The translations under genes were made by a program, and so were the position numbers. Below, piece by piece: positions 1 through 56,436 of a stretch of DNA of 56,436 bases. The stretch is from the NCBI GenBank assembly GCA_026415675.1, contig JAOAGQ010000040.1, positions 1-56,436 on the forward strand, given 5' to 3'. Source of the stretch: Syntrophorhabdaceae bacterium. Its GTDB lineage: Bacteria > Desulfobacterota > Syntrophorhabdia > Syntrophorhabdales > Syntrophorhabdaceae. The stretch's first letter is position 1, and every line of letters begins with the position of its first letter. The notes beneath the pieces are model-generated. The model was not told the DNA's origin. It saw nothing but the letters and a program-made list of their open reading frames with translations, and ran no database searches.

Positions 1-110
1 AAGGCTTCCTATCAATATATAGCTTGCTTTTTGAGCGATATATTGTAAAATTGAAGTATCAAGACCTTATTGGTTGGCCATTCTTAAAAGATATACATAG
101 GGGGTTAAAT

Positions 111-2246
111 ATGGCATCACATAAATGGCGTTTTTTCAGGGTAGGAGGTTTTGACCAGGTTGCAATTGATACGGGGGAAGATATCTTACATTTAGGAGAG
201 TTAGACCAGAAATTATGGGCAGTTCTCAGCTGTCCTGTAAAAGACCTCGAGTTTGACAAAAAAACCCTTGAATACCTCGATACAGATAAGGATGGTCATA
301 TAAGGGTGCCGGAGGTATTGGAGGCGGTAACATGGACAGGGTCACTAATTAAAAAACCCGATGTTCTCGTTAATGAATCAGAAGGTATACCCTTAGATGC
401 CATAAACGATAGTACAGAAGAGGGTAAGATCATTTTCAATTCAGCCCGTCAGATTCTACAGAACCTCGGAAAAGAAAGGGAAGGGATCATAACTGTCGAA
501 GATACAGGCAATGAGGACAGGATATTCTCTCAGACCCGTTTCAACGGGGATGGTATCATACCTGCTCTATCTACCGATGATGAGGACATAAAGGCAGTGA
601 TAAACGATATTATCCTTTGCCTTGGGGCAGAAACAGATAGAAGTGGAAACCCCGGTATCTCAAAAGAAATGTTAGAGAAATTTGTATATGATGCAAAGCT
701 ATACAGCGAGTGGCATGAAGAGCTATTCAAAGATCCCTCTATACTTGTCCTCGGTGGGGCTACAGAAGACGCTTATACGGTCCTTTTAAGGGTGCGTGAC
801 AAGATTGACGATTTTTTTATACGTTGTAACCTTGCAAAATTCGATAGGCGCTCCTCGGAACTACTAAACCCCTCTATGGAGGATTATCAGAGAATTGCCC
901 CTTGTGACCTTTCCTCTTCGAAAGAGGCTTACGCTTCTTTCCCTATAGCGATCGTTGAGCCCGGAAAGCCATTACCCCTTATAGAGGGTCTAAATCCGGC
1001 ATGGGTAGAACCTATAAAAAAATTTAGAGATAGTGTCGTCACACCGATTTTAGGGGAGAAAGAAAGCATAACGATCGATGAATGGGATAAAATAAAGGCA
1101 TTTTTTATTCCATACGAGACATGGATCAATAAAAAACCGGAAACATCTATCGAAAAACTCGGTATTGAGAGGGTCAAAGAGGTACTTAGGGGTAATTACG
1201 GAATGGCTATAGAGGAACTGATCCAAAAGGATAGGTCCTTCGAGACCCAGGCTAATGCCATCGCCTCTGTGGATAAACTCGTTCGTTACTGTAAGTATCT
1301 CCATACATTCATAAATAATTTTGTTGCCTTCCGTGACTTCTATAGCCTTAAAAAGAAGGCGATATTCCAGGCTGGTACCTTATATCTCGACGGACGGAGT
1401 TGTGAGCTCTGCATAAAGGTAGATGATATAGCGAGTCACGCAACCCTTTCGAATTTGAGTAATGTCTATCTTGTCTACTGTAATTGCGTCCGAAGAGGGG
1501 GCACCGATAAAATGACGATTGTGGCTGCCTTTACGGCAGGGGATTCGGACCAGCTTATGGTGGGCAGAAACGGCGTCTTCTACGACAGAGGGGGACAGGA
1601 CTGGGATGCAACGGTGGTGAGGATCCTCGAGCATCCGATAAGTATCAGGCAGGCCTTCTGGTCCCCTTACAAACAGGCAAGCAAAATGATAAGCGAACAG
1701 TTGATGAAGATTGCCGCAGCCCGTTCAAAGGCTTCATCGGAGAGGCTTGCTGTTCAGGCAATGCAGGCAGGGACCCAGGCGGCGACGGGAAAACCAAAGG
1801 AGGCAGAAAAGGCCTTCGATGCGGGAAAATTTGCAGGCATATTTGCCGCCATAGGCCTTGCAATTGGTTTTATCGGCTCTGCGATCACCTCCATTTTGAC
1901 AGGATTACTTAGACTCGCATGGTGGCAGTTGCCCCTTTTGTTCATCTTTATAATTTTAGCGATTTCTGGCCCATCCATGTTCATAGCATGGATTAAACTG
2001 AGGAGACGGAACCTCGGCCCCATACTCGATGCAAACGGCTGGGCGGTAAATACGAGGGCAAAGATAAATATAAAATTCGGGACTTCCTTAACGGGAATTG
2101 CAAAAATACCGGAGGGCTCAGAAAGGCTCCTTAAGGATCCGTATGCCGATAAGAAAACACCTTGGGGGCTATATTTGCTTATAGCCCTTATCATCATAGC
2201 AGTTTTGATACTATGGAAGGTAGGTGTTCTTTCTAAACTTTTTTAA
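111..2246 (+). CDS. Large membrane protein with one EF-hand
   Basis: Predicted 711-residue protein of unknown function. An in-frame start exists at 24, but the ATG at 111 has a purine-rich GGGGG Shine-Dalgarno just upstream and is preferred. Residues 57-68 form a canonical EF-hand calcium loop (D57, D59, D61, G62, I64, E68). The middle 500 residues are soluble and charged. Three hydrophobic segments lie near the C-terminus (about 571-595, 605-630 and 687-705) and would anchor it in the inner membrane. There is no N-terminal signal peptide, so the EF-hand domain is probably cytoplasmic. I do not recognise a family with a defined role. The gene is convergent with the alkaline phosphatase downstream and has no operon partner in the window. 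Confidence 0.75.
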   Translation: MASHKWRFFRVGGFDQVAIDTGEDILHLGELDQKLWAVLSCPVKDLEFDKKTLEYLDTDKDGHIRVPEVLEAVTWTGSLIKKPDVLVNESEGIPLDAINDSTEEGKIIFNSARQILQNLGKEREGIITVEDTGNEDRIFSQTRFNGDGIIPALSTDDEDIKAVINDIILCLGAETDRSGNPGISKEMLEKFVYDAKLYSEWHEELFKDPSILVLGGATEDAYTVLLRVRDKIDDFFIRCNLAKFDRRSSELLNPSMEDYQRIAPCDLSSSKEAYASFPIAIVEPGKPLPLIEGLNPAWVEPIKKFRDSVVTPILGEKESITIDEWDKIKAFFIPYETWINKKPETSIEKLGIERVKEVLRGNYGMAIEELIQKDRSFETQANAIASVDKLVRYCKYLHTFINNFVAFRDFYSLKKKAIFQAGTLYLDGRSCELCIKVDDIASHATLSNLSNVYLVYCNCVRRGGTDKMTIVAAFTAGDSDQLMVGRNGVFYDRGGQDWDATVVRILEHPISIRQAFWSPYKQASKMISEQLMKIAAARSKASSERLAVQAMQAGTQAATGKPKEAEKAFDAGKFAGIFAAIGLAIGFIGSAITSILTGLLRLAWWQLPLLFIFIILAISGPSMFIAWIKLRRRNLGPILDANGWAVNTRAKINIKFGTSLTGIAKIPEGSERLLKDPYADKKTPWGLYLLIALIIIAVLILWKVGVLSKLF

Positions 2247-2262
2247 GGGACATAAATCCATC

Positions 2263-2297
2263 GGTTAGAGAGTGGACACTAAAAAAACCGTCTAACC
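2263..2297. other. Weak inverted repeat between convergent genes
   Basis: GGTTAGA at 2263-2269 can pair with TCTAACC at 2291-2297 around a 21-base A-rich loop, between the convergent EF-hand and alkaline phosphatase genes. A terminator role is possible, but the loop is long and no terminal U-run follows on either strand. Confidence 0.25.
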
Positions 2298-2314
2298 TGG
2301 CATCAATCATACTT

Positions 2315-3865
2315 CTATGCGTAGTGAAGTTCCAAGTGTCTTTTCCACTCAGCAAGGCCTACGGGTTTTATATAAGAGAAGGCCTCTCCTGCTTTCATCT
2401 TTGGATTTTGATACCTTATCCCAAAGTAATGGCACATTATTTTAAATAATTCGGTGTTATCGATATGCGGTGGAATTTTTATGGATAAAGGTTTAACCGA
2501 ATAAAGAATGACTATTTGGTCTTCTGCTGTATGGTTAGTGCTTGTAAAACCAATGTTTCCCCTTCTTACAACCTCCGGTGTCTTTGGCCTGTCACCGTCT
2601 CCTTCATAGACGCTTTTCAGGAGTATTCTACCCATGGTTGCCTCGGGCTCATAGACAAAATCATTTATGATATATTTTTTGGGCTCTGTAAATTGTTTAT
2701 AGATCTCTTCCGCCTCTTCAAATGTGATCGATTGTTGGGTATACCCCTCAAAAATCTCCTTTAATGCTTTCACATCTTTTCCTTTAAATTGATTGATCAT
2801 GTATTCAAAGGATGCCTTATTGTCATATTTAAACAGGGCCTTTGTGGCATCATTATACTCAGGCCCTGTTCCATTTATCCCATAACCGCCATTACCATGG
2901 TCTGAAGCCACAATTAAAAGTACCTGTGGATTATATTTAATAAACTCTATTATGACTGCCAACGTGTTATCCATTTCATAACTGTCCATCATGGCACCAT
3001 AGGCGTCATTGGCATGGTTGGCATGATCAATCCTCCCTGCCTCTACCTGTAGAATAAAACCCTTTGGGTTTCTCGACAGTCTGTCAAGAGCAACAGAGGT
3101 CATCTCAGGTAAAGTTGGCTGAAGACTGCCGAGTCTCTTATCATTGATTCTATCTACAAAATAGCTGAGATGGGAAGAATTAAACACCCCTAACAGAGGG
3201 GTATTGTCTGATTTGGTCCTAAGCAGTTCCTCTCTATTCTTCGATACTTCGTATCCTTTGTTTCTAAATTTGTTATAAAGGTCTTGCTTGTCCTTTCTCT
3301 TTTCTCCATCAAAAAATCTATCTCCTCCCCCTAAGGCCACCATCAATCCCGAATTTAATAGCTCCCCAGCAATGTCCTCTTCAGCATCCCTATTTACATT
3401 GTGACTATACCATGCCGCAGGGGTGGCGTGGGTTAATCGCGTTGTAGTTACTACCCCACAGGCAATACCCTTTTCTCTTGCAAGTTCAAATATTGTTGTT
3501 AATCTTCTTCCATCTGGTAGGGATGAGAGCATTCTGTTCGCAGTTTTAGAACCCGTTGCCCAGGCAACAGATGCTGGCGCCGAGTCTGTAACCACCGAAC
3601 TCAAAGATGAGGTATTCTGCAACAAGATGCGGGTCCTTAAACCCCCGAGCAACTCATATATATGACTCTTCTCTTTGAATCTTTTCAGCTTAAATTCATG
3701 CGTTGCCTTCATAACGCCTAAAGGCCAGCCATCACCGACAAGAAAGATAATGCCCTTTGCTTTTCTTTGGGGAGAGGAAAATAATTTTGCCATAGCTTCT
3801 TCAGCAGGGGCAACCAAGGCCAAGAAACTCGCCATAGAAACCTTTAAAAAGTCTCTCCTTTCCAT
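2315..3865 (-). CDS. Tat-exported alkaline phosphatase
   Basis: 516-residue metal-dependent phosphomonoesterase of the PhoA superfamily, predicted periplasmic. The N-terminus has a twin-arginine signal (RRDFLK at 3-8 followed by a hydrophobic stretch), so it would be exported folded. Catalytic hallmarks are visible: the metal-binding G-D-G at 44-46, the D-S-A nucleophile motif at 94-96 (Ser95, matching Ser102 of E. coli PhoA), a V-E-A-G-R-I-D-H-A segment, S-D-H-G, and a C-terminal N-H-T-A-E-D metal ligand motif. The start has an AGGAGG Shine-Dalgarno. It stands alone between a convergent gene and a tRNA. I see no convincing Pho box, so phosphate regulation cannot be claimed. Length is normal for the family. 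Confidence 0.9.
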   Translation of the reverse strand: MERRDFLKVSMASFLALVAPAEEAMAKLFSSPQRKAKGIIFLVGDGWPLGVMKATHEFKLKRFKEKSHIYELLGGLRTRILLQNTSSLSSVVTDSAPASVAWATGSKTANRMLSSLPDGRRLTTIFELAREKGIACGVVTTTRLTHATPAAWYSHNVNRDAEEDIAGELLNSGLMVALGGGDRFFDGEKRKDKQDLYNKFRNKGYEVSKNREELLRTKSDNTPLLGVFNSSHLSYFVDRINDKRLGSLQPTLPEMTSVALDRLSRNPKGFILQVEAGRIDHANHANDAYGAMMDSYEMDNTLAVIIEFIKYNPQVLLIVASDHGNGGYGINGTGPEYNDATKALFKYDNKASFEYMINQFKGKDVKALKEIFEGYTQQSITFEEAEEIYKQFTEPKKYIINDFVYEPEATMGRILLKSVYEGDGDRPKTPEVVRRGNIGFTSTNHTAEDQIVILYSVKPLSIKIPPHIDNTELFKIMCHYFGIRYQNPKMKAGEAFSYIKPVGLAEWKRHLELHYA

Positions 3866-4252
3866 AACATTATCCTCCTATAGTTTTTCTTATATTACCA
3901 ATGAATTGTTAAACAAAAATTAATGACCCGTTAATTTTTCATTAATTTTAATAAATCTTTGGAATAGTCAGGCCGAGACGGTACAATAATTTTCGACCCT
4001 GCCTTAAGTGTTTTTTCTGCAAAATATGAAGAGGTGAAGGATTATGAATCAACAAAACATGGGGAAAAAAGCTTACAGGATTCTATGGTAGATTAGGTTC
4101 AATCAGGACTTAAATAACAGAAACCCTGATGAAAGTCTACTATGAAATATTACCTTAAGATTTAGGATGCAATATGAGGGGTCAACCACTGAAAAAATGG
4201 AGGGGGTTGTCTAAAAAGACTTGACTAGCTTTTAACAAAATAACGCATATAC
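3866..4252. other. Gene-free AT-rich stretch
   Basis: No convincing gene. The AT-rich left end presumably holds the leftward promoter of the alkaline phosphatase gene, but no clear -35/-10 pair is seen. A 15-codon ORF near 4044 has a GAGGTG Shine-Dalgarno but no recognisable product. No strong hairpin or repeat was found. Confidence 0.5.
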
Positions 4253-4346
4253 TGGCGGAGAGAGAGGGATTTGAACCCTCGGTACGCGTTTTAGCACGTA
4301 CACACGATTTCCAGTCGTGCTCCTTCGGCCTCTCGGACATCTCTCC
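4253..4346 (-). tRNA. tRNA-Ser(GGA)
   Basis: Leftward tRNA with acceptor stem GGAGAGA/UCUCUCC, a class II long variable arm, anticodon stem CACGA/UCGUG around loop CUGGAAA (anticodon GGA, reading UCC and UCU serine codons) and a GGTTCAAATCC T-arm. Discriminator is G, and the 3' CCA is encoded at 4253-4255. The gene lies 49 bases downstream of purA on the same strand. Confidence 0.95.
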
Positions 4347-4357
4347 CTTTCATCTGA

Positions 4358-4386
4358 TTTATACCATACCTCCTGTATCCTTACAA
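4358..4386 (-). promoter_or_regulatory. Promoter for tRNA-Ser
   Basis: On the minus strand TTGTAA (4386-4381) and TATAAA (4363-4358) are separated by exactly 17 bases. The expected transcription start is about 5 bases before the tRNA 5' end, so the tRNA can be transcribed independently of purA. Confidence 0.55.
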
Positions 4387-4395
4387 GGCAATTCC

Positions 4396-5721
<1,326 letters not shown>

Positions 5722-5811
5722 TTACAACCCTATTTTTAATATACCTGCCTTATAAAATCAAGGGTTATCTGCCCTGCCTTTTATGGGTTCCCCGCCGATT
5801 TTATTGTTTCT

Positions 5812-6711
5812 CTATTCCCCCTGTATAGATACCTCCCCTGCCCTCCCCTCAACAAAACCATAAACAATATTGCCCCCCTTAATAGAATCGCCCTTTTTTA
5901 GTTCTTCTGCTATATCGATCAGTCTTAAGAACCTGTATTTTCTCGCTATTGCTTCTTCTATGAACATTACCAAAAGGCCTGCCCATTTTTTCCCTTCAAG
6001 TTCCGCATGGATGGTAATGATGTTGAGGCCATCGGTCAGGGAATTAAGCAACTTCCGGCACAGGGAAGCATTATCAAAACCTGCAAGACCCACTATTTCA
6101 TCGAGGGTCGGAAGGGTGGTGGGTATCTCCAGTATGGAAAAGGGCCTTCCCCCGAGGATAGGGTAAAAAGGGGATACACCCCTTGTATTACTCGTATAGA
6201 CAAGACCCCTCTCTTCAAAAAATTCAAGGGCATGTCCGTTTATCATCCATCCCGGGGCGGCAAAGGAGAGGGGTTTCTCTCCCAGTAGTGATTCATATAT
6301 ATCAAAGGCTTTTATTAATTCCTCCCTCGTCCTCTTTTTTCCCATAAATTTAATATGGTCATGCCAATACACATGGTTTAGACCGTGGATGCCTATCTCA
6401 TGGCCCCTCTCTTTAATATCCCTTATGATATGATCATTCTTCATCGCAATCTTAGGACCCGGAAGTAATGTGCCATAGAGGAGGGTCTTTATCCCATAGG
6501 TACCTATTACACCGACCCTCCCTGCCTTTTTTAAAAACCCTTTTCTTGTAAAGACCCTTTTCCCCGTCCAGCCCGTATCGTCCCTGCCCATCGGTATGAA
6601 AAAACTCCCCTTTACCCTATGGGTTTCTAAAACTTGAAGGAGTCTCGGTACACCTTCCCTCATGCCTTTATAGGTGTCTACGTCCACCTTGATCCCTATT
6701 ATCTTTTCCAT
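5812..6711 (-). CDS. arnD: ArnD-like polysaccharide deacetylase
   Basis: 299-residue NodB-fold deacetylase, closest in appearance to ArnD, which removes the formyl group from 4-deoxy-4-formamido-L-arabinose-phosphoundecaprenol during lipid A modification and polymyxin resistance. The N-terminal G-I-K-V-D-V-D-T metal site, the MGRDDTG segment, the G-H-E-I-G-I-H-G-L-N-H motif and the AAPGW motif support the fold. The start at 6711 has an AAGGAGAAG Shine-Dalgarno. A longer frame begins at 6921 but would overlap the divergent hcp gene and adds an unlikely hydrophobic leader. No other arn genes are here, so substrate assignment rests on family resemblance only. Confidence 0.75.
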   Translation of the reverse strand: MEKIIGIKVDVDTYKGMREGVPRLLQVLETHRVKGSFFIPMGRDDTGWTGKRVFTRKGFLKKAGRVGVIGTYGIKTLLYGTLLPGPKIAMKNDHIIRDIKERGHEIGIHGLNHVYWHDHIKFMGKKRTREELIKAFDIYESLLGEKPLSFAAPGWMINGHALEFFEERGLVYTSNTRGVSPFYPILGGRPFSILEIPTTLPTLDEIVGLAGFDNASLCRKLLNSLTDGLNIITIHAELEGKKWAGLLVMFIEEAIARKYRFLRLIDIAEELKKGDSIKGGNIVYGFVEGRAGEVSIQGE

Positions 6712-6738
6712 CTTCTCCTTCCTGTGATCAAACACTAT

Positions 6739-6752
6739 TTGATTTAAGTCAA
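6739..6752. promoter_or_regulatory. CRP/FNR-type operator upstream of hcp
   Basis: TTGATTTAAGTCAA matches TTGA-N6-TCAA, the form recognised by FNR/DNR/HcpR-family regulators (one arm base departs from perfect symmetry). Its centre (6745.5) is about 41.5 bases before the transcription start predicted from the -10 element at 6775-6780. That is the class II activator position, which suggests activation of hcp under nitrosative or anaerobic conditions. Confidence 0.55.
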
Positions 6753-6774
6753 TGTGAGCCTCCTTAATCGATTG

Positions 6775-6780
6775 TATATT
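6775..6780 (+). promoter_or_regulatory. hcp -10 element
   Basis: TATATT with no good -35 hexamer, as expected for an activator-dependent promoter. It is positioned so that the palindrome at 6739-6752 would overlap the -35 region. Confidence 0.45.
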
Positions 6781-6828
6781 AACACCATATGGAATACATA
6801 AAAAATAAAAAAAGAAAAGGAGGTTTTT

Positions 6829-8436
6829 ATGTTCTGCAATCAGTGTGAACAGGCGGCAAAGGGTATAGGCTGTGAAAAGGTGGGTGTATGCGGTAAAGAT
6901 GGGGAGGTATCTGCCCTTCAAGACCTGCTCATATACTCTCTTTTCGAACTATCCTCGTATGCTTATGAGGGAAAAAAAGCAGGGATAGAGGATAAGGAGA
7001 TAGACCATTTTGTCCTTGAGGCGTTATTTTCAACATTAACCAATGTGAATTTTGATCCTGAGAGGTTTATAGCCTACATAAACCGCTCTTATGCACTAAA
7101 GGAAAGACTTAAAGATAAGGTAAAGGGGATTAGCCCCATAAATGAATTTAAGCCTGCCCCAACCCTCGAGGGACTTATAAAACAGGGGGAATCGGTAGGG
7201 CTCAAATCTTATCCTGCCCAGAACGAAGATATCCTCTCTTTAAAACATATTCTCCTTTTCGGCGTAAAGGGTGTTGCCGCATACGCATACCATGCAAAAG
7301 TCCTCGGTAAGGAAGACAATAGCATCTATACTTTCATATATGAGGCCCTCTCTGCCATCCCGAAGGCGGACATCGGTTTGAATGAGATGTTATCCCTTGT
7401 CCTTAAATGTGGAGAGATCAACTTAAAAACAATGGAGATCCTTGACGAAGCGAATACAGGCACATACGGCCATCCTGTCCCCACAAAGGTTCCTTTAGGT
7501 GCAAAAAAGGGGAAGGGGATCCTCGTATCGGGCCATGACTTGAAGGATCTCGAAGAACTCCTAAAACAGACGGAAAATAAAGGCATATACGTGTATACCC
7601 ACGGAGAGATGCTCCCTGCCCACGGCTATCCTGCACTAAAAAAATACCCCCATTTCTACGGCCACTATGGTACGGCCTGGCAGAACCAGCATAAAGAATT
7701 TGCCCAGTTCCCAGGGGCGATCCTTATGACCACAAACTGCCTCCAGAGACCCCTTGACTCGTACAAAGAACAGATATTCACAACAGGCACCGTGGGATGG
7801 CCTGGGGTAAAGCACATCGCCGGGTATGATTTCTCCCCTGTCATCGAAAAGGCCCTTGCCCTGCCCGGTTTTCCCGAGGATACAAACGGAAGATCCGTAA
7901 TGGTAGGTTTTGCAAGAAATACGGTCATGGGGGTTGCCGGAACTGTAATCGAGGCGGTAAAAAACAAAAACATCAGACACTTCTTTCTTGTTGCAGGCTG
8001 TGACGGGGCCAAGCCTGGAAGAAACTACTACACGGAATTCGTCGAAAAGGTACCAAAGGACTCGATCGTTTTAACCCTCGCATGCGGTAAGTTCCGCTTC
8101 TTCGACAAAGACTTAGGAGACATAGGGGGTATACCGAGACTCCTCGATATTGGACAGTGTAATGACGCATACTCTGCGATACAGATAGCCGTTGCCCTCT
8201 CAAAGGCGTTCAATGTTGGGGTGAATGAGCTACCCCTTTCTTTAATCCTCTCATGGTATGAGCAGAAAGCCGTTTCCATACTCTTAACCCTGCTTTATCT
8301 CGGTATAAAGAATATAAGACTCGGTCCATCACTGCCTGCTTTTGTGACTCCAAATGTACTCGATGTCCTTGTTAAAAACTTTGATATAAAACCCATTTCA
8401 ACCCCTGATGAGGATTTGAAAGCGATTCTTGGATAA
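6829..8436 (+). CDS. hcp: Hybrid cluster protein (hydroxylamine/NO reductase)
   Basis: 535-residue prismane-type protein, normal length. Hcp reduces NO or hydroxylamine and protects anaerobes against nitrosative stress. The N-terminal cluster ligands C3, C6, C15 and C21 show the C-x2-C-x8-C-x5-C spacing of the class found in strict anaerobes ([4Fe-4S] type). C-terminal hybrid-cluster ligand regions are visible (G-T-Y-G-H-P, T-N-C-L-Q-R-P, A-G-C-D-G-A, A-C-G-K-F-R). An AAAGGAGG Shine-Dalgarno precedes the ATG. A ferredoxin-type gene follows 89 bases downstream, beyond a large hairpin, and is presumably the electron-transfer partner. Confidence 0.96.
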   Translation: MFCNQCEQAAKGIGCEKVGVCGKDGEVSALQDLLIYSLFELSSYAYEGKKAGIEDKEIDHFVLEALFSTLTNVNFDPERFIAYINRSYALKERLKDKVKGISPINEFKPAPTLEGLIKQGESVGLKSYPAQNEDILSLKHILLFGVKGVAAYAYHAKVLGKEDNSIYTFIYEALSAIPKADIGLNEMLSLVLKCGEINLKTMEILDEANTGTYGHPVPTKVPLGAKKGKGILVSGHDLKDLEELLKQTENKGIYVYTHGEMLPAHGYPALKKYPHFYGHYGTAWQNQHKEFAQFPGAILMTTNCLQRPLDSYKEQIFTTGTVGWPGVKHIAGYDFSPVIEKALALPGFPEDTNGRSVMVGFARNTVMGVAGTVIEAVKNKNIRHFFLVAGCDGAKPGRNYYTEFVEKVPKDSIVLTLACGKFRFFDKDLGDIGGIPRLLDIGQCNDAYSAIQIAVALSKAFNVGVNELPLSLILSWYEQKAVSILLTLLYLGIKNIRLGPSLPAFVTPNVLDVLVKNFDIKPISTPDEDLKAILG

Positions 8437-8447
8437 AAACATACTAC

Positions 8448-8509
8448 ATCCGTCGCCGGCCGGTACCCAACCCCATCCCCACCCATTACCCTTACGGCCG
8501 GCGACGGAT
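8448..8509. repeat. 15-bp hairpin with C-rich loop between hcp and its partner
   Basis: ATCCGTCGCCGGCCG (8448-8462) is followed after 32 bases by its perfect reverse complement at 8495-8509. The loop is C-rich on the plus strand. The minus strand of the loop has at least four runs of three or more G with short spacers, a G-quadruplex pattern. No U-run follows the stem, so it is not a normal terminator. It may set the hcp to ferredoxin mRNA ratio or stability. Confidence 0.7.
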
Positions 8510-8525
8510 TAAAAAGGAGTGAAAG

Positions 8526-9281
8526 ATGAAAGTAAAAAGGAAGATCATAGAGATCGATGAACAAAAATGTAACGGATGTGGTCTATGCGCCTCTGCCTGT
8601 GCAGAAGGGGCGATCAATATAATAAACGGTAAGGCAAAACTGATTTCGGAGAGCTACTGTGATGGTCTTGCCGCATGTCTCGGGGAATGTCCTGAGGGGG
8701 CTTTACGAATAGTAGAAAAAGAGGCTGAACCCTTCGATATGGATGCGGTGGAAAGGCATTTAAAGGTTAAATCGGAAAAAGGGGATCGAAAGCCCGAACT
8801 CACAGATGTCCTTCCCTGCGGTTGTCCCTCAACCCATATCCAGATATTTTCTTCTCCCTCCGGAGAGGCAAATATACCTTCCCATTTTGAGGGTGGCGCT
8901 AAATCCGAACTCACCCACTGGCCCATACAGATAAGACTCGTTCCCCCAAACGCACCTTTTTTGAAAAATAGCCATCTCCTCGTGGTCGCCGATTGTACCC
9001 CTGTAGCATACCCCAATCTCCATAACGATTTCCTAAAGGGTAAGGTTTTACTCATGGGATGCCCCAAGTTTGACGATGTTGAAGAATATGTGGAGAAGTT
9101 CAGGGCGATATTCTCTCGGGGAGATATAAAAGGGGTTACGGTTTTGATAATGGAGGTGCCCTGCTGTTCAAAGCTCCCCAATATAGTACGCTCCGGTATG
9201 GTAAAGGCAGGGGTAGAGATACCGGTTGAGCTTGTTACAATCGGGGTTAAAGGTGATATTAAAAAAAGGGAGACGATATAA
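8526..9281 (+). CDS. Ferredoxin-domain protein linked to hcp
   Basis: 251 residues. The N-terminal 65 residues form a two-cluster ferredoxin domain: C-N-G-C-G-L-C-A-S-A-C and a second cysteine set C-D-G-L-A-A-C-L-G-E-C-P. The remainder contains further cysteines in P-C-G-C-P, a V-A-D-C-T-P segment, G-C-P-K-F-D and P-C-C-S-K, similar to 4Fe-4S proteins encoded next to hcp in many anaerobes. It probably delivers electrons to Hcp. The start at 8526 has AAAAAGGAG upstream. The gene is followed by a strong bidirectional terminator. Confidence 0.85.
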   Translation: MKVKRKIIEIDEQKCNGCGLCASACAEGAINIINGKAKLISESYCDGLAACLGECPEGALRIVEKEAEPFDMDAVERHLKVKSEKGDRKPELTDVLPCGCPSTHIQIFSSPSGEANIPSHFEGGAKSELTHWPIQIRLVPPNAPFLKNSHLLVVADCTPVAYPNLHNDFLKGKVLLMGCPKFDDVEEYVEKFRAIFSRGDIKGVTVLIMEVPCCSKLPNIVRSGMVKAGVEIPVELVTIGVKGDIKKRETI

Positions 9282-9286
9282 AAGAA

Positions 9287-9314
9287 AACCCCGCAAGGAT
9301 GGGAATGCGGGGTT
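9287..9314. terminator. Bidirectional intrinsic terminator
   Basis: Stem AACCCCGCA (9287-9295) with TGCGGGGTT (9306-9314), 10-base loop, T-run on the plus side and A-run on the other. It lies between the convergent ferredoxin gene and the 9341-9796 gene and can serve both. Confidence 0.85.
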
Positions 9315-9340
9315 TTTATGATAAATTGATTTTTAAAGCC

Positions 9341-9796
9341 TTACTTTTTTGTGCCCTTTGAAGGTACCTTACCGGCTATCTTCTTCACCTCGGCCCCATC
9401 TTTCGTGTACCGGACAGAGACCGTATCGCCAATAGATATGTCTTCTGTCTTTGTATAGCCTATAAATTTGGCATCTTTCACATCAAATGTCACATCCCCC
9501 CTTTCTCCTGGGGTACCTATGTTACTCGTTACCGTTAGGGTCTTTGTTTTGTCATTTACGCTGTAAACCTTTCCAACAAAGACTCCTTTCGGTTTTGCCG
9601 GGGCTTTTGGTTTCTCCGGGGTCGCTTTCTGCTCTGCCTTTGCCTCCGGTTTATCCGTCTTTACCGGAGCCTTCTCGGGGGCTGAAGGGGCCTTTTTCTC
9701 TTCAGGCTTGCCTTCCGGTTTACCCTGGGTAAACCCGTTTGAAACAAGAACAATACCGATCAAAAGCATAAGTATTACAACTGATACCTTCTTCAT
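9341..9796 (-). CDS. Secreted protein with Pro/Lys/Ala-rich linker
   Basis: About 151 residues from the ATG at 9796, chosen for its GGAGG Shine-Dalgarno. A signal peptide (KK then a hydrophobic core ending near G-F-T-Q) is followed by a 50-residue low-complexity linker rich in P, K, E and A, then a small beta-rich C-terminal domain of about 75 residues (G-K-V-Y-S-V-N-D... G-D-T-V-S-V-R-Y) like the small OB-type or DUF5666-like domains of periplasmic proteins. Function unknown. Probably periplasmic or surface-attached, with the linker spanning the cell wall. Confidence 0.7.
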   Translation of the reverse strand: MKKVSVVILMLLIGIVLVSNGFTQGKPEGKPEEKKAPSAPEKAPVKTDKPEAKAEQKATPEKPKAPAKPKGVFVGKVYSVNDKTKTLTVTSNIGTPGERGDVTFDVKDAKFIGYTKTEDISIGDTVSVRYTKDGAEVKKIAGKVPSKGTKK

Positions 9797-9877
9797 AACC
9801 CTGTACCTCCTTGTCCATGCAGTTTTGTATACTATTTTTCTAATTCCTGATGAAAGATAAGTCAAGTTTATATTTCA

Positions 9878-10159
9878 CTATTCCTTAAAAAAAATATGCT
9901 CCGGCAACATCTTGAGATGGGCATTTTCTAATTCCGATAAAACCTCCCTCAACGAATTCGCCACATTCATCAAAGAATCTCCGAGGGCCTTAAAAGAAAC
10001 GGAGAGCTCCTTCAGATTCGATTTTGCAGATCTCGTATGCTCTTCTATCCTCCTCTCCCGCTCTTTAAACTCTTCTATGATCTCTTTAAATTTTACCATC
10101 TCTTCCTCTGTAAGCCTCTTTGCCTTTATGAGATCATCAACGGTTTTAATGCTATCCAC
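9878..10159 (-). CDS. Small coiled-coil protein
   Basis: About 93 residues from a GTG at 10159 that follows an AAAAGGGGAGA Shine-Dalgarno. A longer frame starts at 10243 but has no ribosome-binding site. The sequence is almost entirely charged heptad-like helix (E-E-E-M-V-K-F-K-E-I-I-E-E-F) with no cysteines or membrane segment, so a dimeric coiled coil is likely. No family recognised. It is upstream of the secreted protein on the same strand with an 81-base gap. Confidence 0.55.
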   Translation of the reverse strand: MDSIKTVDDLIKAKRLTEEEMVKFKEIIEEFKERERRIEEHTRSAKSNLKELSVSFKALGDSLMNVANSLREVLSELENAHLKMLPEHIFFKE

Positions 10160-10259
10160 ACTCTCCCCTTTTCGATTTAGATTAATTGGAACTTTTCTAA
10201 TTATCTTCCAATTAAACAGAATTTTCAAGTAATTATTTGGCATAGGAAACGAGTATCTG

Positions 10260-10286
10260 TTGACATATATGAATCCATCTTATAAA
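10260..10286 (+). promoter_or_regulatory. Possible promoter of lipoprotein gene
   Basis: TTGACA (10260-10265) and TATAAA (10281-10286) separated by 15 bases, a short but usable spacing, 30 bases before the 10316 gene. Confidence 0.45.
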
Positions 10287-10315
10287 CTCATCTATGCTTT
10301 AAAAAAGGAGATGCC

Positions 10316-11065
10316 ATGAAGAGAGAGAGATTAAACCCTTCCTTTTGGTCATTTATAGTCTTTATCGTTATGTTAACCTCCGTTATTACCGGCTGCCAGA
10401 CCTATGAGAGACAGGTGATACCAGGAAAACTCCCCTCTACATACCCGAATACCGTGGAGGTTTCAGGGGCTACGATTGCGGCAAAGGTCTTTGAAGACAG
10501 GGAAGAGGCGGAAAAAGCCTTTGGTTTTGATATAAGGGGGGCGGGTATCTTGCCTTTGCAGTTGATATTCGATAACAAGGGTACATCGACCCTCGAGGTT
10601 GCCCCGGAGGGTACATTCCTTATAGATAAAGATGGGAATGTCTGGCCCATCCTCGATTCGAGCCTTGCCTATGAGAGGATATCCAAAAAGACAGAACTCG
10701 GCCAGATAGCCCCTGAAGCGGCAAAGGGTGGTCTCCTCGCAGGTATCGCAGGGGCCATGATAGGGGCCGCGGTGGGCATCGTCTCAGGGACAAACGTGGG
10801 AGAGGCAGCGGCAAAAGGGGCCGCTGTAGGGGCCGCGGCAGGGGCAACCATAGGCGGCATTAAAGGCTATATGGATAGAGGCGTACCGGATAAAATAAGA
10901 GAAGACCTGAGAAACAAAAACCTTGAAAACAAACCTATTTCTCCGAATCAGATCGCCTTTGGGATCCTCTTCTTCCCCGGGGAATCTTCCGCGGCAAAAG
11001 AACTAAGGCTCAGGATTAAGGAAAGGGAAAAAAACTCCTTTCAAATTGTAAATATAAACTTTTAA
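10316..11065 (+). CDS. Lipoprotein with glycine-zipper segment
   Basis: 249 residues. Signal peptide with a lipobox (V-I-T-G-C, Cys27), so it is a predicted lipoprotein. An immunoglobulin-like or beta-rich region (about 45-125) precedes a Gly/Ala-rich segment of about 45 residues (around 140-185) with the G-x3-G spacing of glycine-zipper membrane helices. That segment could insert into or cross the outer membrane. No specific function recognised. It is the first gene of a rightward group that includes the ferritin-like and PPOX proteins. Confidence 0.8.
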   Translation: MKRERLNPSFWSFIVFIVMLTSVITGCQTYERQVIPGKLPSTYPNTVEVSGATIAAKVFEDREEAEKAFGFDIRGAGILPLQLIFDNKGTSTLEVAPEGTFLIDKDGNVWPILDSSLAYERISKKTELGQIAPEAAKGGLLAGIAGAMIGAAVGIVSGTNVGEAAAKGAAVGAAAGATIGGIKGYMDRGVPDKIREDLRNKNLENKPISPNQIAFGILFFPGESSAAKELRLRIKEREKNSFQIVNINF

Positions 11066-11084
11066 AAATAACAGGGAGGTGGGT

Positions 11085-11570
11085 ATGGAAATATTTTTAT
11101 CCATGCGGGATATATTCAATTTTGCCATTAGAATAGAGGAGGACGGGGAGGCCTTCTATAGAGAGGCGGCTAAAGCGGCGAAGGATCTCAACGTAAAGGG
11201 GATTTTTGTACAACTCGCCTCAGAGGAGATAAAACACAGGGAAAAATTTGAAAGTATGCGTTCCAAGATAGGGGAGGATAGACCCCACGAAACATACGAT
11301 GGTGAATACTTTGCCTATCTGAAAGACCATATCGATGGAAAGGTGATATTCACAGGGGAGGGGAAGGATAAACTCCGTACCGTTTTGGATAGCCCCTTAA
11401 AAGCCCTTGAGTTTGCCATTGAAAGGGAGATTGACTCTATTACATACTACCAGGAGATGAGGTCATTCCTCCAAGAGAAGTACCACAAAGAGATAGAGGA
11501 GATCATAAAAGAAGAGAGGAACCACTTTTTAAAGCTATCGGATGTCAAAAAACGTTTTCAAGAGGCATAA
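11085..11570 (+). CDS. Ferritin-like/rubrerythrin-type diiron protein
   Basis: 162-codon frame from the ATG at 11085, which follows AGGGAGGTG; a GTG at 11079 lies inside that Shine-Dalgarno and is rejected. A four-helix ferritin-like domain is indicated by helix motifs E-E-D-G-E-A-F-Y, E-E-I-K-H-R-E-K-F, E-R-E-I-D-S-I-T-Y-Y and E-E-R-N-H-F, which supply E and E-x2-H type diiron ligands. There is no rubredoxin domain. Members of this group act in peroxide detoxification or iron handling in anaerobes. Substrate not determined. Confidence 0.85.
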   Translation: MEIFLSMRDIFNFAIRIEEDGEAFYREAAKAAKDLNVKGIFVQLASEEIKHREKFESMRSKIGEDRPHETYDGEYFAYLKDHIDGKVIFTGEGKDKLRTVLDSPLKALEFAIEREIDSITYYQEMRSFLQEKYHKEIEEIIKEERNHFLKLSDVKKRFQEA

Positions 11571-11597
11571 ATAGCGATTAACTTAAGGAGATAAACC

Positions 11598-12017
11598 ATG
11601 TGGAAAGATCTCATCCCATATTTTAACAGACAACCGAGGATTGGCAGCTTCAGTACCTCGAGCAGGGATGGTAAGGTGGACGTGGCGATCCTCGGATCCC
11701 CTCAGATGATAGATGAGAAGACCGTTCTCCTCGCACTAAGGGACAACCGTACCCTCGCAAATCTTCAGGAAAACCCATACGCTGTATTTGCGATCATGGA
11801 ACCGGGGAAATCAGCCCCTGAATGGAAGGGGGTCAGGGTATATATGAAGATGGTGGAATGTGCAACAGAGGGAGAAAAACTGGAGAATATGAAGGCCCAG
11901 GTTGCAAAAAGGGTGGGAGATGAAGTGGCAAAACTCATAAAGGCAGCCGTTACCCTTGAGATATACGAGGTACGCCCCATAGTAGACATAGGACAGGGCT
12001 GGGAGAAATCGATATAA
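11598..12017 (+). CDS. PPOX-fold flavin-binding protein
   Basis: 139 residues of the pyridoxamine-5'-phosphate-oxidase-like split-barrel family, which usually binds FMN or F420. Typical features are F-S-T-S-S-R-D-G (strand-turn), the central L-A-L-R-D-N-R-T-L-A-N-L-Q-E-N-P segment and V-R-V-Y-M-K. A strong Shine-Dalgarno, AAGGAG, precedes the ATG. It lacks features specific to true PdxH and is more like general stress-type FMN-binding proteins. Its stop codon overlaps the apparent beginning of the radical SAM gene. Confidence 0.8.
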   Translation: MWKDLIPYFNRQPRIGSFSTSSRDGKVDVAILGSPQMIDEKTVLLALRDNRTLANLQENPYAVFAIMEPGKSAPEWKGVRVYMKMVECATEGEKLENMKAQVAKRVGDEVAKLIKAAVTLEIYEVRPIVDIGQGWEKSI

Positions 12018-13561
12018 AAGGGCCTTTTCTTGTATTAATAAACCCCCCGATCTCTAAGCCTTCAGAGCCTCCAGCAGGTCTTGCGAGACTCTCGGGGGCC
12101 CTCTCTTCATATAATATTGAGCATGACATAGTGGATGCCTCTGTGGAAGGTATCCACTATCTCTTAAATAAACCTTTAAAGGCAACGGATAAATGGACCT
12201 CAAAGGCATTTAGGGGGCTTAAAAATGCCCTTCAAAGGATAAAGGACCCATCGACATACCTCAATATAGACACATACAGAAGGGCTGTTAAGGATATAAA
12301 CAGGGTCGTAGAAAAATCTGTTGAATCGGACCGTATTAAGGTATCTCTGGGGGACTATACCGATAAGAGATTATCCCCCCTTTCGATTAATGACCTTTTA
12401 TATGCGGCCCGGCACTTTCAGGAGAACCCTTTTTATCCATATTTCTCAAAAAGGTTATCCGGATTTCTCCAACATAACGGAAAACTCCTCTTTGGCTTTT
12501 CAATAAACTACTTAAGTCAGGTTTTAACTGCCTTTGCGATGATGGGTTTTTTGAAAAACGTAAATCCCACCGTTGAAATCATCGCAGGGGGTGGACTTAT
12601 CACTTCCTGGATGAAAAGGTATAAAGGGTTACGTTGTTTCCAGGGTGTGATTGACCATATGGTCCCAGGGCCAGGGGAGATCCCCCTTTTAAACATGGTG
12701 GGGGTGAAACCGGAGAGGGCGTTTTATACCCCCTCTTTCAACAATTTCCCCTGGGATTCCTATCTCTCCCCCGGTTATGTAGTCCCCTATAATACCTCCA
12801 CAGGTTGCTACTGGAGGAGATGCCGTTTCTGTCCTGAAGTAGCGGAAAGGACAGGGTATCAACAAATAACCAAAGATGAGGTGCGGGAAGACCTGTCGAA
12901 ACTAAGAGGGGAGATCAACCCTGCCCTCTTCCATATAACGGATAATGCGATAAGCCCTAACATGCTCTTATCTTTAACAAAGAACCGCATCGATACACCG
13001 TGGTACGGTTTTGTCAGGCCGACAAAGGAACTAACAGATACTGCCTTTCTTGAAGCCCTCAAAAGGTCGGGGTGTGTAATGTTGAAGCTCGGCATAGAAT
13101 CGGGAAGCCAGGATGTCCTCGATATGATGAACAAGGGTTGTGATATAAAGACCATCTCGTATGTCCTCAAGGCCTTACATAACGCAGGGATAGGCACATA
13201 TGTGTATCTCCTCTTCGGAACCCCCTGGGAGACAGAAGATAAGGCCCGGGAAACGCTTGACTTCGTGGTCGAACATGAACGATTTATAGACTTCTTAAAC
13301 CTCGCCATATTCAACCTCCCTGTGAATAGTGGAGAGGCTGAAGGGATTTATACAGACGATTTCTACGAGGGGGACCTGACCCTTTACAAGGACTTCAAAC
13401 ATCCAAAAGGCTGGGGGAGAAAAGAGGTAAGGTCTTTTCTTGATAATGTGTTCAAAAAGGAGCCTTCCATAAGGGGTATACTTAAAAGACATCCCTTCTT
13501 CTTCTCCTCAAATCACGCCCCTTTTTTCGTCATCCATTCCCGGAAAGGAAACGTTTTGTAA
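12014..13561 (+). CDS. B12-binding-domain radical SAM protein, non-canonical start
   Basis: The radical SAM core is marked by C-Y-W-R-R-C-R-F-C (C-x5-C-x2-C rather than the usual C-x3-C-x2-C) and by downstream G-I-E-S-G-S and Y-L-L-F-G-T-P segments. The first ATG, GTG or TTG in frame is GTG at 12131. However, the frame upstream encodes a textbook cobalamin-binding N-terminus (L-I-N-P-P...E-P-P-A-G-L-A-R-L-S-G-A-L), so translation must begin earlier. The only well-placed site is ATA at 12014, eight bases after GGGAG and overlapping the preceding stop as ATATAA. An upstream in-frame TGA about 70 bases earlier excludes a much longer protein. Likely substrate unknown; relatives act on lipids, tetrapyrroles or tRNA. 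Confidence 0.75.
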   Translation: MKGPFLVLINPPISKPSEPPAGLARLSGALSSYNIEHDIVDASVEGIHYLLNKPLKATDKWTSKAFRGLKNALQRIKDPSTYLNIDTYRRAVKDINRVVEKSVESDRIKVSLGDYTDKRLSPLSINDLLYAARHFQENPFYPYFSKRLSGFLQHNGKLLFGFSINYLSQVLTAFAMMGFLKNVNPTVEIIAGGGLITSWMKRYKGLRCFQGVIDHMVPGPGEIPLLNMVGVKPERAFYTPSFNNFPWDSYLSPGYVVPYNTSTGCYWRRCRFCPEVAERTGYQQITKDEVREDLSKLRGEINPALFHITDNAISPNMLLSLTKNRIDTPWYGFVRPTKELTDTAFLEALKRSGCVMLKLGIESGSQDVLDMMNKGCDIKTISYVLKALHNAGIGTYVYLLFGTPWETEDKARETLDFVVEHERFIDFLNLAIFNLPVNSGEAEGIYTDDFYEGDLTLYKDFKHPKGWGRKEVRSFLDNVFKKEPSIRGILKRHPFFFSSNHAPFFVIHSRKGNVL

Positions 13562-13591
13562 AAAGAGGGGGCCCCGAAAGGCAAATTAAAA

Positions 13592-13621
13592 TTGACAATT
13601 TCTCTACACAAAATGTATTAT
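13592..13621 (+). promoter_or_regulatory. Promoter of hdrC-metF operon
   Basis: TTGACA (13592-13597), 18-base spacer, TATTAT (13616-13621). Located 72 bases upstream of hdrC, it is the only strong promoter sequence seen before the hdr-met gene run. Confidence 0.65.
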
Positions 13622-13692
13622 AAAAGGAATTTTTAAATGGAAGCGACATAAAGGGTATTAAGACCGTAAACTCCTTAAATCATGAGGATAAT

Positions 13693-14235
13693 ATGAAAGA
13701 CAGTGCTTTTTTAAAGGAAATGGAGGAGGCATCAAAAGAACAGATCTCGTCGTGCTATCAGTGTTACAGGTGCACTATAGGCTGTCCTGTAGTTTCCCGT
13801 ATGGACCTTAAACCCCATATGGTGATACGGTATATCATCCTCGGGGAGAGGGAGAAGGTGCTATCCTCGAAAACCATCTGGACGTGCCTTCAGTGCATTA
13901 CCTGCAGTGTGAGATGCCCAAACGACATAGATATTGCCCATGTTTTTGATACGGCAAGGAAGCTATCCATAAAAGAAGAGATGGCATCAAACAGGGATAC
14001 GTGGCTTTTTGACTCCCTTTTTCTTGAGAGCGTTAAAAAACACGGGAGACTAAACGAGATAGAGGCGATCTTAAAATATAAACTCGCAAAAAAAGACCTT
14101 TTCAGCGATACGAAGATGGGTATGGACATGTTTTTGAAGGGGAGAATAGGGATCATGCCCCACAACATAAAAGATAGAAAGGGGATGGGGCGGATCTTTG
14201 AAAACTTAAAGGAAGGGACGGGAAGGGATCGATGA
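13693..14235 (+). CDS. hdrC: Heterodisulfide reductase-like subunit C
   Basis: 180 residues. Two [4Fe-4S] motifs carry electrons between HdrA and HdrB: C21, C24, C27, C31 and C65, C68, C71, C75, each C-x2-C-x2-C-x3-C-P. A helical C-terminal region follows. The start has AGGA upstream. The stop overlaps the hdrB start as ATGA, indicating translational coupling. In Moorella the same hdrCBA-mvhD-metVF order forms the methylene-tetrahydrofolate reductase complex, which is the basis of the assignment. Confidence 0.92.
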   Translation: MKDSAFLKEMEEASKEQISSCYQCYRCTIGCPVVSRMDLKPHMVIRYIILGEREKVLSSKTIWTCLQCITCSVRCPNDIDIAHVFDTARKLSIKEEMASNRDTWLFDSLFLESVKKHGRLNEIEAILKYKLAKKDLFSDTKMGMDMFLKGRIGIMPHNIKDRKGMGRIFENLKEGTGRDR

Positions 14236-15095
14236 TACTCACATATTATCCTGGTTGCTCTCTTAAGACCTCAAGTAAATTCTATGACGCCTCCATAAAA
14301 AGGGTCTTCTCTTCCTATGGGGTTCAAATGGATGAACTCGATGACTGGTCCTGTTGCGGTGCCTCTGCAGCCCATACTATAGACGATAAATTGGCCCACG
14401 CCCTCGTTGCAAGAAATCTAAGTATTGCAGAAAAAAAGGGTAATCCCCTCTTTGCACCGTGCTCCGCATGTTACAACAGGGCAAAGACCACAAACGAGAC
14501 ACTAAGGATAGATAGATCTTTGAGAGAAGAGATAAACGGGGTGATATCACCCCTTAACTGTCTGGGGACGGTAGAGGTATTAAACATCATAGAAATCTTT
14601 AAAGATTTCATAGGACTTGAGAGGCTCACCGAGAAGTTAAGGTATGATCTATCATCCCTCAAGGTCGTTCCCTATTACGGATGCGTATTAACGAGAATCA
14701 CAAAGTTTATGCCCTTCGATGACAGGGAAGATCCGAAAAGCATGGATATGGTTTTATGGATCTCGGGGGTGGAAACTATAAAGTGGCCTTACAAGATGGA
14801 ATGTTGCGGGGCAAGCAAGACTTTGACGGATAAAGACCTCACATTCGAGCTCTCGAGCAGGATCATGGATATGGCATTTACCCTCGGGGCAGATGCGATT
14901 GTCACCCCCTGTCCTTTATGCCAGTTGAACCTCGATATCCTTCCTTCCCTCGGAAAAAAGGAGAGGGTTCTCCCCATCCTCTTCCTCTCTGAGGTCTTTG
15001 AGCTGGCGATATTTGGAAACCTCTCCGGTACCTCATCCCACATGATACCTGTCGATGGGGTAACAGGCAAGATTGGCAAGAAGCATAGCCCATGA
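14232..15095 (+). CDS. hdrB: Heterodisulfide reductase-like subunit B
   Basis: 287 residues with two CCG domains: C-x(n)-W-S-C-C-G-A-S near residue 40 with P-C-S-A-C at about 80, and E-C-C-G-A-S near 195 with P-C-P-L-C at about 230. In HdrB these ligate non-cubane [4Fe-4S] clusters. In methanogens they reduce CoM-S-S-CoB. Here the subunit is more likely an electron-transfer link to MetV/MetF, because no heterodisulfide is expected. Start overlaps hdrC. Cytoplasmic. Confidence 0.92.
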   Translation: MILTYYPGCSLKTSSKFYDASIKRVFSSYGVQMDELDDWSCCGASAAHTIDDKLAHALVARNLSIAEKKGNPLFAPCSACYNRAKTTNETLRIDRSLREEINGVISPLNCLGTVEVLNIIEIFKDFIGLERLTEKLRYDLSSLKVVPYYGCVLTRITKFMPFDDREDPKSMDMVLWISGVETIKWPYKMECCGASKTLTDKDLTFELSSRIMDMAFTLGADAIVTPCPLCQLNLDILPSLGKKERVLPILFLSEVFELAIFGNLSGTSSHMIPVDGVTGKIGKKHSP

Positions 15096-15123
15096 GTTCT
15101 CAATATCAATAATGGGGGAGAAT

Positions 15124-15477
15124 ATGGAGTTCAAAGAAAAGCTCGACTACATCAAAAGATTTGACCCGGAAGGGGCCGCAAGACTCGAAAGGTTGTTGAA
15201 CAAAGAAGGGGCGTTAAAAGAGGGGAATATCTATGGAGAGAGGTTCACAGACAGACAGGTCTCCCTTGTCTTTAAACCCTTGATCGAAGCCGCTTACAGC
15301 AGGGCAAGGATCCTTGAGGCTTTATCCCCTGGGGCAAATACCATCTACGGGATCTCGGGGAGTATCCATATGGCCCCTGATGAGGTCTTCAACCATATGA
15401 AGGAACTGATGAGAAAAAATATGGTGGAGGTAGAAGGACACGAAGGAAGGGATGCGGTCTTCAGAAGGAGGGTTTAG
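15124..15477 (+). CDS. Small protein between hdrB and hdrA, winged-helix-like C-terminus
   Basis: 117 residues from the ATG at 15124, just after GGGGGAG; ATG 15112 is an alternative. No cysteines, so it cannot itself carry Fe-S clusters. The C-terminal 60 residues (I-L-E-A-L-S-P-G-A-N-T-I... M-K-E-L-M-R-K-N-M-V-E-V) read like a winged-helix domain with a recognition helix and wing. Its place inside the hdr operon, with short gaps on both sides, suggests a structural or regulatory accessory of the complex. No family name recognised. Confidence 0.7.
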   Translation: MEFKEKLDYIKRFDPEGAARLERLLNKEGALKEGNIYGERFTDRQVSLVFKPLIEAAYSRARILEALSPGANTIYGISGSIHMAPDEVFNHMKELMRKNMVEVEGHEGRDAVFRRRV

Positions 15478-15535
15478 GCGATGATAGGTGTTATACCTGT
15501 GACTCTTAAAAACACAAACACGATGGTGTGAAAAA

Positions 15536-18500
15536 ATGGAAAAGGTAGGAAAGGTACTTATCATAGGCGGTGGAATAGGTGGCATGGAGGCATCTTTAAA
15601 CCTCGTTGGGGCAGGGTTCAAGGTGTATCTTGCCGATGAGATGCCAAATATAGGCGGAAAGATGGCCCAGCTCGACAAAACGTTCCCCACGAATGACTGT
15701 TCAATGTGTATCATGGCCCCAAAACTCGTTGAGGTAGGCCGTAACCCCAATGTTGAACTTCTAATGAACTCAGAGGTGATAGATATAGAGGGGGAACCGG
15801 GCAACTTCACCGTCACCTTGAAGAAGAGACCCCGACGGGTTATACCGGAAAAATGTACATCCTGTGGACTCTGCGCCCCGAACTGTCCCCTTGAGGTATC
15901 AAGCGATTATAATGCCTCTCTGTCAAAGAGGAGTGCAGCTTATATAAATTTTCCCCAGGCGATTCCATCAACTTATATGATAGACAGACGGATCGCCCCC
16001 TGTATAAATGAATGTCCTGTAAACCTAAACGTCAGGGATTACGTAGGCCTCATTGCCGAAGGGAGGTTCATCGAGGCCCTGGACCTTATAAGGGAGAGAC
16101 TATATTTCCCAGGTATCATAGGCCGTATCTGTGCCCACCCCTGTGAGACGGTCTGTCTAAGGGGGAGGAAGGTGGACCAACCCATAGCGATATGTGCCCT
16201 GAAAAGGTTCGTTGCCGACTATGAAAAGGACATACGCCCAATACCCATCCCGGAGGTAGGGGAGAAGAAAGATAAAAGGGTTTCTATCATAGGGGGTGGC
16301 CCTGCAGGTCTTGCCTGCGCCATTGAACTTAAAAAGGCAGGCTATAACGTAACCATATACGAGGCCCATGACAAGTTAGGGGGTATGCTCTACCTGGGGA
16401 TCCCCGCCTATCGTCTGCCGAAGGAGGAACTGGAAAGAGAGGTCTCGATCGTCCATAAGATGGGCATAGATGTGAAGTATAATACAAGGGTAGGCAAAGA
16501 CATACCCATAGAAGATATAAGAAGGGCCTCCGACGCCCTCTTTATCTCTCCCGGGGCCCATGGGGCAAGAGGTCTTGGCATAGAGAACGAGAATGTCGAT
16601 GGGGTGATGGGAGGGATTGAGTTTCTAAGAAGGGTGAATAAGGGTGAATCGGTAAATATAGGAAAGACCGTCTTCGTTATCGGCGGTGGAAATGTGGCCG
16701 TTGATGTTGCGTTAACGGCAAAGAGAACAGGCGCCGATGAGGTACATATGTTCTGCCTCGAGAGATGGGAGGAGATGCCTGCCCATAAATGGGAGGTGGA
16801 CCAGGCCCTGGAAGAAGGGGTGAAGATCCATACCTCCTGGGGACCAAAACGTATAGAGGCAAAAGAGAACAGGATAGATGCTATAGAATTCAAGAGGTGT
16901 ACCAGGGTATTTGATGAGAAGGGTAGGTTCAGCCCCCAGTACGATGAAACAACTACCGTCTCATACAAAACAGATACGGTCATCCTCGCCATAGGTCAGG
17001 CGATAGATACAGGGTTTTTAAAAGGTTTAGAGGGGCTTGAGATCTTAAGGGATGGGAGGATAAAGACCGACCCTGTGACCCTTGAGACGACAGTTCCGGG
17101 CATCTTTGCAGGGGGAGATGCGGTAACAGGACCCAAAATGGCCATAGATGCCATAGCCCAGGGGAAAGAGGCAGCAGAATCGATCATCCGTTTCCTCGAA
17201 GGAAGAGACCTAAAAGAAGGGAGAAGGGCAAAGGAGGATAAGCTCGTCGATGATATTCCCCCTTTTATCGAGAAAAGGCCAAGGGTTTCCATTCCTGAGA
17301 TCCCGCTTAATGAGAGAAAGGGATTTAAAGAGGTCTACCTCACCTTAAGCCCTGATGATGCAAAGAGGGAGGCGGAGAGGTGTTTGAACTGCAGGAGATG
17401 CCTCGGTTGCAAGATCTGCGAGGAGTTCTGTAAGCCCGAGGCTATAGACTATCAACTAGGGCCCGAGGAAATTACCGTAAATGTGGGGAGCATCATCATT
17501 GCAGGGGGGTTTGACCCCTTCGATGCCACAAAGAAACCTGAGCTTGGCTACGGTATATACAAAAATGTGGTGACGAGCATAGAATTTGAGAGGATCCTCT
17601 CAGCCACAGGCCCTACAGGAAGTGCCGTGATGAGACCCTCCGATGGGAGGATACCAAAGAAAATAGCATTCTTACAGTGTGTGGGTTCGAGGGATAAGGT
17701 AAACGAATACTGCTCCTCCGTCTGCTGCATGTATGCAACAAAAGAGGCCGTTATAGCAAAAGAGCATCAGCACGATATAGAACCCACTATCTTTTACATG
17801 GACGTAAGGGCCTTTGGTAAGGGTTTTGACCAGTATTACGAGAGGGCAAAGAACGAGCACGGGGTCAGGTATGTGAAATCCCTCATATCGATGATCAGGG
17901 AAGACCCAATCACAAAGGATGTGGAGGTCGTCTATTTCGATGAGGCAGGGGAGGTTAAGACGGAGAGGTTCGATATGGCAGTCCTTTCTGTAGGCATGAG
18001 GCCCTCTGAAAACCTCTCAAAACTCGCAAAGGTCTTGAACATAGAGTTAAACGAATACGGTTTCGTAAAGACGAAACCGGAAAATCCCCTTGCCACTTCC
18101 CGGGAGGGGATATACGTGAGCGGTGCCTGTGAATCGCCGAAAGACATCCCTGAAACGGTCATACAGGCCACAGGCGCAGCATGTGAGGCGGCCTCAATCA
18201 TCGCGGAGGCCCGGGGGAAAGACCTCGTTGTACCCCCACTCCCTGAGGAAAAAGAGGTAGGTTCTGAGGAAACACCGAGGATAGGGGTCTTTATATGCCA
18301 CTGCGGGGTAAATATTGGAAGCGTTGTTAACGTCCCTGCGGTGAAGGAGTATGCGAGGACACTCCCCAATGTGGTCTTTGCCGATGAAAATCTCTTTACC
18401 TGCTCCCAGGATACCCAGGAGAAGATGAAGCATGTAATCAATGAATATGCCTTAAATAGGGTGGTTGTAGCCTCCTGTTCCCCCCGGACCCATGAGATAT

Positions 18501-19960
18501 TATTCCGAACCACGATAAGGGAGGCAGGCCTAAATAAATATCTATTTGAGATGGCCAATATCAGGGATCAGTGCTCATGGGTGCACATGAGAGATAAGGA
18601 GAATGCCACCGAGAAGGCAAAGACACTCGTGAAGATGGCGGTTACAAATGCAAATTATATAAGGCCATTAAAAGAGGTGGCGATAAATGTAGACAAAAGG
18701 GCCCTGGTTATAGGGGGAGGCCTCGCAGGTATGACCTCTGCGTTAAAGTTTGCAGAGCAGAACTTTGAGGTTTTTCTTGTCGAAAGGGAGAAAGAACTCG
18801 GGGGGAATCTAAGATACATACGATCCACCCTTGACGGTCTCCTCGTCCCATCACTCCTTCAGAACTTAAAAGAGAAGGTAACAAGCCATCCATTGATACA
18901 TGTCCTCACAGATACTTCTGTCGTTGACCATTCGGGTTTTAAGGGAAATTTTGAGACCACACTTTTAAACAAGACGACAAAGGAGCATAAGAGGCTAAAG
19001 CACGGCATAATTGTTATTGCCACCGGTGGGGAGGAGTTCAAACCTTACGGTCTATACGGATACGGGAAAGACAGTCGTGTGATGACCCAGCTCGAGCTTG
19101 AAGAAAGGCTATCGAAAGGGGAAATCCCAAAGACCCAACGGGTTGTGATGATACAGTGCGCAGGCTCAAGAAACGATGAGAGACCTTACTGCAGCAGGGT
19201 ATGCTGCTTGACTGCCATAAAGAACGGATTGAAGATAAAAGAGGCAAGCCCGGAGACGGATGTTGTGATCCTCTTCAGGGACATGATGACATACGGTTTC
19301 CTCGAAAAATATTACCTGATGGCGAGAAGGGCAGGGATAAGGTTTGTGAGGTACCTAAAGGATACACCCCCTAATCTCGCCTCAATGAACGGCAGGATTA
19401 GAATCGTATGTTACGATCCGTCGATCATGGAGGAACTGTTTATAGAAACGGACCTCCTCGTCTTAAGCGCGCCAATTGTGGCAAGGGAAAACGAAGAGCT
19501 CGGTAATCTCCTAAAGGTGCCGAGAACCCAGGAAGGCTTTTTCCTCGAGGCCCATATGAAATTGAGACCTGTGGAGTTTGCCTCCGATGGTATCTACCTC
19601 TGCGGTCTTGCCCATGCCCCCAAAAATATCATGGAGACGATCACCCAGGCAGAGGCAGCCGTTGCCAAGGCCTGTACGGTCCTTTCAAAAGATACGATCA
19701 TGGTGGGGGGCGTTATTGCCGTTGTGGAACCCGAGAAGTGCGCCGCCTGCCTGACCTGTGTCAGGGCATGCTCTTATAGTATACCTGTTGTTAACGAAAA
19801 AGGAGAGGCTGAGATAGATATAAGTAAATGCAAGGGGTGTGGCACATGCGTTGCCGAATGCCCGGCAAAGGCTATAGACCTCATGCACTTCAGGGATATT
19901 CAGATCATAGAAAAGGCATGTTCAGGTTTGGTAGAAGAAGGAGGGAATGATGTCGTTTGA
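15536..19960 (+). CDS. hdrA: HdrA fusion with inserted NfnB/GltD module
   Basis: 1474-residue flavoprotein, far longer than a simple HdrA of about 650. Order of modules: FAD fold with G-G-G-I-G-G (11-16); ferredoxin site from C107; an inserted glutamate-synthase-small-subunit/NfnB-like block with an Fe-S helical region (C156 on), G-G-G-P-A-G near 251 and a second dinucleotide site G-G-G-N-V-A near 382; cysteine cluster C-L-N-C-R-R-C-L-G-C from about 616; the rest of the first HdrA; a second HdrA half beginning with F-I-C-H-C-G near 919 and FAD site G-G-G-L-A-G-M near 1059; two C-terminal [4Fe-4S] sites near 1401 and 1432. Predicted role: FAD-based bifurcation with an NAD(P)H input through the inserted module. 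The stop overlaps mvhD. Confidence 0.93.
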   Translation: MEKVGKVLIIGGGIGGMEASLNLVGAGFKVYLADEMPNIGGKMAQLDKTFPTNDCSMCIMAPKLVEVGRNPNVELLMNSEVIDIEGEPGNFTVTLKKRPRRVIPEKCTSCGLCAPNCPLEVSSDYNASLSKRSAAYINFPQAIPSTYMIDRRIAPCINECPVNLNVRDYVGLIAEGRFIEALDLIRERLYFPGIIGRICAHPCETVCLRGRKVDQPIAICALKRFVADYEKDIRPIPIPEVGEKKDKRVSIIGGGPAGLACAIELKKAGYNVTIYEAHDKLGGMLYLGIPAYRLPKEELEREVSIVHKMGIDVKYNTRVGKDIPIEDIRRASDALFISPGAHGARGLGIENENVDGVMGGIEFLRRVNKGESVNIGKTVFVIGGGNVAVDVALTAKRTGADEVHMFCLERWEEMPAHKWEVDQALEEGVKIHTSWGPKRIEAKENRIDAIEFKRCTRVFDEKGRFSPQYDETTTVSYKTDTVILAIGQAIDTGFLKGLEGLEILRDGRIKTDPVTLETTVPGIFAGGDAVTGPKMAIDAIAQGKEAAESIIRFLEGRDLKEGRRAKEDKLVDDIPPFIEKRPRVSIPEIPLNERKGFKEVYLTLSPDDAKREAERCLNCRRCLGCKICEEFCKPEAIDYQLGPEEITVNVGSIIIAGGFDPFDATKKPELGYGIYKNVVTSIEFERILSATGPTGSAVMRPSDGRIPKKIAFLQCVGSRDKVNEYCSSVCCMYATKEAVIAKEHQHDIEPTIFYMDVRAFGKGFDQYYERAKNEHGVRYVKSLISMIREDPITKDVEVVYFDEAGEVKTERFDMAVLSVGMRPSENLSKLAKVLNIELNEYGFVKTKPENPLATSREGIYVSGACESPKDIPETVIQATGAACEAASIIAEARGKDLVVPPLPEEKEVGSEETPRIGVFICHCGVNIGSVVNVPAVKEYARTLPNVVFADENLFTCSQDTQEKMKHVINEYALNRVVVASCSPRTHEILFRTTIREAGLNKYLFEMANIRDQCSWVHMRDKENATEKAKTLVKMAVTNANYIRPLKEVAINVDKRALVIGGGLAGMTSALKFAEQNFEVFLVEREKELGGNLRYIRSTLDGLLVPSLLQNLKEKVTSHPLIHVLTDTSVVDHSGFKGNFETTLLNKTTKEHKRLKHGIIVIATGGEEFKPYGLYGYGKDSRVMTQLELEERLSKGEIPKTQRVVMIQCAGSRNDERPYCSRVCCLTAIKNGLKIKEASPETDVVILFRDMMTYGFLEKYYLMARRAGIRFVRYLKDTPPNLASMNGRIRIVCYDPSIMEELFIETDLLVLSAPIVARENEELGNLLKVPRTQEGFFLEAHMKLRPVEFASDGIYLCGLAHAPKNIMETITQAEAAVAKACTVLSKDTIMVGGVIAVVEPEKCAACLTCVRACSYSIPVVNEKGEAEIDISKCKGCGTCVAECPAKAIDLMHFRDIQIIEKACSGLVEEGGNDVV

Positions 19961-20375
19961 ACCTGATATCATTGCATTTTGTTGTGAGCACTGAGCGTAT
20001 ACCGCTGCGGACCTGGCAGGTTCCATGAGGCTCAACTATCCGACAAATGTAAAGATCATTAAAGTGCCCTGTACAGGGAGGGTTGATGTGATCCATGTGT
20101 TGAAGGCTTTTGAACACGGGGCAGATGGGGTATTTCTTGCAGGCTGCCTCGAAGGGGAATGCCACTTTTTAAAGGGAAACCTGAGGGCAAAAAAAAGGGT
20201 TGCCCATATCAAAACCCTTCTCGATGAATGCGGTATCGGGGGGGAGAGGGTGGCCATGTATAACCTCTCCTCTGCCCAGGGTCAGAGGTTTGCAGAGATA
20301 GCGAGGGAGATGACGGAGAAAGTAAGGCAGCTTGGACCCAATCCGATAAAGATAGAAAAGGGGAGCAACAACTGA
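19950..20375 (+). CDS. mvhD: MvhD-type Fe-S subunit, selenocysteine-containing
   Basis: 141 residues if UGA at 19992-19994 (codon 15) is read as selenocysteine. The start ATG 19950 follows AAGGAGGG and overlaps the hdrA stop. The N-terminus before the UGA (F-C-C-E-H) and after it (A-Y-T-A-A-D-L-A-G) matches the MvhD/VhuD motif in which a cysteine normally sits at the UGA position, so conservation runs through the stop. Downstream are V-P-C-T-G-R and G-C-L-E-G-E-C-H-F cluster ligands. MvhD transfers electrons from a donor to HdrA. A translation starting only at ATG 20025 would lose the first Fe-S ligands. A SECIS-like hairpin follows. Confidence 0.93.
20009..20024 (+). promoter_or_regulatory. 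SECIS-like hairpin in mvhD
   Basis: Fourteen bases after the UGA, GGACCU pairs with AGGUUCC around loop GGC: six base pairs with one bulged U on the 3' side. A G at the start of the loop and a bulged base in the stem are the SelB recognition features of bacterial SECIS elements. Confidence 0.75.
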
Positions 20376-20426
20376 TGGGTCTACAATACTCATTACATAA
20401 TATGGAAAATACCAAGGGGTGAGAAG

Positions 20427-21095
20427 ATGATAATCGCCAACAGGAAACCTTTCGAAGAAATCGTTGATATGTTAAAACCATATAAGAGGATACTCCTTCT
20501 GGGGTGCAACGAATGTGTAACGGTCTGTGCGGTAGGGGGGGCAAAGGAGGTTGCGGTACTCTCCTCTGAACTTGCCATGTACAGGGCAAAAGAAGGCCAA
20601 CCCATAGATATAAAGGAGCACGTCCTCGAGAGAAACTGTGACCCCGAATACGTTGAAGCTCTCATTCAGGTGATAGGGGACAGGGAGGTAATTCTCTCCA
20701 TGGCCTGCGGCTGCGGTATCCAGTTTGTCGGTGAGAGGTATCGGAACATCCCCGTTTTGCCTGGTGTAAATACCACCTTCTACGGCGTCACCGAAGAGCA
20801 TGGAGTATGGACCGAAAGGTGTCAGGGTTGCGGGAACTGCATACTCGACAAGACGATGGGCATATGCCCTGTCTCCCGTTGCGCAAAAAGCCTCTTCAAC
20901 GGTCCCTGCGGGGGTTCTCAGGGAGGAAACTGTGAGGTGAATAAGGATACACCCTGTGCCTGGCAGTTGATAGTCGACAGGTATAAAGAAAGAAATATGC
21001 TTCACAGATATCTGGAATTACAACCAATCAAAGACTGGTCCACCAGCAGAGACGGTGGTCCAAGAAAAAGAGTTAGGGAGGATCTTAAAATATGA
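20427..21095 (+). CDS. metV: Methylene-THF reductase Fe-S partner
   Basis: 222-residue MetV-type zinc/Fe-S protein that pairs with MetF in acetogen-like methylene-tetrahydrofolate reductases. Cysteine-rich segments are C-N-E-C-V-T-V-C (about 31-38), A-C-G-C-G-I near 93, C-Q-G-C-G-N-C near 132, and the C-terminal C-P-V-S-R-C-A-K-S-L-F-N-G-P-C-G-G signature. GGGGTGAG precedes the ATG. The stop overlaps metF (ATGA). It connects MetF to the HdrABC-MvhD electron chain. Confidence 0.92.
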   Translation: MIIANRKPFEEIVDMLKPYKRILLLGCNECVTVCAVGGAKEVAVLSSELAMYRAKEGQPIDIKEHVLERNCDPEYVEALIQVIGDREVILSMACGCGIQFVGERYRNIPVLPGVNTTFYGVTEEHGVWTERCQGCGNCILDKTMGICPVSRCAKSLFNGPCGGSQGGNCEVNKDTPCAWQLIVDRYKERNMLHRYLELQPIKDWSTSRDGGPRKRVREDLKI

Positions 21096-22006
21096 GTGCA
21101 AGTAATTTAGAGCGTGTTTTAAAAAGTGGTAATTTTGCCGTAACATCCGAATGCGGTCCCCCGAGGGGTGCCGATAGCGGGGTAATAAAGAGAAAGGGAG
21201 AGTTCCTTAAAGGGTATGTGGATGCGTGCAATATCACGGATAATCAGACGAGTGTGGTGAGACTCTCAAGCCTTGCTTCCTGTTTCATCCTAAAAGGGAT
21301 GGGGTTCGACCCCGTGCTCCAGATGGTGTGCAGGGATAGAAACAGGATAGCCATGCAGAGCGATATCCTCGGTGCTGCGGCCCTGGGTATCAACAATATC
21401 CTCTGCCTCTCCGGAGACCATCAGAAGTTCGGAGACCATCCTACCGCTAAAAATGTATACGACATCGACTCCATACAGCTCATTGCAACGGTAAAAAGGA
21501 TGAGGGATGAGGGTAAATTTTTAAGCGGGGAAGAGATAAAGGGAAGACCCGATATGTTCATAGGCTGTGCGGAGAACCCCTTTGCAGACCCCTTTGAGAT
21601 AAGGGCCATGAGGCTTGCGAAAAAGGCAGCGGCCGGGGCCCAGTTTGTCCAGACCCAGTGCATCTTCAATGTTGAGCGGTTCGAAAAATGGATGGAGATG
21701 GTAAGGGACTTAGGACTCCACGAAAGGATGTACATCCTCGCCGGGATCACGCCATTCAAATCTATAGGCATGGCCCGGTACATGAAGACATCGGTGCCTG
21801 GTATGGATGTACCCGATGAGTTGATCGAGCGGTTGAAGGGGGTTCCAAAGGAAAAGGTCGCGGAAGAGGGGATCAAGATAGCGATTGAGACCATAGAGAG
21901 GGTACGGCAGATAAAGGGTGTTGCCGGGGTACACATAATGGCCATCGAATGGGAGGAGAAGGTGCCCGAGATAGTAAAGGGGGCAGGTCTTTACCCCAGA
22001 CCGTAA
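21092..22006 (+). CDS. metF: 5,10-methylenetetrahydrofolate reductase
   Basis: 304-residue TIM-barrel flavoprotein of normal length, converting 5,10-methylene-THF to 5-methyl-THF (or the reverse in syntrophic oxidation of acetate-level intermediates). Motifs include S-E-C-G-P-P-R-G at the N-terminus (catalytic Glu region), the C-N-I-T-D-N-Q segment, C-L-S-G-D-H and Q-T-Q-C-I-F. It is the last gene of the hdrC-metF run. The direction of the reaction in vivo cannot be told from sequence. Confidence 0.95.
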   Translation: MSASNLERVLKSGNFAVTSECGPPRGADSGVIKRKGEFLKGYVDACNITDNQTSVVRLSSLASCFILKGMGFDPVLQMVCRDRNRIAMQSDILGAAALGINNILCLSGDHQKFGDHPTAKNVYDIDSIQLIATVKRMRDEGKFLSGEEIKGRPDMFIGCAENPFADPFEIRAMRLAKKAAAGAQFVQTQCIFNVERFEKWMEMVRDLGLHERMYILAGITPFKSIGMARYMKTSVPGMDVPDELIERLKGVPKEKVAEEGIKIAIETIERVRQIKGVAGVHIMAIEWEEKVPEIVKGAGLYPRP

Positions 22007-22056
22007 AGGGAAATCCCTCTGGTGGTAAAATAAAGAAGAGTTCGACTTAAAAACCA

Positions 22057-22803
22057 TTGTTGACTATTTTATCTATAATCTTTGCGCTTATAGGGATTTT
22101 TCTTTGCCATCTATTGGGTCCTGACGTTGCCCTTGCCGTTCGTCCCTTTGTTACCGATGATGCCCGGGTTGTAGGGGAGCATATGGGACAGTTGGAAACA
22201 TCCTTGAGATACGATAGGGATACCTTCTCAAACCTGAACCTCTTTGCGTTAGGGCCTACAGAAAAATCGGAGATCACCCTCGGCTGGGTCGATGGTTTCC
22301 CCCTCTACAGGGAATCCAACAGGGGTTTTTCCATAACAGGCCCTTTGATGCAATTCAAATATCTCTTCTGGGAGCCAAAAAAGAACGCCTATCCCGGACT
22401 TGCCGTCGCCTTTGGGGCTTCCCCTCCCTGGGGAAAGGGTGATTTCAAACCCGATAAATGGTCTGAGTTTATCTATGCTGCAATGACAGAATCTCTATTC
22501 GACAACGAACGTATCCTCATCCACGGGAATATCGGCATATCTAAAAGCAACCCCTTAACCGTTGGAACATGGGGTCTTGGAACTCAGATCCGTATCAAAG
22601 GTGGCTTCAACGCAGTATTAGAGGTCTTCTTCAACGATCCATACGCAGGGAAGACGGGCGGGGCTTACCAGACAGGCTTCCGCCATATCTTCAGCGACAG
22701 TGTCCAGTTTGATATGACGATCGGTTCAGGTTTTTTCGGGAGTGAGCGGATCCCTTTCTTCTTCGGCACGGGGCTGAGGATAGTAAGCGATAGACTATGG
22801 TAA
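22057..22803 (+). CDS. Probable outer-membrane beta-barrel protein
   Basis: About 249 codons from TTG 22057. A signal peptide with cleavage after A-L-A is followed by a mature region rich in alternating hydrophobic and aromatic strands (L-E-T-S-L-R-Y, I-T-L-G-W-V, M-Q-F-K-Y-L-F-W) and ends in an aromatic residue (Trp), typical of barrel proteins recognised by BamA. The family looks like the transporter or phenol-degradation-associated outer-membrane proteins, but I cannot assign a substrate. Start codon choice is uncertain. Confidence 0.65.
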   Translation: MLTILSIIFALIGIFLCHLLGPDVALAVRPFVTDDARVVGEHMGQLETSLRYDRDTFSNLNLFALGPTEKSEITLGWVDGFPLYRESNRGFSITGPLMQFKYLFWEPKKNAYPGLAVAFGASPPWGKGDFKPDKWSEFIYAAMTESLFDNERILIHGNIGISKSNPLTVGTWGLGTQIRIKGGFNAVLEVFFNDPYAGKTGGAYQTGFRHIFSDSVQFDMTIGSGFFGSERIPFFFGTGLRIVSDRLW

Positions 22804-22833
22804 AATTCTCCTTATAAGAAATTGAATAATAAC

Positions 22834-22862
22834 TTGATTCCCCTCCGTTGAAAAATTATAAT
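22834..22862 (+). promoter_or_regulatory. Promoter of the YeeE/YedE operon
   Basis: TTGATT (22834-22839), 17-base spacer, TATAAT (22857-22862): a near-consensus sigma-70 promoter 38 bases before the start codon. Confidence 0.7.
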
Positions 22863-22899
22863 TGAAATGTATAACCATCATCTTTTCAAGGAGGTAATT

Positions 22900-23421
22900 A
22901 TGGAAAAGCAAGAGCCAAAGGGTTGGAATCCTTACGTTGCAGGTGCTTTGACAGGCTTACTCCTTGTATTCTCAGTGTGGTTCACAGGCAAATATGTAGG
23001 GGCATCCACAACGTTTGTCCGTTCTGCAGGATATATTGAGAAGATATTCGATGCGGAGAGGGTAAAAAATCTTGAGTATTTTAAAAAGGAAGTCCCTAAA
23101 ATCGACTGGCAGTTCCTCTTTGTGATAGGCATATTTTTTGGTTCTCTCATCTCATCTACCACATCTAAGTCTTTTAAATTTCAGGGTGTGCCCACCATGT
23201 GGGAGGAGAGGTTTGGCCCGAGCAAGGCCAAAAGGGCTATTGTAGCCTTTATCGGAGGGGCCATAGCGATGTTCGGGGCCCGTCTTGCCGATGGCTGACC
23301 GAGCGGTCACGGGCTGAGCGGTTCGCTCCAGCTTGCGGTAAGTGGGTATGTCTCTTTGATCTGCTTTTTCTTAGGCGGGGTTATTGTCGCCCGTATGCTA
23401 TATGGGGGAGGTAAAAAATGA
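22900..23421 (+). CDS. YeeE/YedE-family transporter half, selenocysteine-containing
   Basis: 173 residues if the UGA at 23296-23298 (codon 133) is decoded as selenocysteine. Without read-through the protein would end at L-A-D-G. The frame continues as P-S-G-H-G-L-S-G, exactly the family signature that normally reads G-C-x-S-G-H-G-L-S-G, followed by a further transmembrane helix and a stop overlapping the next gene as ATGA. About four membrane helices are predicted. The start at 22900 has AAGGAGGT. Family members move thiosulfate or other sulfur and possibly selenium species across the inner membrane using conserved cysteines; here one is selenium. A SECIS-like stem follows. Confidence 0.88.
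23314..23331 (+). promoter_or_regulatory. SECIS-like hairpin in the YeeE/YedE gene
   Basis: Fifteen bases after the UGA, CUGAGCG pairs with CGCUCCAG around loop GUU: seven base pairs and one bulged C on the 3' side. Distance, stem, bulge and G-first loop closely match the mvhD element. Confidence 0.7.
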
Positions 23422-23945
23422 ACGAACTCTTATACGGTTTTATAACAGGTATCATCTTCGGTTTTCTCCTCCAGAAAGGGAGGGTGATAAGGTACGATAA
23501 ACAGATGGGGGCTTTGCGTTTAAAAGACATGACCATCGTGAAGTTCATGTTTACGAGCATCCTCGTGGCGATGGTAGGTGTATATATTCTGAAGGATTTG
23601 GGTATCGCAAAACTTTCATTAAAGACCACCGTCCTGGGCGGTAACATCATAGGGGGGCTTATCTTCGGTATTGGGTGGGGGCTTCTCGGTTACTGTCCGG
23701 GGACACAGCTCGGGGCCTTAGGTGAGGGGAGATGGGATGCCCTCTGGGGTATCTGTGGTATGCTTGCAGGGGCTATGATATTTGCAGAGGCATATCCCTT
23801 TTTAAAGAAAACGGTTCTCACCTGGGGGGATTACGGAAAGATCACGATCCCCCAGATTCTGGGGATAAACCACTGGATCATCATCATACTCTTTCTCATA
23901 GGCGGTATAGGCCTATTCTTCTGGTTTGAAAAGAACAGGTTATGA
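23418..23945 (+). CDS. YeeE/YedE-family partner (DUF6691-like) membrane protein
   Basis: 175 residues with about four to five membrane helices. The conserved motif G-Y-C-P-G-T-Q-L-G-A-L-G-E-G is present, with the usual cysteine retained. Split YeeE/YedE systems consist of two such halves that form one channel. Start overlaps the upstream selenoprotein stop by four bases, so the two are probably made in equal amounts. Likely role: uptake of a reduced sulfur or selenium compound at the inner membrane. Confidence 0.88.
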   Translation: MNELLYGFITGIIFGFLLQKGRVIRYDKQMGALRLKDMTIVKFMFTSILVAMVGVYILKDLGIAKLSLKTTVLGGNIIGGLIFGIGWGLLGYCPGTQLGALGEGRWDALWGICGMLAGAMIFAEAYPFLKKTVLTWGDYGKITIPQILGINHWIIIILFLIGGIGLFFWFEKNRL

Positions 23946-23953
23946 GGTGAAAG

Positions 23954-25333
23954 ATGGACAAAAAGGAAAGGCTCGTTGTGATAGGGGGTGTGGCAGCGGG
24001 GATGAGCGCTGCAAGTAGCTTTAAGAGATTAAAACCGGATGAAGAGGCCATCGTCTTGGAGAAAGGGGATTTCATCTCATACGGGGCCTGTAGCCTCCCC
24101 TATTTTATCTCTGACGAGATAAAGGATTTTCACGACCTCATCTCCCTTACCCCGGAGATCGCCACCGAAGAGAGGGGGATAAAGGTACTCTTAAGGCATG
24201 AGGCGGTAAGGATTGATACGGAAAAGAGGATCGTCCATGTAAGGAATACCATTGAAGATAAAGAGCTTTCCATCCCGTACGATAAGCTCGTGCTGGCAAC
24301 AGGGGCCCAACCGATAAAACCACCCCTACCTGGCATCGAGCTTTACGGCATATTCACCTTGAGGACCGTAAACGACGGCATAAACATAAAGAATACCATC
24401 GATAAGGGGGTTCCCCAAAATAGACCTATGAACGCTGTCATAGTGGGGGGTGGATACATCGGGATGGAGATGTGTGAATCTTTGAGGAAGAGGGGGCTCA
24501 ACGTAACGGTAATCGAGAAGACGGACAGGGTCTTGGGTACCATGGATTTGAGTATCACAGGCATTGTGGAGGAGAAGATCATAGGCGAAGGGGTGAGACT
24601 CCTCAAAGGTACCTCCGTTGAAGGCTTCAAAGGAAGAGACGGTCATGTTACAGAGGTGGTAACCGATAAAGGGGGGGTTGAGGCGGATATCGTCCTCCTT
24701 GTGATAGGGGCAAGACCTAATGTGAATATCGCAAAAGAGGCCGGGATCACCCTCGGGGCAGGAGGGGCCATCATGGTCGATGAGTATATGAGAACGAGTA
24801 TAGAAGACATCTATGCCGCCGGAGACTGCGCTGAGGCCCTCCACCTTGTAACAGGGAAAAAGGTCTATATCCCCCTTGGAACTACGGCAAACAAGCAGGG
24901 AAGGGTAGCAGGGGAGAATGCGGCAGGCATGCATACCCGCTTTGACGGGATAGTAGGGACTGCCGTCACAAAAATCTTTGACCTTGAGGTGGCAAGGACA
25001 GGGCTCTCCCCCGTTGAGGCTGAAAGGGAGGGACTCTCCTTCTTTGTCTCCACTATCAAAGGGAGGTCGAGAAGCAGTGCCTGTCCAAAAGGTAAACCCA
25101 TAACGGTCACATATATCGTTGAGAAAGATACGGGGAGGTTGCTCGGGGCGCAGATGGCAGGGGAAGAGGGTGTGGCCCACAGGATAGATACCCTTGCCGC
25201 ATGTCTCTACGGCAAAATGACCGTTCATGATGTGGCAAGGCTTGACCTGGGATACGCCCCGCCTTTTGCAACGGTATGGGACCCCATACTCATAGGGGCA
25301 AATGTGGCTTTGAAGAGGTTAAAGGGGGCATAA
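23954..25333 (+). CDS. CoA-disulfide reductase/NADH oxidase-like flavoprotein
   Basis: 459-residue FAD and NAD(P)H-dependent disulfide oxidoreductase. FAD fold V-I-G-G-V-A-A-G-M-S-A at the N-terminus, single redox cysteine in S-Y-G-A-C-S-L-P-Y (near residue 42), NAD site V-G-G-G-Y-I-G-M-E, and FAD-binding A-A-G-D-C-A-E-A. The single-cysteine active site places it with CoA-disulfide reductases and persulfide reductases, not with dithiol enzymes. Eight bases separate it from the transporter genes, suggesting reduction of the imported sulfur or selenium species. The 3' end overlaps the convergent metallo-beta-lactamase gene by 44 bases. Confidence 0.88.
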   Translation: MDKKERLVVIGGVAAGMSAASSFKRLKPDEEAIVLEKGDFISYGACSLPYFISDEIKDFHDLISLTPEIATEERGIKVLLRHEAVRIDTEKRIVHVRNTIEDKELSIPYDKLVLATGAQPIKPPLPGIELYGIFTLRTVNDGINIKNTIDKGVPQNRPMNAVIVGGGYIGMEMCESLRKRGLNVTVIEKTDRVLGTMDLSITGIVEEKIIGEGVRLLKGTSVEGFKGRDGHVTEVVTDKGGVEADIVLLVIGARPNVNIAKEAGITLGAGGAIMVDEYMRTSIEDIYAAGDCAEALHLVTGKKVYIPLGTTANKQGRVAGENAAGMHTRFDGIVGTAVTKIFDLEVARTGLSPVEAEREGLSFFVSTIKGRSRSSACPKGKPITVTYIVEKDTGRLLGAQMAGEEGVAHRIDTLAACLYGKMTVHDVARLDLGYAPPFATVWDPILIGANVALKRLKGA

Positions 25334-26234
25334 GATTCGCAAAATAGTTCACCTTTGCCTTTAGGTTAATAAGATAGGGTGCTTCAGGCTGTTTTACCCC
25401 ATCGTAGGGGTCGTACTCTTCTTTTTTTATCCTCGCCACTACATGCTCTATATTCCCCGATTCTTCTTCAAGAAGCTGGCACACCTTTTCTTTAAACTTG
25501 ATCGATACCCTCTTCGACCTTTCGAGAAAATTGCGTACCTCCTCTTTTCCCACAAAGACGACCCTGTGACCCTGGCAGAGGACATCTGCCTCAAGGGAGA
25601 TAAGTCTCTCAAGGCTCTCCATATATGCATCGTGGTCTGCGAGGAATTCACAGATGATATTGCCCCCGCCTGTGATCGTCCCCGAGGCCTCAGCGGCAAT
25701 AAGTACGCCTGTCTCAGGGATAAAAAAGCTCATATGGTCCCTTGTATGACCCGGTGTTGAGAGTACCCTAACCCTTAAACCCCCTCCAAGTTCTATAACA
25801 TCGTTGTCTTTTATCTCCATATCTACATGAAAAGGGGTAAAATCGACATCTATCAGACAGGATGGGTCCACATCTGGAAGGTTTTTCACGTATTTCACTA
25901 CCTCTCTATTTAACCTCTTTATAAGCATACGGGCATTTGTACGGCTTATCAGCTCTTTTGCCTTTCCCGAGGCAAGGATTTTCATGGATGGAAAGGCCTT
26001 CTTCAGGTATGAAACGCCCCCACAATGGTCCCAGTGGACATGGGTCAAAAATAAGAATTCCGGCACCTTTGAGGGGAGAACAGAACCTATTTCGTCGAGA
26101 TAAATCCTTCCCGCACAGGCTATACCCCCGTCGAATATGGCAGGTAAAGGCGCATCCATGATGTGCACAGGGTAAGCACAGGGGCGGGAGACATAGAAAT
26201 TATCTTTCACATAACCATATGTGGTGAAGAGCAT
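25290..26234 (-). CDS. Metallo-beta-lactamase-fold hydrolase
   Basis: 314 residues with the H-x-H-x-D-H metal motif (T-H-V-H-W-D-H), a downstream S-T-P-G-H-T metal histidine, an A-A-E-A metal acid position and a G-H-R motif. Typical of the glyoxalase II-like or thioesterase-like part of the superfamily. It is divergent from ppsA with 257 bases between them. A link to phenol metabolism is possible from position but not shown by sequence. Confidence 0.85.
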   Translation of the reverse strand: MLFTTYGYVKDNFYVSRPCAYPVHIMDAPLPAIFDGGIACAGRIYLDEIGSVLPSKVPEFLFLTHVHWDHCGGVSYLKKAFPSMKILASGKAKELISRTNARMLIKRLNREVVKYVKNLPDVDPSCLIDVDFTPFHVDMEIKDNDVIELGGGLRVRVLSTPGHTRDHMSFFIPETGVLIAAEASGTITGGGNIICEFLADHDAYMESLERLISLEADVLCQGHRVVFVGKEEVRNFLERSKRVSIKFKEKVCQLLEEESGNIEHVVARIKKEEYDPYDGVKQPEAPYLINLKAKVNYFANLMPPLTSSKPHLPL

Positions 26235-26357
26235 ACCGTTAACCCCATCGAATTGGAAAATTTATAACATTTATTCATGCCGTGTAAAGAGGGAACTATC
26301 CTTTTGAACAGGTTACATACCTATAACATTTTCTGATAAATCATAAGTAAAATTTAA

Positions 26358-26384
26358 TTGACTTATTTCGTGACTGTATACAAT
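26358..26384 (+). promoter_or_regulatory. Possible ppsA promoter
   Basis: TTGACT (26358-26363) and TACAAT (26379-26384), 15 bases apart, in the 257-base AT-rich divergent intergenic region. Short spacing keeps confidence low. Confidence 0.35.
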
Positions 26385-26491
26385 GATAAACTATAAAATC
26401 AATAGTGTTTAATTAAAATTTTGATGCTCCATTTAAGCAAAAGGAGGTGATATTTTTTGATTTAATATTTTCATTAAAAAAGGGGGTTATT

Positions 26492-28339
26492 ATGGCTGAA
26501 ATAAAGAAGTTTCCTTATGCAAAGGAAGTAAAATTGCCACCGGAACTGGAAGGGTGGGAGGAGATGTACCCCCATCACCGTCTCTTTACAGAGGAGATGG
26601 AGGAGTGGGATAACGGACATTTCTGGTTTCAAGACAAGATACATGCCCCTGAACCTATGTATCCCCTCGATGACATATTTCAGGAAGCATGGCAGATAGC
26701 CCTCTCCCAGTACACCACAAGGGTCTTCTGTATCCCCCCTGCCCAGGGTATCGCCCAGAGGATGCTCGGATGCTACATGTACATCACCCCTGTTGAACCG
26801 CCCCCACAGGAGATCATAGGAGAAAAGGCGGAACTATTCGGAAAAAGGGTCTTCTATGTCTTTGAGAACTACGATAACCTCTGGGCAAAATGGCTGGAGA
26901 AGTTCCAGGCCCTGGGGAGGGAGATGGCAGCGGTCAAAATCCCTAAGGAGCTACCGAAGTTTGTGCCTGACGAAGATGTATTCCCCTACCCTAAGGGGAC
27001 GACAGAGGCCTATGAGATCATAGAATCCTTCAACACCATCATCAGTCAGATCTTTAAGGCATGGCAGTACCATTTCGAGTATCTAAACCTCGCCTACCTC
27101 GCCTATCTGATGTTCGTGGATACGGCACGAAAACTCTTCCCTGGGATAAAAGAGAGTACCATAGGGAAGATGGTAGCCGGAGCAGAGGTCTCCATGTTCA
27201 GGCCCGAAGAGGAGTTGTGCAGATTGAGTAGGCTTGCCGTAGCCCAGCCTCCGGTCAACGAGATCTTAAAAAAAGAGATCCCCGCAGAGGAGAAGATAAG
27301 GGAGTTAAAATCTACAGAAGCGGGGAGGGTATGGCTCGAGGAGATGGAGAGGATTAAGGACCCGTGGTTTTATGTATCCTGCGGGAGCGGCTGGTACCAC
27401 TACGAGGGGAGCTGGATAAACAAGATGGACATCCCCTTCAGTTATATGAAGAGCTATGTGGAAAGGCTCGAAAAGGGAGAGAAGATAGAGAGGTCGTTGA
27501 CCGCGATCTCTGAAGAGAGGGACAGGATAGTAGATGAGTACAGGGAACTCATAAAGTCAGAAGATGACAAAAAATCCTTTGATGATGCTTATAAGGTTGT
27601 GAGAACTATATACAGATACGCGGAAGACCATCTGTTCTGGGTAGAGCACTGGCTCCACACCATATGGTTTGAAAAAATAAGGGAATTCGGGGAGGTGCTG
27701 ACAAAGTATGGCCTCCTTAAGCAATCGGACGATATCTTTCTCTTCAATAGATTTGAAGTCCCTATGCTCCTCGAAGACCTCGCCACATCGTGGGCCTTAG
27801 GGGTCAATGCCCCCCACAGAGGTACATACTGGATGAAAATCGCTGAAAAAAGGGAGAAGATACTTGAGGCGGCGAAGAAGTGGATCCCTGTGCCTGCCCT
27901 TGGTGTACCTCCGGAAGAGGTCTCGGAGCCTTTTACCGTTATGCTCTGGGGGATCACAACAGAGAAGGTAGCGGAATGGATAAAGGGAACGGCGGTTGAA
28001 ACGAAAGATATTACAGAGATAAAGGGATTTGCCTCCTCAACCGGGATAACCGAAGGACCGGCAAGGGTACTTAAACTCCTCGAAGATGTGGTACAACTAC
28101 AACCGGGGGAGATTATGGTGGCCCCGTGCACCAACCCGTCATGGGCCCCTGTGTTTACAAAGATAAAGGCCGCGGTTACCGATATCGGAGGCTTAACATC
28201 CCATGCCGCAATCGTATCAAGGGAATACGGTCTTCCTGCGGTGACAGGGACCGGTATCGCCACATCGGTCATAAAGACCGGGGATATCATAAGGGTAGAC
28301 GGTAGCACAGGCACGGTGACAATAATAAAGAGGGCATAA
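26492..28339 (+). CDS. ppsA: Phenylphosphate synthase subunit 1
   Basis: 615 residues from ATG 26492 (AAGGGGG upstream). The C-terminal PEP-utilising mobile domain carries the phospho-histidine motif G-G-L-T-S-H-A-A, with His571 the predicted phosphate carrier. The N-terminal 480 residues are the tryptophan-rich region seen in phenylphosphate synthase subunit 1 of Thauera (about 70 kDa), which resembles the central part of PEP synthase. Reaction: phenol + ATP + H2O to phenylphosphate + AMP + Pi, with subunit 2. A GTG at 26447 would add 15 residues but lies inside a second Shine-Dalgarno. Close relatives could act on other phenols, so the substrate is inferred. Confidence 0.85.
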   Translation: MAEIKKFPYAKEVKLPPELEGWEEMYPHHRLFTEEMEEWDNGHFWFQDKIHAPEPMYPLDDIFQEAWQIALSQYTTRVFCIPPAQGIAQRMLGCYMYITPVEPPPQEIIGEKAELFGKRVFYVFENYDNLWAKWLEKFQALGREMAAVKIPKELPKFVPDEDVFPYPKGTTEAYEIIESFNTIISQIFKAWQYHFEYLNLAYLAYLMFVDTARKLFPGIKESTIGKMVAGAEVSMFRPEEELCRLSRLAVAQPPVNEILKKEIPAEEKIRELKSTEAGRVWLEEMERIKDPWFYVSCGSGWYHYEGSWINKMDIPFSYMKSYVERLEKGEKIERSLTAISEERDRIVDEYRELIKSEDDKKSFDDAYKVVRTIYRYAEDHLFWVEHWLHTIWFEKIREFGEVLTKYGLLKQSDDIFLFNRFEVPMLLEDLATSWALGVNAPHRGTYWMKIAEKREKILEAAKKWIPVPALGVPPEEVSEPFTVMLWGITTEKVAEWIKGTAVETKDITEIKGFASSTGITEGPARVLKLLEDVVQLQPGEIMVAPCTNPSWAPVFTKIKAAVTDIGGLTSHAAIVSREYGLPAVTGTGIATSVIKTGDIIRVDGSTGTVTIIKRA

Positions 28340-28352
28340 AACATAAAAAGGG

Positions 28353-28376
28353 CATGGAGGGGGTTGCCCCTCCATG
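28353..28376 (+). repeat. Perfect 10-bp hairpin between ppsA and ppsB
   Basis: CATGGAGGGG, loop GTTG, CCCCTCCATG, followed by TCTTAAAA. It lies 13 bases after the ppsA stop. Without a proper U-run it is more likely a partial terminator or mRNA-processing and stability element, and could set the subunit ratio. Confidence 0.65.
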
Positions 28377-28401
28377 TCTTAAAATCCATGGGGGATTATT
28401 T

Positions 28402-29475
28402 ATGGGTGAAAAATGGATTTACTGGCTTCATGAACTGGGCCAGGAGGATAACAACATCGTCGGTAAAAAATGTGCGAACTTAGGGGAATTGACAAAGGCA
28501 GGCTTTAGGGTTCCTCCGGGTTTCGCATTGTCCGTTGAGGCGTATAAAAGGTTTATGGATAAGACAGGTGTGGCAGAACGTCTTCAAGGGTATCTTAAGG
28601 ATTTCACTGCAGATCCCGACAATATGGCCCATGCGATGAGATTCGAAGAGGCATCAAGGGAATTAAGGGCCATCGCCGAATCTGTAAGTATGCCCCCTGA
28701 CATGGAAGAGACCGTTAAAACTTACTATGAGGCCCTGTGTAAAAATGCAGGTTGCAAGGAACTCTATGTGGCTACCCGTTCTGCCGGGCCTGTAAGCCAT
28801 CCTGGCCAGTATGAGACGTACCTCAATGTATGTGGGGAAGAGGATGTGGTGAAGAACATTATAAAGGTATGGTCGAGCACACTGAATACCCGATCTTTAA
28901 TCGCCAGGGCAAGGCTCGGGCTATCCCTCTACTATGACCCCATAGGGGTTGCCGTACTGACCATGGTGGATGCAAAGGCTGCGGGGGTGATCTTCACCTT
29001 AAATCCTGTAAACGGCGATACATCGAAAGTGGCGATAGAGGGGAGCTTTGGTTATGGGGAGGCGGTCGTCTCGGGGAATGTAACCCCCGATAGATATCTC
29101 GTCGATAAGGTCACCCTTGAGATAGAGGAGAAGGTGATCTCCGATAAGGGGAGCGAGTATGTGTTAAACCCCGATACAAGGGAGATGGAATACAGGGAAC
29201 TACCCCCTGAAAAGAGAAAGGCCCCCTGTCTTGAAGACAGAGAGGTTATAGAACTCACAAAGATAGCAAAAAAGGTGGAGGCCCATTTCCGTTGTCCCCA
29301 GGATATAGAGTACTCCATCTCCAGAACCATCCCGTTTCCCGAGGGTATCTTTCTTGTCCAGGCAAGACCTGAGAGTGTATGGGGCAAGAAGAAGAAGGAA
29401 TCGGTACTGGGAAAGAAGACAGGTTTTCAACTTTTGTTGGAAAGGGCTACAACGCCTGTTAAGGTCAGGCTTTAA
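28402..29475 (+). CDS. ppsB: Phenylphosphate synthase subunit 2
   Basis: 357 residues from ATG 28402; an ATG at 28354 lies within the hairpin and is rejected. The sequence matches the N-terminal ATP-binding (PPDK/PEP-synthase) domain: G-x-K-C-A-N-L-G-E-L near the start, V-A-T-R-S-A near 127, A-A-G-V-I-F-T-L-N-P, G-S-F-G-Y-G-E-A-V-V-S-G and the terminal Q-D-I-E-Y...Q-A-R-P. About 40 kDa, the size of Thauera subunit 2. It transfers the beta-phosphate of ATP to His571 of PpsA. No CBS-domain subunit 3 (PpsC) follows. Confidence 0.87.
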   Translation: MGEKWIYWLHELGQEDNNIVGKKCANLGELTKAGFRVPPGFALSVEAYKRFMDKTGVAERLQGYLKDFTADPDNMAHAMRFEEASRELRAIAESVSMPPDMEETVKTYYEALCKNAGCKELYVATRSAGPVSHPGQYETYLNVCGEEDVVKNIIKVWSSTLNTRSLIARARLGLSLYYDPIGVAVLTMVDAKAAGVIFTLNPVNGDTSKVAIEGSFGYGEAVVSGNVTPDRYLVDKVTLEIEEKVISDKGSEYVLNPDTREMEYRELPPEKRKAPCLEDREVIELTKIAKKVEAHFRCPQDIEYSISRTIPFPEGIFLVQARPESVWGKKKKESVLGKKTGFQLLLERATTPVKVRL

Positions 29476-29503
29476 AATAAGGTTGGTGAGATCTAGAAGT
29501 GGC

Positions 29504-29884
29504 TCAATCCAACTCTATATCCAGGGTTACCACATCCCCATCCTTCAGGTTTAGGCTATCTTTTATGTGTACAGGGGCAACAACCTCAAGCTGAGAGGCG
29601 TCGTAGACCTCAACAAGGGGAAGGACGATACCGCAGTCGTATTTTCCGTCGATCCTTCCCCTGAAGATGAGGGCATCGCAAAAACCTGCTTCTTTGGGGA
29701 TGAGTCTATTCTTCCCTTTCTCTTTTAGGAGCGTCTGGATCTGATCACTATCGAGTCTTATGTTCAAGGTACCGGGAAAGGGATGGAAGTTAAGTTTCTC
29801 GTATAGCTCTCTTTCCACCCAGTCTATGGTGAGGAACTTCTTCGATTCCCCTATCCCGCTTACGATCCTCCCTTTGATTCTCAC
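29504..29884 (-). CDS. ribK: Archaeal-type CTP-dependent riboflavin kinase (DUF120)
   Basis: 126 residues, normal for RibK. The fold signature is clear: N-terminal G-R-I-V-S-G-I-G-E, central F-H-P-F-P-G-T-L-N-I-R-L, and C-terminal A-P-V-H-I-K-D-S-L-N-L-K-D-G-D-V, all aligning by eye with Methanocaldococcus RibK. The enzyme makes FMN from riboflavin using CTP, unlike bacterial RibF. Start GTG overlaps the ubiX stop (GTGA), so it is the last gene of the ubiD operon. The inferred job is supplying FMN to UbiX for prenyl-FMN, the cofactor of the three UbiD proteins. Its stop is 28 bases from the convergent ppsB stop. Confidence 0.88.
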   Translation of the reverse strand: MRIKGRIVSGIGESKKFLTIDWVERELYEKLNFHPFPGTLNIRLDSDQIQTLLKEKGKNRLIPKEAGFCDALIFRGRIDGKYDCGIVLPLVEVYDASQLEVVAPVHIKDSLNLKDGDVVTLDIELD

Positions 29885-30486
29885 TCTTTACTCACCTTTA
29901 CTATCCTTATACTCTCCTCCTCTCCCCATCTTTTGAAAAGGGAAGAGTCAATGCCAAAGAGGTCCAGGGCCTTCCCCAGGGTCTGGTTGATCAAATCTTC
30001 TATGGTCTTGGGTTTGTGATAAAAGGCAGGGACAGGGGGCATAACTATAGCCCCCATCCTTGTGACCTTCAACATCAATTCGAGGTGACCCTCATGGAGG
30101 GGGGTCTCCCTTACAAGGAGGAGGAGCCTTCTCCTCTCCTTGAGGGTTACATCGGCCGCCCTTACAAGGAGGTTCTGGTTAAAGGAATTGGCTATGGCGG
30201 ATAGAGACTTAATAGAACAGGGGATCACCATCATCCCATCGGTTCTGTAAGAACCGCTTGCAATGGCAGAACCTATATCGTCTATATCATAGACTTTAGA
30301 GGCGAGAGACTCAAGATCCTCCTTTGTGTATTCCGTTTCGATATAGAGGTTTTTAAGCCCCGAATTACTGATAACAAGATGTGTCTCTATCCCTATACTC
30401 TTCAGCACCTTAAGCATCTTAACTCCGTATATTACCCCCGTTGCCCCTGAGATGCCAAGAATTATCCTTCTATTCACCTTTCTCAC
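29881..30486 (-). CDS. ubiX: Flavin prenyltransferase UbiX
   Basis: 201 residues. It prenylates FMN with dimethylallyl (mono)phosphate to make prFMN for UbiD-type decarboxylases. Visible signatures are G-I-S-G-A-T-G-V-I-Y-G at the N-terminus, the G-S-Y-R-T-D-G-M-M-V-I-P-C-S segment, and R-R-L-L-L-L-V-R-E-T-P-L with the downstream M-P-P-V-P-A-F-Y. Start GTG follows GAGGAGGGATAG and abuts the preceding ubiD stop. Tight coupling on both sides indicates cofactor supply to the operon. Confidence 0.95.
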   Translation of the reverse strand: MRKVNRRIILGISGATGVIYGVKMLKVLKSIGIETHLVISNSGLKNLYIETEYTKEDLESLASKVYDIDDIGSAIASGSYRTDGMMVIPCSIKSLSAIANSFNQNLLVRAADVTLKERRRLLLLVRETPLHEGHLELMLKVTRMGAIVMPPVPAFYHKPKTIEDLINQTLGKALDLFGIDSSLFKRWGEEESIRIVKVSKE

Positions 30487-31830
30487 CTATCCCTCCTCTT
30501 TTATTGAGCTTAGAACCTTTCTAATCCTCTCTTCGTCACCCTTTATCACTACCGCCCTGCCTTCGAGAGATTTGCCATAAGAGGTAGCGTTTATCCCTAC
30601 CTTTGCAACACCTGTGCCTCTTCTCGCCTCCGGGTCTATTACCTGTCCTGAAAGTCCCGGGATGATCAGGATGTCCTCATCGGCATGGCATCTTGTGATC
30701 ACCGCCCATTCCACATCGTTAAGGTCATGCCCATCCACATCCTCATCCACCACAACCACCTTCTTTATCATGGGGAACGAGAGCAGAAAGACGATGAGGC
30801 TTTTTATCTTATCTCTCCCTACCGGTCTTATTTTTGCCACAACGGAGGAGCCGAAGGTCTTTTTGACAAAATTAATCTCCATCAAAAAAGGAAACAGCCT
30901 CTTTGCCCTCTCTTCCATATGGGCGCCGCTTACAAAGTCAAGGTACATATCCCCTTCAATGCTCGCAGGGAGAAGGACATGGTAGAGGGGGTTTTGTTGA
31001 AATGAAATCCTCCTGACCCTCAAGGTGGGGGTCTTCTCAACATTCATATAGTAACCGCTTATCTCCCCCAGGGGTCCGTCCTTTCTCAAATCGTGGTAAT
31101 CGAGGAACCCCTCAAGGATGATCTCAGACCCGAAGGGGACATCTATAAGGGAATCAAAGGATTCCATCACCTCCACCGCTTCTCCCTTTATACCCCCTGT
31201 CACCTCCAGTTTGTCGACGTCATGGGGCACCTTGAGGGCCATGGATATAAACATTATGGGATCGACCCCTATCACAACGGAGAGGGGCATATCTTTCCCT
31301 GAAGACCTATACTTCTCCATAATATCCGTTAAGGGGGGGTTTACGAGGGATACACCGAGCCTATTATTACCCCTGTACTCCATCCTGTGAATCCCTCTCC
31401 CTACAATGCTTGTCTCGGGGTCTACCGCTGAGACGATGGATGTTGTGATATAAGGGGCTGAATCCTCCACATAGTGCTTGAGGATGGGGAGAAAGTCCAT
31501 GATTTCATCGTCATCCTTTATCTCTATCGTGGAGTAGCCCTTTCTCTCAACCTTCACCTTCTTTTCAACCCTTTCCACCCCTTTTAAAAAGGCATCATAG
31601 GGGTTCTCAGCCCCATCGAATAGAAGGGAAAACGCCCTCTCCTCGGGGACGAGGTTGGCAACCACCCTGCAATCGTATCCATCGACATCCTCGAATAGGA
31701 GCACCCTTTTCTTCTGGGAAAGCCTCTCTATGATCTCAGGCATATCCTCCCTAAAGACCCTATCTTTTATGGGCAAAACCCACCCTTTCTGATCCATAAG
31801 TGACAGGTACTCTCTTAAAGACCTGACCAT
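30487..31830 (-). CDS. UbiD-family (de)carboxylase, third paralogue
   Basis: 447 residues. Features of the UbiD fold: S-I-V-G-R-G-I-H-R-M near the prFMN/metal site, and the catalytic E-I-I-L-E-G...G-P-L-G-E-I-S-G-Y-Y block. It differs from the other two in having I-H-R-M-E-Y-R and N-N-R-L-G-V in place of their Y-R segment, closer to stand-alone anaerobic UbiD enzymes. It may be an independent hydroxybenzoate (de)carboxylase, or an extra core subunit. One base separates it from the small subunit gene; its stop abuts ubiX. Confidence 0.9.
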   Translation of the reverse strand: MVRSLREYLSLMDQKGWVLPIKDRVFREDMPEIIERLSQKKRVLLFEDVDGYDCRVVANLVPEERAFSLLFDGAENPYDAFLKGVERVEKKVKVERKGYSTIEIKDDDEIMDFLPILKHYVEDSAPYITTSIVSAVDPETSIVGRGIHRMEYRGNNRLGVSLVNPPLTDIMEKYRSSGKDMPLSVVIGVDPIMFISMALKVPHDVDKLEVTGGIKGEAVEVMESFDSLIDVPFGSEIILEGFLDYHDLRKDGPLGEISGYYMNVEKTPTLRVRRISFQQNPLYHVLLPASIEGDMYLDFVSGAHMEERAKRLFPFLMEINFVKKTFGSSVVAKIRPVGRDKIKSLIVFLLSFPMIKKVVVVDEDVDGHDLNDVEWAVITRCHADEDILIIPGLSGQVIDPEARRGTGVAKVGINATSYGKSLEGRAVVIKGDEERIRKVLSSIKEEG

Positions 31831-31831
31831 G

Positions 31832-32086
31832 TTATAACCCTTCGGGGAATATGTTTATCTCTTCCAGGATCTTCATAGAGCAGGGCTTCTCTATGAGTTG
31901 TCCCCGGCCGAGCCTAATCCATAATCTCTCGGGATACTTATTCTCATCCTTCGAGACTACGAATTTTGCATATTTACCCCTGTACTTACTCTTGCCCGGG
32001 GTTAAATCCCTTATTACACCGATAATCTCTTCGTCCTCAGCCAAGTCTTTGAAATCTTTCGATATAAATGTATCGTATACTGCCAT
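31832..32086 (-). CDS. Phenylphosphate carboxylase gamma-like small subunit
   Basis: 84 residues, basic-acidic mix without membrane segments or cysteine pairs; L-W-I-R-L-G-R-G-Q-L is the most distinctive segment. Size (about 10 kDa) and position between two UbiD genes match PpcC, the gamma subunit of phenylphosphate carboxylase in Thauera. Assignment rests mainly on context and size. AAGGAGG precedes the start. Confidence 0.65.
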   Translation of the reverse strand: MAVYDTFISKDFKDLAEDEEIIGVIRDLTPGKSKYRGKYAKFVVSKDENKYPERLWIRLGRGQLIEKPCSMKILEEINIFPEGL

Positions 32087-32103
32087 AAATACCTCCTTAT
32101 CCC

Positions 32104-33549
32104 CTAATCTTTAAAACCGTATCTTTTCCAGTTTGAAAGCACCTTCTCCTGTATGTCCTTCGGGTATACATTATCAAAGGATACCTTAATAGGTACCATG
32201 GATGTGGGCCATTCGGGTGGGAAGAGACAGTCGAATACCACCTTCGGTGCCCTTCCATAGAGCCTCTCTTCAGGACTTGCAAAGGGGTTCAAGGGAGTAC
32301 CGACACCGTGTTCCTCGATCCTTATCCCCCTCGACGGATGGCATTTTGTACACAGGGCATGGATTATCTCGTCTTTATTGTAGATGTCTGTCTTGTCATC
32401 GACGACCATGACCATATGGAACCATGGACCCAACTTGCTTCCAAAGACGAGTTGACCGATCTGGGTTGCGATATTTGCATATATGGGTTTTACCCCAACC
32501 ACAACAAAGTGGTGTGTCGATTCGGGCAACATGAAGACCCCTGTCACGGGGATTCCCTGGTCTTTCAACATCCTCTCCATCTCAAGCCCCAGGGAGAAGG
32601 ACCTCAAAAGCTGCCCCTCATCGGTAGGTACCCCCATATTCGAGATGGCCATTATGGGGTCTTTTCTCATGGTTATCGCCGTTACCCTGTATACCGTCCT
32701 CTTGTCCCGAGGGCTCGTCCTGTAACCTGTATACTCCCCGAACGGGGCCTCCTCGAGGGTGACATTCGGAAGGACAACCCCTTCTATGATGATCTCCGCA
32801 TGGGCAGGGACATAGAGGTCGCAGGTCTCACACTTTACAAGCTCCACAGGTTCACCCATGAGCATCCCTGTAAATTCTGCCTCTGATATAGGTGATGGCG
32901 CGCAACTCGCAATGGCGGATAGGGGATCGGGGTTTATTACCGTGGCAAAAGGCATGGGGATGTTCCTCGGGACATATTTGTTGTAGAACATCTTTCCCAT
33001 ATCGGAGAAGGCAAGGACAGGGCCTACCATCGTCTTTTCATCGTAGACCATCTGCCTGTACATCCCCCAGTTCACAAAGTCCGTATCGTAATCCTTTGCC
33101 ACAACAAAATGCCATGTCCCTATGTATCTCCCCCCGTCGCCGTCATGGACCATCGGTGCGGGAAGGTCGAAGAGGTTCACCTTATCCCCTGTGATCACCA
33201 CCTCTTTGCAGGGGGCATCCTTTTTATCCAATATCTTCGGCTTTATGGGCTCTCCCATCGTCCTTTTCAGGTACTCCTTAGAGATATCGGGGATAGAGGT
33301 TTCAGGGTCAAGGCCGAAGGAGACGGCAAGCCTCCTGTATGTTGCGATTGGCGCCCCAAATGCGGTAAAGCCTGGATAGTCTTTTATCTTTTTGAAAAAA
33401 ACCGCTGGGGCCTTTTTCTCGCATACCCTTCTAACAATCGCCCCCATCTCAAGGTCCCAATCGACCTCATCTGTAATCTCTATAAGATCCCCTGTCCTTT
33501 TTAATGCCTCTATGTAAGTCCTGTTGTCCTTGTAATATTTATACGCCAT
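32104..33549 (-). CDS. UbiD-family phenylphosphate carboxylase core subunit
   Basis: 481 residues, close to PpcA/PpcB size. Typical segments: D-G-G-R-Y-I-G-T-W, V-N-W-G-M-Y-R-Q-M for the prFMN/Mn/K site, and the catalytic E-I-I-I-E-G...A-P-F-G-E-Y-T-G-Y block with its glutamates. It probably forms the alpha or beta core subunit with the 34686 paralogue and binds prFMN made by UbiX. Predicted reaction: phenylphosphate + CO2 to 4-hydroxybenzoate + phosphate. Which of the pair is alpha cannot be settled by eye. Confidence 0.88.
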   Translation of the reverse strand: MAYKYYKDNRTYIEALKRTGDLIEITDEVDWDLEMGAIVRRVCEKKAPAVFFKKIKDYPGFTAFGAPIATYRRLAVSFGLDPETSIPDISKEYLKRTMGEPIKPKILDKKDAPCKEVVITGDKVNLFDLPAPMVHDGDGGRYIGTWHFVVAKDYDTDFVNWGMYRQMVYDEKTMVGPVLAFSDMGKMFYNKYVPRNIPMPFATVINPDPLSAIASCAPSPISEAEFTGMLMGEPVELVKCETCDLYVPAHAEIIIEGVVLPNVTLEEAPFGEYTGYRTSPRDKRTVYRVTAITMRKDPIMAISNMGVPTDEGQLLRSFSLGLEMERMLKDQGIPVTGVFMLPESTHHFVVVGVKPIYANIATQIGQLVFGSKLGPWFHMVMVVDDKTDIYNKDEIIHALCTKCHPSRGIRIEEHGVGTPLNPFASPEERLYGRAPKVVFDCLFPPEWPTSMVPIKVSFDNVYPKDIQEKVLSNWKRYGFKD

Positions 33550-33561
33550 ATTTCCTCCGGT

Positions 33562-34092
33562 TCATATTATCTTTTCAATAAAGCTTTCCCATTTACCCTG
33601 GGCTTTGAGTATAAATTCAGCAAGTTCCCTGACCACACCTTTGCCTCCCCCGGCAGATGTCACATAATCGGCAATCTGTCTTGCCTCCACTGAGCCATCC
33701 GAGGGGGCAACGGAAAAACCTACCCTCTTCATGATGCCTAAGTCTATCATCTCATCTCCCACATAACAGAAGTCGCCATCGGTTAAACCTGACTCCTTCT
33801 CAAATTCATCGAGCTTGGACATCTTTGCCGATGTACCCCAGAGTTTATCGAGGGGCACCCCGTATATCTTTGCCACCTGTTCGTCGGTCCTCGTGATCTT
33901 GCTCGTTAAAAAGCTGACACCGATCCCTGACTCCATAAGGGCCTTGCAACCGAGGCTATCGTGGAGGGAAAAACATTCTGATTTTGTCCCATCCTGAGCA
34001 TAGTAAAGCACACAGTCTGTCAAGACCCCGTGGATATCGAGTATGACAAACTTCACCTTTTTTGCCTTTTCTGCCGCTTCTTCTCTTCCCAT
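33562..34092 (-). CDS. KdsC-like HAD protein, PpcD-type delta subunit
   Basis: 176 residues of the HAD phosphatase fold, KdsC-like and without a cap. Motif I is D-I-H-G-V-L-T, so the usual second aspartate (acid/base) is histidine. Motif II S in F-L-T-S-K, motif III lysine in T-S-A-K, and motif IV G-D-E-M-I-D are intact. In Thauera the delta subunit (PpcD) is a HAD protein required for carboxylation of phenylphosphate. This copy keeps its metal-binding residues and is the likelier active one of the pair. It lies 12 bases from the upstream HAD gene. Confidence 0.85.
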   Translation of the reverse strand: MGREEAAEKAKKVKFVILDIHGVLTDCVLYYAQDGTKSECFSLHDSLGCKALMESGIGVSFLTSKITRTDEQVAKIYGVPLDKLWGTSAKMSKLDEFEKESGLTDGDFCYVGDEMIDLGIMKRVGFSVAPSDGSVEARQIADYVTSAGGGKGVVRELAEFILKAQGKWESFIEKII

Positions 34093-34103
34093 ATCTTACC
34101 TCC

Positions 34104-34661
34104 TTATTTGTATCCCATCTTTGTTACCTTATCGACCCATACATCCCATTTACCCATCGCCCTTAAAATGAACTCCGCCACCTCCCTTATCGCCCCCCTA
34201 CCTCCAGGGGCCGCTGTTATGTAGTGGGCTATCTCTTTCACCTCATCTATGGCATCTGAGGTGGCAACGGCAAAGCCCACCATCTTCATCGCACCAATAT
34301 CTGTTATTTCACAGCCTATAAAACCGATTTCACTATCGGTGATTCCCATCTCCGCCTTCAACTCTTTCAGTTTTTCTATCTTACTCTTCGTCGGGTAGTA
34401 AAATTTATCGAGCTTTAACTCCTTTGCCCTGAATAGCCCCTCCCCATCGATAGAGGTCGTATCGATAAAGGCAACCCTTATTTCATTCGCAGAAAGGGAG
34501 AGGTCTCCAAAACCGTCCATGTGCCAGAAAGTGTACTGCCTCCTCCCTTCCACATCACAGAGTACGGTGTTAGGGGTCAGAACCCCGTGCACATCATGGG
34601 CAAAGAGTTTAATATTTCTTGCCCTCTCCTTTGCCTTCTCCATATCCTTTTCGAATGCCAT
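34104..34661 (-). CDS. KdsC-like HAD protein with degenerate motif IV
   Basis: 185 residues, paralogous to the neighbouring 176-residue HAD protein. Motif I is H-D-V-H-G-V-L-T, again with His for the second Asp. Motif IV reads G-C-E-I-T-D instead of G-D-E-x-x-D, so a Mg2+ ligand is lost, and motif II is less clear (F-I-D-T-T). It may therefore be a structural partner of the active copy, or bind a phosphorylated intermediate without hydrolysing it. The shared C-terminal G-G-R-G-A-I-R-E-V-A-E-F-I-L shows recent common ancestry. Confidence 0.83.
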   Translation of the reverse strand: MAFEKDMEKAKERARNIKLFAHDVHGVLTPNTVLCDVEGRRQYTFWHMDGFGDLSLSANEIRVAFIDTTSIDGEGLFRAKELKLDKFYYPTKSKIEKLKELKAEMGITDSEIGFIGCEITDIGAMKMVGFAVATSDAIDEVKEIAHYITAAPGGRGAIREVAEFILRAMGKWDVWVDKVTKMGYK

Positions 34662-34685
34662 CTTTTCCTCCTCATATATGGTTTA

Positions 34686-36101
34686 TTAATCGATACCAAA
34701 TTCCTTCCACCTTGCCTTTATCCTCGTCAATACGTCCTCTGAGAGCTTAATCTCCGTTGGTTTCACCTTCCATTCGAAGGGTATGGTTGCATCGAGGATG
34801 ATCCTCGATGTGATGAACTTGTTCTCATCAGGTCCGATCGATGGGTCAAGGGGTGTAGACCTCCCCCTGTTTATTATCTGTGTACCCCTTGCCGGGTTGT
34901 ACCGGGTACCAAGGGCCCACCAGACCCTTGGAAGGTCATCCGCCTCTATATCGTCATCCACTATAATCACCGCCTTAACACCGTATGTACCGGTGTTGCT
35001 CGCGATGACCGCTGCCCCCACCTGGTCTGCATGCCCGGGGTACATCTGCTGGACCGATACGACCACGATAAAACGGCCTGATGCCTCAGGCAATGTGTAG
35101 ACCGATTTTATCCCGGGGATTTCCATCTTCGTTAAATCTGTCCAGAGGCTTGCATTCCGGGTAAAGGCGTATAGCATGTGCTGGTCCCCAACAGGTCTAC
35201 CTACACTCGTCTCCCAGAGGATGGGGTTATTCCTGTAATATACCCTCTTCACCTCAAGGGCAGGTTTTGGTATGGGTTTTATGAGTTCTTCTGTGTAATA
35301 GCCTGTGTATTCTCCAAAAGGTCCCTCGTTTTTCAGCTGCTGGGGATCTATCTCCCCTTCAAGGACGATCTCTGCCGCAGCAGGGATGGGAAGGCCTGTG
35401 AGCTGGGCCTTGACGATTTCCACGGGCTCACCCCTCAAAGAACTGACCACATCATAACCACTTTTTGCCTTTACCACCGTTGCCGCACTGGCAAAGATAT
35501 GGAGGGGGTCACCTCCGATTATGGCGCAGGCAGGCATCTTTTTCCCCGCCTTCCCGTACTTCTTCAGTATCCTGTCCGCGGTCTTTCCCTTCAATATCTG
35601 GACCCCAACGGTCTTTTCATCAAGGATACCCATCCTGTATGTGCCGAGGTTTATCCTTCCCGTTTCAGGATCCTGAATGACCATAAAGACTGCGGTTCCG
35701 AAATAGCGCCCTCCATCGAGTTCATAGAACTTAGGGGAAGGGAAGGCAAATGTATCCACCTTATCCCCATCGACTATGTTCTCAAAGATGGGACCATCCT
35801 CCACCTCCTTTGCAGGTATCACCTCCTTTACCGCAAGGTTCACCCATTCCCGTGTCAACTGAACCATAGTAAGCTCGGGGCTCTTCCCCAGTATCATCGC
35901 CAGCCTCTGGGTTGTACCAAAGGCACCGGTCAATACAGGGCTTTTATAACCCTTTACATTCTCAAATAGTAGGGCAGGACCGCTCTTCTCCTCCACAAGC
36001 CTCGCTATATGGGAAAGCTCGAGATTCCAGTCCACTTCCACCTTTATACGTTTTAATTGCCCCTCCTTCTCGCATAGTGATATAAATTCCCGTAAATCCA
36101 T
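34686..36101 (-). CDS. UbiD-family phenylphosphate carboxylase core subunit, first gene of operon
   Basis: 471 residues. D-G-G-R-Y-F-G-T-A, I-N-L-G-T-Y-R-M-G and the catalytic E-I-V-L-E-G...G-P-F-G-E-Y-T-G-Y-Y block identify a full UbiD enzyme. Of the three paralogues it looks the most like a canonical UbiD. First gene of an eight-gene leftward operon with short gaps. AAAGGAGGGG precedes the ATG, and a strong promoter with a palindrome lies 70-100 bases upstream. Alpha or beta identity is not settled. Confidence 0.9.
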   Translation of the reverse strand: MDLREFISLCEKEGQLKRIKVEVDWNLELSHIARLVEEKSGPALLFENVKGYKSPVLTGAFGTTQRLAMILGKSPELTMVQLTREWVNLAVKEVIPAKEVEDGPIFENIVDGDKVDTFAFPSPKFYELDGGRYFGTAVFMVIQDPETGRINLGTYRMGILDEKTVGVQILKGKTADRILKKYGKAGKKMPACAIIGGDPLHIFASAATVVKAKSGYDVVSSLRGEPVEIVKAQLTGLPIPAAAEIVLEGEIDPQQLKNEGPFGEYTGYYTEELIKPIPKPALEVKRVYYRNNPILWETSVGRPVGDQHMLYAFTRNASLWTDLTKMEIPGIKSVYTLPEASGRFIVVVSVQQMYPGHADQVGAAVIASNTGTYGVKAVIIVDDDIEADDLPRVWWALGTRYNPARGTQIINRGRSTPLDPSIGPDENKFITSRIILDATIPFEWKVKPTEIKLSEDVLTRIKARWKEFGID

Positions 36102-36171
36102 TTTCCCCTCCTTTTTCAGTTCCTTCAGAAAAAAACCTACTGGAACGATATTCTTTTTAATTTATGCTTCA

Positions 36172-36199
36172 ATTTTAAGCTATACCGTTGACATGTCAA
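36172..36199 (-). promoter_or_regulatory. Promoter of the ubiD operon with palindrome over the -35 box
   Basis: Minus strand TTGACA (36199-36194), 16-base spacer, TAAAAT (36177-36172), giving a 5' leader of roughly 60-70 bases. The -35 box is half of the perfect 12-bp palindrome TTGACATGTCAA (36188-36199), a likely repressor or regulator site. Confidence 0.75.
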
Positions 36200-36439
36200 T
36201 ATATTTCTTTTTATATTTTATAAGAAAAAGTTATGTATTCCTGTTCGATAAGTTCCCCGTTGTCCTTTACGGGGCCCTCAAGTAGGAGGGCTCAAATAGG
36301 CGGCAAGGATGCTTAAACCTTACAAAGCCATTATTTCCAATCCTTAATGTTAAAGGGAAATACAAAATGGAGACAGGTTGCCCCTTTGAGGATTAAGGGG
36401 TTTAAGTTTTAAAGGAGAAGGTTCTTTTAAAAGGGGTTT
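36200..36439. other. Gene-free region with two abutting hairpins
   Basis: No gene seen on either strand. At 36255-36274 CCCCGT pairs with ACGGGG, and at 36274-36291 GCCCTC pairs with GAGGGC, sharing one base. A third weak stem, CCCCTT/AAGGGG, lies near 36380-36400. No U-run follows, so these are not standard terminators. Compared with known riboswitch patterns I can match none. Confidence 0.4.
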
Positions 36440-37537
36440 TTATGGGACAACACACCTTACCCCCTCTCCCTCCAGGGCAGGCCTAAAACACCCGTTGTCA
36501 GAGATGCAACCCGAATCTTCCCTGTCCCCGGAGGCCCACCTTTTTATCAATCCCGGTTCCCTGATCAGAGGCCTGCTCAGAGAGACGTAGTCTGATATGC
36601 CCTCTGATATAAGCCTCTCTGCCCAGTCAAAGGAGCGGATACCACCGACAAGCATAAGGGGTACACTTATCCTCGATTTATATCTCTTTGCCTCCTCAAG
36701 GTAATAAGGGGTATTCCCTGATTTATCCTTTGTCCTTTTCCTTGCAGGGAAGAATTCCCCGTATACACCTGCCACATGGTTTCCCCCACTTAACTCAATC
36801 GCATCGGTGGACGCTTCTTCCAGCATGGATGCCACCTCCAGCATATCCTCTACCGTATAGCCCCCCTCAAGATAGTCCTGGGAGTTTAGTTTTACAAGGA
36901 TAGGGAAGCCCTCCCCCACCTCTTTCCTTATGGCCCTTACTACATCGATCAGTATCTTTGCCCTTCCTTTCACATCCCTGCCGTATTCATCCTCCCTCCT
37001 GTTGAAATAAGGGGATAAAAACTGACTTAAAAGGTATCCGTGGGCAGCGTGTATCTGAACCGCATCTGCCCCTGCTGCCTTTGCCCTGCCGGCTGCCTCT
37101 TTGAATTTTGTGACCACATCCACTATCTCCGCCACCTCCATAGCCCTGCACTGGACTTCCCCTCTCCCCTCCATCGTAGAAGGCCCAAGACGTACCGAAT
37201 CCGCCGACTTCAGGGCATACCTTCCTCCGTGGGATATCTGTACCCCTATCTTCCCCCCGGCATCATGGACCCTCTCAATCATCCCTTTAAGGGACATCAT
37301 ATGCCTGTCAGAATATAGGCCTAACTGGTTCGGTGCGGCAATGCCCTCGGGAACTATATACGCATGGCCCGTTATGATAAGCCCAACACCGCCCTTTGCG
37401 AGGTTCACCATAAAATCCGTTAACCTTTCCGTTACATACCCATCAACCGTTGCAAGACCCTCCCATGTCGCAGACCTTACAAACCTGTTCTGTAAAATCA
37501 TCCCGTTTATCTTTGTCACATCGAATAACCCACCCAC
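36440..37537 (-). CDS. Old-Yellow-Enzyme/NADH:flavin oxidoreductase family protein
   Basis: 365-residue FMN-binding TIM barrel. N-R-F-V-R-S-A-T at the N-terminus, the Q-I-S-H-G-G-R segment, the Q-I-H-A-A-H-G-Y-L-L-S-Q-F-L-S-P substrate-site motif and V-G-G-I-R-S FMN site are present. Three C-terminal cysteines (C-I-S-D-N-G-C and a later Cys) resemble the partial Fe-S site of larger 2,4-dienoyl-CoA reductase-like members, though only one domain is present. It lies upstream of the ubiD operon on the same strand but 338 bases away. Substrate unknown. Confidence 0.87.
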   Translation of the reverse strand: MGGLFDVTKINGMILQNRFVRSATWEGLATVDGYVTERLTDFMVNLAKGGVGLIITGHAYIVPEGIAAPNQLGLYSDRHMMSLKGMIERVHDAGGKIGVQISHGGRYALKSADSVRLGPSTMEGRGEVQCRAMEVAEIVDVVTKFKEAAGRAKAAGADAVQIHAAHGYLLSQFLSPYFNRREDEYGRDVKGRAKILIDVVRAIRKEVGEGFPILVKLNSQDYLEGGYTVEDMLEVASMLEEASTDAIELSGGNHVAGVYGEFFPARKRTKDKSGNTPYYLEEAKRYKSRISVPLMLVGGIRSFDWAERLISEGISDYVSLSRPLIREPGLIKRWASGDREDSGCISDNGCFRPALEGEGVRCVVP

Positions 37538-37651
37538 TTAAACCTCCTCATATTATTTTTTGTACCAAGCCTTTTTCATGTTTCATATAATAGATGAGAA
37601 GCAATATCAACCTTTAATTTAAACTGGAAAATCACGGGCTATTGTGTGTAT

Positions 37652-37659
37652 GATATAAT
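37652..37659 (+). promoter_or_regulatory. Extended -10 promoter for the sugar transferase
   Basis: TGATATAAT contains a perfect TATAAT at 37654-37659 with the TG extension. No good -35 box is present, as is usual for extended -10 promoters. About 95 bases before the start codon. Confidence 0.45.
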
Positions 37660-37753
37660 GCAAAACAGTCAAGTCTTGGTGGGGAGTCAATTGATAGGGG
37701 AATATAAAAAGATGAGCTATATCCATAACCATGAGAGATATTAAGGGTAGGTG

Positions 37754-39121
37754 ATGATAAGACACGTACCAAAGAAGAAGATACTCCTCATGGCGGGGGA
37801 TATTCTTCTTATCTGCCTCGCCTACTATCTATCCCCCCTTGTACGCTACGGTGTCTTTGTTACGGAACCAATCAACGTTCTTACCGAGGCATTACCGTTA
37901 ACAGTCATATACACCCTTTCCTACTATATTTCAGACCTCTATGGCTTCGACAATCCCTTCACCACCATGCGATATCTCCAGAGGTTCATGATCTCCTCCT
38001 TGATTGCGACCCTCGTTGCCCTGTTCTACTTTTTCTTTTTCCAGAGGTCTGATTTAAGCAGGGGGCTTTTTGTGCTCAGTGTAATGATGGTGATAACCTT
38101 TACATATATGTGGAGACTCTCCTTTGAGATGATGTTCAAAAGATATATGGCCCAGAAAAAGGGCGTCCTCATCATAGGGACGGGCAGAAAGGGGATGGAG
38201 ATTTACGAGATGATAAAAGAGGATCCCTCAAACAGGGTCATTGGTTTCATCGATGTTGAAGGCCATAGGAAGTCGAGTTGTTCCCCTGAGGTCCTCGGAG
38301 ATTTCTTAATGCTCGAGACGATCGTGGATACCTATCCTGTGGAGAGAATCATAATAGCAACGGATGACTTACAGAACAGAGAACTCTTAAATGCCGTCAT
38401 AAAGTGCAAGATGAACGGCATCTCCGTTTATGACATACCGTCTTTCTGCGAAGAACTCCTCGGAAAGATACAGATTGAGCATCTAACCGACCTATGGTTT
38501 CTCAATATGCCCATGTATGGGGTAAAAAAGGGCATATATAACAGAAGGGTTAAAAGGGTGCTCAATATCATCCTCTCCATCACTATCCTCACCCTCTTTT
38601 CTCCTTTTTTCTTGATGGCCGTAATCGCCATCAAGCTCGATTCAAAAGGGCCTGTCTTTTTCATCCAGAAAAGGGTAGGTCTCAACGGAAGACCCTTTAA
38701 CATGGTGAAATTCAGGACGATGTTTACAGGTATGGAGAACGACCGCCGTTTCGCAGGACAGAAGAATGACCCGAGAATAACTAAAGTAGGGAAAATATTG
38801 AGGAAATCAAGGATAGATGAACTGCCCCAGTTATGGAACGTGTTAAAGGGGGAGATGAACATCGTGGGGCCGAGGGCCCTCATGCTCGAGGAGGTGGAGA
38901 CGTTTGAAAAGAAGGTGCCCTATTTCTCTTTACGTCACTCGGTAAAACCAGGGGTAACAGGATGGGCACAGGTGAATTATCCCCACGGTGTCACCGTGGA
39001 AGATGCCCTTGAAAAACTTAAATATGACCTCTTCTATATAAAAAACGTCTCATTTTTCCTTGATTTACACATCCTGCTGAGAACGGTAAGGGTTATGCTC
39101 CGCATGACCGGGGCTAAATAG
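37754..39121 (+). CDS. Polyprenyl-phosphate sugar-1-phosphate transferase
   Basis: 456-residue frame (ATG 37754 preferred over GTG 37751). Five N-terminal hydrophobic helices, a nucleotide-binding-like middle region (G-T-G-R-K-G), one more membrane helix near 275 and the C-terminal bacterial sugar transferase domain: K-R-V-G-L-N-G-R-P-F-N-M-V-K-F-R-T-M, R-K-S-R-I-D-E-L-P-Q and N-V-L-K-G-E-M-N-I-V-G-P-R. This WbaP/WcaJ type starts exopolysaccharide or O-antigen repeat synthesis on undecaprenyl phosphate. The 3' end overlaps the convergent GGDEF gene by 57 bases. Confidence 0.92.
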   Translation: MIRHVPKKKILLMAGDILLICLAYYLSPLVRYGVFVTEPINVLTEALPLTVIYTLSYYISDLYGFDNPFTTMRYLQRFMISSLIATLVALFYFFFFQRSDLSRGLFVLSVMMVITFTYMWRLSFEMMFKRYMAQKKGVLIIGTGRKGMEIYEMIKEDPSNRVIGFIDVEGHRKSSCSPEVLGDFLMLETIVDTYPVERIIIATDDLQNRELLNAVIKCKMNGISVYDIPSFCEELLGKIQIEHLTDLWFLNMPMYGVKKGIYNRRVKRVLNIILSITILTLFSPFFLMAVIAIKLDSKGPVFFIQKRVGLNGRPFNMVKFRTMFTGMENDRRFAGQKNDPRITKVGKILRKSRIDELPQLWNVLKGEMNIVGPRALMLEEVETFEKKVPYFSLRHSVKPGVTGWAQVNYPHGVTVEDALEKLKYDLFYIKNVSFFLDLHILLRTVRVMLRMTGAK

Positions 39122-40456
39122 GGACTCTTCCCCCTTTTTCCCCTTCTTCTCTTCATACATCATTCTATCCGCTTCCTCCATCAGTTCATCAAGCCTTTTT
39201 GGTTTATCCGGTCCAAAATGGGAATAACCTACGCTTAAGGATAGATTATAAGGCCCGTTTCTTTCTGAGTTATACTTTTTCACCTTTTCCTTTATTCTCC
39301 TATAGAGCTTATCCGCGGACGTCATACGGGTATCTACGGCAAGGACAACAAACTCATCCCCGCCAACACGGGCAACGATATCCGATTCCCTGAAGGTCTC
39401 CCTTAAAATCTGGGCCGTGGCGATGAGGGCCTCATCCCCTGCCTTATGCCCCAAGGTATCGTTTATCCATTTCATGCCATCTAAATCTATAAAAAAGAGG
39501 AGCATCTTGTTCCTCGCCCTCTCCGCTATCTTCAACTGCCTTTCGGAGAGGGTTATAAACCCCCGTCTATTGTAAAGACCTGTCAGCTCATCCGTAATGG
39601 ACATCGCCTTTAATGCCTCTTCGAGTCTCTTCTTCTCCGTGATATCCTCTCCCGAACTCAATGTACCTGTTATTTGTCCCGATTCATCCCTTAATAACGT
39701 ATTATTCCAAGAGATAATCCTCATCTCCCCCGATCGGGTCTTAACTCTATTCTCAAATTGTCTATACCCCTCTATCCTTCCCTCCATTATACTTATGAAT
39801 ACACCCTTTATCTTCTCCCCATCCTCCTCGGGAAGGCAGACCTCAAACCAGTTTTTACCGATCAACTCCTCATTGTTGTACCCGAGTATCTCACACCCCT
39901 TCCTGTTTATCAGGGATATATTGCCATTTCTGTCAAGGACAAGAAGCATAACCCCTGCTATATCGAGGTAATGCTGGGCCAAATCCCTTTCCTTTTTTAC
40001 CATCTGTTCTGCCCTTCTCGCTGCCTCTGCCTCCTTTTTTAAAAGTATCTCCCCTACGATCCTCTCTGTGACATCCTCTATCATGGTGACCGTCCCCACC
40101 ACATCCCATCCTGACACAAGGGGGGCAATCTGCACGGTCTGTTGCATGTTTGTGAAATAACAGGAATAATCTTTCTTCGGAGGCATTGGTAAAAGAAACT
40201 TGTGTAACCTCTGGGCGAGAAGGATTGCCTCTCCGTGTAAGGCCTGATAATAATATCTATCCGCCTTTTTCTCCCTAATCGCAGGGAAGACATCTAAGAC
40301 CCTCTTCCCTAAAACCTTTTCCGATGGTATGCCACTTCTCTCTTCAAGCCACCTATTCCAGAGGATGACCTTAAGATTCTCATCCGTTACAAAAACACCC
40401 CTGCTTAAAAATACCTCTATCCAGTTTGAAAGGGCCTCTTTGTATATGATATCCAT
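39065..40456 (-). CDS. PAS-PAS diguanylate cyclase
   Basis: 463 residues from ATG 40456 (GGGGTGA upstream); a TTG at 40480 lies inside cheC. N-terminal PAS of a type shared with two other proteins here (about 1-125), a second PAS around 150-270 (V-L-D-R-N-G-N-I), then a GGDEF domain with intact V-G-G-D-E-F and the D-D/N-R-R-G-F substrate region. It makes c-di-GMP from two GTP. No EAL domain. No membrane segments, so it senses a cytoplasmic signal. Last gene of the che group. Confidence 0.9.
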   Translation of the reverse strand: MDIIYKEALSNWIEVFLSRGVFVTDENLKVILWNRWLEERSGIPSEKVLGKRVLDVFPAIREKKADRYYYQALHGEAILLAQRLHKFLLPMPPKKDYSCYFTNMQQTVQIAPLVSGWDVVGTVTMIEDVTERIVGEILLKKEAEAARRAEQMVKKERDLAQHYLDIAGVMLLVLDRNGNISLINRKGCEILGYNNEELIGKNWFEVCLPEEDGEKIKGVFISIMEGRIEGYRQFENRVKTRSGEMRIISWNNTLLRDESGQITGTLSSGEDITEKKRLEEALKAMSITDELTGLYNRRGFITLSERQLKIAERARNKMLLFFIDLDGMKWINDTLGHKAGDEALIATAQILRETFRESDIVARVGGDEFVVLAVDTRMTSADKLYRRIKEKVKKYNSERNGPYNLSLSVGYSHFGPDKPKRLDELMEEADRMMYEEKKGKKGEESLFSPGHAEHNPYRSQQDV

Positions 40457-40463
40457 GAAAATG

Positions 40464-41060
40464 TCACCCCAGCTTCTCAATCGCCTCTAAAAGCCTATCA
40501 AGGGAGCCCACACCGAGCACGATCACGAGATAGCCCCCTATTTCGCTGTTCTTTATTTTAAACTCTGTTGCTATCAAAAGGGCATATCTCAACTCTTCCT
40601 TCCCTATGACAAGGGTATTTAGCATATCGTTCAATTCGCTCAAGTGAAATTTCGGTACGGAGAATGTGATATGAACCTGGAGCATGTTTCCGAATGTACC
40701 GAGACATGCGTTGAGCAATTTATTACCTACCTCTATCAAAACCTCTTTGGTGGATACATCGATAGCATCTATATCTTCATCGGTAAGGAGACCTGTAAGG
40801 GCCGCTGCCCCTTTATAATCAAGGATAAGCAGGGCATCCCCCGATAGACGTCCTGTAAAAATCTGATGCACCGTGGCGATCTCATCCTTTACCATACCCT
40901 CAAGGGTGGGGGTAAGTTCACCGATACTATATATACTGACCTGGGGGACATCAATTATTATCCTGTGTCCTGTGAGTTCCGACAGGGATGATGCGGCACG
41001 ACCAAAGGCGATATTTATCACCTCTCTAAGAGAGTCCCTCTGTCTTTCCGTAAGTATCAT
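40464..41060 (-). CDS. cheC: CheC-like CheY-P phosphatase
   Basis: 198 residues with both CheC active-site helices: R-E-V-I-N (E-x2-N) in the first repeat and I-E-V-G-N in the second. CheC removes phosphate from CheY-P and can be boosted by CheD; no CheD is present here. Two bases separate it from the CheY gene, so the pair is coupled. Alternative: a CheX-like relative, but two E-x2-N motifs favour CheC. Confidence 0.85.
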   Translation of the reverse strand: MILTERQRDSLREVINIAFGRAASSLSELTGHRIIIDVPQVSIYSIGELTPTLEGMVKDEIATVHQIFTGRLSGDALLILDYKGAAALTGLLTDEDIDAIDVSTKEVLIEVGNKLLNACLGTFGNMLQVHITFSVPKFHLSELNDMLNTLVIGKEELRYALLIATEFKIKNSEIGGYLVIVLGVGSLDRLLEAIEKLG

Positions 41061-41061
41061 C

Positions 41062-41421
41062 TCAACCCCATTTACCCAATTCCTTCAAGGCACTTATCAC
41101 CTTTTCTTCTGAAAACGGTTTGTTCACAAATCCTATTGCCCCCTCTTTTATAACCTCTTCCCTTGTTGCCGATTGGATATCCGCCGTGGCAACGATGATA
41201 CGGGAGTTTTTATCCATCTCCCTTATCTTCTTCAAAACCTCAACACCTTTCAACCCTTCCATCGTCAGGTCGAGAAAGACGATTTCCGGTTTCTCAAGGA
41301 AATATTTCTCTATCCCTGTTATACCATCCTCTGCCTCGACAACATCATGACCTGCCCCTGAAAGGATACCCCTTAAAACCCTCCTCGCCAAGGCAGAATC
41401 ATCGATAACCAGAATCTTCAT
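41062..41421 (-). CDS. cheY: CheY-like single receiver
   Basis: 119 residues, receiver domain only. Acidic pair D7-D8, phospho-acceptor D51 in I-V-F-L-D-L, T79 region (A-T-A-D) and K-P near 101 present. No DNA-binding output. Acts as the diffusible output of CheA. It is upstream of cheC and 60 bases downstream of cheB. Confidence 0.88.
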   Translation of the reverse strand: MKILVIDDSALARRVLRGILSGAGHDVVEAEDGITGIEKYFLEKPEIVFLDLTMEGLKGVEVLKKIREMDKNSRIIVATADIQSATREEVIKEGAIGFVNKPFSEEKVISALKELGKWG

Positions 41422-41481
41422 AACAACCTCCAGTTTTTATAGTACAATACAGCGTTTACCGGATTTGATGCCCCTCTTCGT

Positions 41482-42525
41482 TTAAATATTCTTTATTATA
41501 CCTTCTGCCATTTTTTCAAGGGTATATACTTCGTCGCTTAAGCCCGCCTCATATATTGACCTGGGCATGCCGTACACAATACAGGATTCCTCTGCCTCTG
41601 TTATGATCTTTCCTCCCTGAGCTTTTATCCATGCAGCGCCCTCTTTACCGTCGGAACCCATTCCTGTCATAACAACACCTAAGACACGGTTTCTGTATAT
41701 CTCGGCGGCAGAGCGAAACATAACATCTACAGAGGGTTTGTGCAGGGTGTCAAAGGGTCTTAAATCAAGGTGGGCTACCACAATATCATCCATACGTCTT
41801 TTAAAAGTCAGATGCCTGCCGGCAGGGGCGATAAGAACGATACCTCTCTCAAGGACATCCCCTTCTTTTGCCTCTTTAACCGTAAGGGATGAAGCCTCGT
41901 TCAGTTTATTCGCAAAAGCCTCTGTATAACCCACGGGCATATGGATGACGATTGCGAGGGGTACGGGAAAATCTTTTGGCAACTGGGGTATTAAATATTT
42001 GAGCGCCTGGGGGCCCCCGGTTGATATACCTAACACAACTATATCTACGTTTTCTGCGGTTTCCTTTGTTGCGATTGTTTGGGGTAACTCTTTCTTTTCA
42101 ACATATGGGGCTATATGTTTAATGGGCACCTCTGAGGCGATCTTCACCTTCTCAACGATCTCATCGGCAATCTCGTATATCCTCTCCGTTGCAAGGGCAG
42201 TTGGTTTCTGGACAAAATCTACCGCCCCTAAATCGAGGGCCTTCAAAGCAAGTTCACTTGTATCACTGGCAATACTCAATATCACCACAGGGATCGGCCT
42301 TTTTTCCATCTGTTTTTTCAAAAAACCAACACCGTCGAGATTGGGCATAATGAGATCAAGGGTCACTACATCAGGGTTCAACCTCTCGACCATTTCAAGG
42401 GCTTCCTCACCATCCCTTGCTGCGCCTATTACTTCTATAAAGGGGCTTCTCGATAATATCTGTCTCACCACCTTTCTCACATAGGCAGAATCATCAACTA
42501 TAAGTACCCGTATGATATCTCCCAT
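41482..42525 (-). CDS. cheB: Chemoreceptor glutamate methylesterase
   Basis: 347 residues. Receiver domain with D57 as acceptor, then a methylesterase domain with catalytic Ser168 (G-I-S-T-G-G), His195 (V-I-H-M-P) and Asp near 292 (G-M-G-S-D-G). It demethylates or deamidates MCPs when phosphorylated by CheA. Complete and of normal length. Confidence 0.95.
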   Translation of the reverse strand: MGDIIRVLIVDDSAYVRKVVRQILSRSPFIEVIGAARDGEEALEMVERLNPDVVTLDLIMPNLDGVGFLKKQMEKRPIPVVILSIASDTSELALKALDLGAVDFVQKPTALATERIYEIADEIVEKVKIASEVPIKHIAPYVEKKELPQTIATKETAENVDIVVLGISTGGPQALKYLIPQLPKDFPVPLAIVIHMPVGYTEAFANKLNEASSLTVKEAKEGDVLERGIVLIAPAGRHLTFKRRMDDIVVAHLDLRPFDTLHKPSVDVMFRSAAEIYRNRVLGVVMTGMGSDGKEGAAWIKAQGGKIITEAEESCIVYGMPRSIYEAGLSDEVYTLEKMAEGIIKNI

Positions 42526-42572
42526 AGGCCCTCCTTTTTATTTTAGGGCTATATAACATAAAATTGCAACGC

Positions 42573-43409
42573 TCATTTAACATAACAGAATGCCCCCCCT
42601 ATCTCCTTTAACGTAAAATCGCTTGTAACCCTAAGAAGGGACTCCGCAGCACCAACGAAAAGATAGCCGGGGCATAGCATCTTTTCATAAAAAAACTTTA
42701 CTACCCTCTGGATAACACTCTCGTTAAAATAGATAAAGACATTCCTGCAGAAGATCACGTGGGATGCTGCCAAATCGTAAATCTTATGCGTCTCTAACAG
42801 ATTTGCCACCCCGAATTTTACCCTCCTCTGTATATCTTCTGAGACCTTAAACATATTCCCCCTTTTTGTGAAGTATTTTTCTTTTAAATTTGAAGGGGTG
42901 CTTCTAAAAGACCTTTCCCTGTAAAGCCCTTCCTTTGCCCTCTCTATCGATCTTCTACTCGCATCCGTTGCGTTTATCTCTATCGGCATCTTTTCAAACC
43001 AGCCCGCCTCGTTTAATTCTATCGCTATGGTCAAAGGTTCCTCTCCTGTGGCACAGGCGGCACTCCATATCCTTAAAACCTCTTCCTTTTTTTTCTTATA
43101 ATGCTCGGGCACGATAATATCAACGAGGGCCCTTATCTGGTCTGTCTCCCTCCAGAAATACGTCTCGGGGACAGTGAGGGCATCGAATACCCTCTCCCAT
43201 TCCCTCTCGTTTTCCCTATCGTATTTCAAGTAATAATAGTAATCGAGAAAGGAATTAAAACCCCTCTCGAGGACAAGGGGTGATAGCTTATCCCCCAATA
43301 TATCTCTCTTTCCATCCTCATAAAAAATGCCTGTCTTTTCCTTAATAAGCTCCCTCAAAAGGATAAATGCACTATCAGGAAGCCCCAGGGTCTCACTGTA
43401 GAATCCCAC
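42573..43409 (-). CDS. cheR: Chemoreceptor methyltransferase
   Basis: 278 residues with the CheR N-terminal helical domain and SAM site I-W-S-A-A-C-A-T-G-E-E-P, plus the C-R-N-V-F-I-Y-F motif. It methylates MCP glutamates using SAM. The start overlaps the 3' end of the PAS-HEAT gene by 17 bases, showing that the two belong to one transcription unit. Confidence 0.95.
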   Translation of the reverse strand: MGFYSETLGLPDSAFILLRELIKEKTGIFYEDGKRDILGDKLSPLVLERGFNSFLDYYYYLKYDRENEREWERVFDALTVPETYFWRETDQIRALVDIIVPEHYKKKKEEVLRIWSAACATGEEPLTIAIELNEAGWFEKMPIEINATDASRRSIERAKEGLYRERSFRSTPSNLKEKYFTKRGNMFKVSEDIQRRVKFGVANLLETHKIYDLAASHVIFCRNVFIYFNESVIQRVVKFFYEKMLCPGYLFVGAAESLLRVTSDFTLKEIGGAFCYVK

Positions 43410-46137
43410 TCCCCTTCACCCTCATCAATACCTTTCTTGCGGCGTTTCTCACCGTTTCATCACTGTCGTATAATGCAACCTTTGAAAGTTGTTTCTCACC
43501 GAACCTGCTCCCGAGATAACCCAGGGCATTTACCGCAGAGAGTCTCACCTCCCCATCCGCATCGTCGAGGGCAGATACAATCGCCTCTGTGGCATCGGGG
43601 TGTTTCATCCGGGCAAGGATATCTATGGTAGAACTCCTTACGTGGGGGTTGGGATTATTTAAACCTTCTGCAATCCATTCGATGTATCTCCCCATCAGTT
43701 GAGAGAGCTTCGAAATACATAAATTTCTCCTATTTTTAAAGGATGTAAGCTGAAGGAGTGCGGAAATCGCGTCTCTACTTCCGATTTGGCTTAAAGATTC
43801 TATTGCCATTTCAGCCACCTCCTCGTTTCCCTCGGAGCTTGCGATCCGCTTCAATATATTGACCGCCTCAACCCCTCCCCGTAAACCCAGGGCACGAATC
43901 GTCTCCATCTTTATTAATCTGTCCCTTGAATGGACGGTGGAAAGGAGGAGATTTAATGCTTCGGGGTGCGTGATCTTTCCCAGGGCAACTACGGTTGTCC
44001 TTGCGATGTCGATATTTTCGTTTTCTATAAATCTTTTGAGAACCTCTACCGCCTTTTCACTCCCTATCTTTCCTATAGCCTCAATGGCAGAAATACGGAC
44101 CTGCTCCGCATTATCCTTATCTATCATCTCTACCAATATATCGAGAACTTCGGGGTCTCCCCTCTCCCCTGCTGCCCTTGCCGCAAAGTATCTAACCCAT
44201 GGGTCAGGGTCGGACAAAGCCTTTTTAAGGTAAATAAACGCCCCCTTCTCCTCTATTTGACCGAGGGCAGATGCAGCCGCCCCACGTACTTTCGGGGTAT
44301 CTTTCTCTATTGCATAAGCGATGACATCTAGCGCCCTTTTATCTTCGAGAAAAGGGAGACATTGAATGGCGGCGTAGCGGACATTCTCCGCCTCATCCTT
44401 GCATCTTTCTAAAAGGAGGTCTATACACTCCTCGTAGCCGAAATAGCCCGCTATCCTTACCGCCGATTCCCTTACTATCGGGTCTTCGTCCTTGAGGGGG
44501 GTAAGCATCCTCTTGGACATATCGGGATGGCCTATGGAATTGAGGGCCGATATCACCGCCTGTCTTACGCCTATATCCTTCTCCCCTATGTGTCCTATCA
44601 GTGCCTCATAGGCATCCCTGTCCCCTATCTTTGCCAGTGCCCCTGCGGAAAGTATAGCAAGTTCGGGATCATCGTCGAGAACGGATATCAATACTGGTAA
44701 TGCCCTTCTGTCCCCTATACGGCCTAAGGCAATGATAGCCGATTTCCTTATCTCTCTATCCTCTGAATAGGCCATATCTATAAGAAGGTTCACAACTTTC
44801 TGCCCATGTTTGACGATAGAATCTATTATTTCTTTTCTCGCAGAGGTCTTACCCAGTATCCCCGTCAATGCCCTGCCTATCTCTTCCCCCTCAAGCCAAC
44901 CGAGAATCATAGCGATGATATGGAGTAAATCATCGGGGGCACTATCGAGGAGCCCTATTATCTTCTCCGCTACGGTCTTGCTTATTGACCTTTTTACTGT
45001 ATCTGCAATTACCTCCCCTTCTCCGTATTGCTCGTTATAACGTTCATAGATGGCAGCAATAGCTTTGAGTATGGAGGAAATATTGGTGTCAGTCCTGTCC
45101 ATTAATGAAAAAAGATGGGGTATCACATCTTCATTGCCGAGTACACCTATCGCATCAACGGCAGGACCTGCAAACATCTCATCATCGAGGAGGTGTACAA
45201 GTCTCGGCACCACCCTCTCATCTCCTATGCTTACAAGGGCATCTATCGCAGGGAAGGTAAGGAAAAAGTCTTTGGTCTCGAGAATTTCGAGCAAAGGCTC
45301 CACAGCATCCTCTGCCTTTATCTTTCCCAGGGCCTCTACCGCATGGTATCTCACATTGATATCTTCATCGTTTAAGGCTTTTATAAGATAGGGTACTGCC
45401 TTTTTATCCCTTATTTCACCGAGGGAAAGGGCTGCATACTGTCTCAACTCATTGTCCTCGGAAGATAGAAAATCTATTAGTGCCTCCGTTACCTCAAGTT
45501 CGCTCATGGTGAGTATCTGGAGTGCACTGTTTAAGATATTGATATTTTTGTGCTCCTCCTTTAGTGCCTTGAGAAGGGACCCTACTGTATTGAAATCCGT
45601 TCGACTCCTCAAGGCATCAACTGCCACCTTTCTCACCCGCCAACTCTCATCCTTTAAAACTTCCTTTATGATACTCTTATCCTCAATGGACTCTTCCTGA
45701 ATGAGATATCTCACGGCAGAAAGTCTTTCTACTTCGTTTTTGCTTTTTAACTTTTCAGAAATCAGCCTTTCCTTCTCCAGCCTTTCCGTCATATCTTCAA
45801 CGGTGACGATGGTACCCACTATCTCCTCGTTCTCCCTAAGGGGGGCTATGGTCACCCTCTGCTGCATAGTCTCATAAAATACAGAGGGCTTCAAAGGCTT
45901 ACAGGGAATGAGATGGCGGTGAAATAAAGGGGATAGAACCTCTACAACACCGTTTTCGAGGACATTTTGAAACCTTTTTCTCAGATGCTTCTTATCTAAA
46001 TCGGGCGCAACGGTATCGAGGGGTTTATCCTTTACCTCCGATTTTTTGATGCCCGTTGCCCCCTCGAGCCATTCATCCCAGGTTTTGATCTTCAGATTTC
46101 TATCCGTTGTAAATATCCCTATAGACCCCATACCCAT
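43393..46137 (-). CDS. PAS plus HEAT-repeat protein within the che operon
   Basis: 914 residues. Residues 1 to about 125 are a PAS domain of the same subtype as the GGDEF and HD-GYP proteins (T-T-D-R-N-L-K-I, M-Q-Q-R-V-T-I-A-P-L, E-D-M-T-E-R). A short coiled coil is followed by some 750 residues of HEAT/PBS-lyase-like repeats of about 31 residues: repeated A-V-x-A-L-G-x-I and D-x-x-V-R-x-x-A. This gives a long curved scaffold for protein binding. No enzyme domain. The gene sits between mcp and cheR and overlaps cheR. I infer a sensor-scaffold that docks on the chemosensory array; no described Che component has this layout to my knowledge. Confidence 0.9.
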   Translation of the reverse strand: MGMGSIGIFTTDRNLKIKTWDEWLEGATGIKKSEVKDKPLDTVAPDLDKKHLRKRFQNVLENGVVEVLSPLFHRHLIPCKPLKPSVFYETMQQRVTIAPLRENEEIVGTIVTVEDMTERLEKERLISEKLKSKNEVERLSAVRYLIQEESIEDKSIIKEVLKDESWRVRKVAVDALRSRTDFNTVGSLLKALKEEHKNINILNSALQILTMSELEVTEALIDFLSSEDNELRQYAALSLGEIRDKKAVPYLIKALNDEDINVRYHAVEALGKIKAEDAVEPLLEILETKDFFLTFPAIDALVSIGDERVVPRLVHLLDDEMFAGPAVDAIGVLGNEDVIPHLFSLMDRTDTNISSILKAIAAIYERYNEQYGEGEVIADTVKRSISKTVAEKIIGLLDSAPDDLLHIIAMILGWLEGEEIGRALTGILGKTSARKEIIDSIVKHGQKVVNLLIDMAYSEDREIRKSAIIALGRIGDRRALPVLISVLDDDPELAILSAGALAKIGDRDAYEALIGHIGEKDIGVRQAVISALNSIGHPDMSKRMLTPLKDEDPIVRESAVRIAGYFGYEECIDLLLERCKDEAENVRYAAIQCLPFLEDKRALDVIAYAIEKDTPKVRGAAASALGQIEEKGAFIYLKKALSDPDPWVRYFAARAAGERGDPEVLDILVEMIDKDNAEQVRISAIEAIGKIGSEKAVEVLKRFIENENIDIARTTVVALGKITHPEALNLLLSTVHSRDRLIKMETIRALGLRGGVEAVNILKRIASSEGNEEVAEMAIESLSQIGSRDAISALLQLTSFKNRRNLCISKLSQLMGRYIEWIAEGLNNPNPHVRSSTIDILARMKHPDATEAIVSALDDADGEVRLSAVNALGYLGSRFGEKQLSKVALYDSDETVRNAARKVLMRVKGSGILQ

Positions 46138-46152
46138 CCTATTACTGATAAA

Positions 46153-48246
46153 CTAACCCATCCTTTCCACAATTATATCAATAGATTTTACTTTTTCAAC
46201 AAGATTTGAAACGATTTTTACCGCATCAAGGGCGGTCTCCGCATCCTTTTCGACGAGCCTCCTTATCTCCGAGATAAATTCATTGGCTTTACTTACAAGC
46301 TCCGATTGCCTTTTGTTTACCCTTGTAATAAGCTTTAACTGTTTTGTAATGTTCTCCGTGGCACTACTTATATCCTTCATGGCCCTTGACTGCTCACTCA
46401 TCGCCTTCGTTGTCTGGTCCGCCTGCTTTCTCATATTTTCAACGGCAAGGCTAATTTGATTTGCCGCGGTTGCCTGCTCCCCCATTGCCCTGCTGATACC
46501 TTCTATTAGTCTTACAAGTCTGAATGCCTCCCGGGATATCTGTTCCCCTGCCGTTGCTTGCTCTGAAAGGGCTTTCGATATGCTGGCCGTCCCCTTTCTC
46601 ATATTCTCCATCGTCTTTACAATCTGGTTTGCCCCTGTTGCCTGCTCCTTTGTTGCCCTGCTCACCTGGGAAGCATAGTTGCTCGTGTTCTGTGCCGCCT
46701 TCATGATGTCCCTTGATGCCTTTGCCTGCTCTGCCATTGCGATTGAGACCTGCTGGGCGATCTTTCGCATCTGGGAGCTTATCTGGACCATACCCTGGAT
46801 GGTTTTTGTCTGTTCAGAGGTGGCACCGGCAATCTGCTTTGCCTGAGTTGCCGTTACATTCACCTCATTTACAAGGTTTTGGCCTGCCATTAACTGTTCG
46901 TTTGTTGCGGTCGAAATCTGATTAACAAGTTGGGCCGTCTCCTCTATGCCGAAGAGTATCTTTTTCAAGCTCTTTCCCGCACCCTCTGCGAGAAGACTAC
47001 CTTCCTCTGCCACCTTTAAACCCTCGTTTGTAGAAACCACTGCATCCTGGGTTACATCCTGAAATCCCTTTATAATATTTGATATGTCAGATGTGGCCTT
47101 GGCGGAACGTTCAGCAAGGTTTCTTATCTCCTCCGCCACAACGGCAAAACCCCTTCCTGCCTCCCCGGCTCTTGCCGCCTCAATGGAAGCGTTAAGGGAA
47201 AGGAGGTTCGTCCTCTCGGCAATGAGATTTATTGTATTAACTATACTCCCTATCTCCGAGGAACGCTTCCCCATATCCTTGATAACAGTTGCGGACTCCT
47301 TCATCGTTTCTTTAATCTTTAAAAGGGCCTGTAAGGATCTCTCAATGGTTACCCCGCCCTCTTCTGCATCTTTGGCAGCACGTCTTGTTATCTCGTCTGC
47401 GGTCTTTGCAAGGTTTGCAACAGAACGGATGGAGCGGTCAAGCTGTGCAGAGGCGGATGCTGAACTTGATGCGGATTCACTTATCTTCTCTGCATTTGAT
47501 GCTACAGATTGTGTTGACCGGGCGGTCTGCTCTATGGAGGTAGAGATCTGCTCAACAAGGGAGGCGAGGTTCTCCGTTGTGGCAGAGACCTCTTCTATTG
47601 AGGCTGCCATCTCGTTGATGGATGATGAGGTCTCCTCCGCCGCTGCGGCAAGGTCATCGGCATTTCCACTTACAGACTGTATGGAACGGGCCATCTGTTC
47701 CATTGTGGAGGCGGTTTCATCAATGGATGTTACAAGACCATCGGTTTCATTGCTCACATGTTTTATGGAAGCTGCCATCTCATTCATAGATGAGGTTACT
47801 TCGGTGGCGGATGTGGCCATCTCCTGGGCGTTATCGGCAACACTTTTTATGGATGCCGATGTCTCTGTGGTAGAAGATGCGGTCTCGTTAATGGATGCGG
47901 TAAGACTCACCATGTTTGCTGTAACCTCCTCTATGGAGGCTGCCATCTCATTGATGGATGATGTATGTTCCTCGATGGAAGTCGCAATCGAATCTATTTG
48001 TGTTTCACTCTCTTTTATAACGGATGTAAGCTCATATACGCCTTTTATCACCTCATCGAGGCTACGAACCTGTTTTTCCGCATCTTCTTTTAATTTCTCG
48101 TTAATCTTAGAAAGCTCATTCCCAGACCTTTCTATCTCTAACCTGTACTCCTTTAATGGGGATAAGCGGGAGACTCTACTTTTAACGGTATCCTTTTCCT
48201 CACCCTTCTTTCTCTTTGCCTTTTCTCTTTCCTTTTGCTCTGCCAT
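46153..48246 (-). CDS. Soluble methyl-accepting chemotaxis protein
   Basis: 697 residues from ATG 48246 (AAGGAGG). No membrane segment or recognisable sensor domain. A charged basic N-terminus of about 25 residues leads into a very long coiled-coil region in which a serine-, glutamate- and alanine-rich unit (S-I-N-E-M-A-A-S-I-E-E-V) recurs several times. The conserved MCP hairpin tip (I-A-E-R-T-N-L-L-S-L-N-A-S-I-E-A-A-R-A-G-E) lies near residues 355-375. Cytoplasmic receptor expected to pair with CheW and CheA next to it. The repeated region may act in place of a HAMP segment. Signal source unknown. Confidence 0.92.
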   Translation of the reverse strand: MAEQKEREKAKRKKGEEKDTVKSRVSRLSPLKEYRLEIERSGNELSKINEKLKEDAEKQVRSLDEVIKGVYELTSVIKESETQIDSIATSIEEHTSSINEMAASIEEVTANMVSLTASINETASSTTETSASIKSVADNAQEMATSATEVTSSMNEMAASIKHVSNETDGLVTSIDETASTMEQMARSIQSVSGNADDLAAAAEETSSSINEMAASIEEVSATTENLASLVEQISTSIEQTARSTQSVASNAEKISESASSSASASAQLDRSIRSVANLAKTADEITRRAAKDAEEGGVTIERSLQALLKIKETMKESATVIKDMGKRSSEIGSIVNTINLIAERTNLLSLNASIEAARAGEAGRGFAVVAEEIRNLAERSAKATSDISNIIKGFQDVTQDAVVSTNEGLKVAEEGSLLAEGAGKSLKKILFGIEETAQLVNQISTATNEQLMAGQNLVNEVNVTATQAKQIAGATSEQTKTIQGMVQISSQMRKIAQQVSIAMAEQAKASRDIMKAAQNTSNYASQVSRATKEQATGANQIVKTMENMRKGTASISKALSEQATAGEQISREAFRLVRLIEGISRAMGEQATAANQISLAVENMRKQADQTTKAMSEQSRAMKDISSATENITKQLKLITRVNKRQSELVSKANEFISEIRRLVEKDAETALDAVKIVSNLVEKVKSIDIIVERMG

Positions 48247-48260
48247 GTTATATACCTCCT

Positions 48261-48725
48261 TCACCTGTTTTCATGTTCAAACAGTTTTTTATTATCAGTG
48301 AGTTTTAAAACCTCATCTATGTTTAATATCAAGACAAGCGTGTCCTCTAACGTTGCCACACCCTCGAGATATTTCCCGCTGAGACCGGATATCGCCTCAG
48401 GGGGTGGGGTTATCGCATCTTTCGGTATGGAAATGAATTCCCGGGCATTATCCACAATAAGCCCCACCTTACGGCTACCCCTTTGGACAACGATAATCCT
48501 CGTTTTTATATCGTATTCCACCTTTTCAAAGCCGAATCTTGCCCTAAGATTGATGGCAGGTATCACCTCACCCCTTAAAAACACGAGACCTTCTACAAAA
48601 CTCGGGGCGTTCGGAACAGGCGTTATATGTTCCACCATCTCCATCTGCTGAACATCGTTACTTTTTACCGCATATGTGGTCCCCACAAGTTTAAAGAGTA
48701 TATAGTGTTCTCTCTCTTCAGGCAT
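48261..48725 (-). CDS. cheW: Receptor coupling protein
   Basis: 154 residues from ATG 48725 with AAGGAGG; a GTG at 48734 lies in the Shine-Dalgarno. Single CheW domain (Y-I-L-F-K-L-V-G-T-T-Y-A-V, R-G-E-V-I-P-A-I-N-L-R). It links CheA to the MCP. Between cheA and mcp in the operon. Confidence 0.93.
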   Translation of the reverse strand: MPEEREHYILFKLVGTTYAVKSNDVQQMEMVEHITPVPNAPSFVEGLVFLRGEVIPAINLRARFGFEKVEYDIKTRIIVVQRGSRKVGLIVDNAREFISIPKDAITPPPEAISGLSGKYLEGVATLEDTLVLILNIDEVLKLTDNKKLFEHENR

Positions 48726-48754
48726 GTAATACACCTCCTTTCAAGACCTAAAGT

Positions 48755-50758
48755 TCACCTTTTAACCGCCATATCTATGAGGTCAGAGGCATTCAGAATC
48801 AAAACGGGCCTTCCATCCCCCAGTTCCGTTGCACCCCCTATGCCTTTCACGCTTACAAGGGGGTCTGTAACAGGCCTCACCACAATCTCCCTTTTTGTAA
48901 GCACTTGCTCTACCATCACCGCCACAGAGTTTAACCCACTGCCTATCACAAGCCCGTATATGATTTGACCGTAACACTCCTCAAGGTTAAAAAGCCTGTT
49001 CAGCCTTATCACAGGTAAGGGGGAACCCCTGTATACGAGGAGTTCGTTCTTCTCCATTACCGTTATCTTTTCCTTTTCTATCTCTATCACCTCCCTGACA
49101 GAAGGCTGGGGTATGGCGAATAACTGCCCCCCGGAGATGAGTATAAATGCATCTACGATTAAAAGGGTTAACGGCAGGTTTATGATAAAACGTGTGCCTT
49201 TATCAAGTTCCGTCTCAAGGGAGATGGAACCCCCGAGTTCTTCCACGGTATTTTTCACAATCGCCATGCCGAACCCCCTGCCACTGGCCATATCCGCCTC
49301 TTCCTTTATTGAAAAGCCAGGCAAACAGATGATATTCAGGATCTCCCTCTCCCTGCCCGACAGAATAGATGATAAATCCTCTTTTATTATGCCTTCTGAT
49401 TTAGCCTTGGAAACAATCCTATCGACATCGATACCTCTGCCGTCGTCTTCTATCTCTATTATTACAGATTCCCCTGCTGTACGGGCGCCGATTTTGATCC
49501 TTCCCTCTTTTGTTTTTCCTTTTGCAACCCTCTCGTCCTCTTTTTCTATGCCATGGCTCACCGCATTTCGCACAAGGTGTAATATTGGCTCTATCATCTT
49601 CTCAACAACGAGCTTGTCTATCTCTGTTTTTTCCCCTGTAATTTCAAGGTTAATCCTCTTTTTCGTCTCCCTTTCCAGGTCTTTTATCACAAATCTCATC
49701 CTCTCAAAGACCTCTCCAATGGGTACCATTCTTATACGCATCACCCCTTCCCGGAGGACCTTTAACTGTCTCCCCATCTGGATGTGTGTCTCTTCGAGAA
49801 AATCCATTTCGTCTTCAGGGATATATTTTGAAATCCTTCTTATACTGTCATCGAGTCTTGCCCTTGTGATGACAAGCTCTCCCACCCTCTCCATGAGTTC
49901 ATCAAGCCTGTTTAAGTCAACCCTTACGATGTTGGTCGATGAAATCATCGTAAATTTATCACGATGGGTTGGCCCCTCCTCTATTCCCTTTTCTTTCTTT
50001 TGTCTCTCCTCGGGTATTGCATATCTCTTCCATCTGAGGCCATCATCTCTCCAGACCGCAAAGACAGACTCATCCATATCTGTTGAAACTATAAACTCAA
50101 AGGCAACACCCCCATCATCCAGTATCTTCGGTGCCGCATGGAGGATCTCTCCATTGGATGTAAGTCTTTCCCTTATCAACCCTACGTTTATCCCCTTTTC
50201 TGCAAGCTGATTCGATGGAAAAAAACTGAACTGCCAGATCTGCCTCCCTTTTTTTATCTCCCCCTCTATAAGGGATAAAACCTCATCCTCAAGCTGGGGC
50301 GTCTTTTTTGTGTCTTCTTTCTTTTCCGATAAAACTTCCCTCTCCTTTCCCCTAAGGAGGTTCTGTATCTTCTCGTCGAAATCATCTATGCGGGGGATTT
50401 CCCTACCCAATTTTTTCTCTACGAGAACGAACTCAAGGGTCTTTATCCCCTCTATGATTACATCTATCGCATCATGGGAGAGATCGAGCTTTCCGTCTCT
50501 TATCGCCTTAAAATAATCCTCTATTGAATGGGAAAGGGCTTCCGCCTCTTCAAAACCCACCATACCCGATAGACCTTTTATCGTATGCAAGCTCCTCAAA
50601 AGTTCATCGATCACCTTCTTTTCAGGTTTTTTTGAAGGCTCAAGGAGAATGGCATTTCTTTTTATCGATGTGATATGCTCTTCGCATTCTGAAAAGTAGT
50701 CATCGAGGTATTCCGATGATATAAATATCCCTTTCTCTCCTTTAGTCTCCATATCCAT
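48755..50758 (-). CDS. cheA: Chemotaxis histidine kinase
   Basis: 667 residues. P1 phosphotransfer domain with His58 in S-L-H-T-I-K-G; a linker region with a possible P2 variant; dimerisation and kinase core with N-box H-L-V-R-N-A-V-S-H-G-I-E, G1 D-D-G-R-G-I-D and G2 G-R-G-F-G-M; C-terminal CheW-like domain. It phosphorylates CheY, CheB and probably the double receiver protein. The start overlaps the stop of the double receiver gene (TAATG). Confidence 0.95.
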   Translation of the reverse strand: MDMETKGEKGIFISSEYLDDYFSECEEHITSIKRNAILLEPSKKPEKKVIDELLRSLHTIKGLSGMVGFEEAEALSHSIEDYFKAIRDGKLDLSHDAIDVIIEGIKTLEFVLVEKKLGREIPRIDDFDEKIQNLLRGKEREVLSEKKEDTKKTPQLEDEVLSLIEGEIKKGRQIWQFSFFPSNQLAEKGINVGLIRERLTSNGEILHAAPKILDDGGVAFEFIVSTDMDESVFAVWRDDGLRWKRYAIPEERQKKEKGIEEGPTHRDKFTMISSTNIVRVDLNRLDELMERVGELVITRARLDDSIRRISKYIPEDEMDFLEETHIQMGRQLKVLREGVMRIRMVPIGEVFERMRFVIKDLERETKKRINLEITGEKTEIDKLVVEKMIEPILHLVRNAVSHGIEKEDERVAKGKTKEGRIKIGARTAGESVIIEIEDDGRGIDVDRIVSKAKSEGIIKEDLSSILSGREREILNIICLPGFSIKEEADMASGRGFGMAIVKNTVEELGGSISLETELDKGTRFIINLPLTLLIVDAFILISGGQLFAIPQPSVREVIEIEKEKITVMEKNELLVYRGSPLPVIRLNRLFNLEECYGQIIYGLVIGSGLNSVAVMVEQVLTKREIVVRPVTDPLVSVKGIGGATELGDGRPVLILNASDLIDMAVKR

Positions 50759-51573
50759 TACCCCTTTTCATCGCCCCCTCTTTTCTCCAGTAACTTTTTC
50801 GCGTTACCTAAGAGTTCTTCGGGTCTAAAAGGTTTTGTCATATAGATCGTTGCCCCTGCTTTAAATGCTTTATCTCGGGAAGCCTCGTCCCCCTTTGTTG
50901 TAAGGACAATAACGGGTATTTTTTTAAATCTTTCGTGTTGCCTTAAAAAACCTAAAACCTCAAGGCCATGGACATCCGGCATATTGAGGTCAAGGGTGAG
51001 AAGGTCTATCTTGCCTATCGCAATCTGCTCTATCGCCTCAAGCCCGTTTGCTGCCTCGATAAACTTCACATCTTTAATGGGCATAAGGCACGCCATGATC
51101 ATCCTTCTCATTGTGGCGGAATCGTCCACTACGAGTATGTTCACCACCCTTCTCTGCTCCTTCTCTTTTTTTCCAGACTCTGCAAAAAAAAGGTCATGGA
51201 TAACAGGGATCAGGTTTGTGGCAAACTCCGATTTTATGACAAAACCTTCTGCCCCGGATTTTTCGGCAAGATTTTTATATTCAGGATTATCATACAGTGT
51301 GAGTATTACAACAAAAGGTGGTTTTTCCATTTCCTTAATCTTTTTTGTCGCCTCAACGCCTGTCATATCAGGTAAGACAAAATCCATTAAAACAAGATCT
51401 GGTTTTAATTTTGCTACCAGCTCTATCGACTGCTCGCCGTTTAATGCCTCGCCTATTATCTCAATACGAGACTCCATGGAGAGAAAACCCTTTTCCACCT
51501 CGAGAAAATCTGAACTATCGTCCACAATGAGTGTTCTTATCTTTTTAATTTTTGCATCCTCCATAGCATCCAT
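50758..51573 (-). CDS. Protein with two receiver domains
   Basis: 271 residues: a NarL-like receiver (D64 in V-L-M-D) and a CheY-like receiver (L-L-T-L-D-L-N-M-P) joined by a short linker, with no output domain. Both keep the acidic pair and the K-P/K-S lysine (second: Y-M-T-K-P-F). Overlapping cheA, it probably receives phosphate from CheA, either as a phosphate sink or as an output with two states. It is the first gene of the cheA group. Confidence 0.88.
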   Translation of the reverse strand: MDAMEDAKIKKIRTLIVDDSSDFLEVEKGFLSMESRIEIIGEALNGEQSIELVAKLKPDLVLMDFVLPDMTGVEATKKIKEMEKPPFVVILTLYDNPEYKNLAEKSGAEGFVIKSEFATNLIPVIHDLFFAESGKKEKEQRRVVNILVVDDSATMRRMIMACLMPIKDVKFIEAANGLEAIEQIAIGKIDLLTLDLNMPDVHGLEVLGFLRQHERFKKIPVIVLTTKGDEASRDKAFKAGATIYMTKPFRPEELLGNAKKLLEKRGGDEKG

Positions 51574-51714
51574 CCTGCTATAACGTAAGTTTTGGATAAA
51601 TTTTATTCATTGTGGGCATAAAACGAAATAGGGGAAAGGCAGGATTTTTTCAAAAAAAATACACTAAAAAATTTCAGTTTTGAATTTTCGTTCTAAACAG
51701 GATCATTTTGAAGA

Positions 51715-51873
51715 TTAGAGGTGAAAATGTTCAAAGAATTTCTCTATAAAAACAATAAGAAGAAGACCCAGGATTGTAATTATTATACTTTTCCAGTTCT
51801 CAACAACGAAATAGCACATAAAGATATACCATACAAACTGAAAAGGAGTAAGTAAAATCCATCCAGAACCCAT
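51715..51873 (-). CDS. Possible small hydrophobic ORF
   Basis: 52-codon ATG frame encoding a mostly hydrophobic peptide with two possible membrane helices. It sits in AT-rich sequence next to an intergenic repeat, with no good ribosome-binding site. A longer reading of the frame would translate the repeat itself and is not believable. Probably not a gene. Confidence 0.2.
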   Translation of the reverse strand: MGSGWILLTPFQFVWYIFMCYFVVENWKSIIITILGLLLIVFIEKFFEHFHL

Positions 51874-51941
51874 AAATAAATTATAGCATAGAAAAATAGG
51901 AACGATTTTGATTGTTCCTGGGGCGTTGCGATTTTTTATCA

Positions 51942-52047
51942 GCCACAGACAAAGGCAGATGGGTACAGATAAAAACACCTCCGTGTTCTCTGTGGGCTCT
52001 GTGAGAGACATTATAAATATCTGCCTTTATCCGATGTTATCTGTGGC
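51942..52047. repeat. Intergenic inverted-repeat element
   Basis: GCCACAGACAAAGGCAGAT (51942-51960) recurs inverted at 52019-52047 with about ten extra bases in the right arm. The interior carries CTCTGTGGGCTCTGTG-like direct repeats. This resembles small dispersed non-coding repeats of environmental anaerobes, perhaps MITE- or REP-like. It lies in the gap between the cheA group and the narL gene. Confidence 0.55.
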
Positions 52048-52090
52048 CAAAATTATTTTATTTATGATCTTTTATTGGGTAACCAAAAAA

Positions 52091-52759
52091 TCATTCAACC
52101 AGTTTAGCCTTGACAGCGTATCTTACAAGGCCTGCTATGTTGTGGATGTCGAGGATGTCCATGATCTGGGTCCTATGGGCATCCACTGTGTTCACGCTGA
52201 TATTCAACTTCTTTGCAATCTCTTTTGTGGTGTATCCTTCGGCAATGAGCTGGAGTATCTCTCTTTGCCTCGATGTCAATACCTCAAAAACATTTTTCTC
52301 TCCCTTATCATCTTTCACCCTGCCTTCTGTTCTTGATATATAATCCGTGACCACCTGTTTAGAAATGGACGGGCTCAGATATATCTCACCTTTTATAACG
52401 GACTTTATCGCGAACTCAAGCTCTTCGATCCCCGAATCCTTTAAAAGATACCCCGATACCCCTGCCTTTAACGACTGGTACACGTATTCTTCACTGGCAT
52501 GCATGGATAGCATGATGATTTTGGTATGGGGGTATTCCTTTTTTATTCTGGAAGCCACCTCGATCCCGTTTAAACCCGGTATCGCTATGTCGAGCAAGAC
52601 TATGTCGGGCATTGATTTTTCTACTATATTGAGCGCCTCTCTCCCGTCCCCTGTCTCCGCTACCACATTTAAATTTCCTATGGATTCGACGAGGGCCTTT
52701 ATGCCCTGCCTTACAAGGGTGTGGTCTTCCACGAGGAGTATGTTAACAACTTTACCCAT
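52091..52759 (-). CDS. NarL/LuxR-type response regulator
   Basis: 222 residues: receiver with D57 (I-V-L-L-D), then a LuxR helix-turn-helix (L-T-S-R-Q-R-E-I-L-Q-L-I-A-E-G-Y-T-T-K-E-I-A, about 155-215). DNA-binding transcription regulator. It directly abuts the kinase gene upstream and is its obvious partner. Confidence 0.93.
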   Translation of the reverse strand: MGKVVNILLVEDHTLVRQGIKALVESIGNLNVVAETGDGREALNIVEKSMPDIVLLDIAIPGLNGIEVASRIKKEYPHTKIIMLSMHASEEYVYQSLKAGVSGYLLKDSGIEELEFAIKSVIKGEIYLSPSISKQVVTDYISRTEGRVKDDKGEKNVFEVLTSRQREILQLIAEGYTTKEIAKKLNISVNTVDAHRTQIMDILDIHNIAGLVRYAVKAKLVE

Positions 52760-53917
52760 CTACACCCTTTTCACAGGAAATAAGGCCTTTATATGTGTGC
52801 CTTTATTCGTTTCAGAGGAAATCTCGAGCTTTCCCCCCGACAGCTCCACCCTCTCCTTCATGGCGATAATACCGAAACTCTTTCCCCTTTTTGCCTCGGC
52901 CATCGCATTTTCCACATCAAAACCAGAGCCGTTATCGGAGACAGATATAGAAATATTGTCCCCCTCTCTCTGAAGTGTCACCTCCATCCTATATGGATTC
53001 GCATGGCGTATCGCATTGTTTATTGCCTCCTGGATCACCCGGAAACATGCGATCTCCAGTTCACGTTCAAATCTCGAATCCATGTTCACGACTGAGAGCC
53101 CGATATCTATCCCCGTGGCAGTTGAGATCCTATCGAGATACCATCTAACGGTAGGAACGAGTCCCAGATCATCGATCAGAGACGGCCTTAAATTTAATGA
53201 CATATTTCTTACCTGATTCAGAGCTCTGTCAAGGGTTGCAATGGCTTCCATGAGCCTTTTTGTAAACTGTCCCGTGTCTGTGATACGCTGCAAAGACTGG
53301 AGGTTTATTTTCACCGCTGTCAAAGCCTGGCCTATCTCATCGTGGAGCTCCCTTGCAATATAACGCCGTTCTGCCTCGAGCTTATTCAAAAGACTCTTTG
53401 AGAGGCTTTTTACCTCATCCTTCATCACCATTAATTCATTTTCTATCTGTTTTCGATTCGTTATATCCCAGTCTATACCTGCCCATTTTATGGGTCTACC
53501 CGTATCGTCTCTTAAAATCTTTCCCCTGCTGTGTATCCACCTTATGCTTCCGTCTCTATGATATATGCGGTATTCAACCCTGTGGATGTCCCTTTTCCCT
53601 TCAAAATGTTCCCTTGCACTTTTATCTACAAGTATTAAATCCTCAGGCACAATCCTTTCCTTCCACGCCTTGATGGAATTTGGGAACTCATGGTCACCGT
53701 AACCTATAAAACCTTTCAAAACAGGGGATATATATATCTCGTCGGGAATTATATCGGGATGTTCGGGGTCAAAGAAGAGATACCATAAACCTCCGTTTGA
53801 GCCCGATATGGCAAGTTCAAGGGTCTCTTCACTTTCGTTGAGGGATGCTATCACCCTTTTATATTCATCTGTGAGCCTTTCAAGCTCTGTTATCGCCCTT
53901 TTAATCTCTCCCTGCAT
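52760..53917 (-). CDS. PAS sensor histidine kinase, NarX/HisKA_3 type
   Basis: 385 residues. PAS with a PAC-like tail (I-H-R-V-E-Y-R...D-G-S-I-R-W-I-H) in residues 35-165, then HisKA_3 with phospho-His in A-R-E-L-H-D-E-I-G, and an HATPase with E-A-I-N-N-A-I-R-H and D-N-G-S-G-F. No transmembrane segments, so it reads a cytoplasmic signal. Pairs with the adjacent NarL-type regulator. Confidence 0.92.
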   Translation of the reverse strand: MQGEIKRAITELERLTDEYKRVIASLNESEETLELAISGSNGGLWYLFFDPEHPDIIPDEIYISPVLKGFIGYGDHEFPNSIKAWKERIVPEDLILVDKSAREHFEGKRDIHRVEYRIYHRDGSIRWIHSRGKILRDDTGRPIKWAGIDWDITNRKQIENELMVMKDEVKSLSKSLLNKLEAERRYIARELHDEIGQALTAVKINLQSLQRITDTGQFTKRLMEAIATLDRALNQVRNMSLNLRPSLIDDLGLVPTVRWYLDRISTATGIDIGLSVVNMDSRFERELEIACFRVIQEAINNAIRHANPYRMEVTLQREGDNISISVSDNGSGFDVENAMAEAKRGKSFGIIAMKERVELSGGKLEISSETNKGTHIKALFPVKRV

Positions 53918-53932
53918 TTATGCCTCTTTTGC

Positions 53933-55354
53933 CTAATCCAACCTGAACCCTTTTTCTCTAAAAATCTTCACACAGTAATCAACCACCCTTTCATCGAAGA
54001 GCAGCCCCCTATTTCTCTCTATCTCATCAAGGGCCGGATCGATACCCAGGGCAGCCCTGTAAGGCCTGTGGGATGCTATCGCCTCCACAACATCGGCAAC
54101 GGCAATAACCCTCGCCTCGAAGAGTATATCCTCACCTTTTAAACCATCGGGATACCCCGAACCGTCGAGCCTCTCATGGTGCTGTAATACGATCTTCGGT
54201 ATGGGCTGGATAAAGTCTATGCCTTTCAGTATCTCATAACCTGTCCTCGAATGGGTCTTTATGAGTTGCATTTCGTAGCTATTCAATCTTCCAGGTTTAC
54301 TTAATATCTCTGCGGGGATAGAGATCTTCCCTATATCATGGAGTATCCCGGCGATATTTATCGCCTCTCTCATGTCCCCATCTATACCCATCTCATCAAC
54401 AATAGCGAGGGCTATCGTTGTTACCCTTCTCTGGTGTCCTGCGGTATATGGGTCTCTTATCTCTGCAGTATACGACAGGGTATTAACAAGGTCGTTTAGG
54501 ACTTTCTTCGTCTTTTTGTACTCTTCTTTCAATCTGTTCTCTATCGCCTTCCTCTCCGATATATCGAGAAAGGTAACGATAACGGAGTTTGTCTTTCCGT
54601 TTATGATAATAGGGGAGGCGACATATAAGACAGGTATGGGGGTTTCATCTTTTCTCCTGAAAAATTCTTCTTCGCTCTTTATTGCAAGACCGTGTTCAAG
54701 TACGGAAAGCACCTTACTGCTCTCAGGTATGATGTTTTTAATATGGATCCCAAAGAGTTCCATACTGCTCCATCCGAGCATTCTTTCAGTTGAGGGGTTT
54801 GTGGATGTGATGATCCCTCCCCTGTTGAATACGATGATACCTTCCCCGAGGCTCTCTGTTAAGGCGTTATTGAAATCGAGCTGTTCCCTTAACCAGGTTA
54901 ATGCCTCCTGTTGATCTTTCCTTGCCTTCTCCTTCAGTACCCGAAGGTGTTTGCTTTTCTTTTCGACCTCTTCCTCGTATTCAATGTTCGTCGTTATATC
55001 TTCGATGAGTATCAGCGTCCCTATCATCTCTCTTATCTCATCAAGGACCGGGAGTATCTTTACAAACTGTCTCGTAGGAAGATTCTTTGATATATAGGAC
55101 ATATGAAAAACCGGGGATAACACCCTAGGAAGGCAGTTATCCCTAACATATGTTAACGCCTCAAAAAAGCTATCGGGGATATTGGTTAGGGCCTCTCTTA
55201 TATCGATGCCCAGCACATCTTCGAGGCCAAGACCCGTTCTATTTGACATCCAGCTGTTCCAGAGACGGATTTTACCGGATGTATCGACAAAAACCACCCC
55301 GAAGCCTGAATTTTCAAGTATGAGCGATACAAGCTCTTTACCTATATGAAGCAT
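53933..55354 (-). CDS. PAS-PAS-HD-GYP phosphodiesterase
   Basis: 473 residues. N-terminal PAS of the shared subtype (about 1-130), a second PAS (about 165-285), then an HD-GYP domain: L-H-D-I-G-K, H-S-R-T-G-Y-E-I-L, H-H-E-R-L-D-G-S-G-Y-P. HD-GYP proteins degrade c-di-GMP, the opposite of the GGDEF gene at the other end of the cluster. Start overlaps the CheY-CheC fusion by 17 bases. Confidence 0.92.
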   Translation of the reverse strand: MLHIGKELVSLILENSGFGVVFVDTSGKIRLWNSWMSNRTGLGLEDVLGIDIREALTNIPDSFFEALTYVRDNCLPRVLSPVFHMSYISKNLPTRQFVKILPVLDEIREMIGTLILIEDITTNIEYEEEVEKKSKHLRVLKEKARKDQQEALTWLREQLDFNNALTESLGEGIIVFNRGGIITSTNPSTERMLGWSSMELFGIHIKNIIPESSKVLSVLEHGLAIKSEEEFFRRKDETPIPVLYVASPIIINGKTNSVIVTFLDISERKAIENRLKEEYKKTKKVLNDLVNTLSYTAEIRDPYTAGHQRRVTTIALAIVDEMGIDGDMREAINIAGILHDIGKISIPAEILSKPGRLNSYEMQLIKTHSRTGYEILKGIDFIQPIPKIVLQHHERLDGSGYPDGLKGEDILFEARVIAVADVVEAIASHRPYRAALGIDPALDEIERNRGLLFDERVVDYCVKIFREKGFRLD

Positions 55355-56309
55355 TTAAAGACTCCAATAGTTTTAATACACCGACCCTCGGTATAAGTAA
55401 GATCAAATATGAAGTGATCTCCACATCGCTTATGGTGAGATGGCTTACGAGGACTATCGCATGTTCCGTATCCTTACAGCAAACCATTATAGAGTTTAGA
55501 ACATCGGCACCCGATTTTTTTAAAAATACATCAGGAATACTTATGGAGAACCTCGTGTTCAACTGGTTGCTCAATATGGATATAGCGGCGTTTAAGACAA
55601 TGTTACCCACCTCTGCAAGTACCGTCTGCTCAGAAGGGGCAAGTCTGTCCAGTTCTTTATCGGTAGATAAGAGTATCCTGACGAGATTTACCGCATCGTT
55701 GTATGGCAGGGCAAATGTTGCAACACCGTTTATAATACCGGAGAACTTCTGTTGTACCGCCACACCTATTTGATTTAGCTTATTCTCGAAATAAACATTT
55801 AGGCTCGATGCCTTTATCATCTCAAATTGGGGTACCCTCAGGATGATCCTCCGTTCTATAAGGGAACTAAGGGCATCCGCTGCCCTGCCCATGGCAATAT
55901 TTATGAGTTCCGTAAAGGCATCTTTATTCATCATGGAAGAAAACATTAAATTAGGCTCCCTTTCGAGCCTTGAGAAGATGTCCTTTATCTCCTCTGTTTT
56001 CGCCGTCTTTGCGAGAAATGCGTATGCCCCTGCCTCAAAGGCCTCCCTTTTCGTCTCCTCCTGTACATCCGCGGTAACCGCTATAAGGGGTATATCTCTA
56101 TCCAGCTCTTTGAGCCTCTTCATAAGGGTTATCCCGTCCATATCCGGCATAAGCATATCCACGGTCACCGCATTGAACGCCCCCTTTTTGAAAAGCTCTA
56201 TGGCCTCAACCCCTCCCTCTGCCTCAACCACCTCATGGCCTGCACTCTTTAATACCTTTGACAGGCGTTGCCTTGCATAGGCCGAATCATCAACGAGAAG
56301 TATCTTCAT
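55338..56309 (-). CDS. CheY-CheC fusion protein
   Basis: 323 residues: an N-terminal CheY receiver (D7-D8, phospho-acceptor D51) and a C-terminal CheC domain with both active-site motifs (E-L-I-N and E-V-G-N). It would autodephosphorylate or act on CheY in trans. Its parts parallel the separate cheY and cheC genes at 41 kb, so it looks like a duplicated and fused copy. First gene of the leftward cluster, with a strong promoter upstream. Confidence 0.9.
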   Translation of the reverse strand: MKILLVDDSAYARQRLSKVLKSAGHEVVEAEGGVEAIELFKKGAFNAVTVDMLMPDMDGITLMKRLKELDRDIPLIAVTADVQEETKREAFEAGAYAFLAKTAKTEEIKDIFSRLEREPNLMFSSMMNKDAFTELINIAMGRAADALSSLIERRIILRVPQFEMIKASSLNVYFENKLNQIGVAVQQKFSGIINGVATFALPYNDAVNLVRILLSTDKELDRLAPSEQTVLAEVGNIVLNAAISILSNQLNTRFSISIPDVFLKKSGADVLNSIMVCCKDTEHAIVLVSHLTISDVEITSYLILLIPRVGVLKLLESLNASYR

Positions 56310-56340
56310 AATACCCCCTGCTGTTTTTTATCTAACAAGT

Positions 56341-56369
56341 TAAATAGCAGTGGTTTAGGTTTTTGTCAA
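56341..56369 (-). promoter_or_regulatory. Promoter of the leftward chemosensory cluster
   Basis: Minus strand TTGACA (56369-56364), 17-base spacer, TATTTA (56346-56341), about 32 bases before the CheY-CheC start. Near consensus for sigma-70. Confidence 0.75.
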
Positions 56370-56405
56370 GGAAGATTCTCTAAAAAGGCCTGTTATGGAT
56401 TTGTA

Positions 56406-56434
56406 TTGACAATGTCAGTTTAACATAAGATAAT
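56406..56434 (+). promoter_or_regulatory. Rightward promoter at the window edge
   Basis: TTGACA (56406-56411), 17-base spacer, GATAAT (56429-56434). It presumably drives a gene beyond the window and is divergent from the chemosensory promoter. Confidence 0.6.
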
Positions 56435-56436
56435 CA

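Follow-up and report, generated by a model that had tools for sequence, protein, structure and literature searches.

A Split Delta Subunit as the Probable Role of Paired KdsC-fold HAD Proteins in a Syntrophorhabdaceae Phenylphosphate Carboxylase Operon

Why does a phenylphosphate carboxylase operon carry two HAD proteins in the slot of its delta subunit, when one of them has lost residues of the catalytic motifs? The question is raised by the Syntrophorhabdaceae contig JAOAGQ010000040.1, whose full 56,436 nucleotides are referred to here as the window and which belongs to a genome of 2.56 Mb that is 99% complete. On its minus strand the genes follow the order ppcB, HAD1, HAD2, ppcA, ppcC-like, third UbiD, and ubiX, with intergenic gaps, from ppcB to ubiX, of 24, 11, 12, 17, 1, and 0 nt; the order of genes is conserved among relatives. 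The ppcB-like beta subunit (34686-36101) and the ppcA-like alpha subunit (32104-33549) are UbiD-family proteins that exceed the cut-offs of their models (670 bits on TIGR02724, cut-off 469, and 710 bits on TIGR02723, cut-off 565, respectively); the ppcC-like gamma subunit (31832-32086) scores below the cut-off of TIGR02725 (45 bits) and above the gathering score of PF09662 (50.8 bits). The operon continues with a third UbiD-family protein (30487-31830), named PpcX in PMC5946492, and a UbiX flavin prenyltransferase (PpcY/ORF8; 29881-30486) for the supply of prenylated FMN. Convergent with it, on the plus strand, a PEP-synthase-like pair (26447-29475), which is similar to the pps genes adjoining ppc operons elsewhere, encodes the phenylphosphate synthase subunits: a PpsA-like protein of the central/phosphohistidine type (26447-28339) and a PpsB-like protein representing the N-terminal ATP-grasp part (28354-29475). 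Phenol degradation under methanogenic conditions and the possession of Pps-Ppc genes have been described for Syntrophorhabdus (PMC10989887; PMC5946492).

For the coupling of phosphate loss to carboxylation by phenylphosphate carboxylase, delta is the decisive subunit. In Thauera, the only case known, the alpha-beta-gamma enzyme catalyzes exchange and carboxylates phenylphosphate only when delta is present, whereas delta by itself hydrolyzes phenylphosphate very slowly (PMC6114531). The explanation of the HAD pair that we favor, with somewhat better than even confidence, is that it is a split delta subunit, in which HAD2 cleaves phenylphosphate while HAD1 completes or caps the active site and provides the coupling to the UbiD-type carboxylase.

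HAD1 (34104-34661, minus strand, 185 residues) and HAD2 (33562-34092, minus strand, 176 residues) are 39% identical. Both are predicted with confidence to have the KdsC fold without a cap domain (pLDDT 90.6 and 94.2), and the best PDB matches of the models in a fold search are KdsC/YrbI structures (TM 0.84-0.91). A sequence-only reading of this locus had reported D-x-H-G in motif I of both proteins and, in the copy transcribed first, GCE in place of GDE in motif IV. These observations are correct: HAD1, which precedes HAD2 across a gap of 11 nt, has H22-D23-V24-H25-G26 and G116-C117-E118, whereas HAD2 has D19-I20-H21-G22 and G112-D113-E114. The divergence is, however, larger than was described, as a change in motif II had been overlooked, in which Asp67 of HAD1 takes the place of Thr63 of HAD2. 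The two residues coincide in the AlphaFold models, each being the last of the second core strand (residues 62-67 and 58-63, respectively), so that a slip in the alignment at motif II is unlikely. The motif I nucleophile, which is invariant, is kept in both proteins (Asp23 in HAD1 and Asp19 in HAD2), as are the motif III lysine and the last aspartate of motif IV. With respect to the catalytic residues of motifs II, III, and IV, HAD2 therefore has Thr, Lys, and Asp, whereas HAD1 has the Lys but Asp67 and Cys117 at the other two positions. The aspartate two residues after the nucleophile is replaced by histidine in both proteins and in 49 of 49 relatives; the earlier statement that the general acid/base is lost is overstated, since histidine can also act as an acid/base.

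A single alignment of the relatives of HAD1 and HAD2 with other members of the fold places histidine at the nucleophile+2 position in 24/24 HAD1, 25/25 HAD2, and 17/17 single-copy relatives, and aspartate in 7/7 KdsC and 14/14 classical PpcD sequences, a distribution that goes beyond chance. In a maximum-likelihood tree with KdsC as the outgroup, the delta-slot HADs with D-x-H-G, single and paired, form one clade (66/66 tree sequences, support 100/100). Support is 100/99 for the classical class, 100/100 for HAD1 and likewise for HAD2, and 97/85 for HAD1 and HAD2 as sisters; it should be noted that this last grouping unites two long branches, although when either is dropped the D-x-H-G clade still includes the other. 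Judged from these sequences, the descent of HAD1 and HAD2 from the D-x-H-G class is secure and their origin by a single duplication likely. Because the histidine is shared by single and paired D-x-H-G HADs, it is a class trait older than the duplication and not the cause of pairing, and D-x-H-G was discarded as a mark of paired HADs.

The combination of D-V-D-G with GDD is found in betaproteobacterial delta subunits (Aromatoleum isolates, Sulfuritalea, and others) and also in a few Chloroflexi, Desulfuromonadales, and Rhodospirillales; a second class in the same operon slot, from Desulfobacterota, Actinomycetes, and Clostridia-type MAGs, is D-x-H-G in every case. The idea that histidine might be typical of all PpcD was rejected, as the classical betaproteobacterial form has aspartate, but it does hold throughout this separate, monophyletic delta-slot class. 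The substitutions were not found in any member of the subfamily known to be an active phosphatase, as far as the solved KdsC-family chains among the alignments listed show; these have aspartate. Classical PpcD (Thauera/Aromatoleum, TIGR02726) resembles the window pair in its slot between ppcB and ppcA, its KdsC-like fold, the accompanying alpha, beta, gamma, and UbiX genes, and a synthase nearby. It differs in being one protein with D-x-D-G and GDD that, in Aromatoleum, scores 371-373 bits on TIGR02726, far above the cut-off of 281.95 bits, whereas the window has two D-x-H-G proteins at 124-132 bits, one of them without the motif II Thr and the motif IV Asp. One of the Aromatoleum proteins shares 96% identity with an Azoarcus plasmid gene that carries the annotation ppcD. 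As HAD2 (124.7 bits) and HAD1 (132.4 bits) both lie under the PpcD cut-off, which counts against the split-delta reading, they are referred to as delta-slot or PpcD-like rather than as PpcD.

The TIGR02726 cut-off omits the D-x-H-G class generally, those members that were scanned scoring 101-169 bits versus 282, and in annotation these delta subunits are probably misnamed Kdo phosphatases. D-x-H-G, split or single, provides a sequence rule by which to recognize, in methanogenic and sulfate-reducing phenol degraders, delta subunits that escape the current PpcD model. A search of the whole window genome with the PpcD model detected no KdsC-like gene besides HAD1 and HAD2 at E 0.001, and a Kdo phosphatase may be absent from this genome.

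Relatives of the pair, which are mostly from MAGs, were gathered by scanning genome contigs with a beta-subunit alignment; a query with HAD1 only gave no confirmed relatives. The 24 HAD1 and 25 HAD2 sequences are distinct and nonredundant, whereas counts of loci overlap because genomes recur between locus sets. Of 395 genomes drawn from the phylum, 17 have HAD2 (>279 bits) and 8 have a single D-x-H-G HAD (254-267 bits); a gap separates these scores from those of KdsC and HAD1, at about 185 bits. HAD1 lies beside HAD2 in all 17 HAD2-bearing genomes (15 in one list, and G014 and G018, whose motifs were read as well, in another scan), the order HAD1 then HAD2 is invariable in the named loci, and HAD1 never occurs without HAD2 among the loci seen. 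The motif II Thr and the motif IV Asp are retained in 25/25 HAD2; in 24/24 HAD1 sequences motif II has Asp and the motif IV Asp is replaced (by Cys in 19, Ser in 3, and Tyr in 2). The earlier proposal of an active/inactive heteromer is therefore well supported as regards an active/inactive pair, given the degenerate motifs II and IV of HAD1, the intact motifs of HAD2, and their constant order, and the two probably associate physically.

The pair also persists when its partners change. In the Syntrophaceae-type loci, the beta subunit is 87-88% and the alpha subunit 70-73% identical to that of the window, and the trees of these two subunits conflict. While the alpha and beta partners change type, HAD1 remains next to HAD2, and adjacency through such exchanges speaks for the pair as a single unit. 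A comparison of loci L067-L075, L082, and L085 with window positions 29881-36101 gives identities of 87, 74, and 76% for beta, HAD1, and HAD2 and of 72, 54, 37, and 60% for alpha, gamma, the third UbiD protein, and UbiX, a pattern suggestive of an operon pieced together from two modules. A rearranged form is present in a member of the Desulfobacterales (L089:4309-11188), where a ppsB-like gene is followed by the HAD pair together with alpha and gamma, and the beta gene, 2.4 kb from the pair, is of the single-HAD type. Lone ppcB-like genes are present at L081:10001-11410 and L083:2621-4039, with no HAD, alpha, or gamma gene in the flanking DNA examined; one of them belongs to Syntrophorhabdus PtaB.Bin027, where it is an additional copy beside that of a full operon.

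The single-copy D-x-H-G delta HADs (Deferrisomatales, Actinomycetes, and Clostridia MAGs) share with the pair the D-x-H-G motif, the slot, and the 100/100 clade, and have GDE, but they combine in one protein the catalytic residues and the flap and tail that the pair divides between two. Of the columns that the single-copy class conserves, both members of the pair retain 32, HAD1 alone 14, and HAD2 alone 13. The motif II Thr, the motif IV Asp, and nearby residues of the motif IV loop are among those that HAD2 alone retains, whereas those of HAD1 alone include His47, Gly50, and Phe51 of the flap and Lys178, Val179, and Gly183 near the C terminus; HAD1 retains the C-terminal tail (KVTKMGYK), which HAD2 lacks. 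In windows that were picked post hoc, the split is 6:1 for the motifs against 0:6 for the flap and tail (Fisher p 0.005). KdsC, the Kdo-8-phosphate phosphatase, which has the same fold (TM 0.84-0.91) and belongs to the same capless HAD subfamily, although with D-x-D-G and a different substrate, is an oligomer with its active site at the interface. In structures of the Escherichia coli enzyme, the active site reportedly lies between adjacent monomers, with the C-terminal tail reaching in, and the fold search lists a tail-truncated KdsC with product (PDB 3i6b). By analogy with this geometry, the division of residues suggests that one subunit supplies the chemistry and its neighbor the lid.

The course of events that we propose begins with duplication of an ancestral single D-x-H-G delta HAD within the slot between ppcB and ppcA. 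HAD2 would take the phosphoryl group from phenylphosphate onto Asp19, with a divalent metal (Mg2+ or Mn2+) bound by Asp19 and Asp113; Asp113-Glu114-x-x-Asp117, Thr63, and Lys90 are all kept, and HAD chemistry suggests that His21 would stand in for aspartate as the acid/base. HAD1, from which the metal-binding Asp and the phosphate-binding Thr are gone, would not be an ordinary HAD phosphatase, but it keeps the flap (H47-x-D49-G50-F51) and the C-terminal tail, both missing from HAD2. Since capless KdsC-type HADs build their site at a subunit interface, HAD1 most likely closes the HAD2 site across a heteromeric interface. By tying HAD2 to the carboxylase, HAD1 would allow phenolate to pass to the prenyl-FMN site and not leak as phenol. 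Replacement of the acid/base aspartate by histidine would be expected to slow plain hydrolysis, and the sequence-only suggestion that the HAD steers phosphoryl release is a possible fit, since a poor acid/base would favor phenolate transfer over hydrolysis; however, the classical delta subunit works with aspartate, so that the histidine is not essential to coupling in general.

HAD1 does not have the character of debris. Estimates of dN/dS between close relatives (Nei-Gojobori) are 0.02-0.07 for HAD1 and 0.04-0.13 for HAD2, which indicates that HAD1 is at least equally constrained. Further, 27 columns are conserved in at least 95% of HAD1 sequences and rare in the other D-x-H-G classes, as compared with 10 such columns for HAD2, and the HAD1-specific residues often lie near the old active site (His22, Trp46, Asp67, Ser70, Asp72, and Glu74). 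Strong purifying selection together with these class-specific invariants argues, at the level of sequence, that HAD1 is a functional, maintained pseudoenzyme, and it may have a second function, as 27 invariants exceed the need of a scaffold. The fold search also points to a possible precedent for a KdsC-fold pseudoenzyme, PDB 3ewi, from the C-terminal domain of animal CMP-sialic acid synthetase. This domain is not known to have a phosphatase role and serves oligomerization; it differs in being fused to another enzyme in an unrelated pathway.

The same conservation provides the basis for the strongest of the alternatives, that the HAD1 pocket has been repurposed and serves the carboxylase as a carrier or sensor, binding uncleaved phenylphosphate, phenolate, 4-hydroxybenzoate, or metal. 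His22, Asp23, His25, Trp46, His47, Asp67, Ser70, Asp72, and Glu74 are invariant or nearly so in HAD1, and the clustering of private columns by the old active site and the low dN/dS point in this direction, but the flap and tail retained from the single-copy class point to a role shared with the ancestor. We regard this reading as unlikely, and it should be recognized that a scaffold role and a new pocket in HAD1 are not mutually exclusive. It is improbable that the two proteins have separate roles, with HAD2 as the delta subunit and HAD1 assisting the assembly or maturation of the prenyl-FMN carboxylase subunits, a part that small partner proteins play for some UbiD enzymes. Both HADs are encoded in a UbiD/UbiX operon, and a chaperone, LpdD, is reported for a UbiD enzyme (PMC10865409); nevertheless, the same UbiD/UbiX genes are present without HAD1 in operons whose only HAD is of the D-x-H-G or D-x-D kind, and HAD1 is always accompanied by HAD2 among the loci seen. 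The presence of all the other catalytic residues in HAD2 would be compatible with the histidine being simply an alternative general acid/base and the proteins ordinary phosphatases of a phosphorylated aromatic, uncoupled from carboxylation, yet this appears very improbable, as the slot between ppcB and ppcA is invariant across phyla and a free phenylphosphate phosphatase beside phenylphosphate synthase would create a futile cycle. Finally, the view of HAD1 as a functionless, decaying duplicate, for which the loss of its motif II and IV residues might be cited, is rejected on its dN/dS and is further opposed by the private invariants, by an identity of 62-78% between families, and by reading frames that are intact in 24/24 cases and occupy the same slot.

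The split delta subunit therefore remains the preferred reading, and a bolder version of it can be put forward tentatively, as less likely than not: that delta function resides in a pair whose members, an acid/base-altered HAD and a pseudo-HAD with a rebuilt site, are both obligatory, with gated removal of the phosphoryl group and handover of phenolate within the complex. If true, a phosphatase would have been turned into a coupling device, with a dead paralog contributing part of the active site. As the catalytic residues and the flap and tail reside in two genes, each role can be tested separately.

The remainder of the window contains other genes of possible note. Directly upstream of ppcB, on the minus strand, is a gene for an Old-yellow-enzyme-family protein of 365 residues (36440-37537) that resembles the N-terminal half of BaiCD; it has no counterpart in the DNA around 80 named operon loci. 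A chemosensory cluster on the same strand (41482-56309) encodes CheR, CheB, CheW, CheA, a receptor, and response regulators, and inside it is a gene for a 914-residue HEAT-repeat protein (43393-46137).
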